From Eutreptiella sp. 'Long Island Sound 2002' (lineage: Eukaryota; Euglenozoa; Euglenophyceae; Eutreptiales; Eutreptiaceae): a DNA stretch of 64,000 nucleotides. The stretch spans positions 37,371,294-37,435,293 of the forward strand of contig OZ038383.1 of assembly GCA_964036045.1 (NCBI GenBank). The letters run 5' to 3'. The notes below the pieces were generated by a model. That model was not told the DNA's origin, searched no databases, and saw only the letters and a list, made by a program, of their open reading frames with translations. Shown piece after piece: positions 1 through 64,000 of this stretch (the stretch's first letter is position 1; every line of letters starts with the position of its first letter). Made by a program: the position numbers and the translations under genes.

Positions 1-546
1 GCGGACAGGGACAGGGCGGTGGCAGCGCGGGAGCGCAGGGTGCGGGAGGAGGCGGAGGCGGTGGCCCGGGGGGCCCGCTGGGTCCTCCCGGATCCGGAAG
101 GGGACACCCCCTCCACGGATGTGGAGGGGCGGTCGCCGTCAGGGAAAAGGGCCAGGGAGGAGGGCGAGGAGGCAGGGCAGGATAGGGGGAAGCGGCGCAG
201 GGGGGAGGAGCGAGGGGCAGGGGAGGCGGAGCAGGCACCGCGGCCGGCCAGCCCCAGTCCGGAGCCGACGCCGACGGACTGGGACTCGGAGTCCCCGCCG
301 CCGCGGCAGTATGCGCCGCCCCTGGTGCGGAGGAGACCCAGGACGGTCGCGGGGTGGACGGAGGGGGACGTGGCGGAGCTGGCCCGCTACGTGAAGTGGG
401 CGGGGAAGACGAGGGGAAGGCGGGATAAGAGGGGGGCCCGCCCCTTCAGTGACTTGGTCGGCAGGGCGGGGAGGCCCGGGGAAAGGGGGCCGGAGATGGA
501 AGAGTGGCGGTGGAGGAGGATGCTGGGGGCGGCGCTCCCGGGGTAG
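1..546 (+). CDS. Partial basic, proline-rich ORF cut by the window start (unrecognised)
   Basis: The frame is open from the first base, so the true start lies outside the window; the first ATG-independent residues are ADRDR. About 180 residues are visible, ending at a TAG at 544-546. It is rich in Arg, Glu, Gly and Pro with a KRAREEGEE-type basic/acidic stretch (possible nuclear signal) and ends in a Trp/Arg-rich tail (EEWRWRRMLG). I recognise no domain. Composition resembles the accessory ORFs of the GC-rich LINE-like element at 30.6-61 kb, so it may be the end of a related retroelement ORF on the plus strand, but I could not align them. A GC-rich chance ORF is the alternative. Confidence 0.4.
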   Translation, partial: ADRDRAVAARERRVREEAEAVARGARWVLPDPEGDTPSTDVEGRSPSGKRAREEGEEAGQDRGKRRRGEERGAGEAEQAPRPASPSPEPTPTDWDSESPPPRQYAPPLVRRRPRTVAGWTEGDVAELARYVKWAGKTRGRRDKRGARPFSDLVGRAGRPGERGPEMEEWRWRRMLGAALPG

Positions 547-1231
547 CGCCTGGACTGTCCCCAGGACAGGGGGAAGAAGCCCAGGGTTCAGATGCTGCGA
601 GAGCTGTTGCAGCGGGAGGGACGGTTCGGTGCCGACGCGTAGGGCCGGGCAGGGGGTGGAACGGGGAGCGCTAGGGGCAGGGGGCCAGGGGCGTGCGGAG
701 AGACGGGCAGATGGGATGCAGGGAGGCGGACGCAGGGGGTCGGCGGAGGTGGAGGAGGTCGAGAAGGGGATGTGACGGACACGAGGAGAGGAGGAGGGGA
801 GCAGAGAGGTGCAGGTGCGCAGAGGAGGATAGGGACACGGCTGAAAGTGGAGGGGGATGTGGTGATGGAGGACGCGGACGAGAACCCCAAGCGGAGAGCA
901 CAGGACCAGCGGCGGGGGAGAGGGGAGAAGGGGCGGCGGAGTATTGGGGCGCAGGAGAGTGCGGAGGAAGCAACCGGGCAGTGGGACGCGCGACGTATCG
1001 TGGGTACGGCGAGCAGAGTGGGGCAGAAAGGGCAGCAGACGGGAAGCAGTATCGGGATGTGGTACAGTGACGGAGCGGAGCGCGAGGTCCTGACTGGCGT
1101 GAACAGCCGGCGAAGGCGTGGAGCAGCGCTGTGCCCCTCGGGTGCAGCACGGCGCCAGGGCTCGGGCTTGCAGCTCTCTGCGTGGCAGGAAGGTGCTACA
1201 TTGGAATCATTGAGCTTTCGTGCGCCATGTT
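547..1231. other. No gene seen: G/A-rich low-complexity DNA
   Basis: Purine-rich sequence (GGAGG, GAGGAG runs) gives overlapping open frames on both strands made of Arg/Gly/Glu or Pro/Ser/Leu only. None has a recognisable domain, so I annotate no gene. Confidence 0.5.
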
Positions 1232-1504
1232 TCAGACCTCCGCCGGATAGTCCACTGTGGTTGACATCTTTGTACAGAAGCGGGCAATGGACGCCAGACT
1301 CTCTTGTACCACTACCCCTATTTGGTCGGTGAACACTTGGTCCGGCAGGTCGGGAATGAACGCATCACAGCTGTCCGGGTACAAACGGCGGCAGAACACA
1401 CCCGGTAGTTGGACAGACAGGTTAGGTGCAATACATTGGGTTGAAATTCCTTCCGAGGTGCGTGTACATGTTTTGTGGTTCCGAATGTTGCCTATTCTGG
1501 TACC
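1232..1504 (-). CDS. Short coding-like frame, possible exon or retroelement remnant
   Basis: On the minus strand a frame is open between an upstream stop at 1505-1507 and a TGA at 1232-1234, about 90 codons. Its second half has a balanced, protein-like composition (for example LPGVFCRRLYPDSCDAFIPD, then QESLASIARF), unlike the low-complexity frames around it. There is no obvious start codon, and I could not place a splice acceptor with confidence. I do not recognise the family. It could be a terminal exon, a fragment of a transposon protein, or chance. Confidence 0.25.
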   Translation of the reverse strand, partial: GTRIGNIRNHKTCTRTSEGISTQCIAPNLSVQLPGVFCRRLYPDSCDAFIPDLPDQVFTDQIGVVVQESLASIARFCTKMSTTVDYPAEV

Positions 1505-2817
1505 CTAACCCTATGATTTTGGTATCATAACCTCAAGCCTAAGACGAGACGACAAGTGCAGAGAATCAAGCACCCCGGGCGTGGGTGCTAGCACCGGGAC
1601 AACAAGTGGGGAGCGCACTGCCGCCGGCACCTCAACTACTGGCGCACCTGCAGCACAATGACCAGCATTCCGTACCTCAACTCCCTGCTGTGATGGAAGC
1701 ATGGGGGGTACAGGGCCACATTCCAGACCACAGATACACCCACCCCCCCCCCCCACACAGGGCGCCAGGCAGCCAGGATGGAGGGAGAGGCGGGGACCGA
1801 GGGAGCACCCAGGGGAAAGGGTAGGGGCGAGGGGGAGGGGCAGGGGTAGGGCACGCGAGTGGCACACGCGAGAGACAGCGCTGCACGGACAGGGAGGGCA
1901 GACGTGCAGGCAGGGTGGACAGCGAGAAGAAGAATGGGAGGGGACACAGGCGAGAGAGGGGGTGCAGGGCAGCGGGACCAGGGTAACACGAAGAAGAGCA
2001 GAGGGCACACGCAGGGCGCGCGGGAGCAGCAAGGAGCGCGAGCACAGAAACAAAAAAAAAACGGCAGGACGGGCGGACACACAGGAAGGGCACATAGAGG
2101 TGGCAGGGCGCGGGAGGTGGGGGGAACAGGGGGCCAACGAGGGCGCAAGGGAACACAATGTCTCTCACAGAGAAGCACCATGCCGATGACCCGCATAGAG
2201 CCGAACCGGCCGCCCCGCCCGACCATCAGGAAACTGATGGAGGGGCGGCCGGCGGGAGAGGACGACGGGGGAGTCCCCCTGAAGTGGTGTCTGGGGAGGC
2301 CACCCAGGTCGGCCTACAGGTCAGAAGACAGGGGGGGGGCCCTGAGGCACGAGAGGGCACGCGAGATACAACCATGGCGCGGAGACGACCAGCGGCGAGC
2401 ACATGGAGCAGGGGAACAACACTAAGAGGGCGGGCAGGAGACAGAGGGGAGGGGAAGGGTAGAGAGGAGAGAGAGCGGATACATGTACAGCAACGCGGGC
2501 TGAATGGCTGGGATGCCCGGCATGGCCCGGGACCGCCAGGGGCAACGCCACAGGATGGCGGAGGGACTGGACGTGAGCACCCAACAGAACCGAGACAGAT
2601 GGCGATGCAGTGTTGTTCTGCGTGCATGCAGGGAGGAGGGAACCAAGCGGAGAAAAGCAAAAAAAAAAAAGGAAACAACCGCGGACAACACCCCGCAGCA
2701 CCACAAGGAGGCGGGACGGAAAAGGACGAGTGGCTAGGGCCAGGCGACGGCCCCAGGTGACTAGGACAGCTAGGGAGACGGCACAGGAGAGAGGGGCGGG
2801 GGAGGGAGGGGAGGCAC
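1505..2817. other. No gene seen: purine-rich low-complexity DNA
   Basis: Long GA-rich tract with a poly-C block near 1745-1755 and A-runs near 2050 and 2660. The open frames on both strands are compositional. CCCTAACCCT at 1503-1512 resembles a telomere-type unit but occurs only once. Confidence 0.5.
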
Positions 2818-3316
2818 CCGTGCTAGGCGCACGAAACGGTCCCCGGATGGATGAGGATCCAGTGGGCCCGCGCCACAGGGTTGCTGGCGGCCCTTTGGGG
2901 TATAAACACGGGAAGAGGGATGGGATGGGGCCGCACGACAACCCGGGGGTATAGGCCTGGGCCACAGCACGGGGGAAGGGGGCAGGAAGGGAGTGACCCG
3001 TGCTAGGCGCACGAGACGGTCCCCAGATGGATGAGGATCCAGTGGGCCCGCGCCACGGGGTTGCTGGCGGCCCGGTGGGGTATAAACACGGGATGAGGGA
3101 TGGGATGGGGCCGCAAGACAGCCCGGGGGATTAGGCCAGGGCCGCGGCACAGGGGAAAGGGACGGGGGCGGGAAGGGAGCGACCCGTGCTAGGCGCACGA
3201 AACGGTCCCTGGATGGAAAAGGCCACGGTGGGCCAGCGCCACAGGGTAGCAGGCAACCCGGGCGGGGTATAAACACGGGAGGATGGGACAAGGGGACGGG
3301 GCGGGGGAGGGCATAT
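2818..3316. repeat. Tandem ~180/186-base units, three copies
   Basis: Units begin with GTGCTAGGCGCACGA near 2820, 3000 and 3186. Units one and two are 180 and 186 bases long. Each holds ACGGTCCC..GATGG, a GGGGTATAAACACGGGA box and a downstream G-rich tail. The third unit loses similarity after about 3316. Such TATA-bearing repeats resemble promoter monomers of retroelements or spacer promoters, but no coding element directly follows on the plus strand. Confidence 0.75.
2901..3273 (+). promoter_or_regulatory. Three TATA boxes, one per tandem unit
   Basis: TATAAA occurs at 2901, 3081 and 3268, always inside GGGGTATAAACACGGG. Conservation of the box while surrounding bases vary suggests repeated core promoters pointing to the plus strand. 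What they would transcribe is unknown. Confidence 0.35.
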
Positions 3317-4086
3317 GGCTAGGGCCGCAGAGCGGCCCGAAGGGGTGGGGAGTCCATGGGACGCTGGGAACGGGCCGGTGCCGGGATGAGGCAAAGGGGA
3401 ATGGGACATGGGAAGGGCAGGGAGGCCGAAAGCGCCAAGCAACAGCCCCCTGGGATTGGGAAACCAGTCGCCATGGAGTGGTGAACCATGGGCCAACCAT
3501 GGGGAACCTGGCCACGGGAAGTCGGGAAAATGCCCTGAACTCCGGGACGGCCGTGAGGTGTCCGCAGGGGTGAGGGTTGACCTTGAGATCCCCGGGTCAA
3601 TGGCCTGAGTACACGGAGGTTCACGCGTGAGCGGGACCAGGGGGAACGTGGAAAGGGTCGCCCCCTGGCCTCCAGCCGTGGATGGACGACAACCAAGTGC
3701 ATCCGGGAGCCGAGTGGGTACTCCAGCCCGTGAGGGATGGGGAGAGATGGAATGTGGTTGACAGAGAGAAATGCTCCGCTGTCGGCGAGGGCTATCCACA
3801 GGAAACCCGCCTGCAGGCGCCCAATAGGCTGTGCCAGGGGGGGAAGGCCGGGGGATCCTTCAAAGGGTGACCGGAAGGAGCTGAAACCGTGAGGGCAGCG
3901 ACTGAAGGGAGCCTACCACCGGTCATGCCCCAAGGCAACCTGGTTGAAGATCTCGGCCGTGAGGTGAGACAGGGGTCGCCAGGGGAACTGATGGTGGAGA
4001 CCACTCCTTCCCGCCAGAGGCGGCCACGGTGTAAAACAAACAAGGAGGAGTCAGATGAGGCTGCGGACGCGGCCGCCCTTACTTAC
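3317..4086. other. No gene seen between TATA repeats and truncated retroelement
   Basis: GC-rich sequence without a convincing frame. It does not resemble the presumed 5' LTR of the neighbouring element at 7.57-8.3 kb, so the 3' LTR of that element appears to be missing. TTAC repeats at 4079-4093 lie at the junction. Confidence 0.4.
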
Positions 4087-5285
4087 TTACTTCCCAACAG
4101 GGGAAGTGGGTTCTGAGGTTGACTCTAGATCTACCTCCTCCAGCAACAGCTGGGCTAGGAAGGCACTGTGTTTTAGATCAACACAGCTGGGATCAACAGG
4201 AGGGATAGTGCCGGCGATCTCAGACAGTTGGTCGTCAGCATCCTCCTTAACAGCTGCAGGTTCCAGATAGCCATCGGGAGATTCATACCCTGTAGGTGTG
4301 GCAGATAGGTGCTCGGGAGATCGGTTTTTGACATCAGAAAGAGTCACGCCACGATTTTCGGCCATGACCTCTTTCAGTAGCACCTGATCTAGGTCACACA
4401 GGGGTACAGGATTGCGAGATCCATCGACAATCGATAAGAAACTGGCCCACTCAGGGGCCTGCATAGCTGTGTCTGAGTCCTCAGGCACATAGATGGGACC
4501 GTCGGGGAGTTGCACTCTTCCCACGGTCATTCAATCTAGCATCCGGCGCCAGTAAGCGTGTTCACCAGAGCAGCCCCAGTCAGGGGTGCACATGACAACC
4601 CTTCCTCCCTCATAAGTGATTTCGGTTAGAACCTTCGCGAGCAGGGAGAAGGGAGGGTTAGCATACGCTAGTCCCATTGCTTTCCAGAAGAAACGGAAAG
4701 CGTTGTTCAAATATTTCGAGCAGTACAACTGCATGATGTGCTGATGCCGGCTCGCAAACAATTCCACCTGGATCCCATCCAGGTTTACCTGAAGGGCCGC
4801 CAGTCCATTTTCAAGAACGTGACGGGCCAATTGGTAGTTTTCAGTACGATAGATAGTTTTGGATGCGTAGCGCAGCCCAGACGTTTTTCGTCCTGACAGC
4901 TCAGAAGGTATGGAGAAGAGCCCACTGCCAAAGTCGCAGTGCAGAGAATAGGGGCGCTGGAGAGACAGCATTTTTACCCTGGGGGATTCTTCGTAGGAAG
5001 TCGGTACCAATGACGATGTCAAAGACGTCGGTGTCCAACACTCTGCAGTGTTGGGTCACAGTTTCGTCGCCCAGGCATATAGTCACATCGACCCCCCCCA
5101 AGGCATGGATGGTACGCCCATCCCCTACTCTTATGGCCACAGTCTTAGTTTTCTTGAAAGTTTTTAGCAGGCGCCAGGCCACTATAGAAAGTGTTCCCAC
5201 CGGTGTCAAGCACCTCTCGAAAAACATCATCCCGGATTTTCACGAGGATCCAGAAAACCAAGTCCTCCTGCTCGGAGCCGCCCCC
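4087..5285 (-). pseudogene. Aspartic protease and downstream pol-type fragment, frameshifted
   Basis: Directly after the gag TAG, the same frame encodes a retropepsin-like active-site block VLDTGGNTFYSGL, then stops. The following sequence (TVAIRVGDGRTIHALGGVD..., ...VFDIVIGTDFLRR, the protease C-terminal lobe) is in another frame, so several bases appear lost near 5175-5190. A second shift near 4978-4985, at a G run, leads to a conserved-looking segment (LSLQRPYSLHCDFGSGLF ... PDWGCSGEHAYWRRMLD). In-frame TGA at 4531-4533 separates this from MTVGRVQLPDGPIYVPEDSD..., which ends at 4087. I infer a once-continuous polyprotein, now non-functional. Confidence 0.65.
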
Positions 5286-7481
5286 CTACTCCTCAGCAGG
5301 GAATTTGACCTCCACCCCTGCAGCCATGAGGGACTTGGCCATCCAGGCCAGTCGCCTCTTCTTGGAGTTATTCCCCTCAGGAGAGGCGTTATCCCCCTGT
5401 GGGCGCTTCTTGGGGTCACTTTCTGCAGGAGGGGGAGTAGCAGAAGGCGCTGATGAGCGCCTCTGGGGGTTAGGGTGTCCACCTTTGCCACCCCCCTTGC
5501 CACCTCCTTTACCACCTTTATCCCCATTCTGGGGGGTTCTGATGGGTGTTTGGTTCTCCTGGCGTTCAGCCCCCTGCCGCTTGAGTTTATCACTCTCGCG
5601 TTTCTTGATGTGACATTTGTCCTCGTAGTGACAACGTTTACCACAATAGCTACAGGTGATGGTACACCTGAAATGATCCTGATGGGTCACAGTTTTCCCA
5701 TCTTTGGAGTGCTGCTGTGGTTCCATCTGCAGCATACAACTACTGCGGTGGTCGCAGTCAGGGGCATGACAAGGTCCCCCCTTGTCATTGACAGGTTTAT
5801 AGTAGAACAGAGGGGGTGTACCTGCATCAGGTTTAATCTCAGTCATGGCACGTAGGTTACCCCTTCCTTTACCACCTCCATGGTTGGCGTTAGTGGGATT
5901 TTCAGGCCCTTTCCCTTCGCCACGCTCGGGGGTAGGGGTACCACCTCGACCCAAGTGCTTCTTGAGGAATTTCTCCATGTGGGAGTCATTCTCCCTCTCA
6001 AGAACTAGCTCGATCAGCAGGTCCACCAGGTCGTCATACGAGTGGGTCCGGCTCTTCCTCTCAGAGGTAGCGCGGCAGTCATCCCACGTACGAGTAGGGA
6101 TTTTACTCATGAGCCACAAGGTGGGCTCAGTGGCTCCATAGGAGCCCACGTTCATCCGTGAAAACAGATACTCTAGGTCGCACACGTATTCAGACACTCG
6201 CGCAGGCGAAGGAAACTCAGGGAGCATAGGTAGCTCCCCTATCTGTGTGCGCACACTGAGGTCAGTCTCATAGACTGGCAATTTTTTCTCCAGTCTTTGG
6301 AGTACTGCAGCCCACATTGAACAGGCTTTCACAATCTGTTTCACCTGTTTTTGGGGAAATTTTCTTTTGCATGAGCGTTTCAGCAGTGAGCATTTAGTGG
6401 CCACATCCACAAGGGATGGGCGGGTTAGCAAAAGAAACTCAACAAATTCTTCTGCCCATTCTGGCAGATTTTTCGGGTCGAACTCAGGCAGCTCAAGCTG
6501 AATGTTAGCCTGTGCAATAGGTCTGCCACTCTTCCCACCCCCAGGGGTTAGGCCTGAAGGGGGGGGAGATACACTGGCAAGGGGTGCCAGGGCTGACAGC
6601 CCTCTCTTCTCAGTCTCTGTCACAGGCACGTCCTGTAATTCAGCAATAGGGACTGTCCTAGCGCAAGGATGAAAGGGGCTGGGGCAAGTGACCTTGGGTA
6701 GCAACCTGGACACCCTTGATCTTTTGAGATCATCAGCCAATGTGCTCAATCCAGGTGAAGGTCAAAGTAGTGCTGGCTTGGGTAAGGGTTCGGTGATACC
6801 CAATTTTGCCTTGACAGCCTCTGACAAAGCTGTCACATCCGGGTCTTCAGAACCGGATAGAAGTTTGGCCAAACGTTCGGCCGTGCGATCCAGAGCCCCA
6901 TAGGTGGGCTCTGGGTGAAGAGGATCCAGACTCTTTTCAGGAGCCCTTGAAGTTGTCGGCAGGTCTGGATGCCATGCTCTCGGGTGCTCGTGTACTCTTT
7001 GTCGTCTCGATAGTGATACTGTGTCCGCTATGTCTGTAGATGGCCCCGAATAAAGAAAAGAACCCGTCTCAGTTTGAGGCGGAGACCCGAGGGCATCAAG
7101 AGGTACTTCTCCATCTTCTCCTACGGTTGACTTGTGGTACTCCTCGTGGAGCATAAACTCGTCCATCCTCCTTCGTAGGTCCTCTTGTTCTTCAGGACCT
7201 CCAAGAACCGTAGAAGAAGAGGCCGGACAGGCCGACCGGGCGATGGAGGCTTCGACTCGCCTGCGGAGCCGTTGCAGGCTGTCCTCATCATAGGCTGCTA
7301 AGGCCTCCATGGTTAAAGGGACTATTCTGGGCGCATCTTGATTCGCACTTCTGTGCTCTCGATCTTCCTGAGACCCAGATGCTGTTCTGATTGGCGGTTC
7401 ACTCTTTCGGTGGGCTACACTGCCAACTTGTACTTGTACACGTCTGATCGGCCAGGTTCTGGAGGACAGTTGAGTGGACAT
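5286..7481 (-). pseudogene. gag: gag polyprotein with CCHC zinc knuckle, broken by one TGA
   Basis: One frame runs from an ATG at 7481 (MSTQLSSRTWPI) to a TAG at 5286, interrupted only by TGA at 6762-6764 between ...KPALL and PSPGLSTLADD. A CGA-to-TGA change would explain it. The C-terminal half has a capsid-like helical region (SVRTQIGELPMLPEF...), then a Cys/His-rich stretch HAPDCDHRSSC and the knuckle CSYCGKRCHYEDKC (C-x2-C-x4-H-x4-C), followed by Gly/Lys repeats and a basic KKRRLAWMAKSL tail. The role would be RNA binding and particle assembly. The gag stop is UAG followed by GGGGGC, and the same frame continues into protease (see findings). Confidence 0.75.
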
Positions 7482-7547
7482 GTTCAATGTGCTTTTCAGT
7501 GTGCTTTTCTTGTGCTTTCGCTCAGAGTCGGTTCGAAAGGTACTCAG

Positions 7548-7565
7548 GGTTTGCCTCTGCTACCG
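7548..7565 (-). other. Primer-binding-site-like motif (initiator tRNA-Met type)
   Basis: The minus strand reads CCGGTAGCAGAGGCAAACC, close to the TGGTAGCAGAGGCTAC primer site of the intact chromovirus at 28,046-28,061. It lies about 70 bases upstream of the gag ATG, as expected for the junction of 5' LTR and leader. Confidence 0.5.
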
Positions 7566-7776
7566 GAAAGATGTCCTTGATTAGTGCCCTAGATTGTTTG
7601 ATGAAATCCCGCAGGTTTTGAAGTTGAAAACCCAAATCAAAGCAGCAAGTAGAGCAAGAACAGGATGTGGATCGAATCAATGAATAGTTTGAAAGCCACT
7701 GTAACACAGGAGGGCTGCAGATACACAAAGCAGGTATGAATACGAAGATTCAATCACAAACGAATAAATCAAATGC

Positions 7777-7784
7777 TTTTTATA
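7777..7784 (-). promoter_or_regulatory. TATA box of presumed 5' LTR
   Basis: The minus strand reads TATAAAAAGC about 210 bases upstream of the primer-site motif, a normal place for an LTR core promoter. Confidence 0.4.
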
Positions 7785-8308
7785 CGAAAACTGGCATGAC
7801 TCTTGCCTCCCAATTAGCCTCAAGCACTTCATGTGCACTCTTTTGGATGAAATGGAGTTGTTTCCGAATATGGGGCAAAGGAGTTAGGCCAGACACAGAT
7901 TATGACTTGGCCAAGCAAGGGAACTCAGAAACAGTTAGAACGTAGAACCACAAAAAGTGGTAGAAACGATTGAGTATAGGGGTCTTGGGTCGGGAGACCA
8001 CTAGGCTTAACCTGCAAGGCCTTAGGCAAGAAGTGCCTATTTGATTTCGGTATGACCTCCATGAAGGAAGATACCTCTGCTCAGTTGAGTGGTAGGGGTG
8101 CACTTCATGGGGGGCTCGGGTTATAACCCTAGTTACTTTGAGAAAGTGTACTTTAAGCTTGAAAAGAGTGATGAAAAGAGTTAAGTAAGCCTTGGCATCA
8201 ACAGAAGGGTTTTGAGGGGGGCTTGGCCTGGATCAAGCCCTCCAAGAAGAACGTGGCAGTCACCTTTTCTTACTTTTGCTACTATTTGTATGAACAATTC
8301 TAAACGTG

Positions 8309-11300
8309 AGATCTTGATATGGGGAGAACTGCAATAGGGCTGGTTTTCCCCCTTTGGGTTACCCCCTCAAGGCATCAGTCCCACGATCCAAGCCCCCCAA
8401 ACACACCACATACCCTTGGGGTGGAATGCAGTAGATCCTAGGGGTGCTGTATTACTTCTTTCTCTCCTGGTGCGCACGCGACACAAATCGCGATCGGGCC
8501 TGAGCCTACTGAGTTTTCATTTTTCATTTCTGGTTTCCGCGGGTCTGAATTTACGAGATCGTGGATTTCTGTGGTTTTAGGCCCGTACAATCTGATTGGT
8601 GCTCTTGGTTTGGTATGAGGAGCTGATTTCGCCGTTCACACATGTTAGAGGTCCGACACACATGAATTTTTGTCGCTGTAGCGTTGCTCGTAGTGTATAG
8701 CACTCAATTGTGTCGCTTTGGTATTAGTAGAAAACTGAGTGTCTATTTGTTGTGCGCTTGTTTTGTATGTTTACTTATCTATTTCATAGATAATTATACG
8801 ATGACATTATGTAAGGTTTATTGTTCGAATGTTATGTCATACTCTGTGGAAGAGAACTTCAACAAGGATCAAGACCAAGTTTGGAAAGTGTCTTTGCTCG
8901 CCTTTGTCATTGTGCATCTACTTTGATTGAGGTTTGTGGTTTCCATCCATGTCCCGTGCTACAGAATAGACATCCTTGGTCATTGGCAAGTTGTATTGTT
9001 TGATTTTGAGTTCAAAATTTTGACAATATCATTGGGAGAAAGTTATTTGACTTGACCAACATGGAAGATCCTTACAGTGTTATACTTATCTTATATGGGG
9101 ATGCATGAAACTAACTTCTTGCTCTTTGCCAGGACTACATTGATGTGGTGTCCATTTCTTGCACTTTCTCCAATCCATTCTCGGCGAATTATTTAATTCG
9201 AAAAAATTCTGGAAGGTCACCCACACCCTATTTGAAGGTCGATCGACTCAAATTTGCATGAGTTCGAGTTTATTTCGACCTCTATGACGACTTCTTTGTC
9301 TTTGACAAGACTGCATTGGTGTGGTGAAGGTTATCACTCCACTTGTCCATTTTTTACACTTCCCCCAATCCATTGTGGGCGAACTATATAATTCCAAAAT
9401 TATTTTCTTAAACCCACACCCGGTTTCGAGGTCGCTCGACTAGAAATTTGCATGAGGTCGAATTTATTTTGACCTCTTTTGCACACATTTTGATGACTTT
9501 TGTTGGCCTATTTTTGCCTTTTTGGCCATTCTGCATGTGTGCCTATTCCGTGTGTACCCCAAAGTCACACACCAAGGTGTATAGACTTTAAATAATTTTG
9601 AAGTGCGTACACCCACCCTATTTGAGAGTCACTCGACTCAAATATGTTTGAGTTTGAATTTGTTTTGAAATTTACTGCATACTTTTTTGGGCTTTGTTTT
9701 GGCCATTTTGGACATTCCTGGCCATTTTTGACACTTCTTCACGTGTCACTTCCCCCAAATTATTTTGGGTGGAAAACTAAGCCCAAAAAAATTCCACAAA
9801 GGGGCACACATCCTATTTCGAATATGCCCCACTCGAAGATGCATGATTTTCAAATGTATTTCGATCTCAATTGTACATATCTTTGGGCTTTGTTTTGGCC
9901 TTTTTTTTGACATTTTTGGCCATTTTAAGCATTTCCTCATGTGTCACTCCCCCCAAAATGTTTTTGGGTTGGGAAACTGAGCCCCAAAAAATTCGACAAA
10001 GGGGCATACACCGTATTTTGACCATGTCCCACTGGAATATGCATGATTTCTAATTTACTTTGAACTCCATGGTACATATTTTGAGGCTTCGTTTTGGCCT
10101 CTTGTGGCATTTGTGGCCAAAATCAACATGTATTGATATGCTACGCCCCCCAATCTTCTTTGGACTGGTGCATCAAGCCCAAACTAATTTGACAAGGGAT
10201 CATGCAGCCTATTTGGAATGCACTTGACACAATTATGCATATATTTTGACTTCATGTGAGTGCATTGACCCATTTTTCATGATTGTTTTGGTCAGTTTGT
10301 GGCATTTTTTGATCACATTTTGGGCGACAGTGACCGGATTAACATATCAAGGGATCCAATGCCCCTATTTTGGGGACGAGAATACTGCTGAGGCTTGGAA
10401 AATTGCAAATGACCCTTGAATTTTGAATTGTCTGTTCATTTCACATCCTTTCTCCTTGCCCAACCTACTCACCGCATACATTCTTTTTGATTTTTTCCTC
10501 AACCTACTACATGCTCAAGGAGAGGTCTTTTTTCTCAACAACGACTGTAGATTATATGATGACACCTGGGTTGTAGCCTTGTATGTACATGTGGAAGTGT
10601 GGTATATGTTTGGACCCAACCTTTCCCGTTTACCTCCGAGTCTCGCCAGACCTCCTGTTTGTCACTATTCTTTCCCCCCATCTTTGGCAGGTAGGACCCA
10701 TCCTCTTGGGATGTGGGATGCCACATTTAAGTTGGTCTTCATTAATGAACTGGTGCGGCTTGACTTTTCATGGACTCTACTCTCTCCACATCACACACAC
10801 ACAAACATACTCACATACACGTGATTTTGCCCCGGCTATTCTTATTCTGCGATGTCATTCAAGCTTAATGGCCCGCTTCCTCCTTGCCTTCTGTGCATAT
10901 GTTCAGCACCGAACACGGGGCTTGGTGACCGCATGGCGCGTCCCGGGAACGCCCACAACCTCCATTCCTACGGAGACCGGTGCTAGATGGACCATTCCTG
11001 GTGTCCCCCCGTTGAAGCCGATCTACGGGCACCTGACGTTTGGTATATGCCGGTTACAGGTAGTCATTCACCCCTCCGGGACATGAGTTGTCTGTAGGGC
11101 AGGGTCAGGGGATCCGCTGCACTTCGGCCGTGATGTGATGTGGAGCCGCCGACACATAGACAAATCAAGTCTTGGGTGTGCATTGAGCTTGTCTGGTTTG
11201 GTGTTTTCCTTTCTTCCCTAACCCCCCATGTGTCCTACGCTCTTCTGCTTGGTCACATCCGGACCAACCTGCATGGCTGTAGTTTCATACCAGCCCAGAG

Positions 11301-12300
11301 AGAGCCATGGCCCATCCTCACAGCCATAAAAGATATGAGGTTATCTGAAGTTGTTGTCTTTTGGGTCCTAAGGGCCCGGGAAGGCAGGTGCGGGCCATGT
11401 GAGCTGTCTGTACGAGCTAGGGATCCCACTGCACGTCGGCTGTGAGCAGTACCCCCCCCCCATGACGCGCGGTTAATATTTTTTCCCTCACTGGGGACCG
11501 CCGCAGCAGATCCCCGCCAAGATGGCCAACGCCACCGTCTTAGGTGCAAGGGGCCGGCCGGAATGTGCTGTGGTGAGCGCGATGGCGAGATGCAGCGTGT
11601 AGGTGAACAACGTCTGCCGACTCGAACCTTGCTTGGTGTGCCGTCGAGCAGCGAGTGAGTCTTGTGGCCGGTAACCCCCCCCCCCCATGGTATGCAACTG
11701 AAGGTAGTACCGCTCTGCGAGCTCTCCTTTCTGCCATGTCCACATTGGATGCCGACGGGTAGTCAAGTGCGGCTACGATGGCGCTGGAGGTAGGGTTGAG
11801 TTGGGACCCCATGTGTGAACTGCGGCAGATGTCCCGGCAGGAAGAGGCCACGTGGTGTTAAGCTTTCGCGGGCCCAGAACACCCCATATATTCAGGTGCA
11901 GTGGTCGCTACGGCCGTGAAGGCGTACTTGGGGTAGCACTAGGAGGGTGTGTAAGGAGGGTACGCCTGCGGGCTGTGTGGCTGATTTCTGAATTTTGGCT
12001 TTTCTGGTGTTCCTGACGCCTGGAGAGCTGAATTTCAGGCAATTTGGACTCCTGGGGTCCTGAATTCTGTGACTGCTTGCTTCTCTGCTTGCCTGATGGC
12101 TGAATGTTTGTCTTTATGTCTGAATTTCTGCCCTGTAGGGACCCAAGTGGTGCCGAGGCACTTGCGGTCCTGAACCCGCCCCACCACACCCACAACCACG
12201 CCCACAAAGGGAGACACAACCCCCCCACATCACTGTCTGGGGTCAGCCAATCCTATATGGTTCTGGTTTCAGCCGAAACTTATGGTTGCACCCTAAGTTT
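8309..12300. repeat. ~4-kb AT-rich tandem unit, copy A
   Basis: Matches copy B with an offset of about 3,991 bases at its start and 4,002 near its end. Landmarks: GTAGATCCTAGGGGTGCT at 8431, a block of diverged internal ~190-200-base repeats (CACCCTATTTG-type motifs near 9224, 9415, 9605, 9800, 10000, 10200), and a GC-richer end from 10.8 kb. I see no conserved gene: open frames differ between copies or lack domains. Boundaries are approximate. Confidence 0.75.
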
Positions 12301-15300
12301 GGTCTTGGGAGGGGAGTGCAATAATGTTGGCTTTCCCCCTTTGGGATACCCCCCCACGGCATTGGTCCCAAGACCAATCCAAACCCCCCCCACACACAAC
12401 ATACCCTTGCGGTGAGATGCAGTAGATCCTAGGGGTGCTGAATTACTCCTTTCTGGCCTGGTGCGCGCGCGACATAAATTGCAGTCGGGCGTGAGCCTAC
12501 TGAGTTCACATTTTCCAATTCTGGTTTCTGCGGGTCTGAATTTACGAAATCGTGGATTTCTGTGGTTTTAGGCACGTACAATTTGATTGGTGCTCTTGGT
12601 TTGGTGTGAGGACCTGATTTTGCCGTTCACACATGTTAGAGGTCCGACACACACGAATCTTTGTCGCCGTAGCGTTGCTTGTAGTGTATAGTACTCAATT
12701 GTGTGGCTTTGGTATTAGTAATAAACTGAGTGTGTATTTGTTGTGCTCTTGTTTTGTATGTTTACTTACCTTTTTTCTAGATAAGTATAAGATGACATTA
12801 TGTAAGGTTTATTGTTCGATTGTCATGTGATACTCTGTGTGAGAGAACTTCAACAAGGATCAAGACCAAGTTTGGAAAGTGTCTTTGCTCGCCTTTGTCA
12901 TTGTGCATCTACTTTGATTGAGGGTTGTGGTGTCCATCCATGTCCCAGGCTAAGGAATAGACATCCTTGGTCATTGGCAAGCCCGAATTCTTGGATTTTG
13001 AGTTCAAATGTTTGACAATATCATTGAGAGAAAGTTATTTGACTTGACCAACATGGAAGGTCCTTACAATCTTATACTTATCTTGTGGTGGCGACGGATG
13101 GAATGGACTTCTTGCTCTTTGCCAAGACTACATTGGTGTGGTGTCCATTTCTTGCACTTCCCCCAATCCATTCTGGGCGAATTATTTAATTCGAAAAAGT
13201 TCTGGAAGGTCAGCCACACCCTATTTGAAGGTCGCTCCACTCAAATTTGCATGAGTTGGAATTTATTTTGACCTCTATGACGACTTCTTGCTCTTTGCCA
13301 AGACTGCATTAGTGTGATGAAGGTTCTACTCCACTTGTCCATTTCTTACACCTCCCCACATCCATTGTGGGCAAACTATTTAATTCAAACAAATTATTTT
13401 CTTAAACCCACACGCCATTTTGAGGTCGCTCGACTCAAATTTGCATGAGGTCGAATTTATTTTGACCTCTATTGCACACATTTGTATGCTTTTTGTTGCC
13501 CTGTTTTTGCCTTTTTGGCCATTTTGCATGTGTGCCTATTCCGTGTGTACCCCAAAGTCACAAACCAAGGTGTGCAGACTTTGAATAAATCTGAAGTGTG
13601 TACACCCACCCTATTTGAGAGTCACTCGACTCAATTATGTTTGAATTTGAATTTTTTTTGGACTTCTATTGCATACTTTTTTGAGCTTTGTTTCGGCCAT
13701 TTTTGACATTTTTGGCCATTTTTGAAACTTCTTCACGTGTCACTTCCCCCAAAATTATTTTCGGTGGAAAACTAAGCCCAAAAAAATTCCACAAAGAGCA
13801 CACACCCTATTTCGAATATGCCCCACTCGAATATGCCTGATTTCAAAACTTATTTTGAACTCGATTGTACCTATCTTTAGTCTTTGTTTTGGCCATGTTT
13901 GACATTTTTGGCCACTTTAAGCATTTCCTCATGTGTCACTCCCCCAAAATTTCTTGGGTTGGCAAACTAAGCCGGAAAAAAAATTGAACAAAGGGGCATA
14001 CACCATATTTCGAATATGCTGCACTCAAATATGCATGATTTTGAATTTACTTCGAACTCCATTGTACCTTTTGAGGCTTCGTTTTGGCCATTTTTGGCAT
14101 TTTTGGCCAATATCAACATGTATTGATATGCTACGCCCCCCAATCTTTTTTGGACTGGTGCATCAAGCCGGAAATATTTCATAAGGGATCATGCACCCTA
14201 TTCCGAATCCACTTGGCACAACTGTGCATATGTTTCGAATTCATGTGAGTGCATTAACCCTTTTTTTGAATTTGTGTTTGGGTCACTTTTTGGTATTTTT
14301 TGATCAAATTTTGGGCCACAGTGACCAAATTAACATATCAAGGTATCGGATGCCCCTATTTTGAGGATGCCGGTCGCAATTAGAATAGTGCTGAGGCTTG
14401 AATAAATGCAAATGACCCTTGAATTTTGATTTTTGTGTTCATTTCACATGCTTTCTCCTTGCCCAACCTACTCACCGCAAACGCTCTTTGTGATTTTTTC
14501 CTCAACCTACTACATGCTCAAGGAGAGGTTCTTGTTTTATCAACAACGACTGTAGATTATATGATGACACCTTGGTTGAAGCCTTGTATGTACATGTGGG
14601 AGTGTGGTATATGTTTTGACCCAACCTTTCCCGTTTACCTCCAAGTCTCGTAAGACCTCCTGTTTGTCACTATTTTTCCCCCCATCTTTGGCAGGTAGGG
14701 CCCATCCTCTTGGGATGTGGGATGCCACATTTAAGTTGGTCTTCATTAATGAACTGGCGCAAGTTGACTTTTCATGGACTCTACTCTCCCCACATAACAC
14801 ACACACAAACATACTCACATACACGTGTGTTTGCCCCGCCTAATCTTATTGTGAGATGTCATTTAAGCTTAATGGCCCGCTTCCTCCTTGCCTTCTCTGC
14901 ATATGTCCAGCACCGAGCACCGGGCTTGGTGACTGCACCGCGTGTTCCGAGAACGCCCAGAACCTCCATTCCTACGGAGACCGGTGCTAGATGGACCATT
15001 CCTGGTGTCTTCCCGTTGAGGCCGATCTACGGGCACCTGACGTTTGGTATATGCTGGTTACAGGTGGTCATTCACCCCTCCGACACCTGAGCTGTCCGTA
15101 GGGCAGGGTCAGGGGATCCGCTGCACTTCAGGCGTGATGTGATGTGCAGCCGCCGACACATAAGCAAATCAAGTCTTAGGTGTGCATCGCGCTTGTCTGG
15201 TTTGGGCTTTTCCTTTGCCCCCTAGCCCTCCAGATGTCCTACGCTTTTTTGCTTGGTCACCTCCACACTAACCTGCATGGCTCCAGTCTCATACCAGCCC

Positions 15301-16296
15301 AGAGAGAGCCATGGCCCATCCTCACAGCCACAAAAGATATGAGGTTATCTGAAGTTGTTTTCTTTTGGGTCCTAAGGGCCCGGGAGGTTAGGTGCAGGCT
15401 ACGTGAGCTGTCTGTTGGAGCTAGGGATCCCACTGCACTTCGGCCGTGAGCAGTACCCCCCCCCCCCTGACACGCGGTTAACATTTTTTCCCTCACTGGG
15501 TACCGCCGCAGCAGGTCCCCGCCAAGACGGCCCACGCCACCATCTTTGGGTCAAGAAGCGCGCCAGAATGTGCGGTGGTGAGCGCGATGGCGAGATGCAG
15601 CGTGTAGGTGAACAACGTCTGCCGACGCGAACCTTGCTTGGTGTGCCGTTCAGCCGAGAGTGAGTCTTGTGGCTGGTAACCCCCCCCCCATGGTATGCAA
15701 CTGAGGCCAGTACCGCTGTGCGAGCTCTCTCTTCTGTCGCGTCTATTTGGGATGCCGACGGATAGTCAAGTGCGGCTACGAGGGCGATGGAGGTAGGGTT
15801 GAGTTGGGCCCCCATGTGTGACCTGTGGCAGATATTCCGGCAGGAAGAGGCCACGTGCTGGACAGCTTTCGTGGGCCCATAACACCCCATATCTGCAGGT
15901 GCAGTCGTTGCTAAGGCCGTGAAGGCGTACTCGGGGTAGCAGTAGGAGGGTGTGTAAGGAGGGTACACCTGCGGGCTGTGTAGCTGATTTTTGAATTTTG
16001 GCTTTTCTGGTGTTCCTGACGCCTGGAGTGCGGAATTTTTGTCACTTTGGACTCCTGGGGTCCTGAATTCTGTGACTGCTTGCTTTTCTGCTTGCCTGAG
16101 GTTTTGTCTTTATGTCTGAATTTCTGCCCTATAGGGACCCAATGGGTGCCGAGGCACTTGCGGTCTTGAGCCCGCCCCACCACACCCAAAACCACGCCCA
16201 CAAAGGGACACACAACCCCCCCACAATATTGTTTGTGGTCAGCCAATCCCATATGGTTCTGATTTCAGCCCACACTTATGGTTGCACCCTAAGTTC
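12301..16296. repeat. ~4-kb AT-rich tandem unit, copy B
   Basis: Second full copy, starting at GGTCTTGGGAGGGGAGTGCA (12,301). It is clearly diverged from copy A by many substitutions and small indels, so the duplication is not recent. The same internal ~190-base periodicity is present. No gene annotated. Confidence 0.75.
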
Positions 16297-16408
16297 TGTC
16301 TTGGGAGGGGAGTGCATTAGGGTTGGCTTTCCCCCTTTGGGCTACCCCCCCACGGCATTGAACCCAAGAACGATCCAAGACCCCGACACACACAACATAC
16401 TCTTGGGG

Positions 16409-16990
16409 ACTACCACCACATTCGCCCCTGTTCGTCACCCATACTCAGCGGACATGGCCAACTTACTGGTAAGGACATTCAAATACAGATTGGGAAAGCA
16501 CTTGGATAAATTGCAGCAAGAGAGAACTCAGGGACCTGAATAACTCTGTCTGTTTTTCTTGGTCAATTGATCCCATGCATGCCTGCTCTGGTGCACTGCC
16601 TGTGTATTGGCCCAATGTTGTCCTGTCAAACCCTTTTTCAACATCAACCTCCTTTATTTTGTCCACCAATCAGAACCATTCAGTCAGCAGAGAACTAGTC
16701 AATCCCATTACATCTTAGGTTTCCCTCTTCTCCTTTCACCTCAGCACAACTTACTTTTACACTGAAACAACTTCAGTGATTTTATCGACACAAATGCAAT
16801 TGTAGGAGCCCCACAGCAACTCAGCAGATCGGGCCCAAGCCTATGGTTTCTTTTTGGAGAGTGTCATCGACACCTTATGCCTGAATACTTCCCTGTTTTG
16901 CTGTAAATAGCGGCTGTCCTTCGAGGAACCTCGCAGTTGAGCAGATTTGTGTAGTCTTGCGCGGGAGACCGCCATGCCTAACAAAAAAAA
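16409..16990 (+). mobile_element. Retroposed cDNA or SINE-like insertion with poly-A and 15-base target duplication
   Basis: The target AACATACTCTTGGGG is present at 16,394-16,408 and again at 16,991-17,005. The inserted piece ends in a run of A at about 16,983-16,992, directly before the second target copy. These are the marks of target-primed reverse transcription of a polyadenylated RNA by a LINE machinery. The insert holds a short frame (16,454-16,543) followed by about 440 bases that would be 3' UTR. The parent gene is unknown to me, and the insert is probably 5'-truncated. No spliced-leader remnant is visible at its 5' end. Confidence 0.85.
16454..16543 (+). CDS. Short C-terminal-like frame inside the retrocopy
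   Basis: ATG at 16,454 gives 29 residues, MANLLVRTFKYRLGKHLDKL and a QQERTQGPE tail, ending at TAA 16,541-16,543. The frame is also open upstream to the insertion edge, so this may be the 3' end of a longer coding sequence copied from mRNA. The basic, helical composition fits a real protein tail, but I recognise no family. Confidence 0.3.
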   Translation: MANLLVRTFKYRLGKHLDKLQQERTQGPE

Positions 16991-17057
16991 AACATACTCT
17001 TGGGGTGGGATGCGGTAGATCCTAGGGGTGCTGAATTACTCGTTTCTGGCCTGGTGC

Positions 17058-17803
17058 AATGGGTTTGGCATTGCCCCCATAACAATGATTTAGCTTTTTA
17101 GCTATTAGGAATTCAGTGTAGGGCGCTATATAGTGAAGTCGTTGCATTTTGTATGTGCAAGAGTGCATAGGTGTGATTTTGTAGGCACACATTAGGATTT
17201 GCCTTTAGGGAAGACCCATGTGTGCATGTGCAATTCGGCATGATACTCAATTCTTCATTGAGTGTGAATGATATGTCTACTTCTCTTCTTATAGGTTGAA
17301 ACCTATGTTCCAGGATTGCAAATAAATCACTCCATGAGAGCATATTCAAGATTCCACTAATTCAAGACTTGAGAAGTGCTACCAGGGACCTGAGGGTTTG
17401 TGTTCTCCGCCACGTACACCAAGAAAACATAGGTTCTGGGAAATACGGCCCATTATTGCAGATTATTGTTCAGTTTAAACCAGTTGCAGGATTGGCAAAA
17501 TTGGGGTTATTTACTACCGAATTACAATTTATTTGCCCTGATTGGTGTATTTGGAGCTGGAGTGTAATTACTAGCCCTGCAAAATGAAGACCAGAAGGCC
17601 TCCAGATCGACAGAAGAGTAGCCGTGGCAACCTCAAATATCGCACCGCCAGTCCTGGTCAGCGAGAGTACTGTAGGGGCCACAAATTCAGCGGAACGCGC
17701 CGTGACTCGAGTGAATGTGAGGGTTTTGTATTAAAAGACAACCATCGACGTGATAAAAATGGCGTAAGGACGTGTTCGTCAGTACGGTTGACTTCGAGGA
17801 GTT
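17058..17803. other. No gene seen; right part matches the 147-base repeat that the chromovirus entered
   Basis: The first ~690 bases show no supported gene. From about 17,752 to 17,808 the sequence GATAAAAATGGCGTAAGGACG...GAGGAGTTCTGCC matches 28,691-28,747, the tandem repeat on the other side of the chromovirus, and so is the left half of the insertion target. Confidence 0.5.
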
Positions 17804-17808
17804 CTGCC

Positions 17809-18341
17809 TGAAAGTGCTGCCCTGGGTCGTTGATGGTGCCGGAGGGCTCAGGGCCGGCAAGACCAGTGGGGCAGGCACGCGAGGAGTCGACCTGAACGCT
17901 GCTGTTGGGGGTAGAACCGGAGACACGGACACCAACGGAGGCGAGAGCAGCAACAACGGAAGCAAGATCCATGTTGAGTGTTATCCGGCAGAAAATCCCA
18001 GTCTATGAAGAAAATTGATGCGGATTTTACTATGCACATCTGAGTGTCCATATCTGTCTGAAAAGATTTAAATAAATCCGATTGTGAAAAATATTTGGCC
18101 GATCTGGCCCGCGAGCGCGCGTCAGCGGCAAATGGCGATTCCAGGCAAATGATCGGAACGCGGCGGATTTACGGGGAATGGACCGCGGAATCAGATCCGG
18201 CATATCAGAAATATATAGGTCTGATCCTTAGACTGAGCTGCGAGGCGACGATTCCGCCGAAGCAGAGAAAATGACCAAAATGTAGTCAATCTGGGGCAGA
18301 TCTGTGAAAATCTGAGCAGATGGGGGTTAGCCGCACTTACA
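17809..18341 (-). repeat. 3' LTR of the chromovirus
   Basis: 533 bases, matching the 5' LTR. It repeats the first ~54 codons of gag, after which the frame runs into flanking DNA and is meaningless. A TATATATTT box lies on the minus strand near 18,214. Confidence 0.95.
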
Positions 18342-18351
18342 CTCCCCCTCC
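18342..18351 (-). other. Polypurine tract
   Basis: The minus strand reads GGAGGGGGAG directly next to the LTR start TGTAAGTGCGG. This is the expected primer for plus-strand DNA synthesis in LTR retrotransposons. Confidence 0.85.
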
Positions 18352-20005
18352 AAAAACACACTGGGGTGTGTCGCTACGTCAACGAAGAACGTAGTGCGGG
18401 TAAGTCCCAGAAAAAAATAGAAATGTAGCCTCGATGGGGCGAAATCTGCTTGATCTGACCTGATTGGGGCTGAATTGGCACTGAATCAGGCTGGATGAAC
18501 CTGAAATCAGACAGAATGAGGAGTGACGAACAGTCCTCCGTGCAGTAAAACATTAGGTTAAGGGCTAAAAAGCATGTAAACGTATCGAGAATCGATACCA
18601 AACCATGCACTGGTTGAGAATGAGGTAGATTATTGGTGGATTGTGTGGGGGAATCAAGAAATGGAGTGACATCTCAGCGCTCTGGCACAGTTTCGCTGTC
18701 GCGGGCACGCTACGGTGTCCTCGCCGAACTCTACATCGTGTTACTCCCGCTTTTCTCGTTCTGAAAAGTGCAGCATGTGCTTCAGATTTGGCACATCTGG
18801 CGGATGATCACAAGATTCAGCAAAATTGGGAATCAATTTGGGCAGAGATGAAGGAGATTAAGCAATCACAGAGAGGGAAAACAAATACAAATGTAGTCTA
18901 CAGACCCTAAGTGCACAGAAAATCATAAGCGTCAACGAAGTTAGGCAAAGCCGTCGACAGATCTTCGAGGAATGAGAGGAGATGACAAGGAAATCAACCT
19001 AAATTGTCCTAAAATGAGGAAATTCCCTAAGATGAAGGTGAAATGAAGCGGAATGTCTAGAACTGAAACTACTAACACTTTCGTTTAGACTAAAGTTAAT
19101 ATATATTGTCGTTTATTCAGCTCAATTGTGCTTTCCGGCACGGTGGTTCGCGAGCATCTAACAGATTGTATGAAAATGTGGATCATGTGATGATGCATCA
19201 TGATGGGACATGCTGGTGCTGGATCCTTGGCATGTAACGCGCCGAAGGTTCGCTGAAGGCGCTTTACTGACGGTATATAACTGAGAGACACCGAATAGTC
19301 CTTTATTTACAGTGGCGACGGTGTCAATCGACTTGGACAAGGCCCATCTTTCGATTGAGTCCCACAAGACACTTGGATTCACCATTTTCGACAGTTTCAG
19401 GTCGGATTGAGCTCACATTGGCGTGTGCCAAAAATACAACGAAGCTTACGGACTTCAGAGGTTGCTGTTAGAAGTCCCTAGAGCTCCTATCTGAAGGTTG
19501 TCTGAACAATTGACGTCTGGGTTTTGTGCAACAGTGGCAGAATGATGGACAAACCTGAGAAATTCAAGGTAAATTTGAGGATCCTGGATCTGAATCTGGA
19601 CTTTGGCTTCCGCATCACGGCAAATGAAGGTAAGATCTGAGTTCCTGGCGTCGCAGCTGGTGCAGCCAGTACTACAGGGGGTGCCTGTAGGGGTGAATGT
19701 CGCTGGCCAGCGTTTTTACTATGTACATTTGCTTCCATCTGCACGAGTAGCCAAATTCCAAAGATGCACAGACCAACAGAGACAAGATTACCCCGAATCT
19801 GCCTGAATTAAGCCTGAGTTTGGTTTTTTCTGAACACGGCAGCACACTCCGTGGCTTTCGGCTTTCGACTTTCGATACGCTGCCGAACGGAGACCAAAGA
19901 AAAATTGATTGACGTCAAATTATCAAACATTCGCAGTTCTCCACATCATGATGTAATCAGGAAAAATGAACAGTGGATTGAGCAGAATGTGGTGGGATGG
20001 CTTCC
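18352..20005 (-). other. Chromovirus 3' non-coding region, no gene supported
   Basis: About 1.65 kb lies between the pol stop (TGA at 20,006) and the polypurine tract. Frames up to 89 residues occur on both strands but show no domain. Its length is unusual for a gypsy element; it may hold regulatory sequence or decayed cargo. Confidence 0.5.
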
Positions 20006-23000
20006 TCAATTCGGCCAAGCACGAATACATGTGACCACCAACCTGTCTGGCCTGGCCCTCGTACGGCTTGGGCGCTGCAAATCAACGGCCGAACTCGAAG
20101 CTTGGTCTTCATTTGGCTCCTGGGCTGGCCTGACCGCAGGAGGGGGGATCGACGGATCAGCCCTGGAATGTGGCTGCTGAGGGCCGTAAAAGGCTGGATC
20201 TCGATTCACCACAGGTCTTTTTCCGTCGCTCTCCACCTGTCTGTCTGGTTTCGACAAACAGTCTGTCAGGAGTACGCCAATTTCGGGGTGCTTCTTGAGG
20301 AAGTCGATGAACCCCTTGGTGTACCCATGGACAAAAGAATGGGCTGGTTCCCATTTGTTGTGACTGGAATCAAAGCCCCTCCACTCACACAGAAATTCCC
20401 ATTCGCCCTTGGCGTCACGTCTTGCTTCTAAAATCCTCTTGAGTTCGTACTTCCCCCCTTCGATGACCCGATCGGACAAAATTTTCGAAGTCCAAAAAAG
20501 GGGTTTAACCCGATCCTTGGGGGAGGGGATCTCTCTCTTGAGGCGATCGCCCGAAACGTCAATTTCCCTGCTGACATCCACACGAATCCTCCACCTGTTC
20601 TCACCAAGACGCGCTGTAACAGCGAATGGCCCCTCCCACAAGGGAAGAAGCTTATCATCTCCGTCCAGGGTGGTTCCGGATTTTCGAAGCCAAACTCGAT
20701 CATCGACTTCGAAATTGTGGGGGTTTTTTCGGCCTTGATTCTGGACCCAAAGCCAGTCAGCTTGATGCTTATCGATTAATTTCGAGACAGTTTTATCTGC
20801 TCGTTGGACATCGTCCAAAAACAACGAAGCATCTTTACAAGGGCGAGGATTATTCAACGGCATGTTCCACCAACACTTCTTTCGTCCAAAGACAATTTCA
20901 TTTGGAGAAAGGCCATGATACAAAGGCGTGTTGTGGTAACGGCGAAGCAATGCGAAGAGAACTTCCATCCAATGGAAATCTTTTTCACTCGCGAGCTCCT
21001 TACGAAGCATATTTATAATTGAGCGGCCGGCTCTTTCGCCAGGCAGCGCTCGATGCGAGTGGATTTCACATCGCAGTCGGTGGATTCCAAGGCGAGCACA
21101 TAATTCCCTCCACCATTCGGAGGTGTAATCTTTGCCTGAGTCTGTAACCACCTCGGATGGGACGTCCCAACCTCCCATCCAGGTCTGCGCGCACCATTTG
21201 GCGGCAGCCTTGCCAGTCATCGACTCGATGTTGCAAGGCAACACCTGAATGTAGCCGGAATGACGGCACTGAATAAGGAGCACACCATTGACTTTTTTAT
21301 TCGTCCAATGGCACTCTTCGTCATCGAGTTCACCGAGATAGAAGAAATCACTGCTGACTCTGTTAAAGAGGCGCTCCGGAATAGGATGTGGCCTCAGATG
21401 GCCGTGCTTCTTCGCGCTGGGGGGCGTCGAGACAGCACATTGGGCACATCCGGCGGCTACTTTCATGCAATGAGTATATAGCCTTGAGCCAAACAACCTA
21501 TGTTTAATCATCGACCATAATCGACGGCCATTTGCGTGGGGGGACTCCCATTTGTGCCACCAGTTTAACACTCGGGGGGCCAGGGCGTCTGGTACGCACA
21601 ATTTACCCTCCATCCACAGCTTCCCCCCATCCAACGAATATTCAGAAAAAATCCCATCCTTGTGAGCATCTTTGGATTTGAGATTTCCAAAGACCTCTTT
21701 AAACATGGGATCCTGCAGATAATCGGACGTCCAGTCACGGATGATAAGGGAATCTTTTGGCAGGGTTGGAGTTTTGGCCGGATCTCGACGCTTAATGCCC
21801 TGGATCAACCGGAATCGACTTACTCGTCGGGTATAGTCAAACCGTTTCACACTCCCTGAGGAGGGATCGGTGACTTTCTCCACGACTTTCAGTGTTTTGG
21901 TGCAGATCTCATGAGCATGCGCCGGATCTGAAAAGGCCGTGATGTCGTGACACGGTAATGCGTTCTGTTTAACAGCGCATTGCATGCATGCACGTCGAAT
22001 GAGCTTTTTTTCTTCCTGATCCCATTCGATTATGACATGGCGGTCCTGCTCCGTACCATGGATGTTGGTACTTTGCAGCCCCTCTGAAGCGGGGTAAGCC
22101 CATCGGCTCAGAGCATCCGCTACCGTGTTGTGTTTTCCAGGCAAATACGACACATGGAGGTCAAACAGAGAGAGAAATTCGTGCCATCTGGCCCGTCGAC
22201 CAGCTGGGCTCGCGACAGTATCAATGTGTTCGGTGGCCCAATACTCCAGAGATCGATGATCCGTCAGGACCTCAACTCGATTGGTGCCAACCCACGATTG
22301 GTACTTTTTTAGAGCACAGATTATGGCGTAGGTTTCTTGCTCACGCGGCGACCATTGCATTTGGCGTGGGGCTAGCTTCCGAGACCAAAATGCAAGAGGG
22401 TAATGATCACCTGTGGCTTCATCAACCTGTTCAAGGACAGCTCCGATCGCGTACCTAGAAGCGTCGGTTCTTATGTAGAAGGGTCGGTCAAATTGCGGCA
22501 CATGCAACGTGGCGACTTCGCAGAGGGCCGCCTTCAAGTGATGGAAGGCCTCCTCGCACTCGTCAGTCCACTTGACACGAACCTTTGAACCTGCCTTGCC
22601 TGCATCTCTCCCTACCTTCAATAATTCAGTGAGGGGGGCAGCAAATTTGGCATAATTCGGCACAAAAGTGTGGTAAAAATTGCAACAACCCAGGAATCCT
22701 CTCAATTCCGTGATCGTCTCAGGGCGCTTCCACTTCTGAATAGCGACGAGCTTCCCTGGACTGGGTCGTCGGGTGCCATTCTCAGGGAGAGAACCACAAA
22801 ATTCGACTGATTTTAAAAAAATTTTTCCCTTCTTTGGCCCACAAATCAGCTGATTGGCATCCAGAATGTCCAAAACCTGGTTCAGCTGCTTTTCATGTAG
22901 GGCCACCAGCTCAGCTTCGGTCAGTCCCTCCCCCTCTGTCGCGATGATTATGTCATCTATGTACACACTCACGAAGGCACGAAGCTCAGGATGGGCTGTA

Positions 23001-24337
23001 AAAAGCACATCCTCCATCATTCTTTGAAAAAACGAAGGGGCGTTCTTCAGGCCCATGGGCATGACCGTCCACTGGACTGGGCCACATGGCGTGCACATAC
23101 AGGTGAGAGGTCGGCTGTCCTTCCTCAACGGCATTTGGTGAAAGCCGTGACGGAGATCCAGCACAGAAAACAAACGACCTCTTGCCCTCTTGGCGATTTC
23201 CTCCTCAATGAGGGGCAGGGGGTGTGAATCCGCCTTGGTTTCGGCGTTGAGGTTGCGAAAATCAACAACCATTCGCCAACCATCAATAGTGTTCTGGTCT
23301 GCAGGCGGCGGCTTCGGGACTGTGAAGGGTGCACAACACCATTCGCTGGTCATACAACCCTCAAGCCAACCAAATTCCCTGAGATTTCTCTCGATGATTT
23401 TTCTGAGTATCTCATGTTTGTGTCCATGGTTCTCATAAGGACGCTGTTTCTTCGCCTTGTAACCTTCACGAAGTTCGATGAAGGCTTCACCGAACTGCCC
23501 ACGGACAGGGGGGTCTTTGATCAACTTCCCTGAAAGGGTTGTGTCCTTCCGTTCCTCAAAAATCTTTTCTCTTGACTTGGAACACAACTCAGTGTCCACC
23601 TGATCGCCAGGAATTACTGTCGAAAAAACCTTGGCGACTTCTTCGGCCTTGGCAGGAAGAATCTTCTTACGGATGTCCCTAAAAAGGTCCGTATCAACTG
23701 CCTCTTGAAGATAGGTGGGTCGAGTGTCGACATCCCAGAGATTCTCGTCGTGATCCAGCTCCTCGAAAGGATCTATGAAAGCTTCCACAGGGGGTTTTTC
23801 ATAAAAAACTCTGAATTTGCGGCGCGATTTAAAATTTTTCTTCGCCCGTGCACTGAAGATTCTTTTCGATGTCGATCGTATTGGGCAAGAGGGAGACGAG
23901 GCGGATCCATTTGACGTTGGATCACCTTGGGTATCTGACGGACAAAAATCAGAAAAAATAGATTCATCATCAGTACCACGCTCAACCTCAGATTCAGACC
24001 CAACACAGGAATCAGTACCAGAATCAGCAGAATTAGAGTCAGAAAGCTTTCCATCCACCAGGAATGCGAGCGAACTCCAGGACTGCTGTGGCAGGGGACC
24101 TGTGTCGTCCCTGGCATACAGCTTAATCTTCCTGGGAAGTTCGATGTAATCTACACAAATGTCTTGTACCTCCTGAAACCAAGGCTTGTCGTCCCACAAG
24201 GGCACAACTAAAATCGCCTGGGTTTTATCTTGCTTGATTTTGTGGATGACCTGCTGGATTAAGTGAAACGGAGGATTAATCCATAACTTCTTGTCCCATT
24301 TATGGGTCCAAGCGTCGCGAAAATGCTTGTCGAACGC
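20006..24337 (-). CDS. pol: Pol: reverse transcriptase, RNase H, integrase and chromodomain
   Basis: The longest open stretch is 1,399 residues (from 24,205), but the same frame is coding back to about 24,337 (AFDKHFRDAWTHKW, then WINPPFHLI). Numbering from 24,205: reverse transcriptase about 280-470 with VVDFRNLN (313-320), FSVLDLRHGF and catalytic YIDD (415-418); RNase H about 575-705 with D581 (TDAS), E624, D649 and D697; integrase zinc region with H884/H890 and C913/C920/C923; integrase core D953, D1022 and E1057 (D-D-34-E); C-terminal chromodomain about 1250-1305 with the Trp-containing CEWRGF. Such chromodomains guide insertion to heterochromatin. All catalytic residues looked for are present. 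No separate start is needed if pol is made as a gag-pol fusion. Confidence 0.95.
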   Translation of the reverse strand, partial: AFDKHFRDAWTHKWDKKLWINPPFHLIQQVIHKIKQDKTQAILVVPLWDDKPWFQEVQDICVDYIELPRKIKLYARDDTGPLPQQSWSSLAFLVDGKLSDSNSADSGTDSCVGSESEVERGTDDESIFSDFCPSDTQGDPTSNGSASSPSCPIRSTSKRIFSARAKKNFKSRRKFRVFYEKPPVEAFIDPFEELDHDENLWDVDTRPTYLQEAVDTDLFRDIRKKILPAKAEEVAKVFSTVIPGDQVDTELCSKSREKIFEERKDTTLSGKLIKDPPVRGQFGEAFIELREGYKAKKQRPYENHGHKHEILRKIIERNLREFGWLEGCMTSEWCCAPFTVPKPPPADQNTIDGWRMVVDFRNLNAETKADSHPLPLIEEEIAKRARGRLFSVLDLRHGFHQMPLRKDSRPLTCMCTPCGPVQWTVMPMGLKNAPSFFQRMMEDVLFTAHPELRAFVSVYIDDIIIATEGEGLTEAELVALHEKQLNQVLDILDANQLICGPKKGKIFLKSVEFCGSLPENGTRRPSPGKLVAIQKWKRPETITELRGFLGCCNFYHTFVPNYAKFAAPLTELLKVGRDAGKAGSKVRVKWTDECEEAFHHLKAALCEVATLHVPQFDRPFYIRTDASRYAIGAVLEQVDEATGDHYPLAFWSRKLAPRQMQWSPREQETYAIICALKKYQSWVGTNRVEVLTDHRSLEYWATEHIDTVASPAGRRARWHEFLSLFDLHVSYLPGKHNTVADALSRWAYPASEGLQSTNIHGTEQDRHVIIEWDQEEKKLIRRACMQCAVKQNALPCHDITAFSDPAHAHEICTKTLKVVEKVTDPSSGSVKRFDYTRRVSRFRLIQGIKRRDPAKTPTLPKDSLIIRDWTSDYLQDPMFKEVFGNLKSKDAHKDGIFSEYSLDGGKLWMEGKLCVPDALAPRVLNWWHKWESPHANGRRLWSMIKHRLFGSRLYTHCMKVAAGCAQCAVSTPPSAKKHGHLRPHPIPERLFNRVSSDFFYLGELDDEECHWTNKKVNGVLLIQCRHSGYIQVLPCNIESMTGKAAAKWCAQTWMGGWDVPSEVVTDSGKDYTSEWWRELCARLGIHRLRCEIHSHRALPGERAGRSIINMLRKELASEKDFHWMEVLFALLRRYHNTPLYHGLSPNEIVFGRKKCWWNMPLNNPRPCKDASLFLDDVQRADKTVSKLIDKHQADWLWVQNQGRKNPHNFEVDDRVWLRKSGTTLDGDDKLLPLWEGPFAVTARLGENRWRIRVDVSREIDVSGDRLKREIPSPKDRVKPLFWTSKILSDRVIEGGKYELKRILEARRDAKGEWEFLCEWRGFDSSHNKWEPAHSFVHGYTKGFIDFLKKHPEIGVLLTDCLSKPDRQVESDGKRPVVNRDPAFYGPQQPHSRADPSIPPPAVRPAQEPNEDQASSSAVDLQRPSRTRARPDRLVVTCIRAWPN

Positions 24338-25050
24338 TTGTTCTCGCGGTTAGCAAAGGCATCATACTGTGGCCAAAAGGAATGGTGTTCATAAAAATGT
24401 TCACAAATTGCATCGCGCCATTTGTCGACAACTCTGTAGGATGAAGAGTGCCAGCGCGAAGGGCGTCGTGGCTGGGTGTCCCTACGAAGACATTCTAACT
24501 CTCGGGAGTAATCGGCACTCTTATTCACCTCTGCAATGGTGACATCTTCGCCAAATTTTGGTGTAACCTTTTGCTTCAAAAATTCTTCTGCACTTTTAAA
24601 CCCTGCGTGCAAAAAACGAAATTCAGGGCGCTCCAAGGGACCTGACTCCAGCAAAAAACAACGCCGATGACCTACGGGCGCTACCCTGTTCTTGCGAAGC
24701 CAAGGATGGCCCAAGTAAAGGTCATACTTTATGTCGGCACGATAGAAGTAGTCATCCTTAAGGACAACTTCCTCGAAATTACCTTCTTCCCAAAGGTCTT
24801 GAGCGACCAAATGAGTTGATATATAACAACTGCGTTGCCCACCTGCGAGAGAATGTCCAGAAACTCCCTCGAGGGTAACAGGATGAGGCGACTCAAACAC
24901 GCAGTCGTCGGGTAAGAAAGAATTGGATTGGAGATTTACCTCTGATCCATTGTCACAGAAAACAAGTGGCGAGGTGGAAATTGCCCTTGCAATCAGAGAC
25001 CCACATCTTTGTGACAAACTGACGGGCCCTGTGCTTGGACTGTACACCAA
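24259..25050 (-). CDS. pro: Aspartic protease region of gag-pol, in a shifted frame
   Basis: The frame encodes VFCDNGSEVNL, the retropepsin active-site block with Asp-Asn-Gly-Ser instead of Asp-Thr-Gly, and YDLYLGHPWL, the usual C-terminal lobe. The gag frame continues past its TAG (25,190) to TGA near 24,957. The protease frame is reached only by dropping one T of a TTTT run (24,959-24,962 on this strand). A second shift near 24,338-24,343 returns to the pol frame. The two changes compensate, so I read them as indels or assembly errors rather than programmed frameshifting, but the latter is not excluded. The listed span is the open frame; the downstream ~25 codons are off-frame. Confidence 0.75.
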   Translation of the reverse strand: MVYSPSTGPVSLSQRCGSLIARAISTSPLVFCDNGSEVNLQSNSFLPDDCVFESPHPVTLEGVSGHSLAGGQRSCYISTHLVAQDLWEEGNFEEVVLKDDYFYRADIKYDLYLGHPWLRKNRVAPVGHRRCFLLESGPLERPEFRFLHAGFKSAEEFLKQKVTPKFGEDVTIAEVNKSADYSRELECLRRDTQPRRPSRWHSSSYRVVDKWRDAICEHFYEHHSFWPQYDAFANRENKRSTSIFATLGPINGTRSYGLILRFT

Positions 25051-25189
25051 CCTCGTCCACTACGACGGAAGGATCCGCTGCCGGATCCAGGGGAGAGGAG
25101 ACAAGCGACCCTACATCAAGTAATGGTCGAGATGGAATCTGGGGATCATGCCTGAAATCACGTGGGGAGGGGCGATTTTCGTGGCTCCC

Positions 25190-28100
25190 CTAGGCGTTCT
25201 GACCTCCAGTTGCTGCGTTAACGTTGTGGACACACCCTGATTCGTCGACCCACTCATCTTGGAACGGATCATCTGCTGGATTCAAGGCATTTTCAGCGTA
25301 ATCTCGATCCGCATCGGACACCTGATCTGCACCTGAGACCTGATCCACACGATGGTTGCCCTTTCCACGTCCACGGCCACGGCCGCCGGATGATGGACCT
25401 CCACCGTCGCCACGCCCTCTGCCCTTACCAGAGAAAGGGGTCCCAGAAGGATTTCCCTTACCTTTACCCTGGGATCCTGGAGCATTTCCCTTGTTTGTAC
25501 CGGATTGAGGGGTTTGGCCTGGATTTCGATTTCCGCCTCCGGCGTTGCTATTTTGGTTTTTCTGGCCGTTCGGCTGCCCACCGGAGCCGGATGGAGTCCG
25601 ATTTCCTGTGCCTTGGGACCCGCCAGGGCCTCCAGTATTTTTGTTTCCACCGGAGGGGGGCGGATTCCCTTTTCCAGCCTTCCCACCATGCACCTGCCTG
25701 TCATTCCTGTCTGAATTCTGCGGATTACTGATATTTTCACCAATCACTTTGTGATCGTAAGGAGACCATCGGTGATTACCAGTAGAATGCGTCTTAGCTC
25801 GGTTCGTAGAACCTAAATGAAGACAGATGCTACAGTGATCCTGAACATTCCGGGTGTCATTCACCTTTTTGTTGCCCTTTTGGGCCCCATTTTGGGTGTT
25901 TTGCTGGGTATTCTTGTTTCCCCCAAGACCCTGATGGAAATTCTGATTGGCGGCGTCGGCGAGCCGCTCAACCTCTTCCCAGAGTTCGTTCGGGGTGAAC
26001 GAAAACACCCAGTTCTTGGCCTTCAGGCGATGGCCATGGAAACTTACTCCCCTGTTTAGGACTTGGACAAACAAGTCCCGATCCTCGTGTTCATTAAACT
26101 TGATTTTCCACGTGTTTTCAGTGAATTTCACTTTGGAAAACGACGTGGGGGAACACTTTTGAAGTGATTCCCTGACGGAGAACCTGTTGGCCGAGGCATC
26201 GAAGCCTTCGACCTCCGCCCAGCAGGTCTTGACCTTTTCTTCGGACTGTTTATTCCGAAGGGGGGCGGCAGTTTCTGAGGGGATCTTGTCAAAAATCAGA
26301 TTTTTCAGCTCGGCACTAGAAAATTTTTCGCCTGAATGTTCAGCTTCTTCCACTAAGTTCCAGAAGCGCTGTCTCTTGTCTTGCACTTCGTGCAAGATTA
26401 ATCGCGAGAATGAAGGAAAATTCTTCAACATTTGGTGGTAATGGTCCTCTGGCAGCCGGGATCCACGTACCTCCAACTGTTCCCACACCTCATCAAAGGT
26501 AAGGGGGGAACTTGAATCCTCACGATCACTCCAGGTCCTGAGCCAAGTGTTGGCCGGCGCTCCCTCAAGGCAGTCGAAGAGGGCCATCAGGAAATGATCA
26601 TCTTGGAGTTTTTGAGTCTTTACCCACAATTTAAATTCCCGTTGGAACTGAGGCCAACGTCTGGGGTTCCCATTATACTTCGGTTGCTTGGCAACCTGAC
26701 GAAGTCGCAATGAAGTAGGATTAAGAAGCGAATCCAGCCCAACACCGGCCGTAATGGCAGACACCTTGGCGGCATCATTCGCCACACCAGCTCCGGCGAG
26801 GGTCTGGGCGAGCAACAGCTGGGCTAAGGCATTGGAATCAGCAGCAGGAGGGGCAGTACGGGAGGCAGTTCGCTTGGCATTCTGAGCCTCAGTCCTAGCC
26901 TTCGCCGTCCTACTCTGAGATCGAGAGATTGTAACCCTTTCCTTTAGCTTGGTCCTGCTGATCCTTGCATCGGTGGTCTTGGAGTCCACCGAAGGAGCAA
27001 TTGAAAAAATTTCTGTCGCCTCCTCCGACGGCTCTGTGGCTTGTTCCACCGATGATGCGCCCTCAGACCGCATGTGCGTCTTGAAAAGATCTTTTATTCC
27101 CAGCGTTTGAATGATGAGTTGCATTTGATCTTTGAGCAATTGGAGCTCAGTATCTCGCTGGAATCTGCAAGAGCAGTCGGCAGGACAGTACATACCGTGT
27201 CCTGAAGGGCCTGAGCAGGCTGTCGGACCGCTAATCTCAGTGGTCCGCAGCCAGCAGTCCACTTGGGGAGCTCCTTCAGCCCTGATTTCCAGACTTGCCT
27301 GCCTGGCTGCCTCTAAAATTCCTTCCTCAACCGCGGCGGCTAGATCGTCGCGGATGGAAACAGGGGGATGAGGGGCGGAGGGCCCGGCAACAGGTGCCTT
27401 GGTCTTCTCCTTCGGGAAGGGGCTTGCCTCCCAGAATTGCAAAAAAATGGCAAAAGAGTCATCTTCTTGAGAACGCCACCACATCCTGGTATTAATTTCT
27501 TCCTGAAGGAGGAAAAAATATTCCATTAAAAAATCAGAGGCGATTCTTTCTTGTCCGACCAACTTAGACGTGGCTAAGAGACAAAGGGCCTCAAGCGCCT
27601 CAAGGTTACGGGTCACTTCTGGAGACAAATGGTCGTCCCATTGTGCCCAAGAGACTGGTCGATTATAGCTAGGTACCTCACCTGGACCACCCATCTCAAT
27701 GTCGTTCAGATCGGCGTCGATGGTCTCAAAATGTGGACGTTGGTAAGGAGTATTGGTACCTGCCAGGTCCGTAAGCTCCACCGGAGCGTTGCCATCACCG
27801 TAAGCTGGCTGATTCCAGCTGCTCGATGGCCAATTTCGACTGGGATTGGGATGGTAATCTGGGTCTCCACAGCTGCTGATTTGCGCCCTTCTTGGGCAGC
27901 TTGGGCTTGCGCAAGGCATTCCTCCCAAGGCCTCGTTCGCACAGCACCAGGGCAACGTAATCGTTACTTCTCCGGAAGCGGCGGGGTCTACGGGGCCGTA
28001 CTGGGGAGCTAGCTGTGGTTGGGACACCAAAGGAACAACATTCAGGTAGCCTCTGCTACCATGAAAGTGCTGCCCTGGGTCGTTGATGGTGCCGGAGGGC

Positions 28101-28225
28101 TCGGGGCTGGCAAGACCAGTGGGGCAGGCACGCGAGGAGTCGACCTGAACGCTGCTGTTGGGGGTAGAACCGGAGACACGGACCCCAACGGAGGCGAGAG
28201 CAGCAACAACGGAAGCAAGATCCAT
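25190..28225 (-). CDS. gag: Gag polyprotein whose ATG lies inside the 5' LTR
   Basis: 1,011 codons from ATG 28,225 to TAG 25,190. The first ~54 codons are LTR sequence and the frame passes through the primer-binding site (encoding FHGSRGYL). The middle part (about 480-790) is helical and capsid-like. A C-x2-C...H...H motif (CSICLHLGSTNRAKTHSTGNH) stands where a zinc knuckle is expected. The tail is rich in Gly, Asn and Gln with RGRG repeats, fitting RNA binding. A later ATG after the primer site could be the real start, but the LTR-encoded extension has no stop. The terminator is UAG followed by GGGAGC, and the frame stays open afterwards for about 75 codons. Confidence 0.85.
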   Translation of the reverse strand: MDLASVVAALASVGVRVSGSTPNSSVQVDSSRACPTGLASPEPSGTINDPGQHFHGSRGYLNVVPLVSQPQLAPQYGPVDPAASGEVTITLPWCCANEALGGMPCASPSCPRRAQISSCGDPDYHPNPSRNWPSSSWNQPAYGDGNAPVELTDLAGTNTPYQRPHFETIDADLNDIEMGGPGEVPSYNRPVSWAQWDDHLSPEVTRNLEALEALCLLATSKLVGQERIASDFLMEYFFLLQEEINTRMWWRSQEDDSFAIFLQFWEASPFPKEKTKAPVAGPSAPHPPVSIRDDLAAAVEEGILEAARQASLEIRAEGAPQVDCWLRTTEISGPTACSGPSGHGMYCPADCSCRFQRDTELQLLKDQMQLIIQTLGIKDLFKTHMRSEGASSVEQATEPSEEATEIFSIAPSVDSKTTDARISRTKLKERVTISRSQSRTAKARTEAQNAKRTASRTAPPAADSNALAQLLLAQTLAGAGVANDAAKVSAITAGVGLDSLLNPTSLRLRQVAKQPKYNGNPRRWPQFQREFKLWVKTQKLQDDHFLMALFDCLEGAPANTWLRTWSDREDSSSPLTFDEVWEQLEVRGSRLPEDHYHQMLKNFPSFSRLILHEVQDKRQRFWNLVEEAEHSGEKFSSAELKNLIFDKIPSETAAPLRNKQSEEKVKTCWAEVEGFDASANRFSVRESLQKCSPTSFSKVKFTENTWKIKFNEHEDRDLFVQVLNRGVSFHGHRLKAKNWVFSFTPNELWEEVERLADAANQNFHQGLGGNKNTQQNTQNGAQKGNKKVNDTRNVQDHCSICLHLGSTNRAKTHSTGNHRWSPYDHKVIGENISNPQNSDRNDRQVHGGKAGKGNPPPSGGNKNTGGPGGSQGTGNRTPSGSGGQPNGQKNQNSNAGGGNRNPGQTPQSGTNKGNAPGSQGKGKGNPSGTPFSGKGRGRGDGGGPSSGGRGRGRGKGNHRVDQVSGADQVSDADRDYAENALNPADDPFQDEWVDESGCVHNVNAATGGQNA
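28046..28061 (-). other. Primer-binding site, initiator tRNA-Met type
   Basis: The minus strand reads TGGTAGCAGAGGCTAC immediately after the LTR end ...CACTTTCA. This matches the 3' end complement usual for initiator tRNA-Met primers. Confidence 0.85.
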
Positions 28226-28593
28226 GTTGAGTGTTATCCGGCAGAAAATCCCAGTCTATGAAGAAAATTGATGCGGATTTTACTATGCACATCTGAGTGT
28301 CCATATCTGTCTGAAAAGATTTAAATAAATCCGATTGTGAAAAATATTTGGCCGATCTGGCCCGCGAGCGCGCGTCAGCGGCAATGGCGATTCCAGGCAA
28401 ATGATCGGAACGCGGCGGATTTAGGGGGAATGGACCGCGGAATGAGATCCGGCATATCAGAAATATATAGGTCTGATTCTTAGACTGAGCTGCGAGGCGA
28501 CGATTCCGCCGAAGCAGAGAAAATGACCAAAATGTAGTCAATCTGGGGCAGATCTGTGAAAATCTGAGCAGATGGGGGCTAGCCGCACTTACA
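28062..28593 (-). repeat. 5' LTR of the chromovirus
   Basis: 532 bases, TG...CA ends, containing a TATATATTT box near 28,467 on the minus strand and the gag ATG at 28,225. Confidence 0.95.
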
Positions 28594-28870
28594 CTGCCAC
28601 TGTGCGCCGTGTCTCACCTGTGTACAGGAGCCTTGACGGCTGGGGACAACGTGGCGATTGCCATGGCGACGACACTGGGGACAGACGAGATAAAAATTAC
28701 GTAAGGACATGTTCGTCAGTTCGGTTGCGTTCGAGGGGTTCTGCCACTGTGCGCCGTGTCTCACCTGTGTACAGGAGCCTTAACGGCTGGAAACAACGTG
28801 CCAATTGCGATGGCAACGACATTGGGGAGTGCCATGCAACGAGGTTGGAGGGCGAGCGAGCAGTAGGCAG
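28594..28870. repeat. 147-base tandem repeat (insertion target)
   Basis: Units start with GCCACTGTGCGCCGTGTCTCAC at 28,596 and 28,743, 147 bases apart; the second fades after about 28,840. The unit junction TTCGAGGGGTTCTGCCACTGTG is the empty version of the site occupied by the chromovirus. Confidence 0.8.
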
Positions 28871-29406
28871 AAGCTGACGCAGCTTCAGTATGCAATGGAG
28901 ATCACCGTGGACCGCTAACAAGCTGACAGATGTAAGCTGTTAGATGAGGAGGTGAAAGCCGTAACCAACTGGTTGCAGCAAGCGTTTATGGAGTTTGGGG
29001 CGCGCCTCAGGCGGCAAGTGCAGCGCAAGCGTTTGGAAGAAAACGTGAAAGAGGACGAATGACAAAGCCCCCATCGGGCAGAGCAGGCGATATGGAAAGC
29101 CCAACACCAGCAGCTGGAGGAGGAAATTACGAAGCTCAAGGATCAGCAAGCGGAGCTGGTGACGACTGCACGCAGATTGGTTGAAAAGAGCAGCGGGCTG
29201 TTGGAGATCTTCGAACAAAGATTGCAGGAGGTCAAGATGACGCTGAACAACCGCTGGAGGCGGGACAACGGCAGATACAAGAACTGAGGAGCGGAGTTGA
29301 GGTATTGCCCACACATAACCAGGTACGGGGACATTTAGAGCAGTTGGCAAGCAGGTACGACGTAATCCAATACAATCGCAACGACGCATTCCAATACAAC
29401 AAAATC
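28870..29406 (+). pseudogene. Decayed coiled-coil protein gene
   Basis: One plus-strand frame from about 28,870 reads as a Gln/Glu/Lys/Leu-rich coiled coil (LLDEEVKAVTNWLQQAF; QQLEEEITKLKDQQAELVTT; LLEIFEQRLQEVKM). It is broken by TAA near 28,917, TGA near 29,060 and TGA near 29,286. A frameshift near 29,245-29,265 leads to a second open part (GQRQIQELRSGVEVLPTHNQ ... DAFQYNKI) ending near 29,408. The stops are single-base changes from CAA and CGA. This suits ORF1 of a retroelement or a host structural gene; I cannot tell which. Confidence 0.5.
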
Positions 29407-29408
29407 TA

Positions 29409-30170
29409 AAAACAGCCTTCAAATACAGGAGAAAAAGACTCAAAACAGCACTACAAGAGACACAAACATGGCTCAGACAAAACCCAATTAACGATCTGCA
29501 CTTACTCCAACCAGATTCCGCAGACAACCCATGGAACAACCAATACTCCATTTACAGCACTTCATCTCACAACCCCACCTTATTGACTTACCAAAAAACG
29601 GACAAATACAACAGTCGGCAATAAACACCCTCACAAACACAGACACATACACAACAACAACAAAAAAACCAAATCCCAACTACTTAATTTACTGTAACTA
29701 CCCACATAGAAACACGTTACCCTAAAAAGCCATCGCGAAAAGAAACTAAGCTCCGCAAGCGACTGGGGGATTTCTGCCCCGCTTTGGTCTCCGGGTAACG
29801 AGTTTCTCCCCCCGCTTTTTTTATTCCTTTTGTTTCTTTCTCTTTTTTCACTGTCCTCCTCATCCTCGGCACCTGCGATCTGCATCCCCCCCCCCCTAGT
29901 CTCTTGATGCCATTTGACAGATCGCTTGAGATGGGACCACGTTTTCATGTCAACGAATTATCTTTTCGTCTGTTGATTCTTTCTTCCTGATCTTTTTGCC
30001 CCTGATTACTCTCTGTTTCACTCTGCGTACATTCCTCAGGAACTTGGAGAACGGTGGACTCCTATTTTATTCCTCTGCGTTACGACTATCCTGTAGTCAT
30101 TTCCATGGTGATTATAGACAGTGGGTTCCAAGGATATCATCCTTGATTCTCAGAAACCTATCTGATCTTT
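29409..30170. other. No firm gene; A-rich stretch then pyrimidine-rich stretch
   Basis: 29,409-29,620 has a plus frame (KTAFKYRRKRLKTALQETQT...) that may continue the preceding pseudogene after a stop. From 29,750 the sequence is C/T-rich with no coding character. Confidence 0.4.
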
Positions 30171-30178
30171 CCCCAGAC

Positions 30179-30560
30179 GACTGGAGGTCATTGAAGTCTA
30201 CTGTGGACTTTCCCCAGATGTATGGAGATCAGTGATGTCCAAGGTTATCCCTTGAGCTTCAGATTTATATCTGTTTTTTCCCCAGACGATTAGAGGTCAC
30301 TGGAGTCTTGTCAATGGAGATCAGTGGTCTCCAATTCTATCCTTCATCATCTTTCCTCAGTTGACTGGAGGTCATTGATGCCCAATCCCAGAGGCGACTA
30401 TCCTCCTCTGACCCTGTGTGCATGTTTGGCGATTCCCTGTTTATTAACCTTGATTTCCCGAAGTATCCGAATTCTCGTTAGACGACTGGAGGTCTATGGA
30501 GTCTAGGGAAGCGAAATCAGTGGATTCCATGTTTATCACTTGACTGGAGGTACTTTGAGG
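30179..30560. repeat. Degenerate GACTGGAGGTC repeats flanking the LINE-like element
   Basis: GACTGGAGGTC or a close variant occurs near 30,179, 30,289, 30,363, 30,484 and 30,542. CCCCAGATGTATGGAGATCA at about 30,214 is nearly repeated at 62,516, on the far side of the GC-rich block. Confidence 0.6.
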
Positions 30561-30599
30561 TTTGAGGTGGGAGGTTTGATTTTGCGGGTACTAGACGTC

Positions 30600-32924
30600 T
30601 TTCGGCCCCGGGGGGCCACCTGGTCGGGCCAGGTGATATCCTCCCCACCGGGTCCTAGTGGGGGGCCCTCCAAGACGCACCTCCTGCCTGGTGGCGGAGT
30701 CCCCCGGGTTCACAGAGCTCGGAGCCCCGTCCTTCCCCGGCGTCCCCGTTTCGCCACTCCCCGGTCAGTGCATCAATTCGCAGCCGTGGCTGCGGGAGCT
30801 TACCCACTGCGTCGCCCCCCTAATGCGTGGTCGCCCGGGGCGCCGGCGCCGCCGGGCCCGTGCTACTGGCGTGTCGCCAGTGGGACCCCCTTGGGCTGGC
30901 GCGGAGGCTGCCTAGCCTAGGGGCTGGGGCGTGGCGCTGTGCGCCACTACTGCCTTGGCGGGTGCAGTGCCCCGTCTGTGTGTGCGCGGCGCTCGCGGCC
31001 GGTTCGGGAGGTTCGGGCCGGTACCTGGCGTCGTGTCTCTGTCGTTTCCCCCTCCCCGCCCCGCGTGTTCTGCGCTGCGTGTGGCGGGCCGTCCCGTCTG
31101 GGTGTCCCTTACCCTCGCTCGCTGGTACGCCATTCCACGCGGTCTGTGCGTTCCGCGCGCTCTGTCCGGTTGCCCTTCCGGTAGTCCCCGCGTGTCCCTT
31201 TCGTGTGTGTGCGCTCGCGCTCTCGCGGTGTCCGCTCCCCCCCCCCCCGCTGGGTGGTGTGGCGCTCGCATCTCGCGTGGTCCCGGCACTGGGCGCTTGT
31301 AGGGCCGTTCCACGTGGTCCGTGCCCCTCCGCATGTCCTGCCCCGGTCCCTTGCTCCGTCTGGCGTGCTTGGGGGGGAGCGGTCCGGTCCCGGTTCCCCC
31401 CTACTTGGCTTCGGGTTGTGGGGGTGGCGGCAGGGCGTCCCCGGGGGGGGTGCCTTCTACCGTTGCGTGGGGCGTCTGGGGTCTTGCGCTCCCCCTCCCC
31501 CGACTGCCCGTCCACTGGGCGGGCTGTCGGGGTCCGCGATCCACGTGTTGTGGGCGCGGGCGTGCGGGTGTGGGGGCCCTGCTCTGTCCCCGTGGGGGCT
31601 GCGCGCCGCAGGGCGGGTCTGTGGCGTTCATATGCTGGGGGGCGGGCTGGGGGGGGGGGGGGCGTGCGCCGTACCCCCCGTTTGTGCGGCCGGGGCGGGG
31701 CCTGTAGGGCGGGGGGTCGCTCTGCCTCATCACGTCCCTCTGCCTTCCCTGGGCAGGCAACAAAGCGTGCTGTCCATGGGGGGCGTGGCCCCCCATACCA
31801 CTCCGGTTCGTGCTCACCCGGCTTCTCTGGGTACGATCTGTGCGGCGTCCCGGTGCGCAGGCGTGGGCTCGCTTGTTCTTCGCGGCCCCCTTGGGAGCCG
31901 GCGGCTGGGGCGGAGGGGCGGGTCGCACTCCGGCTCCCCTCTCGGGCGGGGGGGGACCATCCACCCTGCCTCGGGGGGTGGGGGCCGGGGCCCCCGCGGC
32001 TGGTGGGCTGGTGGGGGGGCGGGGGGGGGCGGGGGTGTCGCGCCGCGGCCTCCCTGCTCTCCTTCCGGGCGGCGGCCTGCGGTACTCCATCCTGGCCCTC
32101 TCCGTGTCGCCGGCGCGTTCCTTTCCGGCGTGCGCGTGCGGTCGGGGCTGAAGTGCCGCCCCGGGGTGGGGGGGGTGAGGGGCGGCCCGTGGACCGCTCC
32201 CCCAGGGGCCCCAGCAGACCTGAACCCCCCCTCTGTCATCCCGGAGTGGGCTGTGGTTACCGGAGGGTCATGTGGGGCGCGGCCTCCTTCCTGTTCCGTT
32301 GTGCGCGTTGCTCCGGCACGCCGGTGTGGGTTCGCGGGAGCAGGTCTAGCCGCCGTTCCCCTTACCGCGTCCCCGTCCCTTCTGGGGGGGGGGCGCCCCC
32401 CCGGCCCTGGGGGGGCGGAGGGCCGCGCCTGTGGCCCCCGAGCTGGGGTCGGTGCGGGGGGGGGGGGCGGGGGGGCCGCCCCTCCGCCCGCTCTCGGGCC
32501 TGTGTGGGAGGGGGGGGGGGGAGTGGGGGGGGGCCTTTGGTCCCCTGGCGACGCCTCTTGACGGCCGGGGGGGGGGGCGGGCGGCATGGCAGTCCTGGCC
32601 CCGGGGGCCAGTTATCGGCTTGGGGGGTCGCGCCCCTCCCCCGCCCCCCTCTACCTAGAGCCTGATCCTCGTGCAGGCCCTCGCTGGGGCCCCTCATCCC
32701 CCGGCCGTTGTCGCGCCGCGCTGGCCGGCCAGGGGTGGCCGTGAGGGTTAGCGGTCAGTGGTTAGCGGGCTGCGGGGCAGCAGGTTCCCCCCCGCGCTCG
32801 TTGTCTCCGCACTCTCTCCCGCGGGAGGTGGCACGCCCTCTTGCGTCGTGCTGTACCGTGGGGGGGGCGTGGGTCGGGGGGCCCAGCCCCCCCCCCCACT
32901 CTCTCGTATCCGCCGTCTGGGCCA
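30600..32924. other. GC-rich low-complexity end of the LINE-like element, no gene supported
   Basis: Long open frames exist on both strands (for example 612 codons on plus) but are made of Gly, Arg, Pro and Ala only, as expected from extreme GC content and long G runs. No RT or other domain is present. Confidence 0.5.
31415..31620 (-). repeat. Isolated copy of the LINE monomer (B-type)
   Basis: GGGGGTGGCGGCAGGGCGTC, CCGACTGCCCGTCC and the B-type block CCACGTGTTGTGGGCGCGGG match monomers at 58.0-58.6 kb in the same orientation. It lies at the downstream end of the element, so monomer sequence occurs at both ends, or a second element begins here. Confidence 0.6.
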
Positions 32925-35196
32925 TCACCTGCGCCGCCGCTTGTGTGGGGGCTGGGGCTGTGGCGGCGGCGGGTTGTGCCGGCGATAGCGCCAGTGGGCG
33001 AGGGCGCTGCGCAAAGCCCGGGGGAGCCAGTTGTTGGCGTCCGCATCCGTGATGCGGAGCACCGCTCCCCCTTCCAGGAAGGCCGGCCACGTCGGCTCCC
33101 TGTCGGGCCACGCCGCCCGGATCACTGACCTGAGGACCCTCTCATGGTCCTCGGGGGCTGCCCACCCCCCCGGGGGTACCTCTCGGTTTCCTCCGTCTCT
33201 CCGGAGGAGCACGGCACCGAAGGGCCGGTTCCTCGACCTCCTGGAGGTCCCCTGGTTGGCCCAGCACAACCACCCGTACACCTCCCCCGTCAGGGGGAGG
33301 GTCTCCTCCCCCAGAGGGTCCGGGACCGCGCCCCAGTCCCGGTCCCATGGCCGGCCCTCCTCTGCCCCCCGTGCCGGTCCCCCTCGCTGCCCCTGCGCCT
33401 GCGGCGCCGATGCCGCGCCCCGTCCCCCCTCCGCCGAGGCCATCCGCGCCGGCTCCGCCCTCGGCGCGGGGGGGGGGGCTTGCTGGTGCCGGTGTCGTGG
33501 GGGTTGGGGGGGGGACGAGCTCGCCGGCGTCAGGGTCGATGTTGTAGAGGTGGTGGTGGTGGTGGTGGTGGTGGTGGTGGGTGTGGTGTGCCGGCATCTG
33601 TTGGATGCCGGGGGGGATGCACCTCACCGGCTGCACGTCCGGCTGCGGGGGCGCCCCGCCCTCTGCCCCCCTCCCTTCGTCCCGTCCTCCCCCCTGGGCT
33701 CCCATGCCCCGTCCTGCCTGTCCCTCGGGGCCCGCGGCGCCCTTGCCCTTGCCCTTGGGCCACTTTCCAGCCCCCTGCCCGTGTCACAGGTCCCGCCTCC
33801 CGTCCCCCACGCCCTGGCCCGCCCGCTCTCCCACCTCCCCTCGCCCTGCCCCCTGCACCTGGGCTCCCTGCCCGTGCCCCTGCGCGCCCTTCCCGTGCCC
33901 TGGCCCCTTCCCGGCCCCCTGCCCCGAGTCGCGCTGTCCGCTGCCTGCGCTCTGCCCCCCCCCGCTGCTGCGCCCTTCCTGGACCACTCGCCGGGCGTCC
34001 CGCTGCCTTTGCAGCTGCGGCAGCGTGACGCCCGGCGGCGAGCGCTCGCGCGCCGGGGGGCGGACGTGCCGCTCCCGCCTCGGGGGGAAGGGCTTGGGGG
34101 GGAACGGCTTGGGGGGGCTGGTGTGGGTGTGGGTGGGGTTGGCGTGGGCGCGGTACCTCTCGCTCTCCCTGCCCACTGCTGCTGCTGCGGCGGCCGCCGG
34201 CGAGGCGTCCGTGGCCCGTGCGGGGTTCTTCCCTCGCTTGCGCGGCGTGCTGGGGGTCGCGGGGTGGCCGGCCGAGGTGGTGTCGCGGCCCGCTGGGGTC
34301 GCGGCCGCAGCCCCTCGCGCGCCCTCCTTGCTCTCCTTCGCTGCTGTGGCGGCCGCCGACGAGGCGCCCGTGGCCCGAGCGGGGTCCGCCCCCTGCTTTC
34401 GCGGCGTGCTTGGGGCCACGGCGTGGTCGGCCGAGGCGGTGGTGCGGCCCGCCGGGGCCGCGGCCGCAGCCCCTCGCGCGCCCTCCTCGTTCTCCTCTGC
34501 TGCCGCGGCGGCCGCCGGCGAGGCGCCCGTGGCCCGTGCGGGGTCCGTCTCCCGCGTTCGCGGCGTGCTGGGGGTCGCGGCGTGGCCGGCTGAGGCGGTG
34601 TCGCGGCCCGCTGCGGTCGCGGCTGCAGCCCCTCGCGCGCCCTCCTCGCTCTCTTTCGCTGCTGTGGCGGCCGCCGACGAGGCGCCCGTGGCCCGTGCGG
34701 GGTCCGTCCCCCGCTTTCGCGGCGTGCTGGGGGCCGCGGCGTGGTCGGCCGAGGCGGTGGTGCGGCCCGCCGGGGCCGCGGTTGCAATCCCTCGCGCGCC
34801 TTTCTTGCTCTCTTCTGCGGCTGCGGCAGCCCTCGGCGATGCGCCCGGTTCCTGCGCCGGGGCTGCCCCCCGTGTCGGCGGCGTGCCGGGGGCCGCGGTC
34901 GGGGCCGCGGCGTGGCTCGCTTGGGCTGCGGTCTCCGCTTCCTGCGCGTCTGGGGCCCCCTCTCGGGGCGGGGCGGCGGGGCTGGCTGCTTGGGCGGCGG
35001 AGGCGGTCATCTCGGCTGGCTCAGGCTCCCGGGCCGGCGGCGGCGGCCCGACCAGCACCGCCGCCTCCGCCAGCCTCCGCTCCTCGCGCTCCGCGAGGGT
35101 CTCCCCCGTCCACTCCGGGGAGGAGACGGGGGAGCGGGAGCGGGACCGGCGGTGGTGGCGGTCGTCCTGCTGGGGGGACCCATCGGAGTCTGCCAT
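32925..35196 (-). CDS. ORF4: Arg/Ser- and Ala-rich protein with 53-residue repeats and poly-His
   Basis: ATG at 35,196 (MADSDGSPQQDDRHHRRSRS) begins an acidic/RS-rich N-terminus, followed by four ~53-residue Ala-rich repeats (DPARATGAS...ESEEGARGAAAA...TPSTPR) and a Gln/Gly-rich linker. An in-frame TGA at 33,784 interrupts. The same frame resumes with a run of about ten His, encoded by a (GTG)n microsatellite near 33,550. A frameshift near 33,450-33,500 leads to a compact C-terminal part (TLPLTGEVYGWLCWANQG ... NWLPRALRSALAHWRYRRHN) ending at 32,925. RS and basic tails suggest RNA binding. No known domain. Confidence 0.5.
33548..33582. repeat. (GTG)n microsatellite encoding poly-His on the minus strand
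   Basis: About eleven GTG units. On the minus strand in the ORF4 frame they read as a histidine run. Confidence 0.85.
34202..34840 (-). repeat. 159-base in-frame tandem repeat within ORF4
   Basis: GAGGCG(C/T)CCGTGGCCCG recurs at 34,202, 34,361, 34,520 and 34,679, exactly 159 bases (53 codons) apart. Keeping a multiple of three supports translation of this strand. Confidence 0.85.
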
Positions 35197-35258
35197 CACT
35201 GTTACCCTGGTAGGCATGCGTGGTGGCAGGCACGCCCTTCCCACTACCTCCTGGTGCA

Positions 35259-35516
35259 TCAGTGCCGTGCCGTGGGCAGTGCCGTGTGGTGCTCTGCGGG
35301 GGGGAGGGGGGGAGGGGGTGGGGGGCCGGCTGTCGCGTCAGCCCCGCACGGCCGGGGGCCTGCGGCCATCCACCGGCACTGGGAGGGGAGGCGGGGGAGC
35401 CACGCGGCCCACACGTCGCGCCATAGCTCCCAGTCTGGGGCGGGGCCCAGGGCCCTGAGCCCCGGGGGGTCGTCGAGCGGTGTCGGGGGCAGCCGCACCA
35501 GGTGGACCCCCGTAAC
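35259..35516 (-). pseudogene. 3' part of LINE ORF3, separated by the transposon
   Basis: On the minus strand the frame after the insertion reads VTGVHLVRLPPTPLDDPPGL, then RALGPAPDWELWRDVWAAWL and a Pro-rich tail to TGA 35,259. It is in frame with the 46,245-47,222 part once the transposon and one GT are removed. Function unknown. Confidence 0.65.
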
Positions 35517-35556
35517 CACCTATGATTTTAGCAGCTGTTTTTTCCCAAAATTCAAA
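35517..35556 (+). repeat. Left terminal inverted repeat
   Basis: 40 bases identical to the inverted right end. After the repeat a looser match (GTCA after AAA) continues for a few bases. Confidence 0.95.
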
Positions 35557-35569
35557 AAGTCAACAAAAA

Positions 35570-36080
35570 GGGGTTTTTCGCGAGAAACGACCTATTTTTT
35601 TGGTTTCTACGGCCCCAAAATAGGGGGGGGGGGTCCTCCTACCCGAGTTTTGTCCAAAAATATCGAAAACCCTAAAATTTGGCCTATTTTGGGGTATTTT
35701 TGCCTGCTCTGGGCTGGTCCTGCAGAACAGTGCTGCACACCAGTGTACCTGCCTATAGAGGATTTTCGACAGAAATTCCAATTTTCTTTGGATTCTCTGG
35801 CCCCAAAATAGGGATGGGGGGGTTCCGAGCTTTCTCCCAAACCATCAAAAACCCTGGAATTCGGCGCATTTTGGACTATTTTTGTCTGCTATGGGGTGGT
35901 GCGGCAGAACAGTGCTGCACACCAGTGTACCTGTATAGTATAGTATAGGCACGAAAAAACCATGAAAATAGGTTTTGTACCCAAAAAGACCAAAAGTAAC
36001 CTTTTGTTTTAATTATACAACCCGCAAATAGCAGGGGGGGGGGGGTTCCTCCTAACCCATTGTTCCCCAAAAATAACAAC
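35570..36080. repeat. ~188-base tandem repeat, two clear and one decayed copy
   Basis: GGCCCCAAAATAGGG occurs near 35,611 and 35,799. Each unit includes CAGAACAGTGCTGCACACCA and a poly-G block. A third, diverged unit reaches about 36,080. Confidence 0.7.
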
Positions 36081-36260
36081 CTAAGCCTCAAACATGTGTG
36101 TGTACGGTGATAGGCACGCAAAAGCCTACCTATGAACCATATGGAAATGGACCACAAACGGTGCAAAATAGGGCCAAAAACACCTCAAATGTTCATCGCT
36201 CATCCCATTCTTATGCACATACTATCATACTTTATGTAGTTCTTTGGCGTATTTCGCTTT
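36081..36260. repeat. Single copy of the ~190-base satellite found at 44-45.7 kb
   Basis: Contains CATGTGTGTGTACGGTGATAG, CCTACCTATGAACCATATGG and CACCTCAAATGTTCATCG, the same landmarks as the array at 43.97-45.7 kb and in the same orientation. Confidence 0.75.
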
Positions 36261-38120
36261 TTTGCAACGAGCACCCTCCAATCGGGAGGGGGGGGTGGTT
36301 CAGCTGCTTGTTTCAGGCTAAAAAAAACGAACAATTTTTGATAGAAAAAATGGCTATTTTTCGCCGATTTTGTTGAAAAATGGCAGATTTTGGGGCATAA
36401 GAATGCTGTAAATTGTGTTTGGGCAATCGGTGTGTCCACACAGCATGCTTTTTTGCATCCAGCACCCTCAGAATGGGGGGGGGGGGGGGGGCTCTGCAAC
36501 TGCCTGTCTGAGGCCAAAATACTCAATTTTTGACCAAGAAACGGCCATTTTTGGCAGTTTTTCCATGAAAAATAGCAAATTTTGGTGCATACAAATGCTG
36601 TAGATTGTGCTTTCGTAGTCCGTGCGTGCATACAACTTGCTTTTTTGCATCCAGCACCCTCAAAATTGGGGGGGGGATCCTTCAACTGCTTGTACGAAGC
36701 CAAAAAAAATCGATATGTGACCAGAAAAGGGCCATTTGTGGCCGTTTTTTTCGTGAAAAACGGCAAATTTTGGTGCGTACGGATGCTGTAAATTGTGTTT
36801 GCGTGACCTGTGTGTCCCTACAATCTGCTTTTTCGTATCCAGCACCCTCAAAATAGGGGGGCAGTCTTCAACCGCTTGTCTGAGGCCAAAAAAAATCATT
36901 TTTTGACCAAAAAATGGCCATTTTTAGCCGTTTTTTCCATGAGAAATGGCAAATTGTGGTGCATACGGATGCTACAAAATGTGTTGTCATGATGTTTGTG
37001 TGACCACAACTTGCTTTTTTGCACCCAGCACCCTCAAATTAGGGGGGGGGGGGGTCCTTCAACTGCTTGTACAAAGCCAAAAAATCAATATTTGACAAAA
37101 AAACGGCCATTTTTGGCCGGTTTTCATGAAAAATGGCATATTTTGGTGCGTACGGATGCTGTAAATTGTGTTTGCGTGATCTGTGTGTCCCTACAATCTG
37201 CTTTTTCGCATCCAGCGCCCTCAAAATAGGGGGGAAACCAAAAATCCCAACTTTTGACCAAAAAAGGGCCATTGTTGGCCGTTTTTTCATGAAAAATGGC
37301 AAATTTTGGTGCATACGGATGCTGTAAATTGTGTTTGCGTGACCTGTGTGTGACCACAACTTGCTTTTTCACATCCAGCACCCTCAAAATAGGGGGGGGG
37401 GGGTCTTCAACTGCTTGTCTGAGGGCAAAAAAAATCATTCTTTGACCAAAAAATGGCCATTTTTGGCCGTTTTTTCCATGAGAAACGGCTAATTGTGGTG
37501 CATACGGATGCTACAAAATGTGTTTTCGTGATCTTTGTGTGACCACAACTTGCTTTTTTGCATCCAGCACCCTCAAAATAGGGGGGGGGGGGCCTTCAAC
37601 TGCTTGTACAAAGCCAAAAAATCAATATTTGACAAAAAAAGCGCCATTTTTGGCCGGTTTTCATGAAAAATGGCATATTTTGGTGCGTACGGATGCTGTA
37701 AATTGTGTTTGCGTGATCTGTGTGTCCCTACAATCTGCTTTTTCGCATCCAGCGCCCTCAAAATAGGGGAGAGCCCAAAAATCCCAACTTTTGACCAAAA
37801 AATGGCCATTGTTGGCCGTTTTTTTCATGAAAAATGGCAAATTTTGGTGCATACGGATGCTGTAAATTGTGTTTGCGTGACCTGTGTGTGACTACAACTT
37901 GCTTTTTCACATCCAGCACCCTCAAAACAGGGGGGGGGGTCTTCAACTGCTTGTCTGAGGCCAACAAACTCAATTTTTGACCGAAAAACGGCCATTTTTG
38001 GCCGTTTTTTCATGGAAAAACGGCAGATTTTGGTGCATTCGGATGTTGCAAATTGTGTGAGTCACGATCTGTGTGTCCCTACAATCTCTTTTTTCGCATC
38101 CAGCACCCTCAAAATAGGGG
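36261..38120. repeat. Satellite of 11 units with a 538-base higher-order repeat
   Basis: CAGCACCCTC-type landmarks lie near 36,265, 36,461, 36,653, 36,841, 37,028, 37,214, 37,377, 37,566, 37,751, 37,915 and 38,102. Most steps are 185-192; two are 163-164. From 37,028 a three-unit block of 538 bases is repeated once. Each unit has a poly-G tract and an imperfect hairpin around GGCCATTTTTGGCC. Frames across it have no protein meaning. Confidence 0.8.
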
Positions 38121-38723
38121 AGGGGGGTCCCTGACCTGTTGTTCAGGGGGCAAAGGCAACATTTTGGTACAGCCTGAAATATGGGGGGGGGGGGGCTTGG
38201 GATAATCTTTTTTTCAAACGCAACAAATGATGCCCAAGACGTCTTCCTTGTGGAGAAGGGGACCACCTTGAGAAATACAGAACCTGCATCCATCCCTGTG
38301 TGCACCATGGTCCGCACATGTTGACTGATAATTTGAGGACATTTGGAAAGAGCAACAACTTGAGCATGAAATTCTGGGCCAAATTGTGCACTGAGCAGTG
38401 CCTGCACTGAGTAATGCATTTGCCCCATGGGGTCCCTCCCTCCTCCAAGGAGCACAGCATTCCTGCACCCAAGGCCAATACTCATACTGCATTGGACTGT
38501 ATGCACTGGCTAGCAGAGGTTTGCTCGACGGCTTGCCAAACAAGATGATCTGAAACACCAGAATTAAATTAAAGACCACGGTCTCCATGCTCCCCAATAG
38601 GAGTGGGATTTGTTTTCAGATCCAGGAGGCCTCCATGGAGTAGGCCAGAACGGATGCCCCATAGAGAATGTTCCCAGGTATGGCCAACAAAAATCAGTAA
38701 ATACAGAGGTCCTGCCAAAAGAC
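38121..38723 (-). other. Non-repetitive segment with coding-like minus-strand frame, unassigned
   Basis: The minus frame around 38,470-38,200 reads QMHYSVQALLSAQFGPEFHA, VVALSKCPQIISQHVRTMVH and GSVFLKVVPFSTRKTSWASF. An overlapping frame near 38,590-38,480 contains a hydrophobic stretch (ETVVFNLILVFQIILFG). Both look like exon pieces, but I recognise no family and could not define splice sites. It may be another captured host fragment. Confidence 0.3.
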
Positions 38724-39096
38724 AGTGCAGTGTGCACAGTGCATGCGTACGGTGTGCACAGTGCGCATGTTCACAGTGCGTGTGTGAAGTGTGCGGAGTG
38801 CGTGCATGCGCACAGTGCAAATGTTCACAGTGTGTGCGTGCAGTGTGCACAATGCGGGCGACGATGAGTGCGTGCAGTGTGTATAATGCGTGCGTGCAGC
38901 GTGCACAGTGCGTGCGTGCAGCGTGCACAGTGCATGCGTGCAGTTTGCACAATGCGTGCGTGCCGTGTGCACAGTGCGTGCGTGCAGTGTGCACAGTGCG
39001 TGCGTCCAGTTTGCACAATGCGGGCGTGCAGCCTGCACAGTGCGTGTGTGCAGTTTGCACAATGCGGGCGTGCAGCGTGCACAGTGCGTGCGTGCA
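38724..39096. repeat. 22-base minisatellite, main array
   Basis: About 16 units of CAGTGTGCACAATGCGTGCGTG with variants. Since 22 is not a multiple of three and no frame holds a stop, all frames stay open and yield Cys/Ala/His/Val-rich 22-residue repeats that I regard as artefacts. Further patches occur at 39,729-39,884, 41,058-41,107, 41,328-41,374 and 41,541-41,606. Confidence 0.9.
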
Positions 39097-39528
39097 CACT
39101 ACAAACATTTTCATCAAGCCCCCATCCCCCATTTGGTTGCGTTAACGCCACCCTGCAATCGACGCTGCCGTAACCATTTGCCCAAATATCAAAAAAGCTG
39201 TCATAATGGTTGCCATGATAGCAACCACTGCCGCCATCGCTTTTCCTAGGGATGAAAAGTTGGAATGTGTTGTGAGAGGCGTTGAGGGACTCACTTACCG
39301 CCATGCCAGCGACCGCGCATCACAGGGGGTAGGTACCGAGGGTGGCAGAAACTGGATTCCTGCTTGCACAAAACAAAATTCAAAAAACAGTGAGACCCAC
39401 AGACTGATCACTGTATTCTGTCATGTGTTGCGGCCATGCAACTTTTTCGCATGAAATGGAATCCCTGCATGCGGTGGCATTACGTATTCCTACTGCCTTG
39501 ATAACCAATGCACAATGCAACAATGTAC

Positions 39529-39731
39529 CGCTTCAATGATCGTAACCACAACATTTCCAATCCACTCAATGAGCCCAAGCTTTTCGAGACGTGCATGAGC
39601 ACAAAGAGTGCTGCAAAGAACAAGAGGGTGCCCCACTCAAGGTGCTCCAGCAGGGGCTCCCTCTCTGTGTCTGCCAGCAGCACCAGTGTCATGAATCCAA
39701 GGATTGCAATCCAGAGAGCGTCAAATGCAGC
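39529..39731 (-). pseudogene. P-protein/OCA2-type exon, copy 1 (frameshifted)
   Basis: Same exon as 40,316-40,530 but with one base lost near 39,590, so the frame leaves the family after LFVLM. One substitution changes EHVEW to EHLEW. The upstream end runs directly into the 22-base minisatellite, so its splice acceptor is gone, and the donor has changed from GTACGT to GTACAT. Confidence 0.7.
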
Positions 39732-39928
39732 GTGCACAGTGCGTGCGTGCAGCGTGCACAGTGCGTGCGTGCAGTGTCCACAATGCGTGCGTGCAGCGTG
39801 CACAATGCGGGCGTGCAGCGTGCACAATGCGTGCGTGCAGTGTGCACAATGCGGGCGTGCAGCGTGCACAATGCGTGCGTGCACACTACAAACATTTTCA
39901 TCAAGCCCCCATCCCCCATTTGGTTGCG

Positions 39929-40146
39929 TTAACGCCACCCTGCAATCGACGCTGCCGTAACCATTTGCCCAAATATCAAAAAAGCTGTCATAATGGTTGC
40001 CATGATAGCAACCACTGCCGCCATCGCTTTTCCTAGGGATGAAAAGTTGGAATGTGTTGTGAGAGGCGGTGAGGGATTCACTTACCGCCATGCCAGCGAC
40101 CGCGCATCACAGGGGGTAGGTACCGAGGGTGGCAGAAACTGGATTC
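39929..40146 (-). pseudogene. Two small exon-like pieces with a 53-base intron (copy 2; also 39,142-39,359)
   Basis: After ...GTGCAAGCAG a 61-base piece (40,146-40,086) ends at GGCG|GTAAGT. A 53-base GT...TTTCATCCCTAG intron follows, then a frame-compatible piece (40,032-39,929) encoding KAMAAVVAIMATIMTAFLIF, a probable membrane helix, up to TAA. The same structure sits 787 bases away in copy 1. It does not match the next expected part of P-proteins, so either the gene is different here or exons are missing. Confidence 0.4.
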
Positions 40147-40315
40147 CTGCTTGCACAAAACAAAATTCAAAGAACAGTGAGACCCACAGACTGATCACTG
40201 TATTCTGTCATGTGTTGCGGCCATGCAACTTTTTCGCATGAAATGGAATCCCTGCATGCGGTGGCATTACGTATTCCTACTGCCTTGATAACCAATGCGC
40301 AATGCAACAACGTAC

Positions 40316-40530
40316 CGCTTCAATGATCGTAACCACAACATTTCCAATCCACTCAATGAGCCCAAGCTTTTCGAGACCGTGCATGAGCACAAAGAGTGCT
40401 GCAAAGAACAAGAGGGTGCCCCACTCAACGTGCTCCAGCAGGGGCTCCCTCTCTGTGTCTGCCAGCAGCACCAGTGTCATGAATCCAAGGATTGCAATCC
40501 AGAGAGCGTCAAATGCAGCTTCAGCACATT
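40316..40530 (-). pseudogene. P-protein/OCA2-type (ArsB/NhaD superfamily) transporter exon, copy 2
   Basis: The minus strand encodes ALWIAILGFMTLVLLADT, then the hallmark EWGTLLFFAALFVLM and GLEKLGLIEWIGNVVVTIIEA. This matches the membrane-helix pair of P-proteins (pink-eyed dilution/OCA2) and related anion/sodium transporters. The exon ends at a good donor GCG|GTACGT (40,316/40,315); a possible acceptor is ...ATCAAG at 40,531. Only this part of a ~500-800-residue protein is recognisable. I infer a host-gene fragment carried by the transposon; a real, split gene interrupted by repeats is the alternative. Confidence 0.75.
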
Positions 40531-40624
40531 CTTGATGTTACTGATTCCCATGAAACAGTACCCTTGTAGCCAGGTCCCAAAATAATGCGGTACATGCACA
40601 TGTTGTATCTTGGACACGCGGCAC

Positions 40625-40747
40625 CTTGAACAGGAGGGGGAGGAACGCCGCCAAGGCCTCTTGCATCCTCAATACCAAGGCGTCATCCGGCCTCAACGCC
40701 TCAACGGCGGCATATGAACCGACGGCAACATGTATCGGCGACTGGCC
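40625..40747 (-). pseudogene. Exon-like segment upstream of the P-protein exon
   Basis: Between CACACAG (acceptor-like) and AAG|GTGCCG (donor-like) lie 41 codons: GQSPIHVAVGSYAAVEALRP and DDALVLRMQEALAAFLPLLFK. Composition is protein-like; the GQSPIHVAV start recalls an ankyrin repeat. Intron phase to the following exon does not fit cleanly, so linkage is uncertain. Confidence 0.35.
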
Positions 40748-41650
40748 CTGTGTGATGCACAGAAGGGGATGCAAAGCTCATCAGCGTGTCTGTCACAATG
40801 CCGCCTTTCGCAATGAACAGACTTCAACTTTCCTTTTGCGCCAGCGCTCATTCGGGCAGGAGTGCTCACAGTGGGTCAGTTTTTGGAGGATGACTTGAAC
40901 GAGTGTCTTCGCCCCCATGTGGCACCCTATTTATCGCAAAGCGATCGCAGAATTTGCTGCATCTGCAGTCCGGAACGCGCCGTTCCAGCATGCCTTGCAT
41001 CGAGTCCACCCCACAAAAAAAAATGGGTTAAGAGGCGATGGCCAAGAGAATAAGATGCGCGCAGTGTGCACAATGCGTGCGTGCAGTGTGCACCGTGCGT
41101 GCGTGCATACTTCGTGTACTCGAGGAAAGTTTTGGCTTCCTTAACCCATCCCTAAAACCCTTTCCCATCTCTCTCCATTTCAAGGTCGTGCAGGGCCACT
41201 TGGCTGGCGTCGTTCATGGCATCATTTCGGAATGCTTGGATACACACCCGCCCTGTGCCCCGAAGCCCCCCCAACATCACAAAGCATGCACAGGGCACGC
41301 ACAACGCATGCATGCCCCACCTCTGCCGCGTGCGTGCAGCGTGCACAATGTGTGCGTGCAGTGTGCACAGTGCAAAACGCAATGCCAAAGGCACGAGCAA
41401 AAGCTCCACAGTGTCAAAAAGACATAATCTGAGTCGGGAACGGACAAACAGCGAAGGTGTTCTGTCACCCAGACCCAGAGATTTTCGCTGAAACTCTTAG
41501 CAGACAGAAGGCACTAATATTGTGACACACTGATATTGTGCATGCGTACGTGCATGCAGTGTGCACAATGCGTGCGCGCAGTGTGCACAGTTGGTGCGTG
41601 CGTGCAACATGGGATGTGCACGGGGCACACAGTGCATACCATCAAGAGCC

Positions 41651-41798
41651 GAGGCGTGATACGTTGCTACTTCTTGTTTTCTCTTGATGCGTTGGCCGCA
41701 AGCTCCAACATCTCATTGCTCAGGAACTCCAACACAGCAGCCACATGCACAGTTGCTCCCTTGCCAACACTGGAAGAGTACCGCCAATTTGCGGGATA
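41651..41798 (-). pseudogene. Histone H2A fragment with an internal TAG
   Basis: The minus frame reads VGKGATVH, then [20 protein letters not shown] and RENKK, which is the second half of the H2A histone fold (helices 2-3, canonical ...LAAVLEYL.AEILELAGNA..DNKK). A TAG at 41,667-41,669 follows, then in the same frame QRITPR, the start of the next conserved H2A block, after which similarity ends. The N-terminal half and docking domain are absent. The core is diverged from canonical H2A, so the source is a variant or a long-decayed copy. Confidence 0.85.
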
Positions 41799-41799
41799 G

Positions 41800-43200
41800 A
41801 CAACATTGCTTTGAGAAGAGAAGTGGAGCATCATGCATCATGCATCATGGATTGCAACCGCAGCAGAATTATCAACCACCACAACGGCAAGCCAAACCAC
41901 CACTTGAATGGAGAGATGGGACAGGCGGGCAAAAAATGACCGACACAACTGTGATATTTCCTCTGCGATATTTCAACTATGATATTTCAAGCACGGACCC
42001 ACAAGCTCCCTAACGGTTGCTTCTATCCTCCACCACTGGGTCGAATTTAAGCATTCCCATACAATTCACCCAACATACCATCAATATGCAAATGCAAATG
42101 TGTGTGCATGCATGGAGTTATCTTGTTGGGTTCCACAAATCACTCAGGTTGGTAATCACGACGAAATCACAACGAAATCACTCTAATCCACATTTGTGGC
42201 TTCAAAAGTGCAAATATGGCTATTCAGGGGCACTTTTTGCACCCTCCGGAAGATTATCTTGAGTAAAAGGCATGTAGGGTCACAATTTGTTGCTTGGCAA
42301 GCCTAACCGAGCTCTAGGGAAAAATTTCATCAATGCCAAATCACACGAAAGCACAGCGACAGCAATGAAATCAACCATTGTGGGTTCAAAAGTGCAAATA
42401 CAGCTGTTTGGGAGATTGTTGCCACCAAGTGTTTCTAGGACATTGCCTAAGCCGGCTCTTTGGGTTGCCATGCAACGCGCGTTGCAATGCACATTGGTAC
42501 ATTCCACTGAGTGCGTGTGGTGTGTGTTGTGTGTGTGATATTTCATCTGCCCATAACGAGACACATGACATGGGCAACCATCCAATTTGAAACCGGATGA
42601 AATTTCCCCCATACCTCGTTAGGTCACAAACATGATATGAGTGCGATGTGGGCAATGAAGCAATGGCAGCGCAAACACAAAGCCAGGCAATGGGGGTGTT
42701 CCTAGCCGCGGCTAGCCGCGGCTGGGCGGGTTGGACCCCCCCTCCCCCCCCCCCCCCTCCCCCCCCCCCCCCCGTGGCTGGCCACGGCTGGCCAAAAATG
42801 GCTGGGGGGGAAATTTGGCCAAAATCAAGGAAAACGAAGAAAAAACGGCCACACTTGGGGTCCCTAGGGGTGCAAGCCAACCCCTTTTGACTTGTGGCTA
42901 TATGTGCTACTGCATTTGGGGCTACTAGGTTGTGTGGCCTCTTTTGAAGTGCGAAATGACCACCCTCCCTCCCATGCTCAATTCTACATCCCCGGTCCTG
43001 TCGACGCATGTGAATTTGTTGTGCAAAGATGCCAACAAGTTCACACATTTTTTCCTATCTAAAAAACACATGCACTGGGGCAGCTCCATGCATGCTCGCC
43101 GACCTTAGTTGGACACGGGGACGCTACAACACACTGCAACGGCAGTTGTGTTGGTGATTGTGCAACTGGACCAAACATCCCATAACCACATCCCGATGCA
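41800..43200. other. No gene seen; unique AT-rich DNA with a long poly-C block
   Basis: Contains two similar stretches around TTCAAAAGTGCAAATA (42,191 and 42,378), inverted GGCTAGCCGCGGCT motifs and C-runs at 42,735-42,772. Frames are short and not conserved. Confidence 0.5.
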
Positions 43201-43450
43201 TAATGCAACTAATTACCTAATTACCTAATTACCTAATTACCTAATTACACAAACATGACAAACGTAGGTGCATGGAAATTGTACCAATACCTGCTGCAGA
43301 GACACATCATCATCATGTAATCTGAAGAGCAAAGGCAAAGAGGCAAAGAGGCAAAATGCAAAAGTGCAAGGCCCAACGCAATATGGCTAGACGGTTGGGT
43401 GGCTAGGTGACAAGGTGGCTGGGTGGCTGGGTGGCTGGGCGGCTGGAGCC
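43201..43450. repeat. Microsatellites: (ACCTAATT)n and (GGCTGGGT)n
   Basis: ACCTAATT is repeated four to five times at about 43,207-43,247. GGTGGCTG-type 8-base repeats lie at about 43,388-43,445, followed by poly-C. Confidence 0.8.
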
Positions 43451-43639
43451 CCCCCCCCCCCCGCCCCCTCCCCCCCACTGACCGGAACCCGCCCAATGTT
43501 CTCAAACTGCCTCATCTACGTCAGCATAGGAGCCATTGCTTAGCCCTGTGGGTTGTACCAAAGGGAAATCACATTTGGTTGCCATGCATGCTCGCAATTC
43601 ACTATTCCCTCACTGTCTTTTGACCATTCGTTCACCCTT

Positions 43640-43955
43640 AGTTCACTGTCTTTTCACCCTTTGCTCACCCTACCTAGGAAGGCGTAATACACAGGACAAG
43701 CCTCCTCTTGGCACAAAAAGCACGCAACAAGGGCATGAAGGCAGTGAGACAATCTTTGTATATTAGAATATGTGGTGTGGAGCAATGTCATGTTCGATCA
43801 CCGTCTTTTCACCCTTCGCTCACCCTACCTCGGAAGGCGTAATACACAGGAAATACCTCCTCTTGGCACACAAAGCACGCAACAATGGCATGAAGGCAGT
43901 GAGACAATCTTTGTATATGATTATATGTGGTGTGGAACAACGTCAGGTATGACAA
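43640..43955. repeat. 155-base tandem duplication
   Basis: GTCTTTTCACCCTT at 43,648 and 43,803 opens two copies that share GGCGTAATACACAGGA and GCAGTGAGACAATCTTTGTA. Confidence 0.8.
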
Positions 43956-45715
43956 GAAATTTGCAATACTTGTCCACCGTGGATATGGACCACAAAAGGT
44001 GCAAAAATGGGCCGAAAACACCTCAAATCTACATTGTTCAACCCACTCCTGTGCACATAGTATCATATTTCATTTATTACCTAGCATTCAAATACTTATA
44101 ATACCATCTTATGCCCCAAACATGTGTGTGGACGGTGATAGGTGATCAAAACCCTACCTATGAACCATATGGATATGGAGCACAAATGGTGCAAAAACGA
44201 GCCAAAAACACCTCAAAACTACATTGTTCATCCCATGCTTGTGCCCGTAGTATCATATTTTATTTCTTACCCAGCATTCAAATGCTTACAATACCATCCT
44301 ATGCCCCAAACATGTGTATGGACGGTGATAGGTGATCAAAACCCTACCTATGAACCATATGGATATGGAGCGCAAAAGGTGCAAAAACGGGCCAAAAACA
44401 CCTCAAATCTACATCGTTCATCACATTCTTATGCCCGTAGTATCATAGTTTATGTAGTTCTTATCATTCAAATGCATACAATACCAACCCAAGCCCCAAA
44501 CATGTGTGTGGACGGTGATAGGTGATCAAAACCCTACCTATGAACCATATGGATATGGAGCACAAATGGTGCAAAAACGGGCCAAAAACACCTCAAAACT
44601 ACATTGTTCATCCCATGCTTGTGCCCGTAGTATCATATTTTATTTCTTACCCAGCATTCAAATGCTTACAATACCATCCTATGCCCCAAACATGTGTGTG
44701 GACGGTGATAGGTGATCAAAACCCTACCTATGAACCATATGGATATGGAGCGCAAAAGGTGCAAAAACGGGCCAAAAACACCTCAAATCTACATCGTTCA
44801 TCCCATTCTTATGCCCGTAGTATCATAGTTCATGTAGTTCTTATCATTCAAATGCATACAATACCAACCCAAGCCCCAAACATGTGTGTGGACGGTGATA
44901 GGTGATCAAAACCCTACCTATGAACCATATGGATATTGGACCACAAACGGTGCAAAATAGGGCCAAAAACACCTCAAATCTTCATCGTTCATCCCATTCT
45001 TATGCACATACTATCATATTATATGTAGCACCTATCATACAAATGCTTACAATAACAACCTAAGCCCCAAACATGTGTGTGTACGGTGATAGGCACGCAA
45101 AAACCCACCTATGAACCATATGGAAATGGACTACAAAACGGTGCAAAATAGGGCCAAAAACACCTCAAATGTTCATCGTTCATCCCATTCTTATGCACAT
45201 ACTATCATATTTTATGTAGTTATTATCATTCAAATGCATACAATACCAACCCAAGCCCCAAACATGTGTGTGGACGGTGATAGGTGATCAAAACCCTACC
45301 TATGAACCATATGGATATTGGACCACAAACGGTGCAAAATAGGGCCAAAAACACCTCAAATGTTCATCGTTCATCCCATTCTTATGCACATACTATCATA
45401 TTATATGTAGCACCTATCATACGAATGCTTACAATAACAACCTAAGCCTCAAACATGTGTGTGTACGGTGATAGGCACGCAAAAGCCTACCTATGAACCA
45501 TATGGAAATGGACCACAAAACGGTGCAAAAAAGGGCCAAAAACACCTCAAATGTTCATTGTTCATCCCATTCTTATGCACATAGTATCATATTTTATGTA
45601 GTTCTTATCATTCAAATGCATACAATACCAACCCAAGCCCCAAACATGTGTGTGGACGGTGATAGGTGATCAAAACCCTACCTATGAACCATATGGATAT
45701 TGGGCCCCATGGTGC
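43956..45715. repeat. ~190-base satellite array, about nine units, with 380-base alternation
   Basis: CATGTGTGTGGACGGTGATA or a close variant lies near 44,121, 44,311, 44,501, 44,691, 44,881, 45,072, 45,263, 45,454 and 45,644. Alternating units share CATGCTTGTGCCCGTAG or CATTCTTATGCCCGTAG variants, giving a 380-base higher-order period that also creates identical 127-codon artefact frames. Confidence 0.9.
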
Positions 45716-46204
45716 ATGAGAAAGGGATGAATAGCCTAGAATAAAGGCAAAACATCGCTTGTCATGTAGGCTTCTACCAATGGTGATGACAATTTGTTCA
45801 TATATCACCTCTATACCACCTCTTCCAGCCCTGTAAGGCCCTCTACATGGCCTCCATAGACCCTAAAACCATGAAAAAGAGTGGTTTTTGGCTAGAAAAG
45901 TGTGCATTTCTCAAAATCTGTGCCTGCCAATCTGGATTTTTTTAGGTCAGCAGCAAGGTATTGATCTCGGGGACACGCTCATGCCTTTACTTTGCTTCCA
46001 ACTGCGAAAAAAAGTGGACTTTTTGGCGATTTTCTATTGCGCACGGCGCTCGGGAATCTGAAACTCGCGTACGCGGCAGTTGTTGACAGTTGATCTGCGG
46101 CTCCAGCTCCAGCGACAGCATAATTTTGTTAAAAGTTTGAGAAAGCACAAAAACAACAGTACTACTGTGTACAGTTTCGTATCGCCATTCTGAAAATGCA
46201 TGAC
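45716..46204. other. Subterminal region of the transposon, no gene seen
   Basis: Unique AT-rich sequence between the satellite and the right TIR, without a supported frame. Confidence 0.5.
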
Positions 46205-46244
46205 TTTGAATTTTGGGAAAAAACAGCTGCTAAAATCATAGGTG
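46205..46244 (-). repeat. Right terminal inverted repeat
   Basis: Inverted copy of 35,517-35,556 with no mismatch by hand comparison. Confidence 0.95.
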
Positions 46245-47222
46245 ACGGCAGTGACCTCCTGTGTTCGCAGGAAGGTGTGTACTCCGTCCCGTGCCGCGGG
46301 CGCCGGGAGGGGGGGGCGGGGTACGGGTGTTGCCCCATAGAGGTGGGTGGGGGTGATCCCCAGGATCCGCCCCGGGTCCCCGCGGGTCGCGACGACGAGG
46401 AGGAGCAGGGGGGTGCCAGGGCACTCTTGCCAGAGGACCTGCCCCCTGTGGTGGGCACCCCTGGTTCTTGAGAGGGGGGGGGACAGGTCTGGGTTAGCCC
46501 AGCCGCGGGGCGCGTGCGTCGCCGGCGGGAGGGCGGGGCACCAAGTGGGCCCCCTGGGGAACGCCTCGCAGACGACGGCGTACAGGGGGGGTAGGCCTGG
46601 TGCCGTCGTACACCGGGTTGGTCGGCCGGGGGCGGGCGGACGCCTCGTCCGCGCCTTCCACGAACACCGTGACCTCGCCCACCTCCAGGTCCTCGTCCGG
46701 CGGGTGTAGAAGGTGGAGCGCCGCATCCAGCTCGGACACTCCTCCCGGGTACGTGGCCCGCGCCTGGTTCAGGTACGGGGCCGCGTCCCCGGGGTAGCGC
46801 GTCCTGAGGGCGTGCAGCAAGGCTGGGGCGCTGCTGCGGAGGGACATGGCAGACCCTGCTCCCGTCAGCCGCAGGGTGTCCCCGATGGACAGGGGCCGGC
46901 CCGACCGATTGGACTCGCGCCACTCCATCTAGTGCCCGTAGAGGACCGCCTCCGGGCTGATGAGCCCCGGCTGGACGGCGTTCACGATCCGGTGCATTGC
47001 CGGGAGCAGCGTAGGGGCCCCCGCTCGGTTCAGGGCGCGGACGGCCGGGAGGGCGGTCTCGTTGAGGATAGCCCTCGCACTGCCCTCCAGGTCACACCGT
47101 GCGGCAGCGTGCGCTTCGTGTGCCTCCGCCACCGCGTCCGCCACCAGGCCCCGGACGGCCGCCTCCTGCGCTCTGCGGCGGGCCTTGGTGTGTCCCGGCC
47201 CATCCCCCCGTCGGCGTGGCAT
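46245..47222 (-). pseudogene. 5' part of LINE ORF3, interrupted by the transposon
   Basis: ATG at 47,222 (MPRRRGDGPGHTKARRRAQE) starts a basic, then helical frame (VADAVAEAHEAHAAARCDLE). A TAG at 46,929 is followed at once by ATG in the same frame. At a C7 run (46,585-46,591) a 1-base shift leads to YAVVCEAFPRGPTWCPALPP and onward to ...FLRTQEVTAV at 46,245, where the transposon begins. The frame resumes at 35,516. Small RNA- or protein-binding role possible; no known domain. It follows the RT ORF by about 40 bases. Confidence 0.6.
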
Positions 47223-47262
47223 GGTGCCTCTGTGCTCTCCAAAGGGCGGCGGCGGGTGGGGG

Positions 47263-49520
47263 TTAGGGTGCGAACACGTGCGACGGGTGCGCAACGGATG
47301 TGGGGTCCCGCAGGTGCACGTGGATCCACAGAAGAGCAGCGCCCGCGGGGCCCGCTTCTTTGTGCGAGGGGGTGTGTGCCCCGTCGATGCGCCGGCGCAG
47401 GGCCTCCTCCTCTGTGCGCCTGCGCGAGCCTGCGGGAGGTTCGGGCCAGGGGCACGCGGCTACCTGGGCGCACCGCGCGCACCTGTTGGCGCCTGTCGAC
47501 GCTGCGGAGGACACCGTGTCACATTCTCCGCAGAGTCGGCAGGTGTGTGGTAGGTGGGAGGGCGGCGACCAAGGGTCGAGATGGCGGAGCCAGAGGTCGT
47601 CCCACCTCTGTCGGAGGGGGTCCCGGATCTCCAGCAGGCGGGCGCGGACGCGGCGCCGGTAGTCCTTGCCAAGCGTCTTCCGCTGGACCTCCTGCCACGT
47701 GTCGTCGGGGAGAATCCCGTGGTCGTGGAAGGCGGCGATGAGGTCGTCCCACGCCGGGCGGGGGTGCCCCTGGGGGGGGCTCGCCATGTACACGTGGCGC
47801 CCGGTGAGGTGGGGCGTCAGCGCATCCCATTGACACCCGTTCGCGGTGTCTCTGTGGACGAGGGCCAGCAGGGTGCCGTCCGCGACTGCCTCCCACCCCA
47901 CTCGCAGACCTTCGCAGCCGTCTAGCTCCTGGCGCAGCGCGGCTGCAATGCCGGTGGGGAGCAGGAGGAGCAAGGGCCCCTGGGTGTCGCCCAGCCAGGA
48001 CAGGGCGTCGTCGTATACCGGCCCCCCAGCTTTGAAGTGCGCCACGGTGAGTTGGGCGGCCCCGTCCTCTGGGGGGTGCCACCGGACGGTGGCCGCAGCG
48101 TGTCCCCACGTGCGTATCTCCGTAGCCCGGAGTACGTTGGCGGCGTGAAGGACGATGCGGGGCGGGACGGATGTCCTGACGAGTGAGGACACGTCCCCAG
48201 TCCATCCCGTTTGCGGCCCCGGGGCCGTCTGCAGCCATTCCCCCGTCGCCGCGTACCACGGGTGGTCAGGCCCCGCCCCGCGGATCATGATGGGTCTCGG
48301 CCGGGTGTCCGGCCCCCATCCCTGGAGCGGGATGGCGGCGTATCGTTGTGCAAGGGTCTCAGGGGCGCGCGTGGCGGCGCACCACCGGCTCCACTCGCGC
48401 ACCCACTCCTCACCCACGATGCGCGCCTCCCATGCGGTCATGGAGCCGCGCCCCATGATCCACGGTGGGAAGAGGGCGTCTTGTAGGTGCCTCGAGAACC
48501 CCCCCGGCAGGTCCTGGTACGGGTGGGGGCTCTCTTGGGGCGGGGGCTCCAGAGTGCCATTCGAGACATTGAGGGAGGCTACGAAGTCCTTGTCAGGGCG
48601 CGGGGGAGGGGGAGGGTGGTCGCCCTCCGCCGCAGTGAGCCACCGGTGCGCCCGGGCCGCCGCGCTCTGGGGCTTGCGGAGGAGTTGCCCCAGCCGGTGG
48701 TTGCAAAGCTCCCATGCGAAGTCCCCCAGCCGGAGCATGTGGTGGAGGAAATCGTCCACCGAGGTCCCTCCCGGCGGGTCGTATCGGGTTATGGCGCGGA
48801 GCTTCGCCTCCGCGTCCTCAGGCACCAGTCCGGAGCAGAACACCTCGGTCCATGTGGCGCCTGCGGAGCGCCACGAGGCCACCAACAGGGCTTTGTCCCC
48901 AGGTGGGAGGTGGCGGGCCGCCTTGTGTACCGCCTGGCGGTAGTGGGGCCAGAGGAGCCGTGAGTGGGCGCATCCCACGTGCATGTGCACCGGGGTCTCC
49001 TCCGGGCCGCCGCATAAAAGGCACGGTTGTGGGACGATGGCGACGCCGGAGAGCCGCTCCTTCCGGACGCGGAGCCTGCGCTGCACCGGCGTGTGGCCGT
49101 CTGGGGCCCGCAGCGCCCGGCGGTTGGTGGCCGCCGCGGTGAGGTCCCGGGCGTGGACATAGGCCGTGGCGTGGGCCGCGCCCAAAGGTGTGTGTCCCCG
49201 GTGCGTCAGCGCATGGTCCGTCTGCGCCCGCTGCGCGACCTCGCCGAGCACCCGCATCGTGGGGGGCCGTAGATCAAGATGGCCGTCACGGCCGGCGACA
49301 ATGAGTTGGGCGTGACCAGGGTCTGGGGGTGTGTTCTGCAGGACGGTGTCCTGGGACGCCTTGTGCAGTAGGGCGTCACTGTGGTGCGAGGTGGCTCGGA
49401 CGTACCAGAACGGGTGCCCGGCGTGTTGCCCTCGCGCGTACAGGCTGTCCCGGAGCCACCTCAGGGGCATCTGGTTGACCACCTTCGCTGCGCCCGCGGG
49501 GGCCGCAGGAGGTGGAGGAT
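47263..49520 (-). CDS. LINE ORF2, C-terminal part: RNase H end and zinc motifs
   Basis: Coding-like from about 49,520 (AAKVVNQMPLRWLRDSLYAR) to the stop at 47,263. It includes the last RNase H block (SHHSDALLHKASQD), a CCHC-type zinc motif CLLCGGPEETPVHMHVGC, a long tail of unknown fold and a second Cys cluster (CRLCGEC...CARC) near the end. Such C-terminal zinc motifs are usual in LINE ORF2 proteins. It is reached from the previous frame by a shift near 49,500-49,530. Confidence 0.7.
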
Positions 49521-51153
49521 GACTTTGGCGTCCACCGTGTGGACCCATGGTCGACGGGCACCGTATTGTAGGGGCAGGGAGGCGGCCACCCCCTCCCTGT
49601 CGGGCACCGTGCCCGAGATGGCCACCGCCCACGTGCGGGTGAGGTCGGCGGCGAGAGCGACGCTGGTGGCGTGTCTGCAGGCTCCGCCCCCGAACGCGTC
49701 AGAGGAGGTGTGTCCCCAGGCCTCCGGGATCCAGTAGTACCCGGTGGGGCTGAGCCACCCCGCGTTGAGGTCGGCGTAGTGCCACCGGACGTCGGGGTGG
49801 CTGGGGGTAAGTTGGTCCACGCTCAGCGCCCTGGTGTCGCCTGGGCTGATCGCCGGGTGGTCGTGCAGCCGGATCTCCGCTCCGGTGATCGTGCTTGCCC
49901 AGGACCGTAGTGCCGTCACATATTCATTGAGCCACGCCGGGCCCCCGCGCTGGTGCACCACCAGGTGTCCTGTGTCCTGCGGCTGGTCCTCCAACGCGTG
50001 TACCGCCATGTGTGGGTCGTGCGGCACCCCCGTAGCCACAAGCAGGGCGGTGCCACGGGGGAGCCCACGGGGTTCGGGCTGGCCTGCCCCCACCTGCACT
50101 ATTACCCACTCGGCCCGGAGCTGCGCTTGCCCCGTCGCTTGGGTGCATTGGTCGTCCGTGGTCGCCAACCACAAAGGCGTCGGCGCGTGGGGCCGGGGGC
50201 GCAGGGGCTCTGGCCATGCCACGTCCGCGTTAGGCTCTTGGTGCTCGCTTTCCGCGAGTACGTCGCGGAGGATGTACATGAGGGCTGCTGGCGGGTGGTA
50301 CGCCGCCCCCCGCGTGGGGGGGGATAGGCCGTCCTGGCGGCGGTAGCCCCCGACGTGGAGGTGCAGGCCGTCCAGGGTCACCCGTGGGCCGGTGTGGGCG
50401 TCCTGCTTAGCCCTCGTGGGGTGGACGAGTCTCAGGCGGGGGTCCCGTGTGCCGGTGGTGTGGAAGAGGTGGGCCAGGGCGTCGCACCACCCGGGGTGGT
50501 TGGTGGGCTCCTGCTCACGGCGGCAATAGTGGAGGTGTTCATCGGCGCATTGGTTGAGGCACTCCCGCACAGCCGTCGGCCACGGATCGTCGTTGTCGAG
50601 GAAGGGGTGGCGTGGCCCGTGGTGCCCATGCCACGGCGTTGTGTGTGGCACCGTCAGGCGGCACGTGTCGCGGTGTCGCAGCTTGGCGGTGCGCAGCGTG
50701 ACGATGTTGCCCGGCGGGGACTGTAGTTGGACATGGGCCGCCCTGGGGCACGCGATGGGGTTGTACAGCCCCACTCCCAGGGCGGCCAGGGCCCGGAGTA
50801 CGCGTTGGACCCAGTCGCCTCCCGCCAGAGTTGCGAACTCCGGGACGGGGTAGTGCACCTCGGGACATATTCCGTGCGCGCCGGCTATCTCCCAGAACAT
50901 CTTGGTGACCTCGGCGCGCACGGAGGTTGAGCGGTGGTGGACGAGTGTACCCACGAGGGCCACTGCTGCCTGCTGGCACCGCGTGGGCACCCGCGTGAGC
51001 CCCAGGGTCCGGTCATCCTGCAGGCTGTCCCAGGAGGCGTCGAAGGCGTACCGCGCCCTGTCCTTCGCGACCTGGACCGTGATGTGGTCCAGGTGGCGTG
51101 CAGTGTCGGAGTCGTCGGCGATGAAAGGGGCGACGTACTGCGTCACCCCCCCC
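49500..51153 (-). CDS. LINE ORF2, middle part: thumb/linker and RNase H
   Basis: The frame is entered at a run of eight C (51,146-51,153) by a 1-base shift. It reads VTQYVAPFIADDSDTARHLD, continues through ~350 residues of linker and contains RNase H-like blocks: SSDAFGGG (first Asp), DREGVAAS (Glu) and HTVDAKVILHLL (Asp), with the fourth Asp in the next frame. An RNase H domain is found in several LINE clades and removes the RNA template. Breaks make the product non-functional as read. Confidence 0.65.
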
Positions 51154-52960
51154 GAGGATCGCCAGGATGACGTCCTGCACCACTTTCGGTGGCGCGAGGG
51201 TGTTAAGGCACCAGTGGTGCACCGCCGCCAGGCGTAGGCCGGTGCTTGCGCTGCAGGGAGAACTCCCCGTCCGGCTGCAGCTGGAGTCCCAGGTAGGGGA
51301 CGGAGTCTGCCGCTGGTACCCAGTGCCACGGGTTTTCCAGGTGGGGGCAGAGGCGCAGCTGCAGGCCCGGGACCCCCTCCGTGGTGGCCATGGCGCACTT
51401 GCGGGGGTTGAGCTCCATGCCCATCATCCCCAGGTACGCGGCCACCGCCTCCACGCCCTCGACGAAGTGCTGCAGCGTGTGGGCCACCACCAGCAGGTCG
51501 TCGATATAGGCCTTGATGAGGCCGTGCTCAGCCCCTCCCGGCGGGCGCAGGCGGTGCCCCTGTGCCCTGAGCAGGGGCTCCAGCAGGAGCGCGTACAGCA
51601 GGGGGCTCTCGGGGTTGCCCTGCCGGACGCCGCGTAGCATGTAGACGGGCTGCGTTAGCCCGTGTGCTGTGACGATGCGCAGCCTGGCGCACGTGTGGAG
51701 GAAGAGCACGAGGTCGATGACGTCCGGCGGCACGGAGAGGTGGCGCAGGATGAGGTGGAGGGCGCCGTGTGGGGCGGTGTCGAAGGCGTTGCGGGCGTCA
51801 AAGGAGAAGACGTAGTTGGGCCTTCCCCGCTGGAGCTGCCACTGCGCCATGGACAGCGGGGGGCCTGTGTTGGAGCCAGGGAGGGCCCCCTGCTGCCAGT
51901 CGCTGACCACTCCGTGCCGTGTGAGCACTTCCGTGATGCGCTGGGTGAGGGGGCCCGTGAGCAGCTTCATGTCCAGCTGGCCCAGGGCTATGGGCCTGTA
52001 GTCGTCCAGTCTGGCAGAGCCCGGTACCTTGGGGCTGAGCCAGATGTGCGCGTCCCTCCAGTGCATCGGCGGCGGGGCGCCGCGGAGGATGGCCCGGTAG
52101 GAATTGACCAGGAGCCACTGTACGGGTGCTGGGAGGGCCTTGATGAAACGGGCCTCCACGTGGTTGGGACCTGGGGCCTTGCCGTCATCCTTGTCAAGGG
52201 CGGACTTCAGGTCCTGCATGGAGTACTGCTGGACCTGTGTCCAGGCCCCCTCAGGGACCCGGGGGACGTGGCGGCCGAGGACTGCCTGGAAGCCCGGGAG
52301 GTCCACCGGGCGTTTGTCATACAGTTCTCGCCAGAAGGCGCGAACTGCGAACATCACGTCGTGGGCCTCCGTGAGGAGCGTTTGGGTGTTGGGGACCCGC
52401 ACGTTCCAGAGGCCTGACGGGCCCGGGGCCTCTACCTCCATGGCTCCCCGCACGACTTTCCATCGCTGGGCGATGTCGGGGGCGTGGCGGCGCCAGAAGT
52501 CCTTGATGGCGCGCTTGCGGTCTGCCGCCAGGAGGGCGCGGAGCTGGCGAATGTCCTCCTCGAGGGCGGCTGCTTGCCTCTCCAGCTCCTCCTGTAGCTG
52601 GCCCTGTGTGGTCGGGCGGAGCCCGGGCGACACACCCTGCAGCTCCTCCGTGAGCCGGAGCGCCACCTCGGACCGGATGCCATGCCTGGCCGCGTCTGCC
52701 TGGTACGCTGCCGGCGCGCGCGCTGCCAGGGTGTCATAGCGGAGGACCGCTGCCTGGAGCTGCTTTCCGCTCTCCGGGGGGTCCCCCTCCGCCGGGTTCG
52801 TCCCCGCCGGGGACGGCTGCCGGCGTCCCACCACACGCGCCAGGGCGTCATGCGTCGCGTGGAGGTGTTCGAACACCTTGTCCACCGCGGCCGCGGGCAT
52901 GGACCCGTAGTCGTGCTGCTCTGCGGGACCCAGCCAGGGCGCCAGGGAGGGTTCATCCTG
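51154..52960 (-). CDS. LINE ORF2, reverse transcriptase domain
   Basis: The frame reads EQHDYGSMPAAAVDKVFEHL into a coiled region, then RT motifs: DDGKAPGPNHVEARFIKALP, PKVPGSARLDDYRPIAL, FSFDARNAFDTAPHGAL (first catalytic Asp), RGVRQGNPESPLLYALLLEP and YIDDLLVVAHT (YIDD at 51,497-51,508, where most LINEs have FADD/YADD), then ELNPRKCAMATT. The main frame stops at 51,203. From about 51,233 the sense passes to another frame (RLAAVHHWCLNTLAPPKVVQ) until 51,153. It would copy the element RNA at the nicked target. Confidence 0.85.
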
Positions 52961-53907
52961 CGCGCGGTGACCGCCGCCCACAGGCAGTGTTGGACGGGTG
53001 CGGCCTCGGCGTCGTACGGGAGGAGGCGGCCCTCCGTGTGGCTGTAGGGGGTGGGCATCGCCGCGCGCCTCGCTGCGCTGAGGAGACCCGGCAGGCCCAG
53101 GCGGACCGGGAGGTGGTCCGAGCCGACCACCTGGGGGCGTGCCATGCCGCGAGCCCAGGCGCTTTCCCGCAGGGACCACGGCAGGAGGGGCTCGTTGACC
53201 AGGAAGGTGTCCACCCTGTGCCGGGACGGGTGGAGCGTGGGGGTCATGTCCTCCTCGCCGCCTGCCGCGGCCCTTCGGAAACCGCAGGCGTCCCAGCCCG
53301 CTCGGAAATGCTCCGTGGCCGGGTTTGCGGGGACATCCATGTTGATGTTTGTGTCGCCGGCGATGACCACCGGGTGCCTCCCGCCGAGGCTGCGTGCCGT
53401 GGCATACATTTGTATGTCGGCCCAGAACGCCGCTCGTCCCGCCCACGGGGAGCAGCCTGCTTGCGGCCCGTGGACGTTGATGAGGGTGAGGCCTCCTCCG
53501 TCCGTGCGGATCTCCAGGGCCGCGGCCTTCCCGGGGACAATTTCCGTGAAACTGAGCACCTCGTGCTCCGCCACGTACTTGCTGCTGACTGCGATGAGGA
53601 GGCCCCCCCCTCTCCAGGTGGAGGTGGCTCCCGTCTCCGCCAGCCGGCTGCTGAAGAAGGCGGTGTACCCCTTGTCCCGGAGCGCCGCGGCCACGTGCAT
53701 CTCCCGCGCCCGGGTGGCGATCCCCGTTTTCTGGAGCATGATGGCAAAGCCCCCCTCCTGGGGCAGCATGCCAGTGATGAGGTGCTCCTTGTCGGTGCAG
53801 GCCGCCGGCCCCCGGCGCCGCCGGAGTGTGTCCCGGAGGGACCGGTCTGGCGGCACGAGGCCGTTGCGCAGGTTCCACGAGAGGAGCCACAGGGCGTCGC
53901 CCGCCAT
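52930..53907 (-). CDS. LINE ORF2, APE-type endonuclease domain (catalytic Glu to Lys)
   Basis: ATG at 53,907; numbering from it. Exonuclease-endonuclease-phosphatase motifs: SWNLRNG with N12, LQKTGIAT where the metal-binding Glu of LQET is Lys60 (AAA for GAA), GGGLLIAVSSKY, LINVHGPQ (146), VIAGDTNINMD (D185, N187), RVDTFLV (D233) and GSDHLPV (S263-H265). The domain nicks target DNA for target-primed reverse transcription. Loss of the Glu should abolish cleavage, so this copy cannot move by itself. The next frame (RT) is entered near 52,930-52,960. Confidence 0.85.
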
Positions 53908-53919
53908 GTCCTCCCGCAG

Positions 53920-54480
53920 TCAGCTATCCCGCATCGGCATGGCCGCTGGGTTCGCCGGCGCAGCCAGTGCATCTGGTTGCGCCGCATCCGCTGAGCCCGT
54001 TCCCAGCGGGGCCCACAGGGGGGCCCGGGGGACCGGGGGAGCCAGGGGGGCCAGGGGGGCCAGCCCCGTGGGGATGGACATGGACCCTGGTGGGGCCGCA
54101 CCGCCGGCCCCCGGGGCCGCTCTGGGTGCCTCCTCATCTCTGTCTGCGTGGTCGGCTGCCTGGGGCCTGGGGTGCCGGATGTACGGGGCGTGCCATGGGG
54201 ACCTCCGTGCTCTCCCCTGCAGGATGTTGGTGGCCGCCTCCTTGTCGTCCGCCGGGGCCGCAGCGTGCACCGCGTGCCACGCCAGGTGTTCCAGCATTGC
54301 CCCGCTTGTGTAGTACTTGTCCGCACACAGGGGGCATTTCGTCGTCTCCGTGGCCCCTCGCGCCGGGGGGAGCGGCACTGAATTCCGAATGGCGCCCTCT
54401 GCCGCTGGTTCGAAGGGCAGGTTGGCCAGTGGCACCGTGTGTGGCGCCAATGTGCGGCCCGGGGCCGCCGCATCGAGGGC
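53920..54480 (-). CDS. C2H2 zinc-finger segment between ORF1 and endonuclease
   Basis: In the same frame as both neighbours but separated from them by TGA at 54,481 and TGA at 53,920. It encodes one C2H2 finger, CPLCADKYYTSGAMLEHLAW with the second His four residues later (C-x2-C-x12-H-x3-H), then a Pro/Ala-rich linker. N-terminal C2H2 fingers precede the catalytic parts in several LINE clades and help target binding. If both TGA codons derive from CGA, ORF1, finger and endonuclease were once one polyprotein; otherwise 54,481 ends ORF1. Confidence 0.6.
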   Translation of the reverse strand, partial: ALDAAAPGRTLAPHTVPLANLPFEPAAEGAIRNSVPLPPARGATETTKCPLCADKYYTSGAMLEHLAWHAVHAAAPADDKEAATNILQGRARRSPWHAPYIRHPRPQAADHADRDEEAPRAAPGAGGAAPPGSMSIPTGLAPLAPLAPPVPRAPLWAPLGTGSADAAQPDALAAPANPAAMPMRDS

Positions 54481-57400
54481 TCATGTCGCTGGCGCGGGCC
54501 CGAGACCCCGGATGGCATCGCGCTGCGCGTCCGCTTGCAGCCACATTTGCCAGTGCGTGGAGCCGATTTGGCGGTCGGGCTTGCCCCCCCATCGCAGGTC
54601 GTGTAAGGCCTGTAGCCAGTGGTACACTGCGGTCGGGACCGCCAGCTGGAGCTCTAGGTCGGCGGGGTGCGTCGCTGCCGGCCACACCCCCGGCCTTGCC
54701 GCCCGGGCGTTGTCCTTCAGCCTGACCTGGAGTAGGAGGGCGTGGTGTTCGCCCTCCCGCAGCGCCTTGATGATCATGCGGCTGCAGTCTGCCACGCGGA
54801 TCACGGCTTCGGGCCCCGGCAGGCGCTCGGGGTCGCAGACGACGATGTGCGCGTCCGCCGGGCTGAACATGCAGACCACCCACTGCGGGTTCTGCTGTCC
54901 CCGTTGGGCCACCGCCAGGGTAGCCGCTGGGCGGGCGTGCGTGATTGGCCCCGCATGGAGGTCCGGGACGTCCGTGGCCCTGATGGCGTCTCCCTGCCAC
55001 GCGGCCCGTAGATGCTCCTCCTGGTCGGGGCTCCACACCAGTGTGGGGGGGTTGACCCACCCCGGTTCCTGTCTCTTGTTGGGGGCGCTGACGGTGTGTA
55101 GCAGGACCGCCAGCGGCCAGGGGTCCGCCGACATATAGTAGGCCTGGGTGGGCCCCTGTCGCCAGTCGAGGTTCGGCAGGGGCGGGAAAGCCCCTTGCCT
55201 GGCGGTGCTGTGCCAGACAGTCCATCGGCCTCCGGCCAGGACGTGCGACCGGTACCCTCTGGCGTGGCCGTGTATGATGGCCTGGTAGCCTGCCGTCTGC
55301 AGCACCAGCGTCTCCCCCTGCTTAGACCCAGGTGGGGGTGTGCCATCGCCCGCACCCCAGACGCGGATGCGCCCGCGGAGTGTGGCATGCCACGGGTCTG
55401 GTGCATCGCGCTCAGGCCCTTGTATGCATCCCGCAATCTGCGCCGGGCCGTGGTGGTGGACGAAGCTCTCCCCGCCGTCCGCTAGCAACGCCGCCGCGAC
55501 GACGTATAGCCGCTCCGCCGTGAGGGGTGCCGTCGGCGCGTGCGTTGCGGCCGGCCGGCGGGGCTGCGTGTCGCGGCGGGGGACGTGGGGCAGCAGTTGC
55601 GCCGGCCACGCCGCCACGGGACCCATGGTGACGGCCGCGACCGCGGACGCCAGCGCCGTGCAGTCCGTTGGTCTGTACTGCCGGAACCCCTGTGGTATCT
55701 CGGGCGAGGTGCCTGCAGGCTGCCATCCAGGCCACCGCTCCGCAGTTCGTGCAGTCCGGTTCGGCACCATCCGCGCCGTCGCTTCCCCTTTGCTGTACCG
55801 TGGTGGCGGTGTCGAGCGAGGGGCCCTGCAGTAGCGCCTCCGGGTCCTCCCCCGGCGGGAGGGCGGGCGGGACTGGCTGCGGGAAGTTTAACGCGCCTCG
55901 GCGCTCCGGGTGCGTGTGGTACGGGTTTTGCCGGCGGTGTTCCGGGGCTGCCCGTGGTGGGATGAGGAGTTGGTGCAGGTACCAGTGGCCCTCCGCGGTG
56001 GACGGGTTGCGGAGCGTTAGCCACTGTTCCACCACGCCTCGTGGGTGCGCGGCCTCGACGCAGCGCTGCAACCCCAGGCGGCCTACGCGGTTGGACGTGC
56101 CCGCGGGTGGGATGTGGGTTTGCGGGTAGAGCACCCGCAGCGGGTCCAGCGCCAGGTCCAGCACTTCGTCGTTGAGCTGCTTCGTGAGAGCGGACGCCCT
56201 GTGCAGGGCGTGGAGGACCCCGGGTGTGGGGGCTGTGATCTGTTCGAGCACCGGTCCCGGCGGGTACCGTGCACCCGGGTTCGTTAGCCACTCCCTGGTG
56301 TGGCTCAGTACGGCCTTCCACACGTCCCTCGTAAAGGCGTGCTGGGGGGCCAAAGACGGGACCATCCGTAGGAGGCGGTGGCACGCCGGCGGCGATCGCA
56401 TGGGCTGTGGGGCGGCCGCTGTCATCCACCTGCACGCCGTGCCAGGCACAATCGCCCCCCATTCCACGGTCCCCATGCCCTCGGCGTGGATCAGCGCCTG
56501 GCCCTGGACCATGGGGAAATAGGGGCTCGAGCGCCCCTTTCCTTCCTTCCACCGTACCCAGGCGGCCCCCGCCTGCAGGCTGCGGAGCAGGGCCACGCCG
56601 GGGAGGAGCGGCTGCGGGAAAGCCCCCTTGACGGCCTGGGTGGCGTGGGCCAAGGTGCCCATGGGCAAGTACCACAACGGGAGGGTCCAGGGGCCCGGCA
56701 GCGGTTGCGCCGCCCCTGCGTCCCACCGCCACTCGGAGTCTGGCAGGGTGGCCGGGACCGTGCCCGTCTGCAGGAAGTGGCGTGCCTGTTTGTCGGCGTG
56801 CCGTTGGAGGGTTGCCGCGAGGCTGAGCCCCTCTGCCGCGGGCGCCACCGGGAGGCCGCCCCGGGGCCTGCGCCAGGGGTAATCCTGGTCGGCTGGCCAG
56901 GTATGGAGCTCCCGGGCGATGTCCTCCGCGGCCCCTGTGGGGGCGTCCTCTGGTGCCAGGTGCCACATGACGGCGAGCACCGCCCACGTGGAGAAGGGCC
57001 ACGCCCGCGGGGGGGTGTACACCTGGATGGTCCACTGTGGGCACGCCCGCCGCACGCGGGACGCGTGGAGCACCCCTCGGACCATGTCCGCCGCCAGGAC
57101 CAGCACCATTCCCGAGGGTTCCACAATGATCCCCTCTGCGGGCCCGCCGTGGCGGCCCCGGGTGTGCAAGGCCACTGCCGCCTGTCCGGCGTGGTTGACT
57201 CGGTCGACGGCCTCCTGGATGTTCACGCTGCCGCGCGCGGTCTCATCCAGGATCCAGCCCTGCGCCACCCCGTAGCGTAGGGCGGCGCGTGCGGCCGCGG
57301 GTTTCACCTCGGGCAGCGCTCCGTCATCGGGGCTGGGCTGGGGGTGCTGTTTGGGGCACCAGCCTTCGCCGGTGCAGTGGCCCCGTTTCCACGCGGGGCA

Positions 57401-57616
57401 GATCGCGGGTACGCTGCCCGCCGGCGGCGCAGGTTCGGCGGGCGCGCCTCCCGTGGGCGGCTCCGGTAATGCCTCCAGGTTGGAGTCCGTGCCCGCGTCC
57501 CCTTGTGGGGGGTCTCCTTCGCCGTCTCTGAGTCCCAGCGCCCTGATGACCTCGTGTGCTTCGTCCAGCGTCGGAGATCGGGGGCGTGTCTTGCGTGGTG
57601 CCCCGGGTTCCGCCAT
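54481..57616 (-). CDS. LINE ORF1 with CCCH zinc finger, one frameshift
   Basis: ATG at 57,616 (MAEPGAPRKTRPRSP) follows the monomer array. About 80 residues in is a CCCH finger, CPAWKRGHCTGEGWCPKQH (C-x7-C-x5-C-x3-H), an RNA-binding motif unusual for LINE ORF1. Several hundred residues of unrecognised sequence follow, with Trp-rich blocks (WAVLAVMWHLAPED). At a CCCC run (55,687-55,690) one extra base moves the frame from ...MAACRHLARDTTG to FRQYRPTDCTALASAVAAV. This continues to TGA 54,481. The DCTALASAV block faintly recalls a cysteine-protease active site, too weak to assign. A longer open frame upstream into the monomers is ignored. Confidence 0.65.
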
Positions 57617-57639
57617 TGCTGTGTCGCTGTGCCTAAGAG

Positions 57640-60600
57640 CAGGTGGTGGGGTGCGGATGTCCCGTGGCTGGTGCGTTGGTGCGTTGGTGCGTTGCTCGGT
57701 GTGGGGGTGGTGGATGGGCATCCCCCGGGGGAGGCGCTTTCCAGCATTGCGAGGGGCGTCTGGTGTTAGGCGCTGTCCCTCTCCCGGCCGCCCGTCCTCT
57801 GGAGTGGGCAGCCAGGGTTCCGTGACCCACGTGTCCCGGGTGCGGTCGGTGCGGGCGCGGGGGCCCAGCACAGGCCCCACAGCGTGTGTCCTCGCGGGCC
57901 GGCGTTGCTCGCTGTGGGGGTGGCGCAAGACCGTCCCCGGGGGGGGGCGCCTTTCACCATGGTGAGGGGCGTCTGAGGTCAGGCACTGTCCCTCCCCCGA
58001 CTGCCCGTCCTCTAGAGCGGGCTGTTGGGGTCCGCCACCCACGTGCTGTGGGCGCGGGTGTGTGGGCGTGGGGGCCCAACACTGTCCCCTTGGCATGCAT
58101 GCCCTGTGAGGGCTGCATGCCGCGGGGTTGGTGGGGGGCCGTCCCCGGGGGGGGTGGCCTGCCACCGTTGTGAGGGGCGCCTGGTGTCAGGCGCTGTCCC
58201 TCCCCCGGCCGCCCGCCCTCTGGAGCGGGCAGCCAGGGTTGCGCGTCCCGTATGTCCCGGGTGCGGTCGGTGCGGGCGTGGGGACCCAGCACCGGCTCCA
58301 CAGCAGCGTGCGCCCTTGCGGGCTGGCGTTGCTCGCTGTGGGGGTGGAGGAAGGGCGTCCCCTGTGGGGGTGCCTTCCACCATTGTGAGGGGCGTCTGGG
58401 GTCAGGCGCTGTCCCTTCTCCGACTGCCCGCCCATTGAGCGGGCTGTTGGGGTCCGCCACCCACGTGCTGTCGGCGCGGGTGCGTGGGTGTGGGGGCCCA
58501 ACACTGTCCCCTTGGCCTGCATGCCCTCTGGGGGCTGCGTGCCGCGGGGGTGGTGGGGGGCCGTCCCCGGGGGGGGTGGCCTGCCACCGTTGTGTGGGGC
58601 GCCTGGTGTCAGGCGCTGTCCCCCCCCCGGCCGCCCGTCCTCTGGAGCGGGCAGCCTGAGCTCCGCGACCCGTGTGTCCCGGGTGCGGTCGGTGCGGGCG
58701 TGGGGACCCAGCACCGGCCCCACAGCGTGCGCCCTTGCGGGCTGGCGTTGCTCGCTGTGGGGGTGGCGGAAGGGCGTCCCCGGGGGGGGTGCTTTCCACC
58801 ATTGTGAGGGGCGCCTGGCGTCAGGTGCTGTCCCTCCCCCAGCCGCCCGTCCTCTGGAGCGGGCAGCCAGGGTTCCGCGTCCCGTGTGTTCCGGGTGCGG
58901 TCCGTGCGGGCGTGGGGACCCAGCACCGGCCCCACAGCGTGCGCCCTTGCGGGCTGGCGTTGCTCGCTGTGGGGGTGGCGGAAGGGCGTCCCCGGGGGGG
59001 GTGCTTTCCACTGTTGTGAGGGGCGCCTGGTGTCAGGCGCTGTCCCTCCCCCGGCAGCCGGTCCTCTGGAGCGGGCAGTCAGGGTTCGGCGTCCCGTGTG
59101 TCCCGGGTGCGGTCGGTGCGGGCATGGGGACCCAGCACCGGCCCCACAGCCTGCGCCCCTGCGGGCCGGCGTTGCTCGCTGTGGAGGTGGCGGAAGGGCG
59201 TCCCCGGGGGGGGTGCCTTCCACCATTGTGAGGGGCGCCTGGCGTCAGGTGCTGTCCCTCCCCCAGCCGCCCGTCCTCTGGAGCGGGCAGCCAGGGTTCC
59301 GCGTCCCGTGTGTTCCGGGTGCGGTCCGTGCGGGCGTGGGGACCCAGCACCGGCCCCGCAGCGTGCGCCCTTGCGGGCTGGCGTTGCTCGCCGTGGGGGT
59401 GGCGGAAGGGGGTCCCCGGGGGGTGCTTTCCACCTTTGTGAGGGGCGCCTGGTGTCAGGCGCTGTCCCTCCCCCGGCCGCCCGTCCGTCGAGCGGGCAGC
59501 CAGGGTTCCGCGTCCCGTGTGTCCCGGGTGCGGTCGGTTCGGGCGTGGGGACCCAGCACCGGGCCCACAGCGTGCGCCCTTTTGGGCCGGCTTTGCTCGC
59601 TGTTGGAATGGCGGAAGGGCGTCCCCGGGGGGGGTGCTTTCCAACGTTGTGAGGGGCGCCTGGTGTCATGCGCTGTCCCTCCCCCGGCCGCCCGTCCTCT
59701 GGAGCGGGCAGCCAGGGTTCCGCGACCCGTGTGTCCTGGGTTTGGTCGATGCGGGCGTGGGGACCCAGCACCGGCCCCACAGCGTGCGCCCTTGCGGGCC
59801 GGCGTTGCTCGCTGTGGGGGTGGCGGAAGGGCGTCCCCGGGGGGGGTGCCTTCCACCATTGTGAGGGGCGCCTGGTGTCAGGCGCTGTCCCTCCCCCGGC
59901 TGCCCGTCCTCTGGAGCGGGCAGCCGGGGTTCCGCGTCCCGTGTGTCCCGGGCGCGGTCGGTGCGGGCGTGGGGACCCAGCACCGGCCCCACAGCGTGCG
60001 CCCTTGCGGGCTGGCGTTGCTCGCCGTGGGGGTGGCGGAAGGGCGTCCCCGGGGGGCTGCTTTCCACCGTTGTGAGGGGCGCCTGGTGTCAGGCGCTGTC
60101 CCTCCCCCGGCAGCCGGTCCTCTGGAGCGGGCGGCCAGGGTTCCGCGTCCCGTGTGTCCCGGGTGCGGTCGGTGCGGGCGTGGGGACCCAGCACCGGTCC
60201 CATAGCGTGCGCCCTTGCGGGCCGGCGTTGCTCCCTGTGGGGTCGGCGGAAGGGCGTCCCCGGGGGGGGTGCTTTCCACCGTTGTGAGGGGCGCCCGGTG
60301 TCAGGCGCTGTCCCTCCCCTGGCCGCCCGTCCTCTGGAGCGGGCAGCCAGGGTTCCGCGTCCCGTGCATCCCGGGTGCGGTCGGTGCGGGCGTGGGGACC
60401 CAACACCGGCCCCACAGCGTGCGCCCTTGCGGGCCGGCGTTGCTCGCTGTTGAGGTGGCGGAAGGGTGTCCCCGGGAGGGGGTGCTTTCCAGCGTTGTGA
60501 GGGGCGCCTGGTGTCAGGCGCTGTCCCTCCCCCGGCCGCCCGTCCTCTGGAGCGGGCAGCCAGGGTTCCGCGTCCCTTGTGTCCCGGGTGCGGTCAGTGC

Positions 60601-61043
60601 GGGCGTGGGGACCCAGTACCGGCCCCACAGCGTGCGCCCTTGCGGGCCGGCGTTGCTCGCTGTGGGGGTGGCGGAGGGGCGTCCCCGGGGGGGGTGCCTT
60701 CCACCATTGTGAGGGGCGCCTGGTGTCAGGCGCTGTCCCTCCCCCGGCCGCCCGTCCTCTGGAGCGGGCAGCCAGGGTTCCGCGTCCCGTGTGTCCCGGG
60801 TGCGGTCGGTGCGGGCGTGGGGACCCAGCACCGGCCCCACAGCGTGCGCCCTTGCGGGCCGGCGTTGCTCGCTGTGGGGGTGGCGGAAGGGTGTCCCCGG
60901 GGGGGGTGCTTTCCACCGTTGTGAGGGGCGCCTGGTGTCAGGCGCTGTCCCTCCCCCGGCCGCCCGTCCTCTGGAGCGGGCAGCCAGGGTTCCGCGTCCC
61001 TTGTGTCCCGGGTGCGGTCGGTGCGGGCGTGGGGACCCAGCAA
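57640..61043 (-). repeat. 16 tandem ~212-base monomers upstream of LINE ORF1
   Basis: The landmark GTGAGGGGCG(C/T)CTGG or a variant occurs at 57,749, 57,962, 58,170, 58,385, 58,592, 58,804, 59,016, 59,228, 59,438, 59,649, 59,861, 60,072, 60,284, 60,497, 60,709 and 60,921, steps of 207-215. The five units nearest ORF1 include two B-type units (58,020-58,140 and 58,440-58,560) alternating with A-type; the eleven farther units are all A-type and closely alike. By position they match the promoter monomers of L1-type elements. Frames through them are artefacts. Confidence 0.9.
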
Positions 61044-62480
61044 CGGCACGTGGGTGCATGCACAAGGTAGGTAGCGTGGCAACGTGTGTTTGTCGGAACC
61101 CGGCATACGACGGCGCTATGCTATTTGTGTGTATGCTCCCCGTGACTACCACTCCCTGGCCGAACGCCATTTCTTTTTTCCCCGTCTCGGTTGGTGGCGC
61201 GGGCCGGGCGGTTGGCGGCGTGGCACGACATGGTAAAATACTTGCGTTCTTGGTGGCGGTGTGTGGCTTGCCTACTATTTGTTTGCATGCGGCGGCATAC
61301 CTTTTGTCCCCTTTCGCTCCCTTTCTCCTCCTACGTAAGCGCGCGTGCGGGTGGGGGGTGGGCACGTCCCGGTTACGCCTCGTGGTCACCTTTTACTTTT
61401 GTTGGCGTGGTTGCCGTTCTTGTCTCGTGTTCGTTGCGTAGCGTAGCGTGGCATGCAACATACTTGGATCCAACTAGCCACGTGTGTATGTTTAGTTCTT
61501 GTTTGTGTGCTTTTTTTGTATGTTGTGCTTCACCTCGGTGGCGCGTGGCCTCCTTCACGCGTTCTTCTCTTCTTTGTTGGTTTTTTGTTCCCCCTTGTTT
61601 GTCCCTTCATCCCATTTTGCTCGTCCGTGGCGGTGATGACCTTGCGGCGTTCCGGGCACGCACGTACGGGCATACCTTTCTTTCCCTATGTGTGCGGGGG
61701 TGAGCATAGGCATTCATTCGGTGTCACCTCTTGTTGGTTTTCCTTGCTGGTGCGGTTTTTGTTGTGCTTTTCGTGGCGGCGCACTTTGGCGTTGCTTGAC
61801 ATGTAACTTCCTTGTATTGCGTTTGTTACGGCGTTATGCATACAACATATGGCATATAACATACTTGTTTCTCGGCGGCCGGTGGCGTTGTTGTTGCTTG
61901 TGTGTATTATTCATGCATGACATGCAACATACTTGTGCGGCCTCGTTTTTCTTTTGTTGTGATCCCCTTCGCGCGTTACGGCGTCGTCGTATTCCCTATG
62001 CGAGTGGACTTGCATTGCTTGGTCGTGTACTTGTGGTATATCTCCATCGTGGTGCGGTTCGTTACATACTTGTTCTCTCCCTGTCTACCTCTTACCGCGT
62101 TGTGCTTGTTTCGTTGGTTTCTAGCGTTGCGCGGCATATAACATACTTGTTTGTCGGCGGCCGGTGGCGTTGTTGTTGTCTATGTGTGGTTTGTTTTGGG
62201 GCGCGCACAAGTCCCTAGCGCCTAAGGCACGCACTTGGCTAGGTGGTTTGGGGCAAGCAACGCTCAGCTTCTTCGCCGTCGCGACTCTATTGTTCGTCTT
62301 TTTTGGTGAGTGTCCTAAATTTTGCGACCTCGCCAAACAGCGGCGTAAAATTGTTGGGGGGGTTTCTGAGGTCGGAAAAGACGATTTTTCGCTTTATTTC
62401 TTCTGGCGGTGCGTCTTTTTTTGGTATTTTATTTTTCTTCTGCTGCGATCGCGCGACGCAAAAAACACGCGGCTGTTACT
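61044..62480. other. No gene seen; T-rich DNA with a 283-base partial duplication
   Basis: GGCATATAACATACTTGTTT and GTCGGCGGCCGGTGGCGTTG-like sequence near 61,850 recur near 62,133. GCATGCAACATACTTG also occurs near 61,451 and 61,922. Open frames are hydrophobic and low-complexity with no family match. Confidence 0.55.
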
Positions 62481-62590
62481 GACTGGAGGTCCTTTATGGT
62501 GACGACTTTCCTTACCCCAGGTGTATGGAGATCAGTGGAGGCTACCTGATTTTCCTCCAGACATCTGGAGTTAATTGCGACTATCTTGCT
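62481..62590. repeat. Copy of the GACTGGAGGTC repeat seen at 30.2-30.6 kb
   Basis: GACTGGAGGTCC at 62,481 and CCCCAGGTGTATGGAGATCA at 62,516 match 30,179-30,235. The two sites bracket the GC-rich LINE-like block. Confidence 0.6.
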
Positions 62591-62805
62591 TGTTTCTCAC
62601 TTCGGTGGCTTTCTATATATATTGATTTTGGGACTTGCACAGTTCCATCTTCGATTCGTATCGCGCCATAACACCGACCATAGGGCCAATGGCGAAGCCA
62701 CAGCCCACAGTAACCAGGCCTTTGGTGCATTTTGGAGCAGGGTCACACCCCCTGAGCTACTGTACATATGGCTGCTGTCCTTCGATGAACTTCGGCTCGC
62801 CATGA

Positions 62806-63375
62806 ATGCTCACTTGCCCGTGGTCAGGCCGCTTGTGTGTTATGCTCTCCGGGGGGCAACCCCCATGCATCAAAAGCAGATACGACGTAACTAAGGGTGT
62901 GGAAGACACGAGAGGAGATAAGGCGACGATGAACTACGAGGAGACAAACACGGCGAGGGGCGAAAGACGGCAGATGAAGGAGATGAGAACCAGACAGCCA
63001 AAGGGAGGGCTGAATGGCGGCGCTGATGATGAACGCAAGCTGGAGCGAAGTGGTCGAAAAACAAAAACCAAGGCGCGGACTGGTTACCACACGAGCCCAG
63101 GTGAACGAGAGGACATCACAGAAGTAGAAGAATTCGAGGACACGAGTACGAGGGAATATGGCGACCATGGAACAGGCTATGCTGACGCAAAAGGGCGACG
63201 CCAGGAAAGTGGCAAGATGCAACGGCGAGAGCAGTTTCAACAAGTATCCAGCGAAGGCGGCAGCGACGCAAATGTCAGGAGAACAAAAAGAGGGCGACGA
63301 GGAGGACAGCGTGTGCAGCTACAGCGGGTGATAACAAGGCTGGTACAGCTTTTGTTTCAAGGGTTGCACGCTTAA
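62806..63375 (+). CDS. Basic, charged ORF of 189 residues (unrecognised)
   Basis: ATG at 62,806, stop TAA at 63,373-63,375. The N-terminus is Cys/Pro-containing. The rest is very rich in Arg, Lys, Glu and Gly (ERSGRKTKTKARTGYHTSPG; RRTKRGRRGGQRVQLQRV), which suggests nucleic-acid binding or a disordered region. An overlapping upstream frame (about 62,690-62,894; NQAFGAFWSRVTPPELLYIW) also looks protein-like, so a spliced gene is possible. No domain recognised; a retroelement ORF1 is an alternative. Confidence 0.35.
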   Translation: MLTCPWSGRLCVMLSGGQPPCIKSRYDVTKGVEDTRGDKATMNYEETNTARGERRQMKEMRTRQPKGGLNGGADDERKLERSGRKTKTKARTGYHTSPGEREDITEVEEFEDTSTREYGDHGTGYADAKGRRQESGKMQRREQFQQVSSEGGSDANVRRTKRGRRGGQRVQLQRVITRLVQLLFQGLHA

Positions 63376-64000
63376 GTGCTTTTGCTTTTGTTTGCTTTCT
63401 AAGCGCAGGTTTTACTCACGTTTGATTATATGATTCTATTTTTTTATGAATATATTTATACACCAGCAGCTGCACACTCAGTGCAGCGCTGCGTTGTACT
63501 TTACTGAGTACAGAGATCTGCACAGCCCTTTGCCTGTGCAATGTTTACAAACACTGTGCACTGTACATGCCTATATACCTGATGCGCTGATTTCTCTTGT
63601 GCAAGCTTGTTAGGGATGCAGTGTGGGTATGGGTGTTTGTAATGTTTTTGTTTTGTTTTTTGTTCTCCCTTTTCCGGAAAGCTGCAGGGTGCTGAGCTTT
63701 TGCAGTAAGTAGTGGATAGGCAGCCCGAGCGCCCAGATGGGCGAAAGCACAGCAGCTTTTCTGGCAGAAAGCGCTTTAAATGCTTTTATAAGATAAAAGC
63801 AGATTTGCTTTGTGTCCAGCAAGGTGTTTAGTCGGTATGACTGCAGGTGAGACCCACATACTGATTTGAGTAGAAGTCAAATGCTTAAAGGCATTTTTTC
63901 CCTATGCGATGGCTGCCCATGGGACGACACCAAACCCATGTTTGTACATTTTCAGCCCAAACATGGCTGAACACCAATGTTCAGTCTTGGAAGGGGAGTG
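63376..64000. other. No gene seen; AT-rich, right end resembles the start of the 4-kb repeat
   Basis: The last bases, GTCTTGGAAGGGGAGTG, resemble GTCTTGGGAGGGGAGTGCA, the opening of the tandem units at 12,301 and 16,298. A further copy of that family may begin at the window edge. Confidence 0.4.

Follow-up and report, generated by a model that had tools for sequence, protein, structure and literature searches.

The 64,000-nt window analysed here, from the euglenophyte Eutreptiella sp. 'Long Island Sound 2002', contains a 10.7-kb transposon inserted into the open reading frame of a LINE. It belongs to a family with two long forms that have common ends: type A, to which the window copy belongs and in which no transposase is visible, and type B, about 10 kb long and carrying three ORFs. 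Insertions of this family usually duplicate a single target base and occasionally two. On our reading, type A is probably a passenger, mobilized in trans by a type B transposase that resembles those of the CACTA-Mirage-Chapaev-Transib/RAG1 (CMCT) clade and makes 1-bp, sometimes 2-bp, duplications.

Insertion into a LINE reading frame

The initial annotation described a 10.7-kb element with perfect 40-base terminal inverted repeats (TIRs) that cleanly splits a LINE ORF, and both descriptions hold (Table 1). The two arms are 100% complementary over 40 bases; pairing stops after base 40, and the sequence further inward is not complementary. When the flanks are joined with one AC they read ...EVTAVTGVHLV..., and a codon-bias scan places the coding frame in the EVTAVTGVHLV register at the joint. 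The open frame alone is poor proof of a split gene, because GC-rich DNA leaves long frames open in every register; a second frame, of 446 aa, is likewise open across the joined flanks. An uninterrupted form of the LINE ORF, which the annotation had proposed to look for, was found in homologous LINE proteins: the joint site, scored over 16 residues with at most 6 substitutions and no indel in the best 120 of the 501 proteins found, was contiguous in 120/120, and 86 of these best 120 have AVTGVHLV exactly. Some homologues of the host LINE additionally carry PF03372. Scans of the window with Rfam (gathering threshold) and for tRNAs gave no matches, and viral contigs contained neither relatives of the LINE protein or of the type B protein nor the TIR 21-mer.

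Table 1. Features of the insertion and its host LINE (window positions)
Feature	Position	Strand	Remarks
Type A non-autonomous transposon	35517..46244	.	10,728 bp; TIR pair, empty site in LINE homologues, siblings
Left 40-bp TIR, CACCTATGATTTTAGCAGCTG...	35517..35556	+	terminal 21-mer recurs genome-wide
Right 40-bp TIR	46205..46244	-	pairs with left arm
Target duplication AC, left copy	35515..35516	.	
Target duplication AC, right copy	46245..46246	.	
Left end common to type B copies	35517..36075	.	~88% identical to L025 and L034
Block of ~186-189-bp repeats	36256..38127	+	TRF rows 36256-37769
Tandem pair of captured host-gene segment	38939..40519	-	copies 97.2% identical
Nested insertion, 801 bp	42693..43493	.	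flanked by CAATG (5 bp)
Right end	43980..46244	.	44155-46244 common to type B, 89-90% identical to L025 and L034
190-bp tandem array within right end	43980-45700		
LINE ORF 3' part	35262..35516	-	in frame again after one AC
LINE ORF 5' part	46245..47230	-	~410-aa ORF downstream of RT; frame breaks; outer limit approximate
Host LINE reverse transcriptase part	51206..53923	-	PF00078, E 3.6e-22

The element had also been called AT-rich, which is true only relative to its surroundings: its GC content is 47%, within sequence of mostly 65-78% GC. The repeat arrays and a transporter exon support its earlier description as a long non-autonomous element with satellites and a host-gene piece. The exon, in the second copy of the host-gene segment (40510 down to at least 40325), codes for part of a CitMHS-type transporter similar to chloroplast dicarboxylate transporter 1; in the first copy the exon lacks one base. 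The block of ~186-189-bp repeats is found in type A copies and their derivatives and is absent from L025 and L034, the type B copies used for comparison.

Two long forms with common ends

The terminal 21-mer occurs 1,205 times (597+608) in the 2.28-Gb assembly, and its reversed control not once. At the first 100 places, neighbouring 21-mers within 20 kb were convergent in 25 cases, divergent in none and on the same strand in two; the TIR therefore does occur as inverted pairs elsewhere, which excludes the case, raised at the outset, that it is never paired. Different flanks mark the copies as independent insertions. Of twelve examined contig ends of the assembly, six consist of TTAGGG repeats; no end is built from TTTAGGG.

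As the initial annotation had it for the window element, type A (the window copy and three of the 25 fetched) has no visible transposase. The three siblings, L023, L024 and L036, each cover 93% of the window element and have ends ~95-97% identical to its own; the 801-bp nested insertion is missing from L036 and from the L023 and L024 matches. Type B is the relative sharing the ends and carrying coding sequence that the annotation had sought. Seven type B copies are 97.6-99.3% identical in pairwise comparison, and the shorter copies of the family look like deletion derivatives. All the copies compared were chosen by one 21-base end.

The middle ORF of type B, 558 aa long, is the one from which we infer the transposase and its catalytic residues. 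It had 1,442 candidate places, of which 96 were scored: identity there was 94-100%, and 74 of the 96 lacked a stop. Its protein cluster has 121 members. These many near-identical copies with an open putative transposase frame suggest recent activity, which makes the proposal of a 1-base stagger, discussed below, directly testable. In ORFs of seven C1 copies the replacement-to-silent ratios were 3.3-4.7, against 2.5-2.7 expected under neutrality, so that these copies, like dead ones, show no purifying selection and lend no support to coding. A GT-AG intron between the middle and last ORFs was looked for: a good acceptor precedes DPLKRANG, but none of the 49 donor/acceptor combinations offered a convincing donor.

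Target duplication and target site

Duplication length could be counted in 18 of 20 further type B pairs, two being dropped because the left end lay outside the fetched stretch. It was 1 bp in 16/18, 2 bp in 2/18 and 3 bp in 0/18, and none of 20,000 reshuffles attained 16 one-base duplications. All 44 sites taken together comprise 30 one-base cases, six homopolymers (one or two bases), five two-base cases and three without duplication; the clear 2-bp cases (5/44) include the AC of the window copy, TA in L009 and AT in L036. The 2-base duplication first proposed is thus correct for the window copy but not as the norm of the family, which is 1 bp.

Across the aligned targets, column symmetry is highest at the one duplicated base (r 0.84); 6 of 5,000 column shuffles gave a value as high. 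This symmetry exists at the column level only, dyad complementarity of individual sites not being raised. The consensus, CCMY-N-RKGG, is loose: no site matches all eight positions, and 11/36 match the inner four.

That the element inserts without any duplication, the matching base being part of the element or a target preference, is highly improbable. Some elements of the PHIS group (Harbinger, ISL2EU, Spy) are stated in PMC10045372 to make no duplication, others 1 to 4 bp, and the diverged empty site of L013 has no extra base. Against this, all four bases serve as the duplicated single base in type B copies (G6 C4 A4 T2), the empty-site match is shorter by one base for L018 and by two for L036, and the empty site of the window copy has AC once.

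An unlikely reading, but one that deserves more weight, is that type A is moved not by the type B enzyme but by a diverged sister transposase making 2-bp duplications. The ends of types A and B are ~88-90% identical, compared with the ~95-97% seen between the window copy and its three siblings, and sites compatible with a 2-bp duplication make up 7/10 in type A versus 4/28 in type B, in a comparison grouped by hand after the data had been seen and leaving out L022, whose flanks repeat neither one base nor two, along with five unassigned copies (L012, L014, L021, L026 and L038). Because type A sites are more often 2-bp compatible, type A may have another transposase; the copies compared, however, were all picked by one 21-base end, and no other coding form turned up. 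Nor is a second autonomous subfamily supported by the ~10% divergent proteins P0224-P0228, since they are mostly 15-21% apart from each other, as fits scattered old copies.

An ordinary non-autonomous CACTA/EnSpm element with a 2-bp duplication is improbable, between these two in weight. The CAC..GTG ends, the arrays in the terminal regions, the captured gene piece and the three 2-bp sites named above would all suit it. CACTA/EnSpm elements duplicate 3 bp (2-3 bp in some), whereas no 3-bp repeat was seen in the 18 type B copies, and in 30/44 sites the outermost base is common but not two, with the six homopolymers in addition. The termini of the family (CACCTATG) begin with CACCT and differ from the CACTA/EnSpm terminus, and in place of Transposase_21 (PF02992) or a related profile the type B protein has no Pfam match at E up to 10. 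For these reasons (CACCT ends, a duplication usually of 1 bp and not 3, no Pfam match) the family should not be filed under CACTA/EnSpm, and the original label 'CACTA-like' survives at clade level only, through the CAC..GTG ends and the likeness of the type B protein to RAG1/CMCT.

The candidate transposase and a proposed mechanism

The likeness to RAG1 lies in the spacing of residues and in a modest sequence similarity. In RAG1, D708 stands 19 positions before CxxC, and H(4)H follows, with the E of SEGxE 20 positions further on; the type B protein has the same arrangement (D254-C273..C276, H473-x4-H478, H478-E498). RAG1 residues C727, C730, H937, H942 and E962 agree with PDB chain numbering. 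The exact order and spacing arose in 47 of 100,000 shuffles, in a test devised after the protein had been seen, and a looser motif order in 156 of 20,000. HYFLEH...SEGGE aligns ungapped with RAG1 937-962 at 8/26 identities, and the C-terminal local score against RAG1, 52, was attained by 3 of 5,000 shuffles; in the RAG1 shuffle test an unrelated LINE ORF reached 5 of 500. E495 was dropped as the last catalytic residue in favour of E498, which fits the RAG1 spacing, and D177 as the first is a guess, no counterpart of the first acidic residue or of the N-terminal regions of RAG1/Transib having been matched.

Searches at the level of whole proteins and profiles were negative: no divergent homologue in the protein cluster search, no Pfam-A model by hmmscan at E up to 10, the CACTA one included, no match in NCBIfam, which is built for prokaryotes, and no RAG1 in phmmer searches of the PDB, whether the query was the full protein or the C-terminal part. 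The AlphaFold model (pLDDT 30.6, 5 similar sequences) is useless for the fold. CMCT elements share CA..TG termini, as in the CAC..GTG of this family, and have C(2)C and H(3-4)H between the second D and the last E, where type B has C273-C276 and H473-H478 before E498; they differ in their stated duplications of 2 to 5 bp, and the type B protein is tied to them by the RAG1 shuffle tests, not by a profile match. Transib and RAG make 5-bp duplications. PHIS elements, for which 1 bp is stated in PMC10045372, are set apart by the C(2)C/H(4)H arrangement of type B and its lack of any Pfam hit; searches of open-licence PMC papers yielded no report of a 1-bp duplication in a CMCT element.

Under the preferred reading, type A would be a non-autonomous cut-and-paste transposon and the product of the type B middle ORF, a distant member of the CMCT clade, would mobilize both forms. 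This transposase would join the CAC..GTG ends to the two target strands at points that are usually one base, and sometimes two, apart; the sites would follow CCMY-N-RKGG loosely, and the result would be a 1-bp duplication (2-bp for the window copy). Mobilization of type A by type B, and the mode of host-sequence capture, we infer. We give even chances to a broader proposal: that the family is a new RAG1/CMCT-type lineage, that its attack on the two strands is offset by only one base and falls on a palindrome with that base at its centre, and that its passenger copies carry host exons and satellite arrays around a 2.28-Gb genome.

How long a target duplication is depends on how far apart the two active sites lie in the strand-transfer complex. 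A RAG1-like enzyme whose stagger is one base would therefore be a sharp test of what fixes this geometry, and the occurrence of both 1- and 2-bp events within one family shows that the stagger can slip. Satellite arrays and host-gene sequence make up the interior of type A, so these would spread along with the element, and the passenger form would offer a route by which host exons and satellite arrays can travel together. Pack-type elements (Pack-MULE, Pack-CACTA) are likewise non-autonomous TIR elements with host exon sequence; type A additionally has long satellite arrays.

Insertion of the element into a LINE reading frame

The TIRs of the window element are perfect over 40 bases, as the initial annotation had proposed, and pairing of the arms stops there, the inner sequences being non-complementary. 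The element is flanked by pieces of a minus-strand LINE, and joining position 46245 to 35516 with a single AC yields EVTAVTGVHLV. Because open frames are cheap in such GC-rich DNA, codon usage was scored instead against the reverse transcriptase (RT) frame, identifying the EVTAVTGVHLV frame as the coding register at the junction. The joined LINE piece retrieved 501 homologous proteins; in all of the best 120, which are listed, the junction site (allowing up to six substitutions over 16 residues) is crossed without an indel, and in 86 the match is exact. Some 90%-identity clusters among these homologs represent more than 300 sequences (P0103, 327; P0109, 358), and the RT part of the host LINE returned 101 homologous proteins, some with an APE domain. 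Since the listed homologs are uninterrupted at the junction, the 10.7-kb block is an insertion relative to the listed LINE copies, with both ends known to the base, confirming that the element splits a LINE ORF. Its supposed AT-richness is relative: at 47% GC it lies below its surroundings (mostly 65-78%) but is not AT-rich in itself.

Features of the window
Feature	Position	Strand	Description
Left TIR arm	35517-35556		40 bases, perfectly complementary to right arm
Right TIR arm	46205-46244		40 bases, perfectly complementary to left arm
Host LINE RT	51206-53923	minus	PF00078, E 3.6e-22
Ty3/gypsy element, chromovirus type	17809-28601		~540-bp direct repeats, 98.2% identical
Ty3/gypsy pol ORF	20009-24349	minus	RT, RNase H, integrase and chromodomain matches
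Tandem 4-kb direct repeats	8321-12412 and 12311-16408		88.7% identical, ~200-bp sub-repeats
212-bp GC-rich satellite	57689-61047 (and 31407-31595)		16 units, adjoins LINE

The type A interior consists of satellite arrays and a duplicated host segment, in agreement with the cargo first described; the segment contains a transporter exon matching dicarboxylate transporter 1 (PDB 9mcr_A, E 1.8e-6) and Pfam CitMHS (E 1.1e-6, under that family's cut-off). By eye, a minus-strand stretch at 40580-40760 looks like part of an ankyrin-repeat sequence and may be another captured exon. The window copy also contains an 801-bp insertion (42693-43493), absent from type A copy L036, with a CAATG repeat on either side. 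This insertion contains C-runs, its ends (GGGGTGTTCC/GGAACCCGCC) resemble each other weakly, and it is perhaps a separate small transposon.

Two long forms with common ends

Across the 2,280,300,865-base assembly (window, C6:37371294-37435293), the terminal 21-mer has 597 + 608 exact occurrences and its reversed control none. The suggested search for inverted TIR pairs was successful: among the first 100 places, all on contig C1, neighbouring 21-mers at most 20 kb apart formed 25 convergent, no divergent and two same-strand pairs. All 25 C1 convergent pairs, spanning 330 bp to 12.7 kb, were fetched and compared. Long copies are mainly of two types with common ends, type A (window copy, L023, L024, L036; 9.5-12.7 kb) and type B (L022, L025, L027, L028, L030, L032, L034; 8.9-11.1 kb; 97.6-99.3% identical pairwise). 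Shorter copies look like deletion derivatives of either, and additional DNA is present in L026, L036 and L038.

Type B carries three same-strand ORFs, with lengths of 328, about 571 and about 632 codons, and in many individual copies at least one of them is broken. Its middle protein has 1,442 candidate places in the genome at first look; the best 96, which were scored, are all 94-100% identical, and 74 of these 96 rows lack an internal stop. Among 5.8 billion proteins it has six relatives, of which one represents a cluster of 121 members; each of the six is at least 76% identical to fetched type B copies, and no Pfam or NCBIfam match was obtained at E up to 10. One database protein, P0226, is type B-like and aligns over its first 98 residues with the LINE of the window (53345-53638), which may reflect either a further copy inserted in the LINE or a fusion made in gene calling.

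Target duplication and candidate mechanism

Both ends were read for 18 of 20 additional type B copies located in other parts of the genome: exactly one base is shared in 16, two in two (GA, TC) and three in none, and 0 of 20,000 reshuffles attained 16. The other 26 sites (25 C1 pairs and the window) comprise 14 with one base, three with two (window AC, L009 TA, L036 AT), three with none and six homopolymers fitting one or two. Empty sites reveal one duplicated base at L018 and two at L036; those of L034 and L023 lie within satellite and mostly fit one, and a diverged match for L013 has none. The two-base duplication originally reported thus stands for the window copy but not for most further type B copies, its AC being either a minority outcome or else typical of type A. 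Two-base compatible sites make up 7/10 A-related and 4/28 B-related sites (Fisher p 0.002), under a grouping made by hand after the data were seen, with six copies omitted.

Aligning 36 sites on the shared base gives the target consensus C C M Y N R K G G; none of them fits it at all eight positions, and 11 fit at the inner four. Symmetry between columns is greatest about the shared base (r 0.84; reached by 6/5,000 column-order shuffles), and complementarity scored site by site across the target is not raised.

Ends, shared termini, empty sites and duplications are directly observed. A candidate for the anticipated autonomous relative was found in a coding form, type B, and we infer that its protein is the enzyme and cross-mobilizes type A: it would perform cut-and-paste transposition, act in trans on type A, and carry out strand transfer on two target strands one base apart, sometimes two. 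In the literature consulted, members of the CACTA-Mirage-Chapaev-Transib/RAG1 (CMCT) clade have 2-5 bp duplications, whereas type B copies mostly share one base; PHIS members (including Harbinger, ISL2EU and Spy) have none or 1 to 4 bp (PMC10045372). No report of a CMCT element with a 1-bp duplication was found in the open-licence PMC papers searched.

Similarity to RAG1 and repeat context

In a 558-aa ORF of type B copy L032, the sole CxxC (273-276) lies 19 residues past D254, and H473-x4-H478 is followed 20 residues on by E498 in SSEGGE. In RAG1, D708 likewise lies 19 residues ahead of the CxxC. RAG1 also has C727/C730 and H937/H942, with E962 in SEGNE 20 residues later, and the numbering of these five residues is consistent with PDB chain 9jpu_A. 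In tests devised post hoc, with the protein already seen, the exact order and spacing were reached by 47/100,000 shuffles of the L032 protein and a looser form by 156/20,000; an ungapped comparison of its residues 473-498 with RAG1 937-962 finds 8 of 26 positions identical, the C-terminal local alignment scores 52 (shuffle mean 25; 3/5,000 reach 52), and the whole-protein score was reached by 1/1,000. Control shuffles gave 391/500 for ORF1 and 452/500 for ORF4, but 5/500 for a LINE ORF, so the similarity is support rather than proof, and the type B protein is provisionally placed near RAG1/CMCT. Structure prediction for it yielded an unusable model.

Family copies L023 and L034 sit in the same kind of satellite as the 212-bp one of the window, and L036 (flanks L036/L037) is embedded in a 16-bp tandem repeat, GATGGTGAGTCCCCAC. 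Contig ends L083, L087, L088, L090, L091 and L092 consist of TTAGGG repeats (77-83 units per 500 bases), so that several contigs extend to telomeres.
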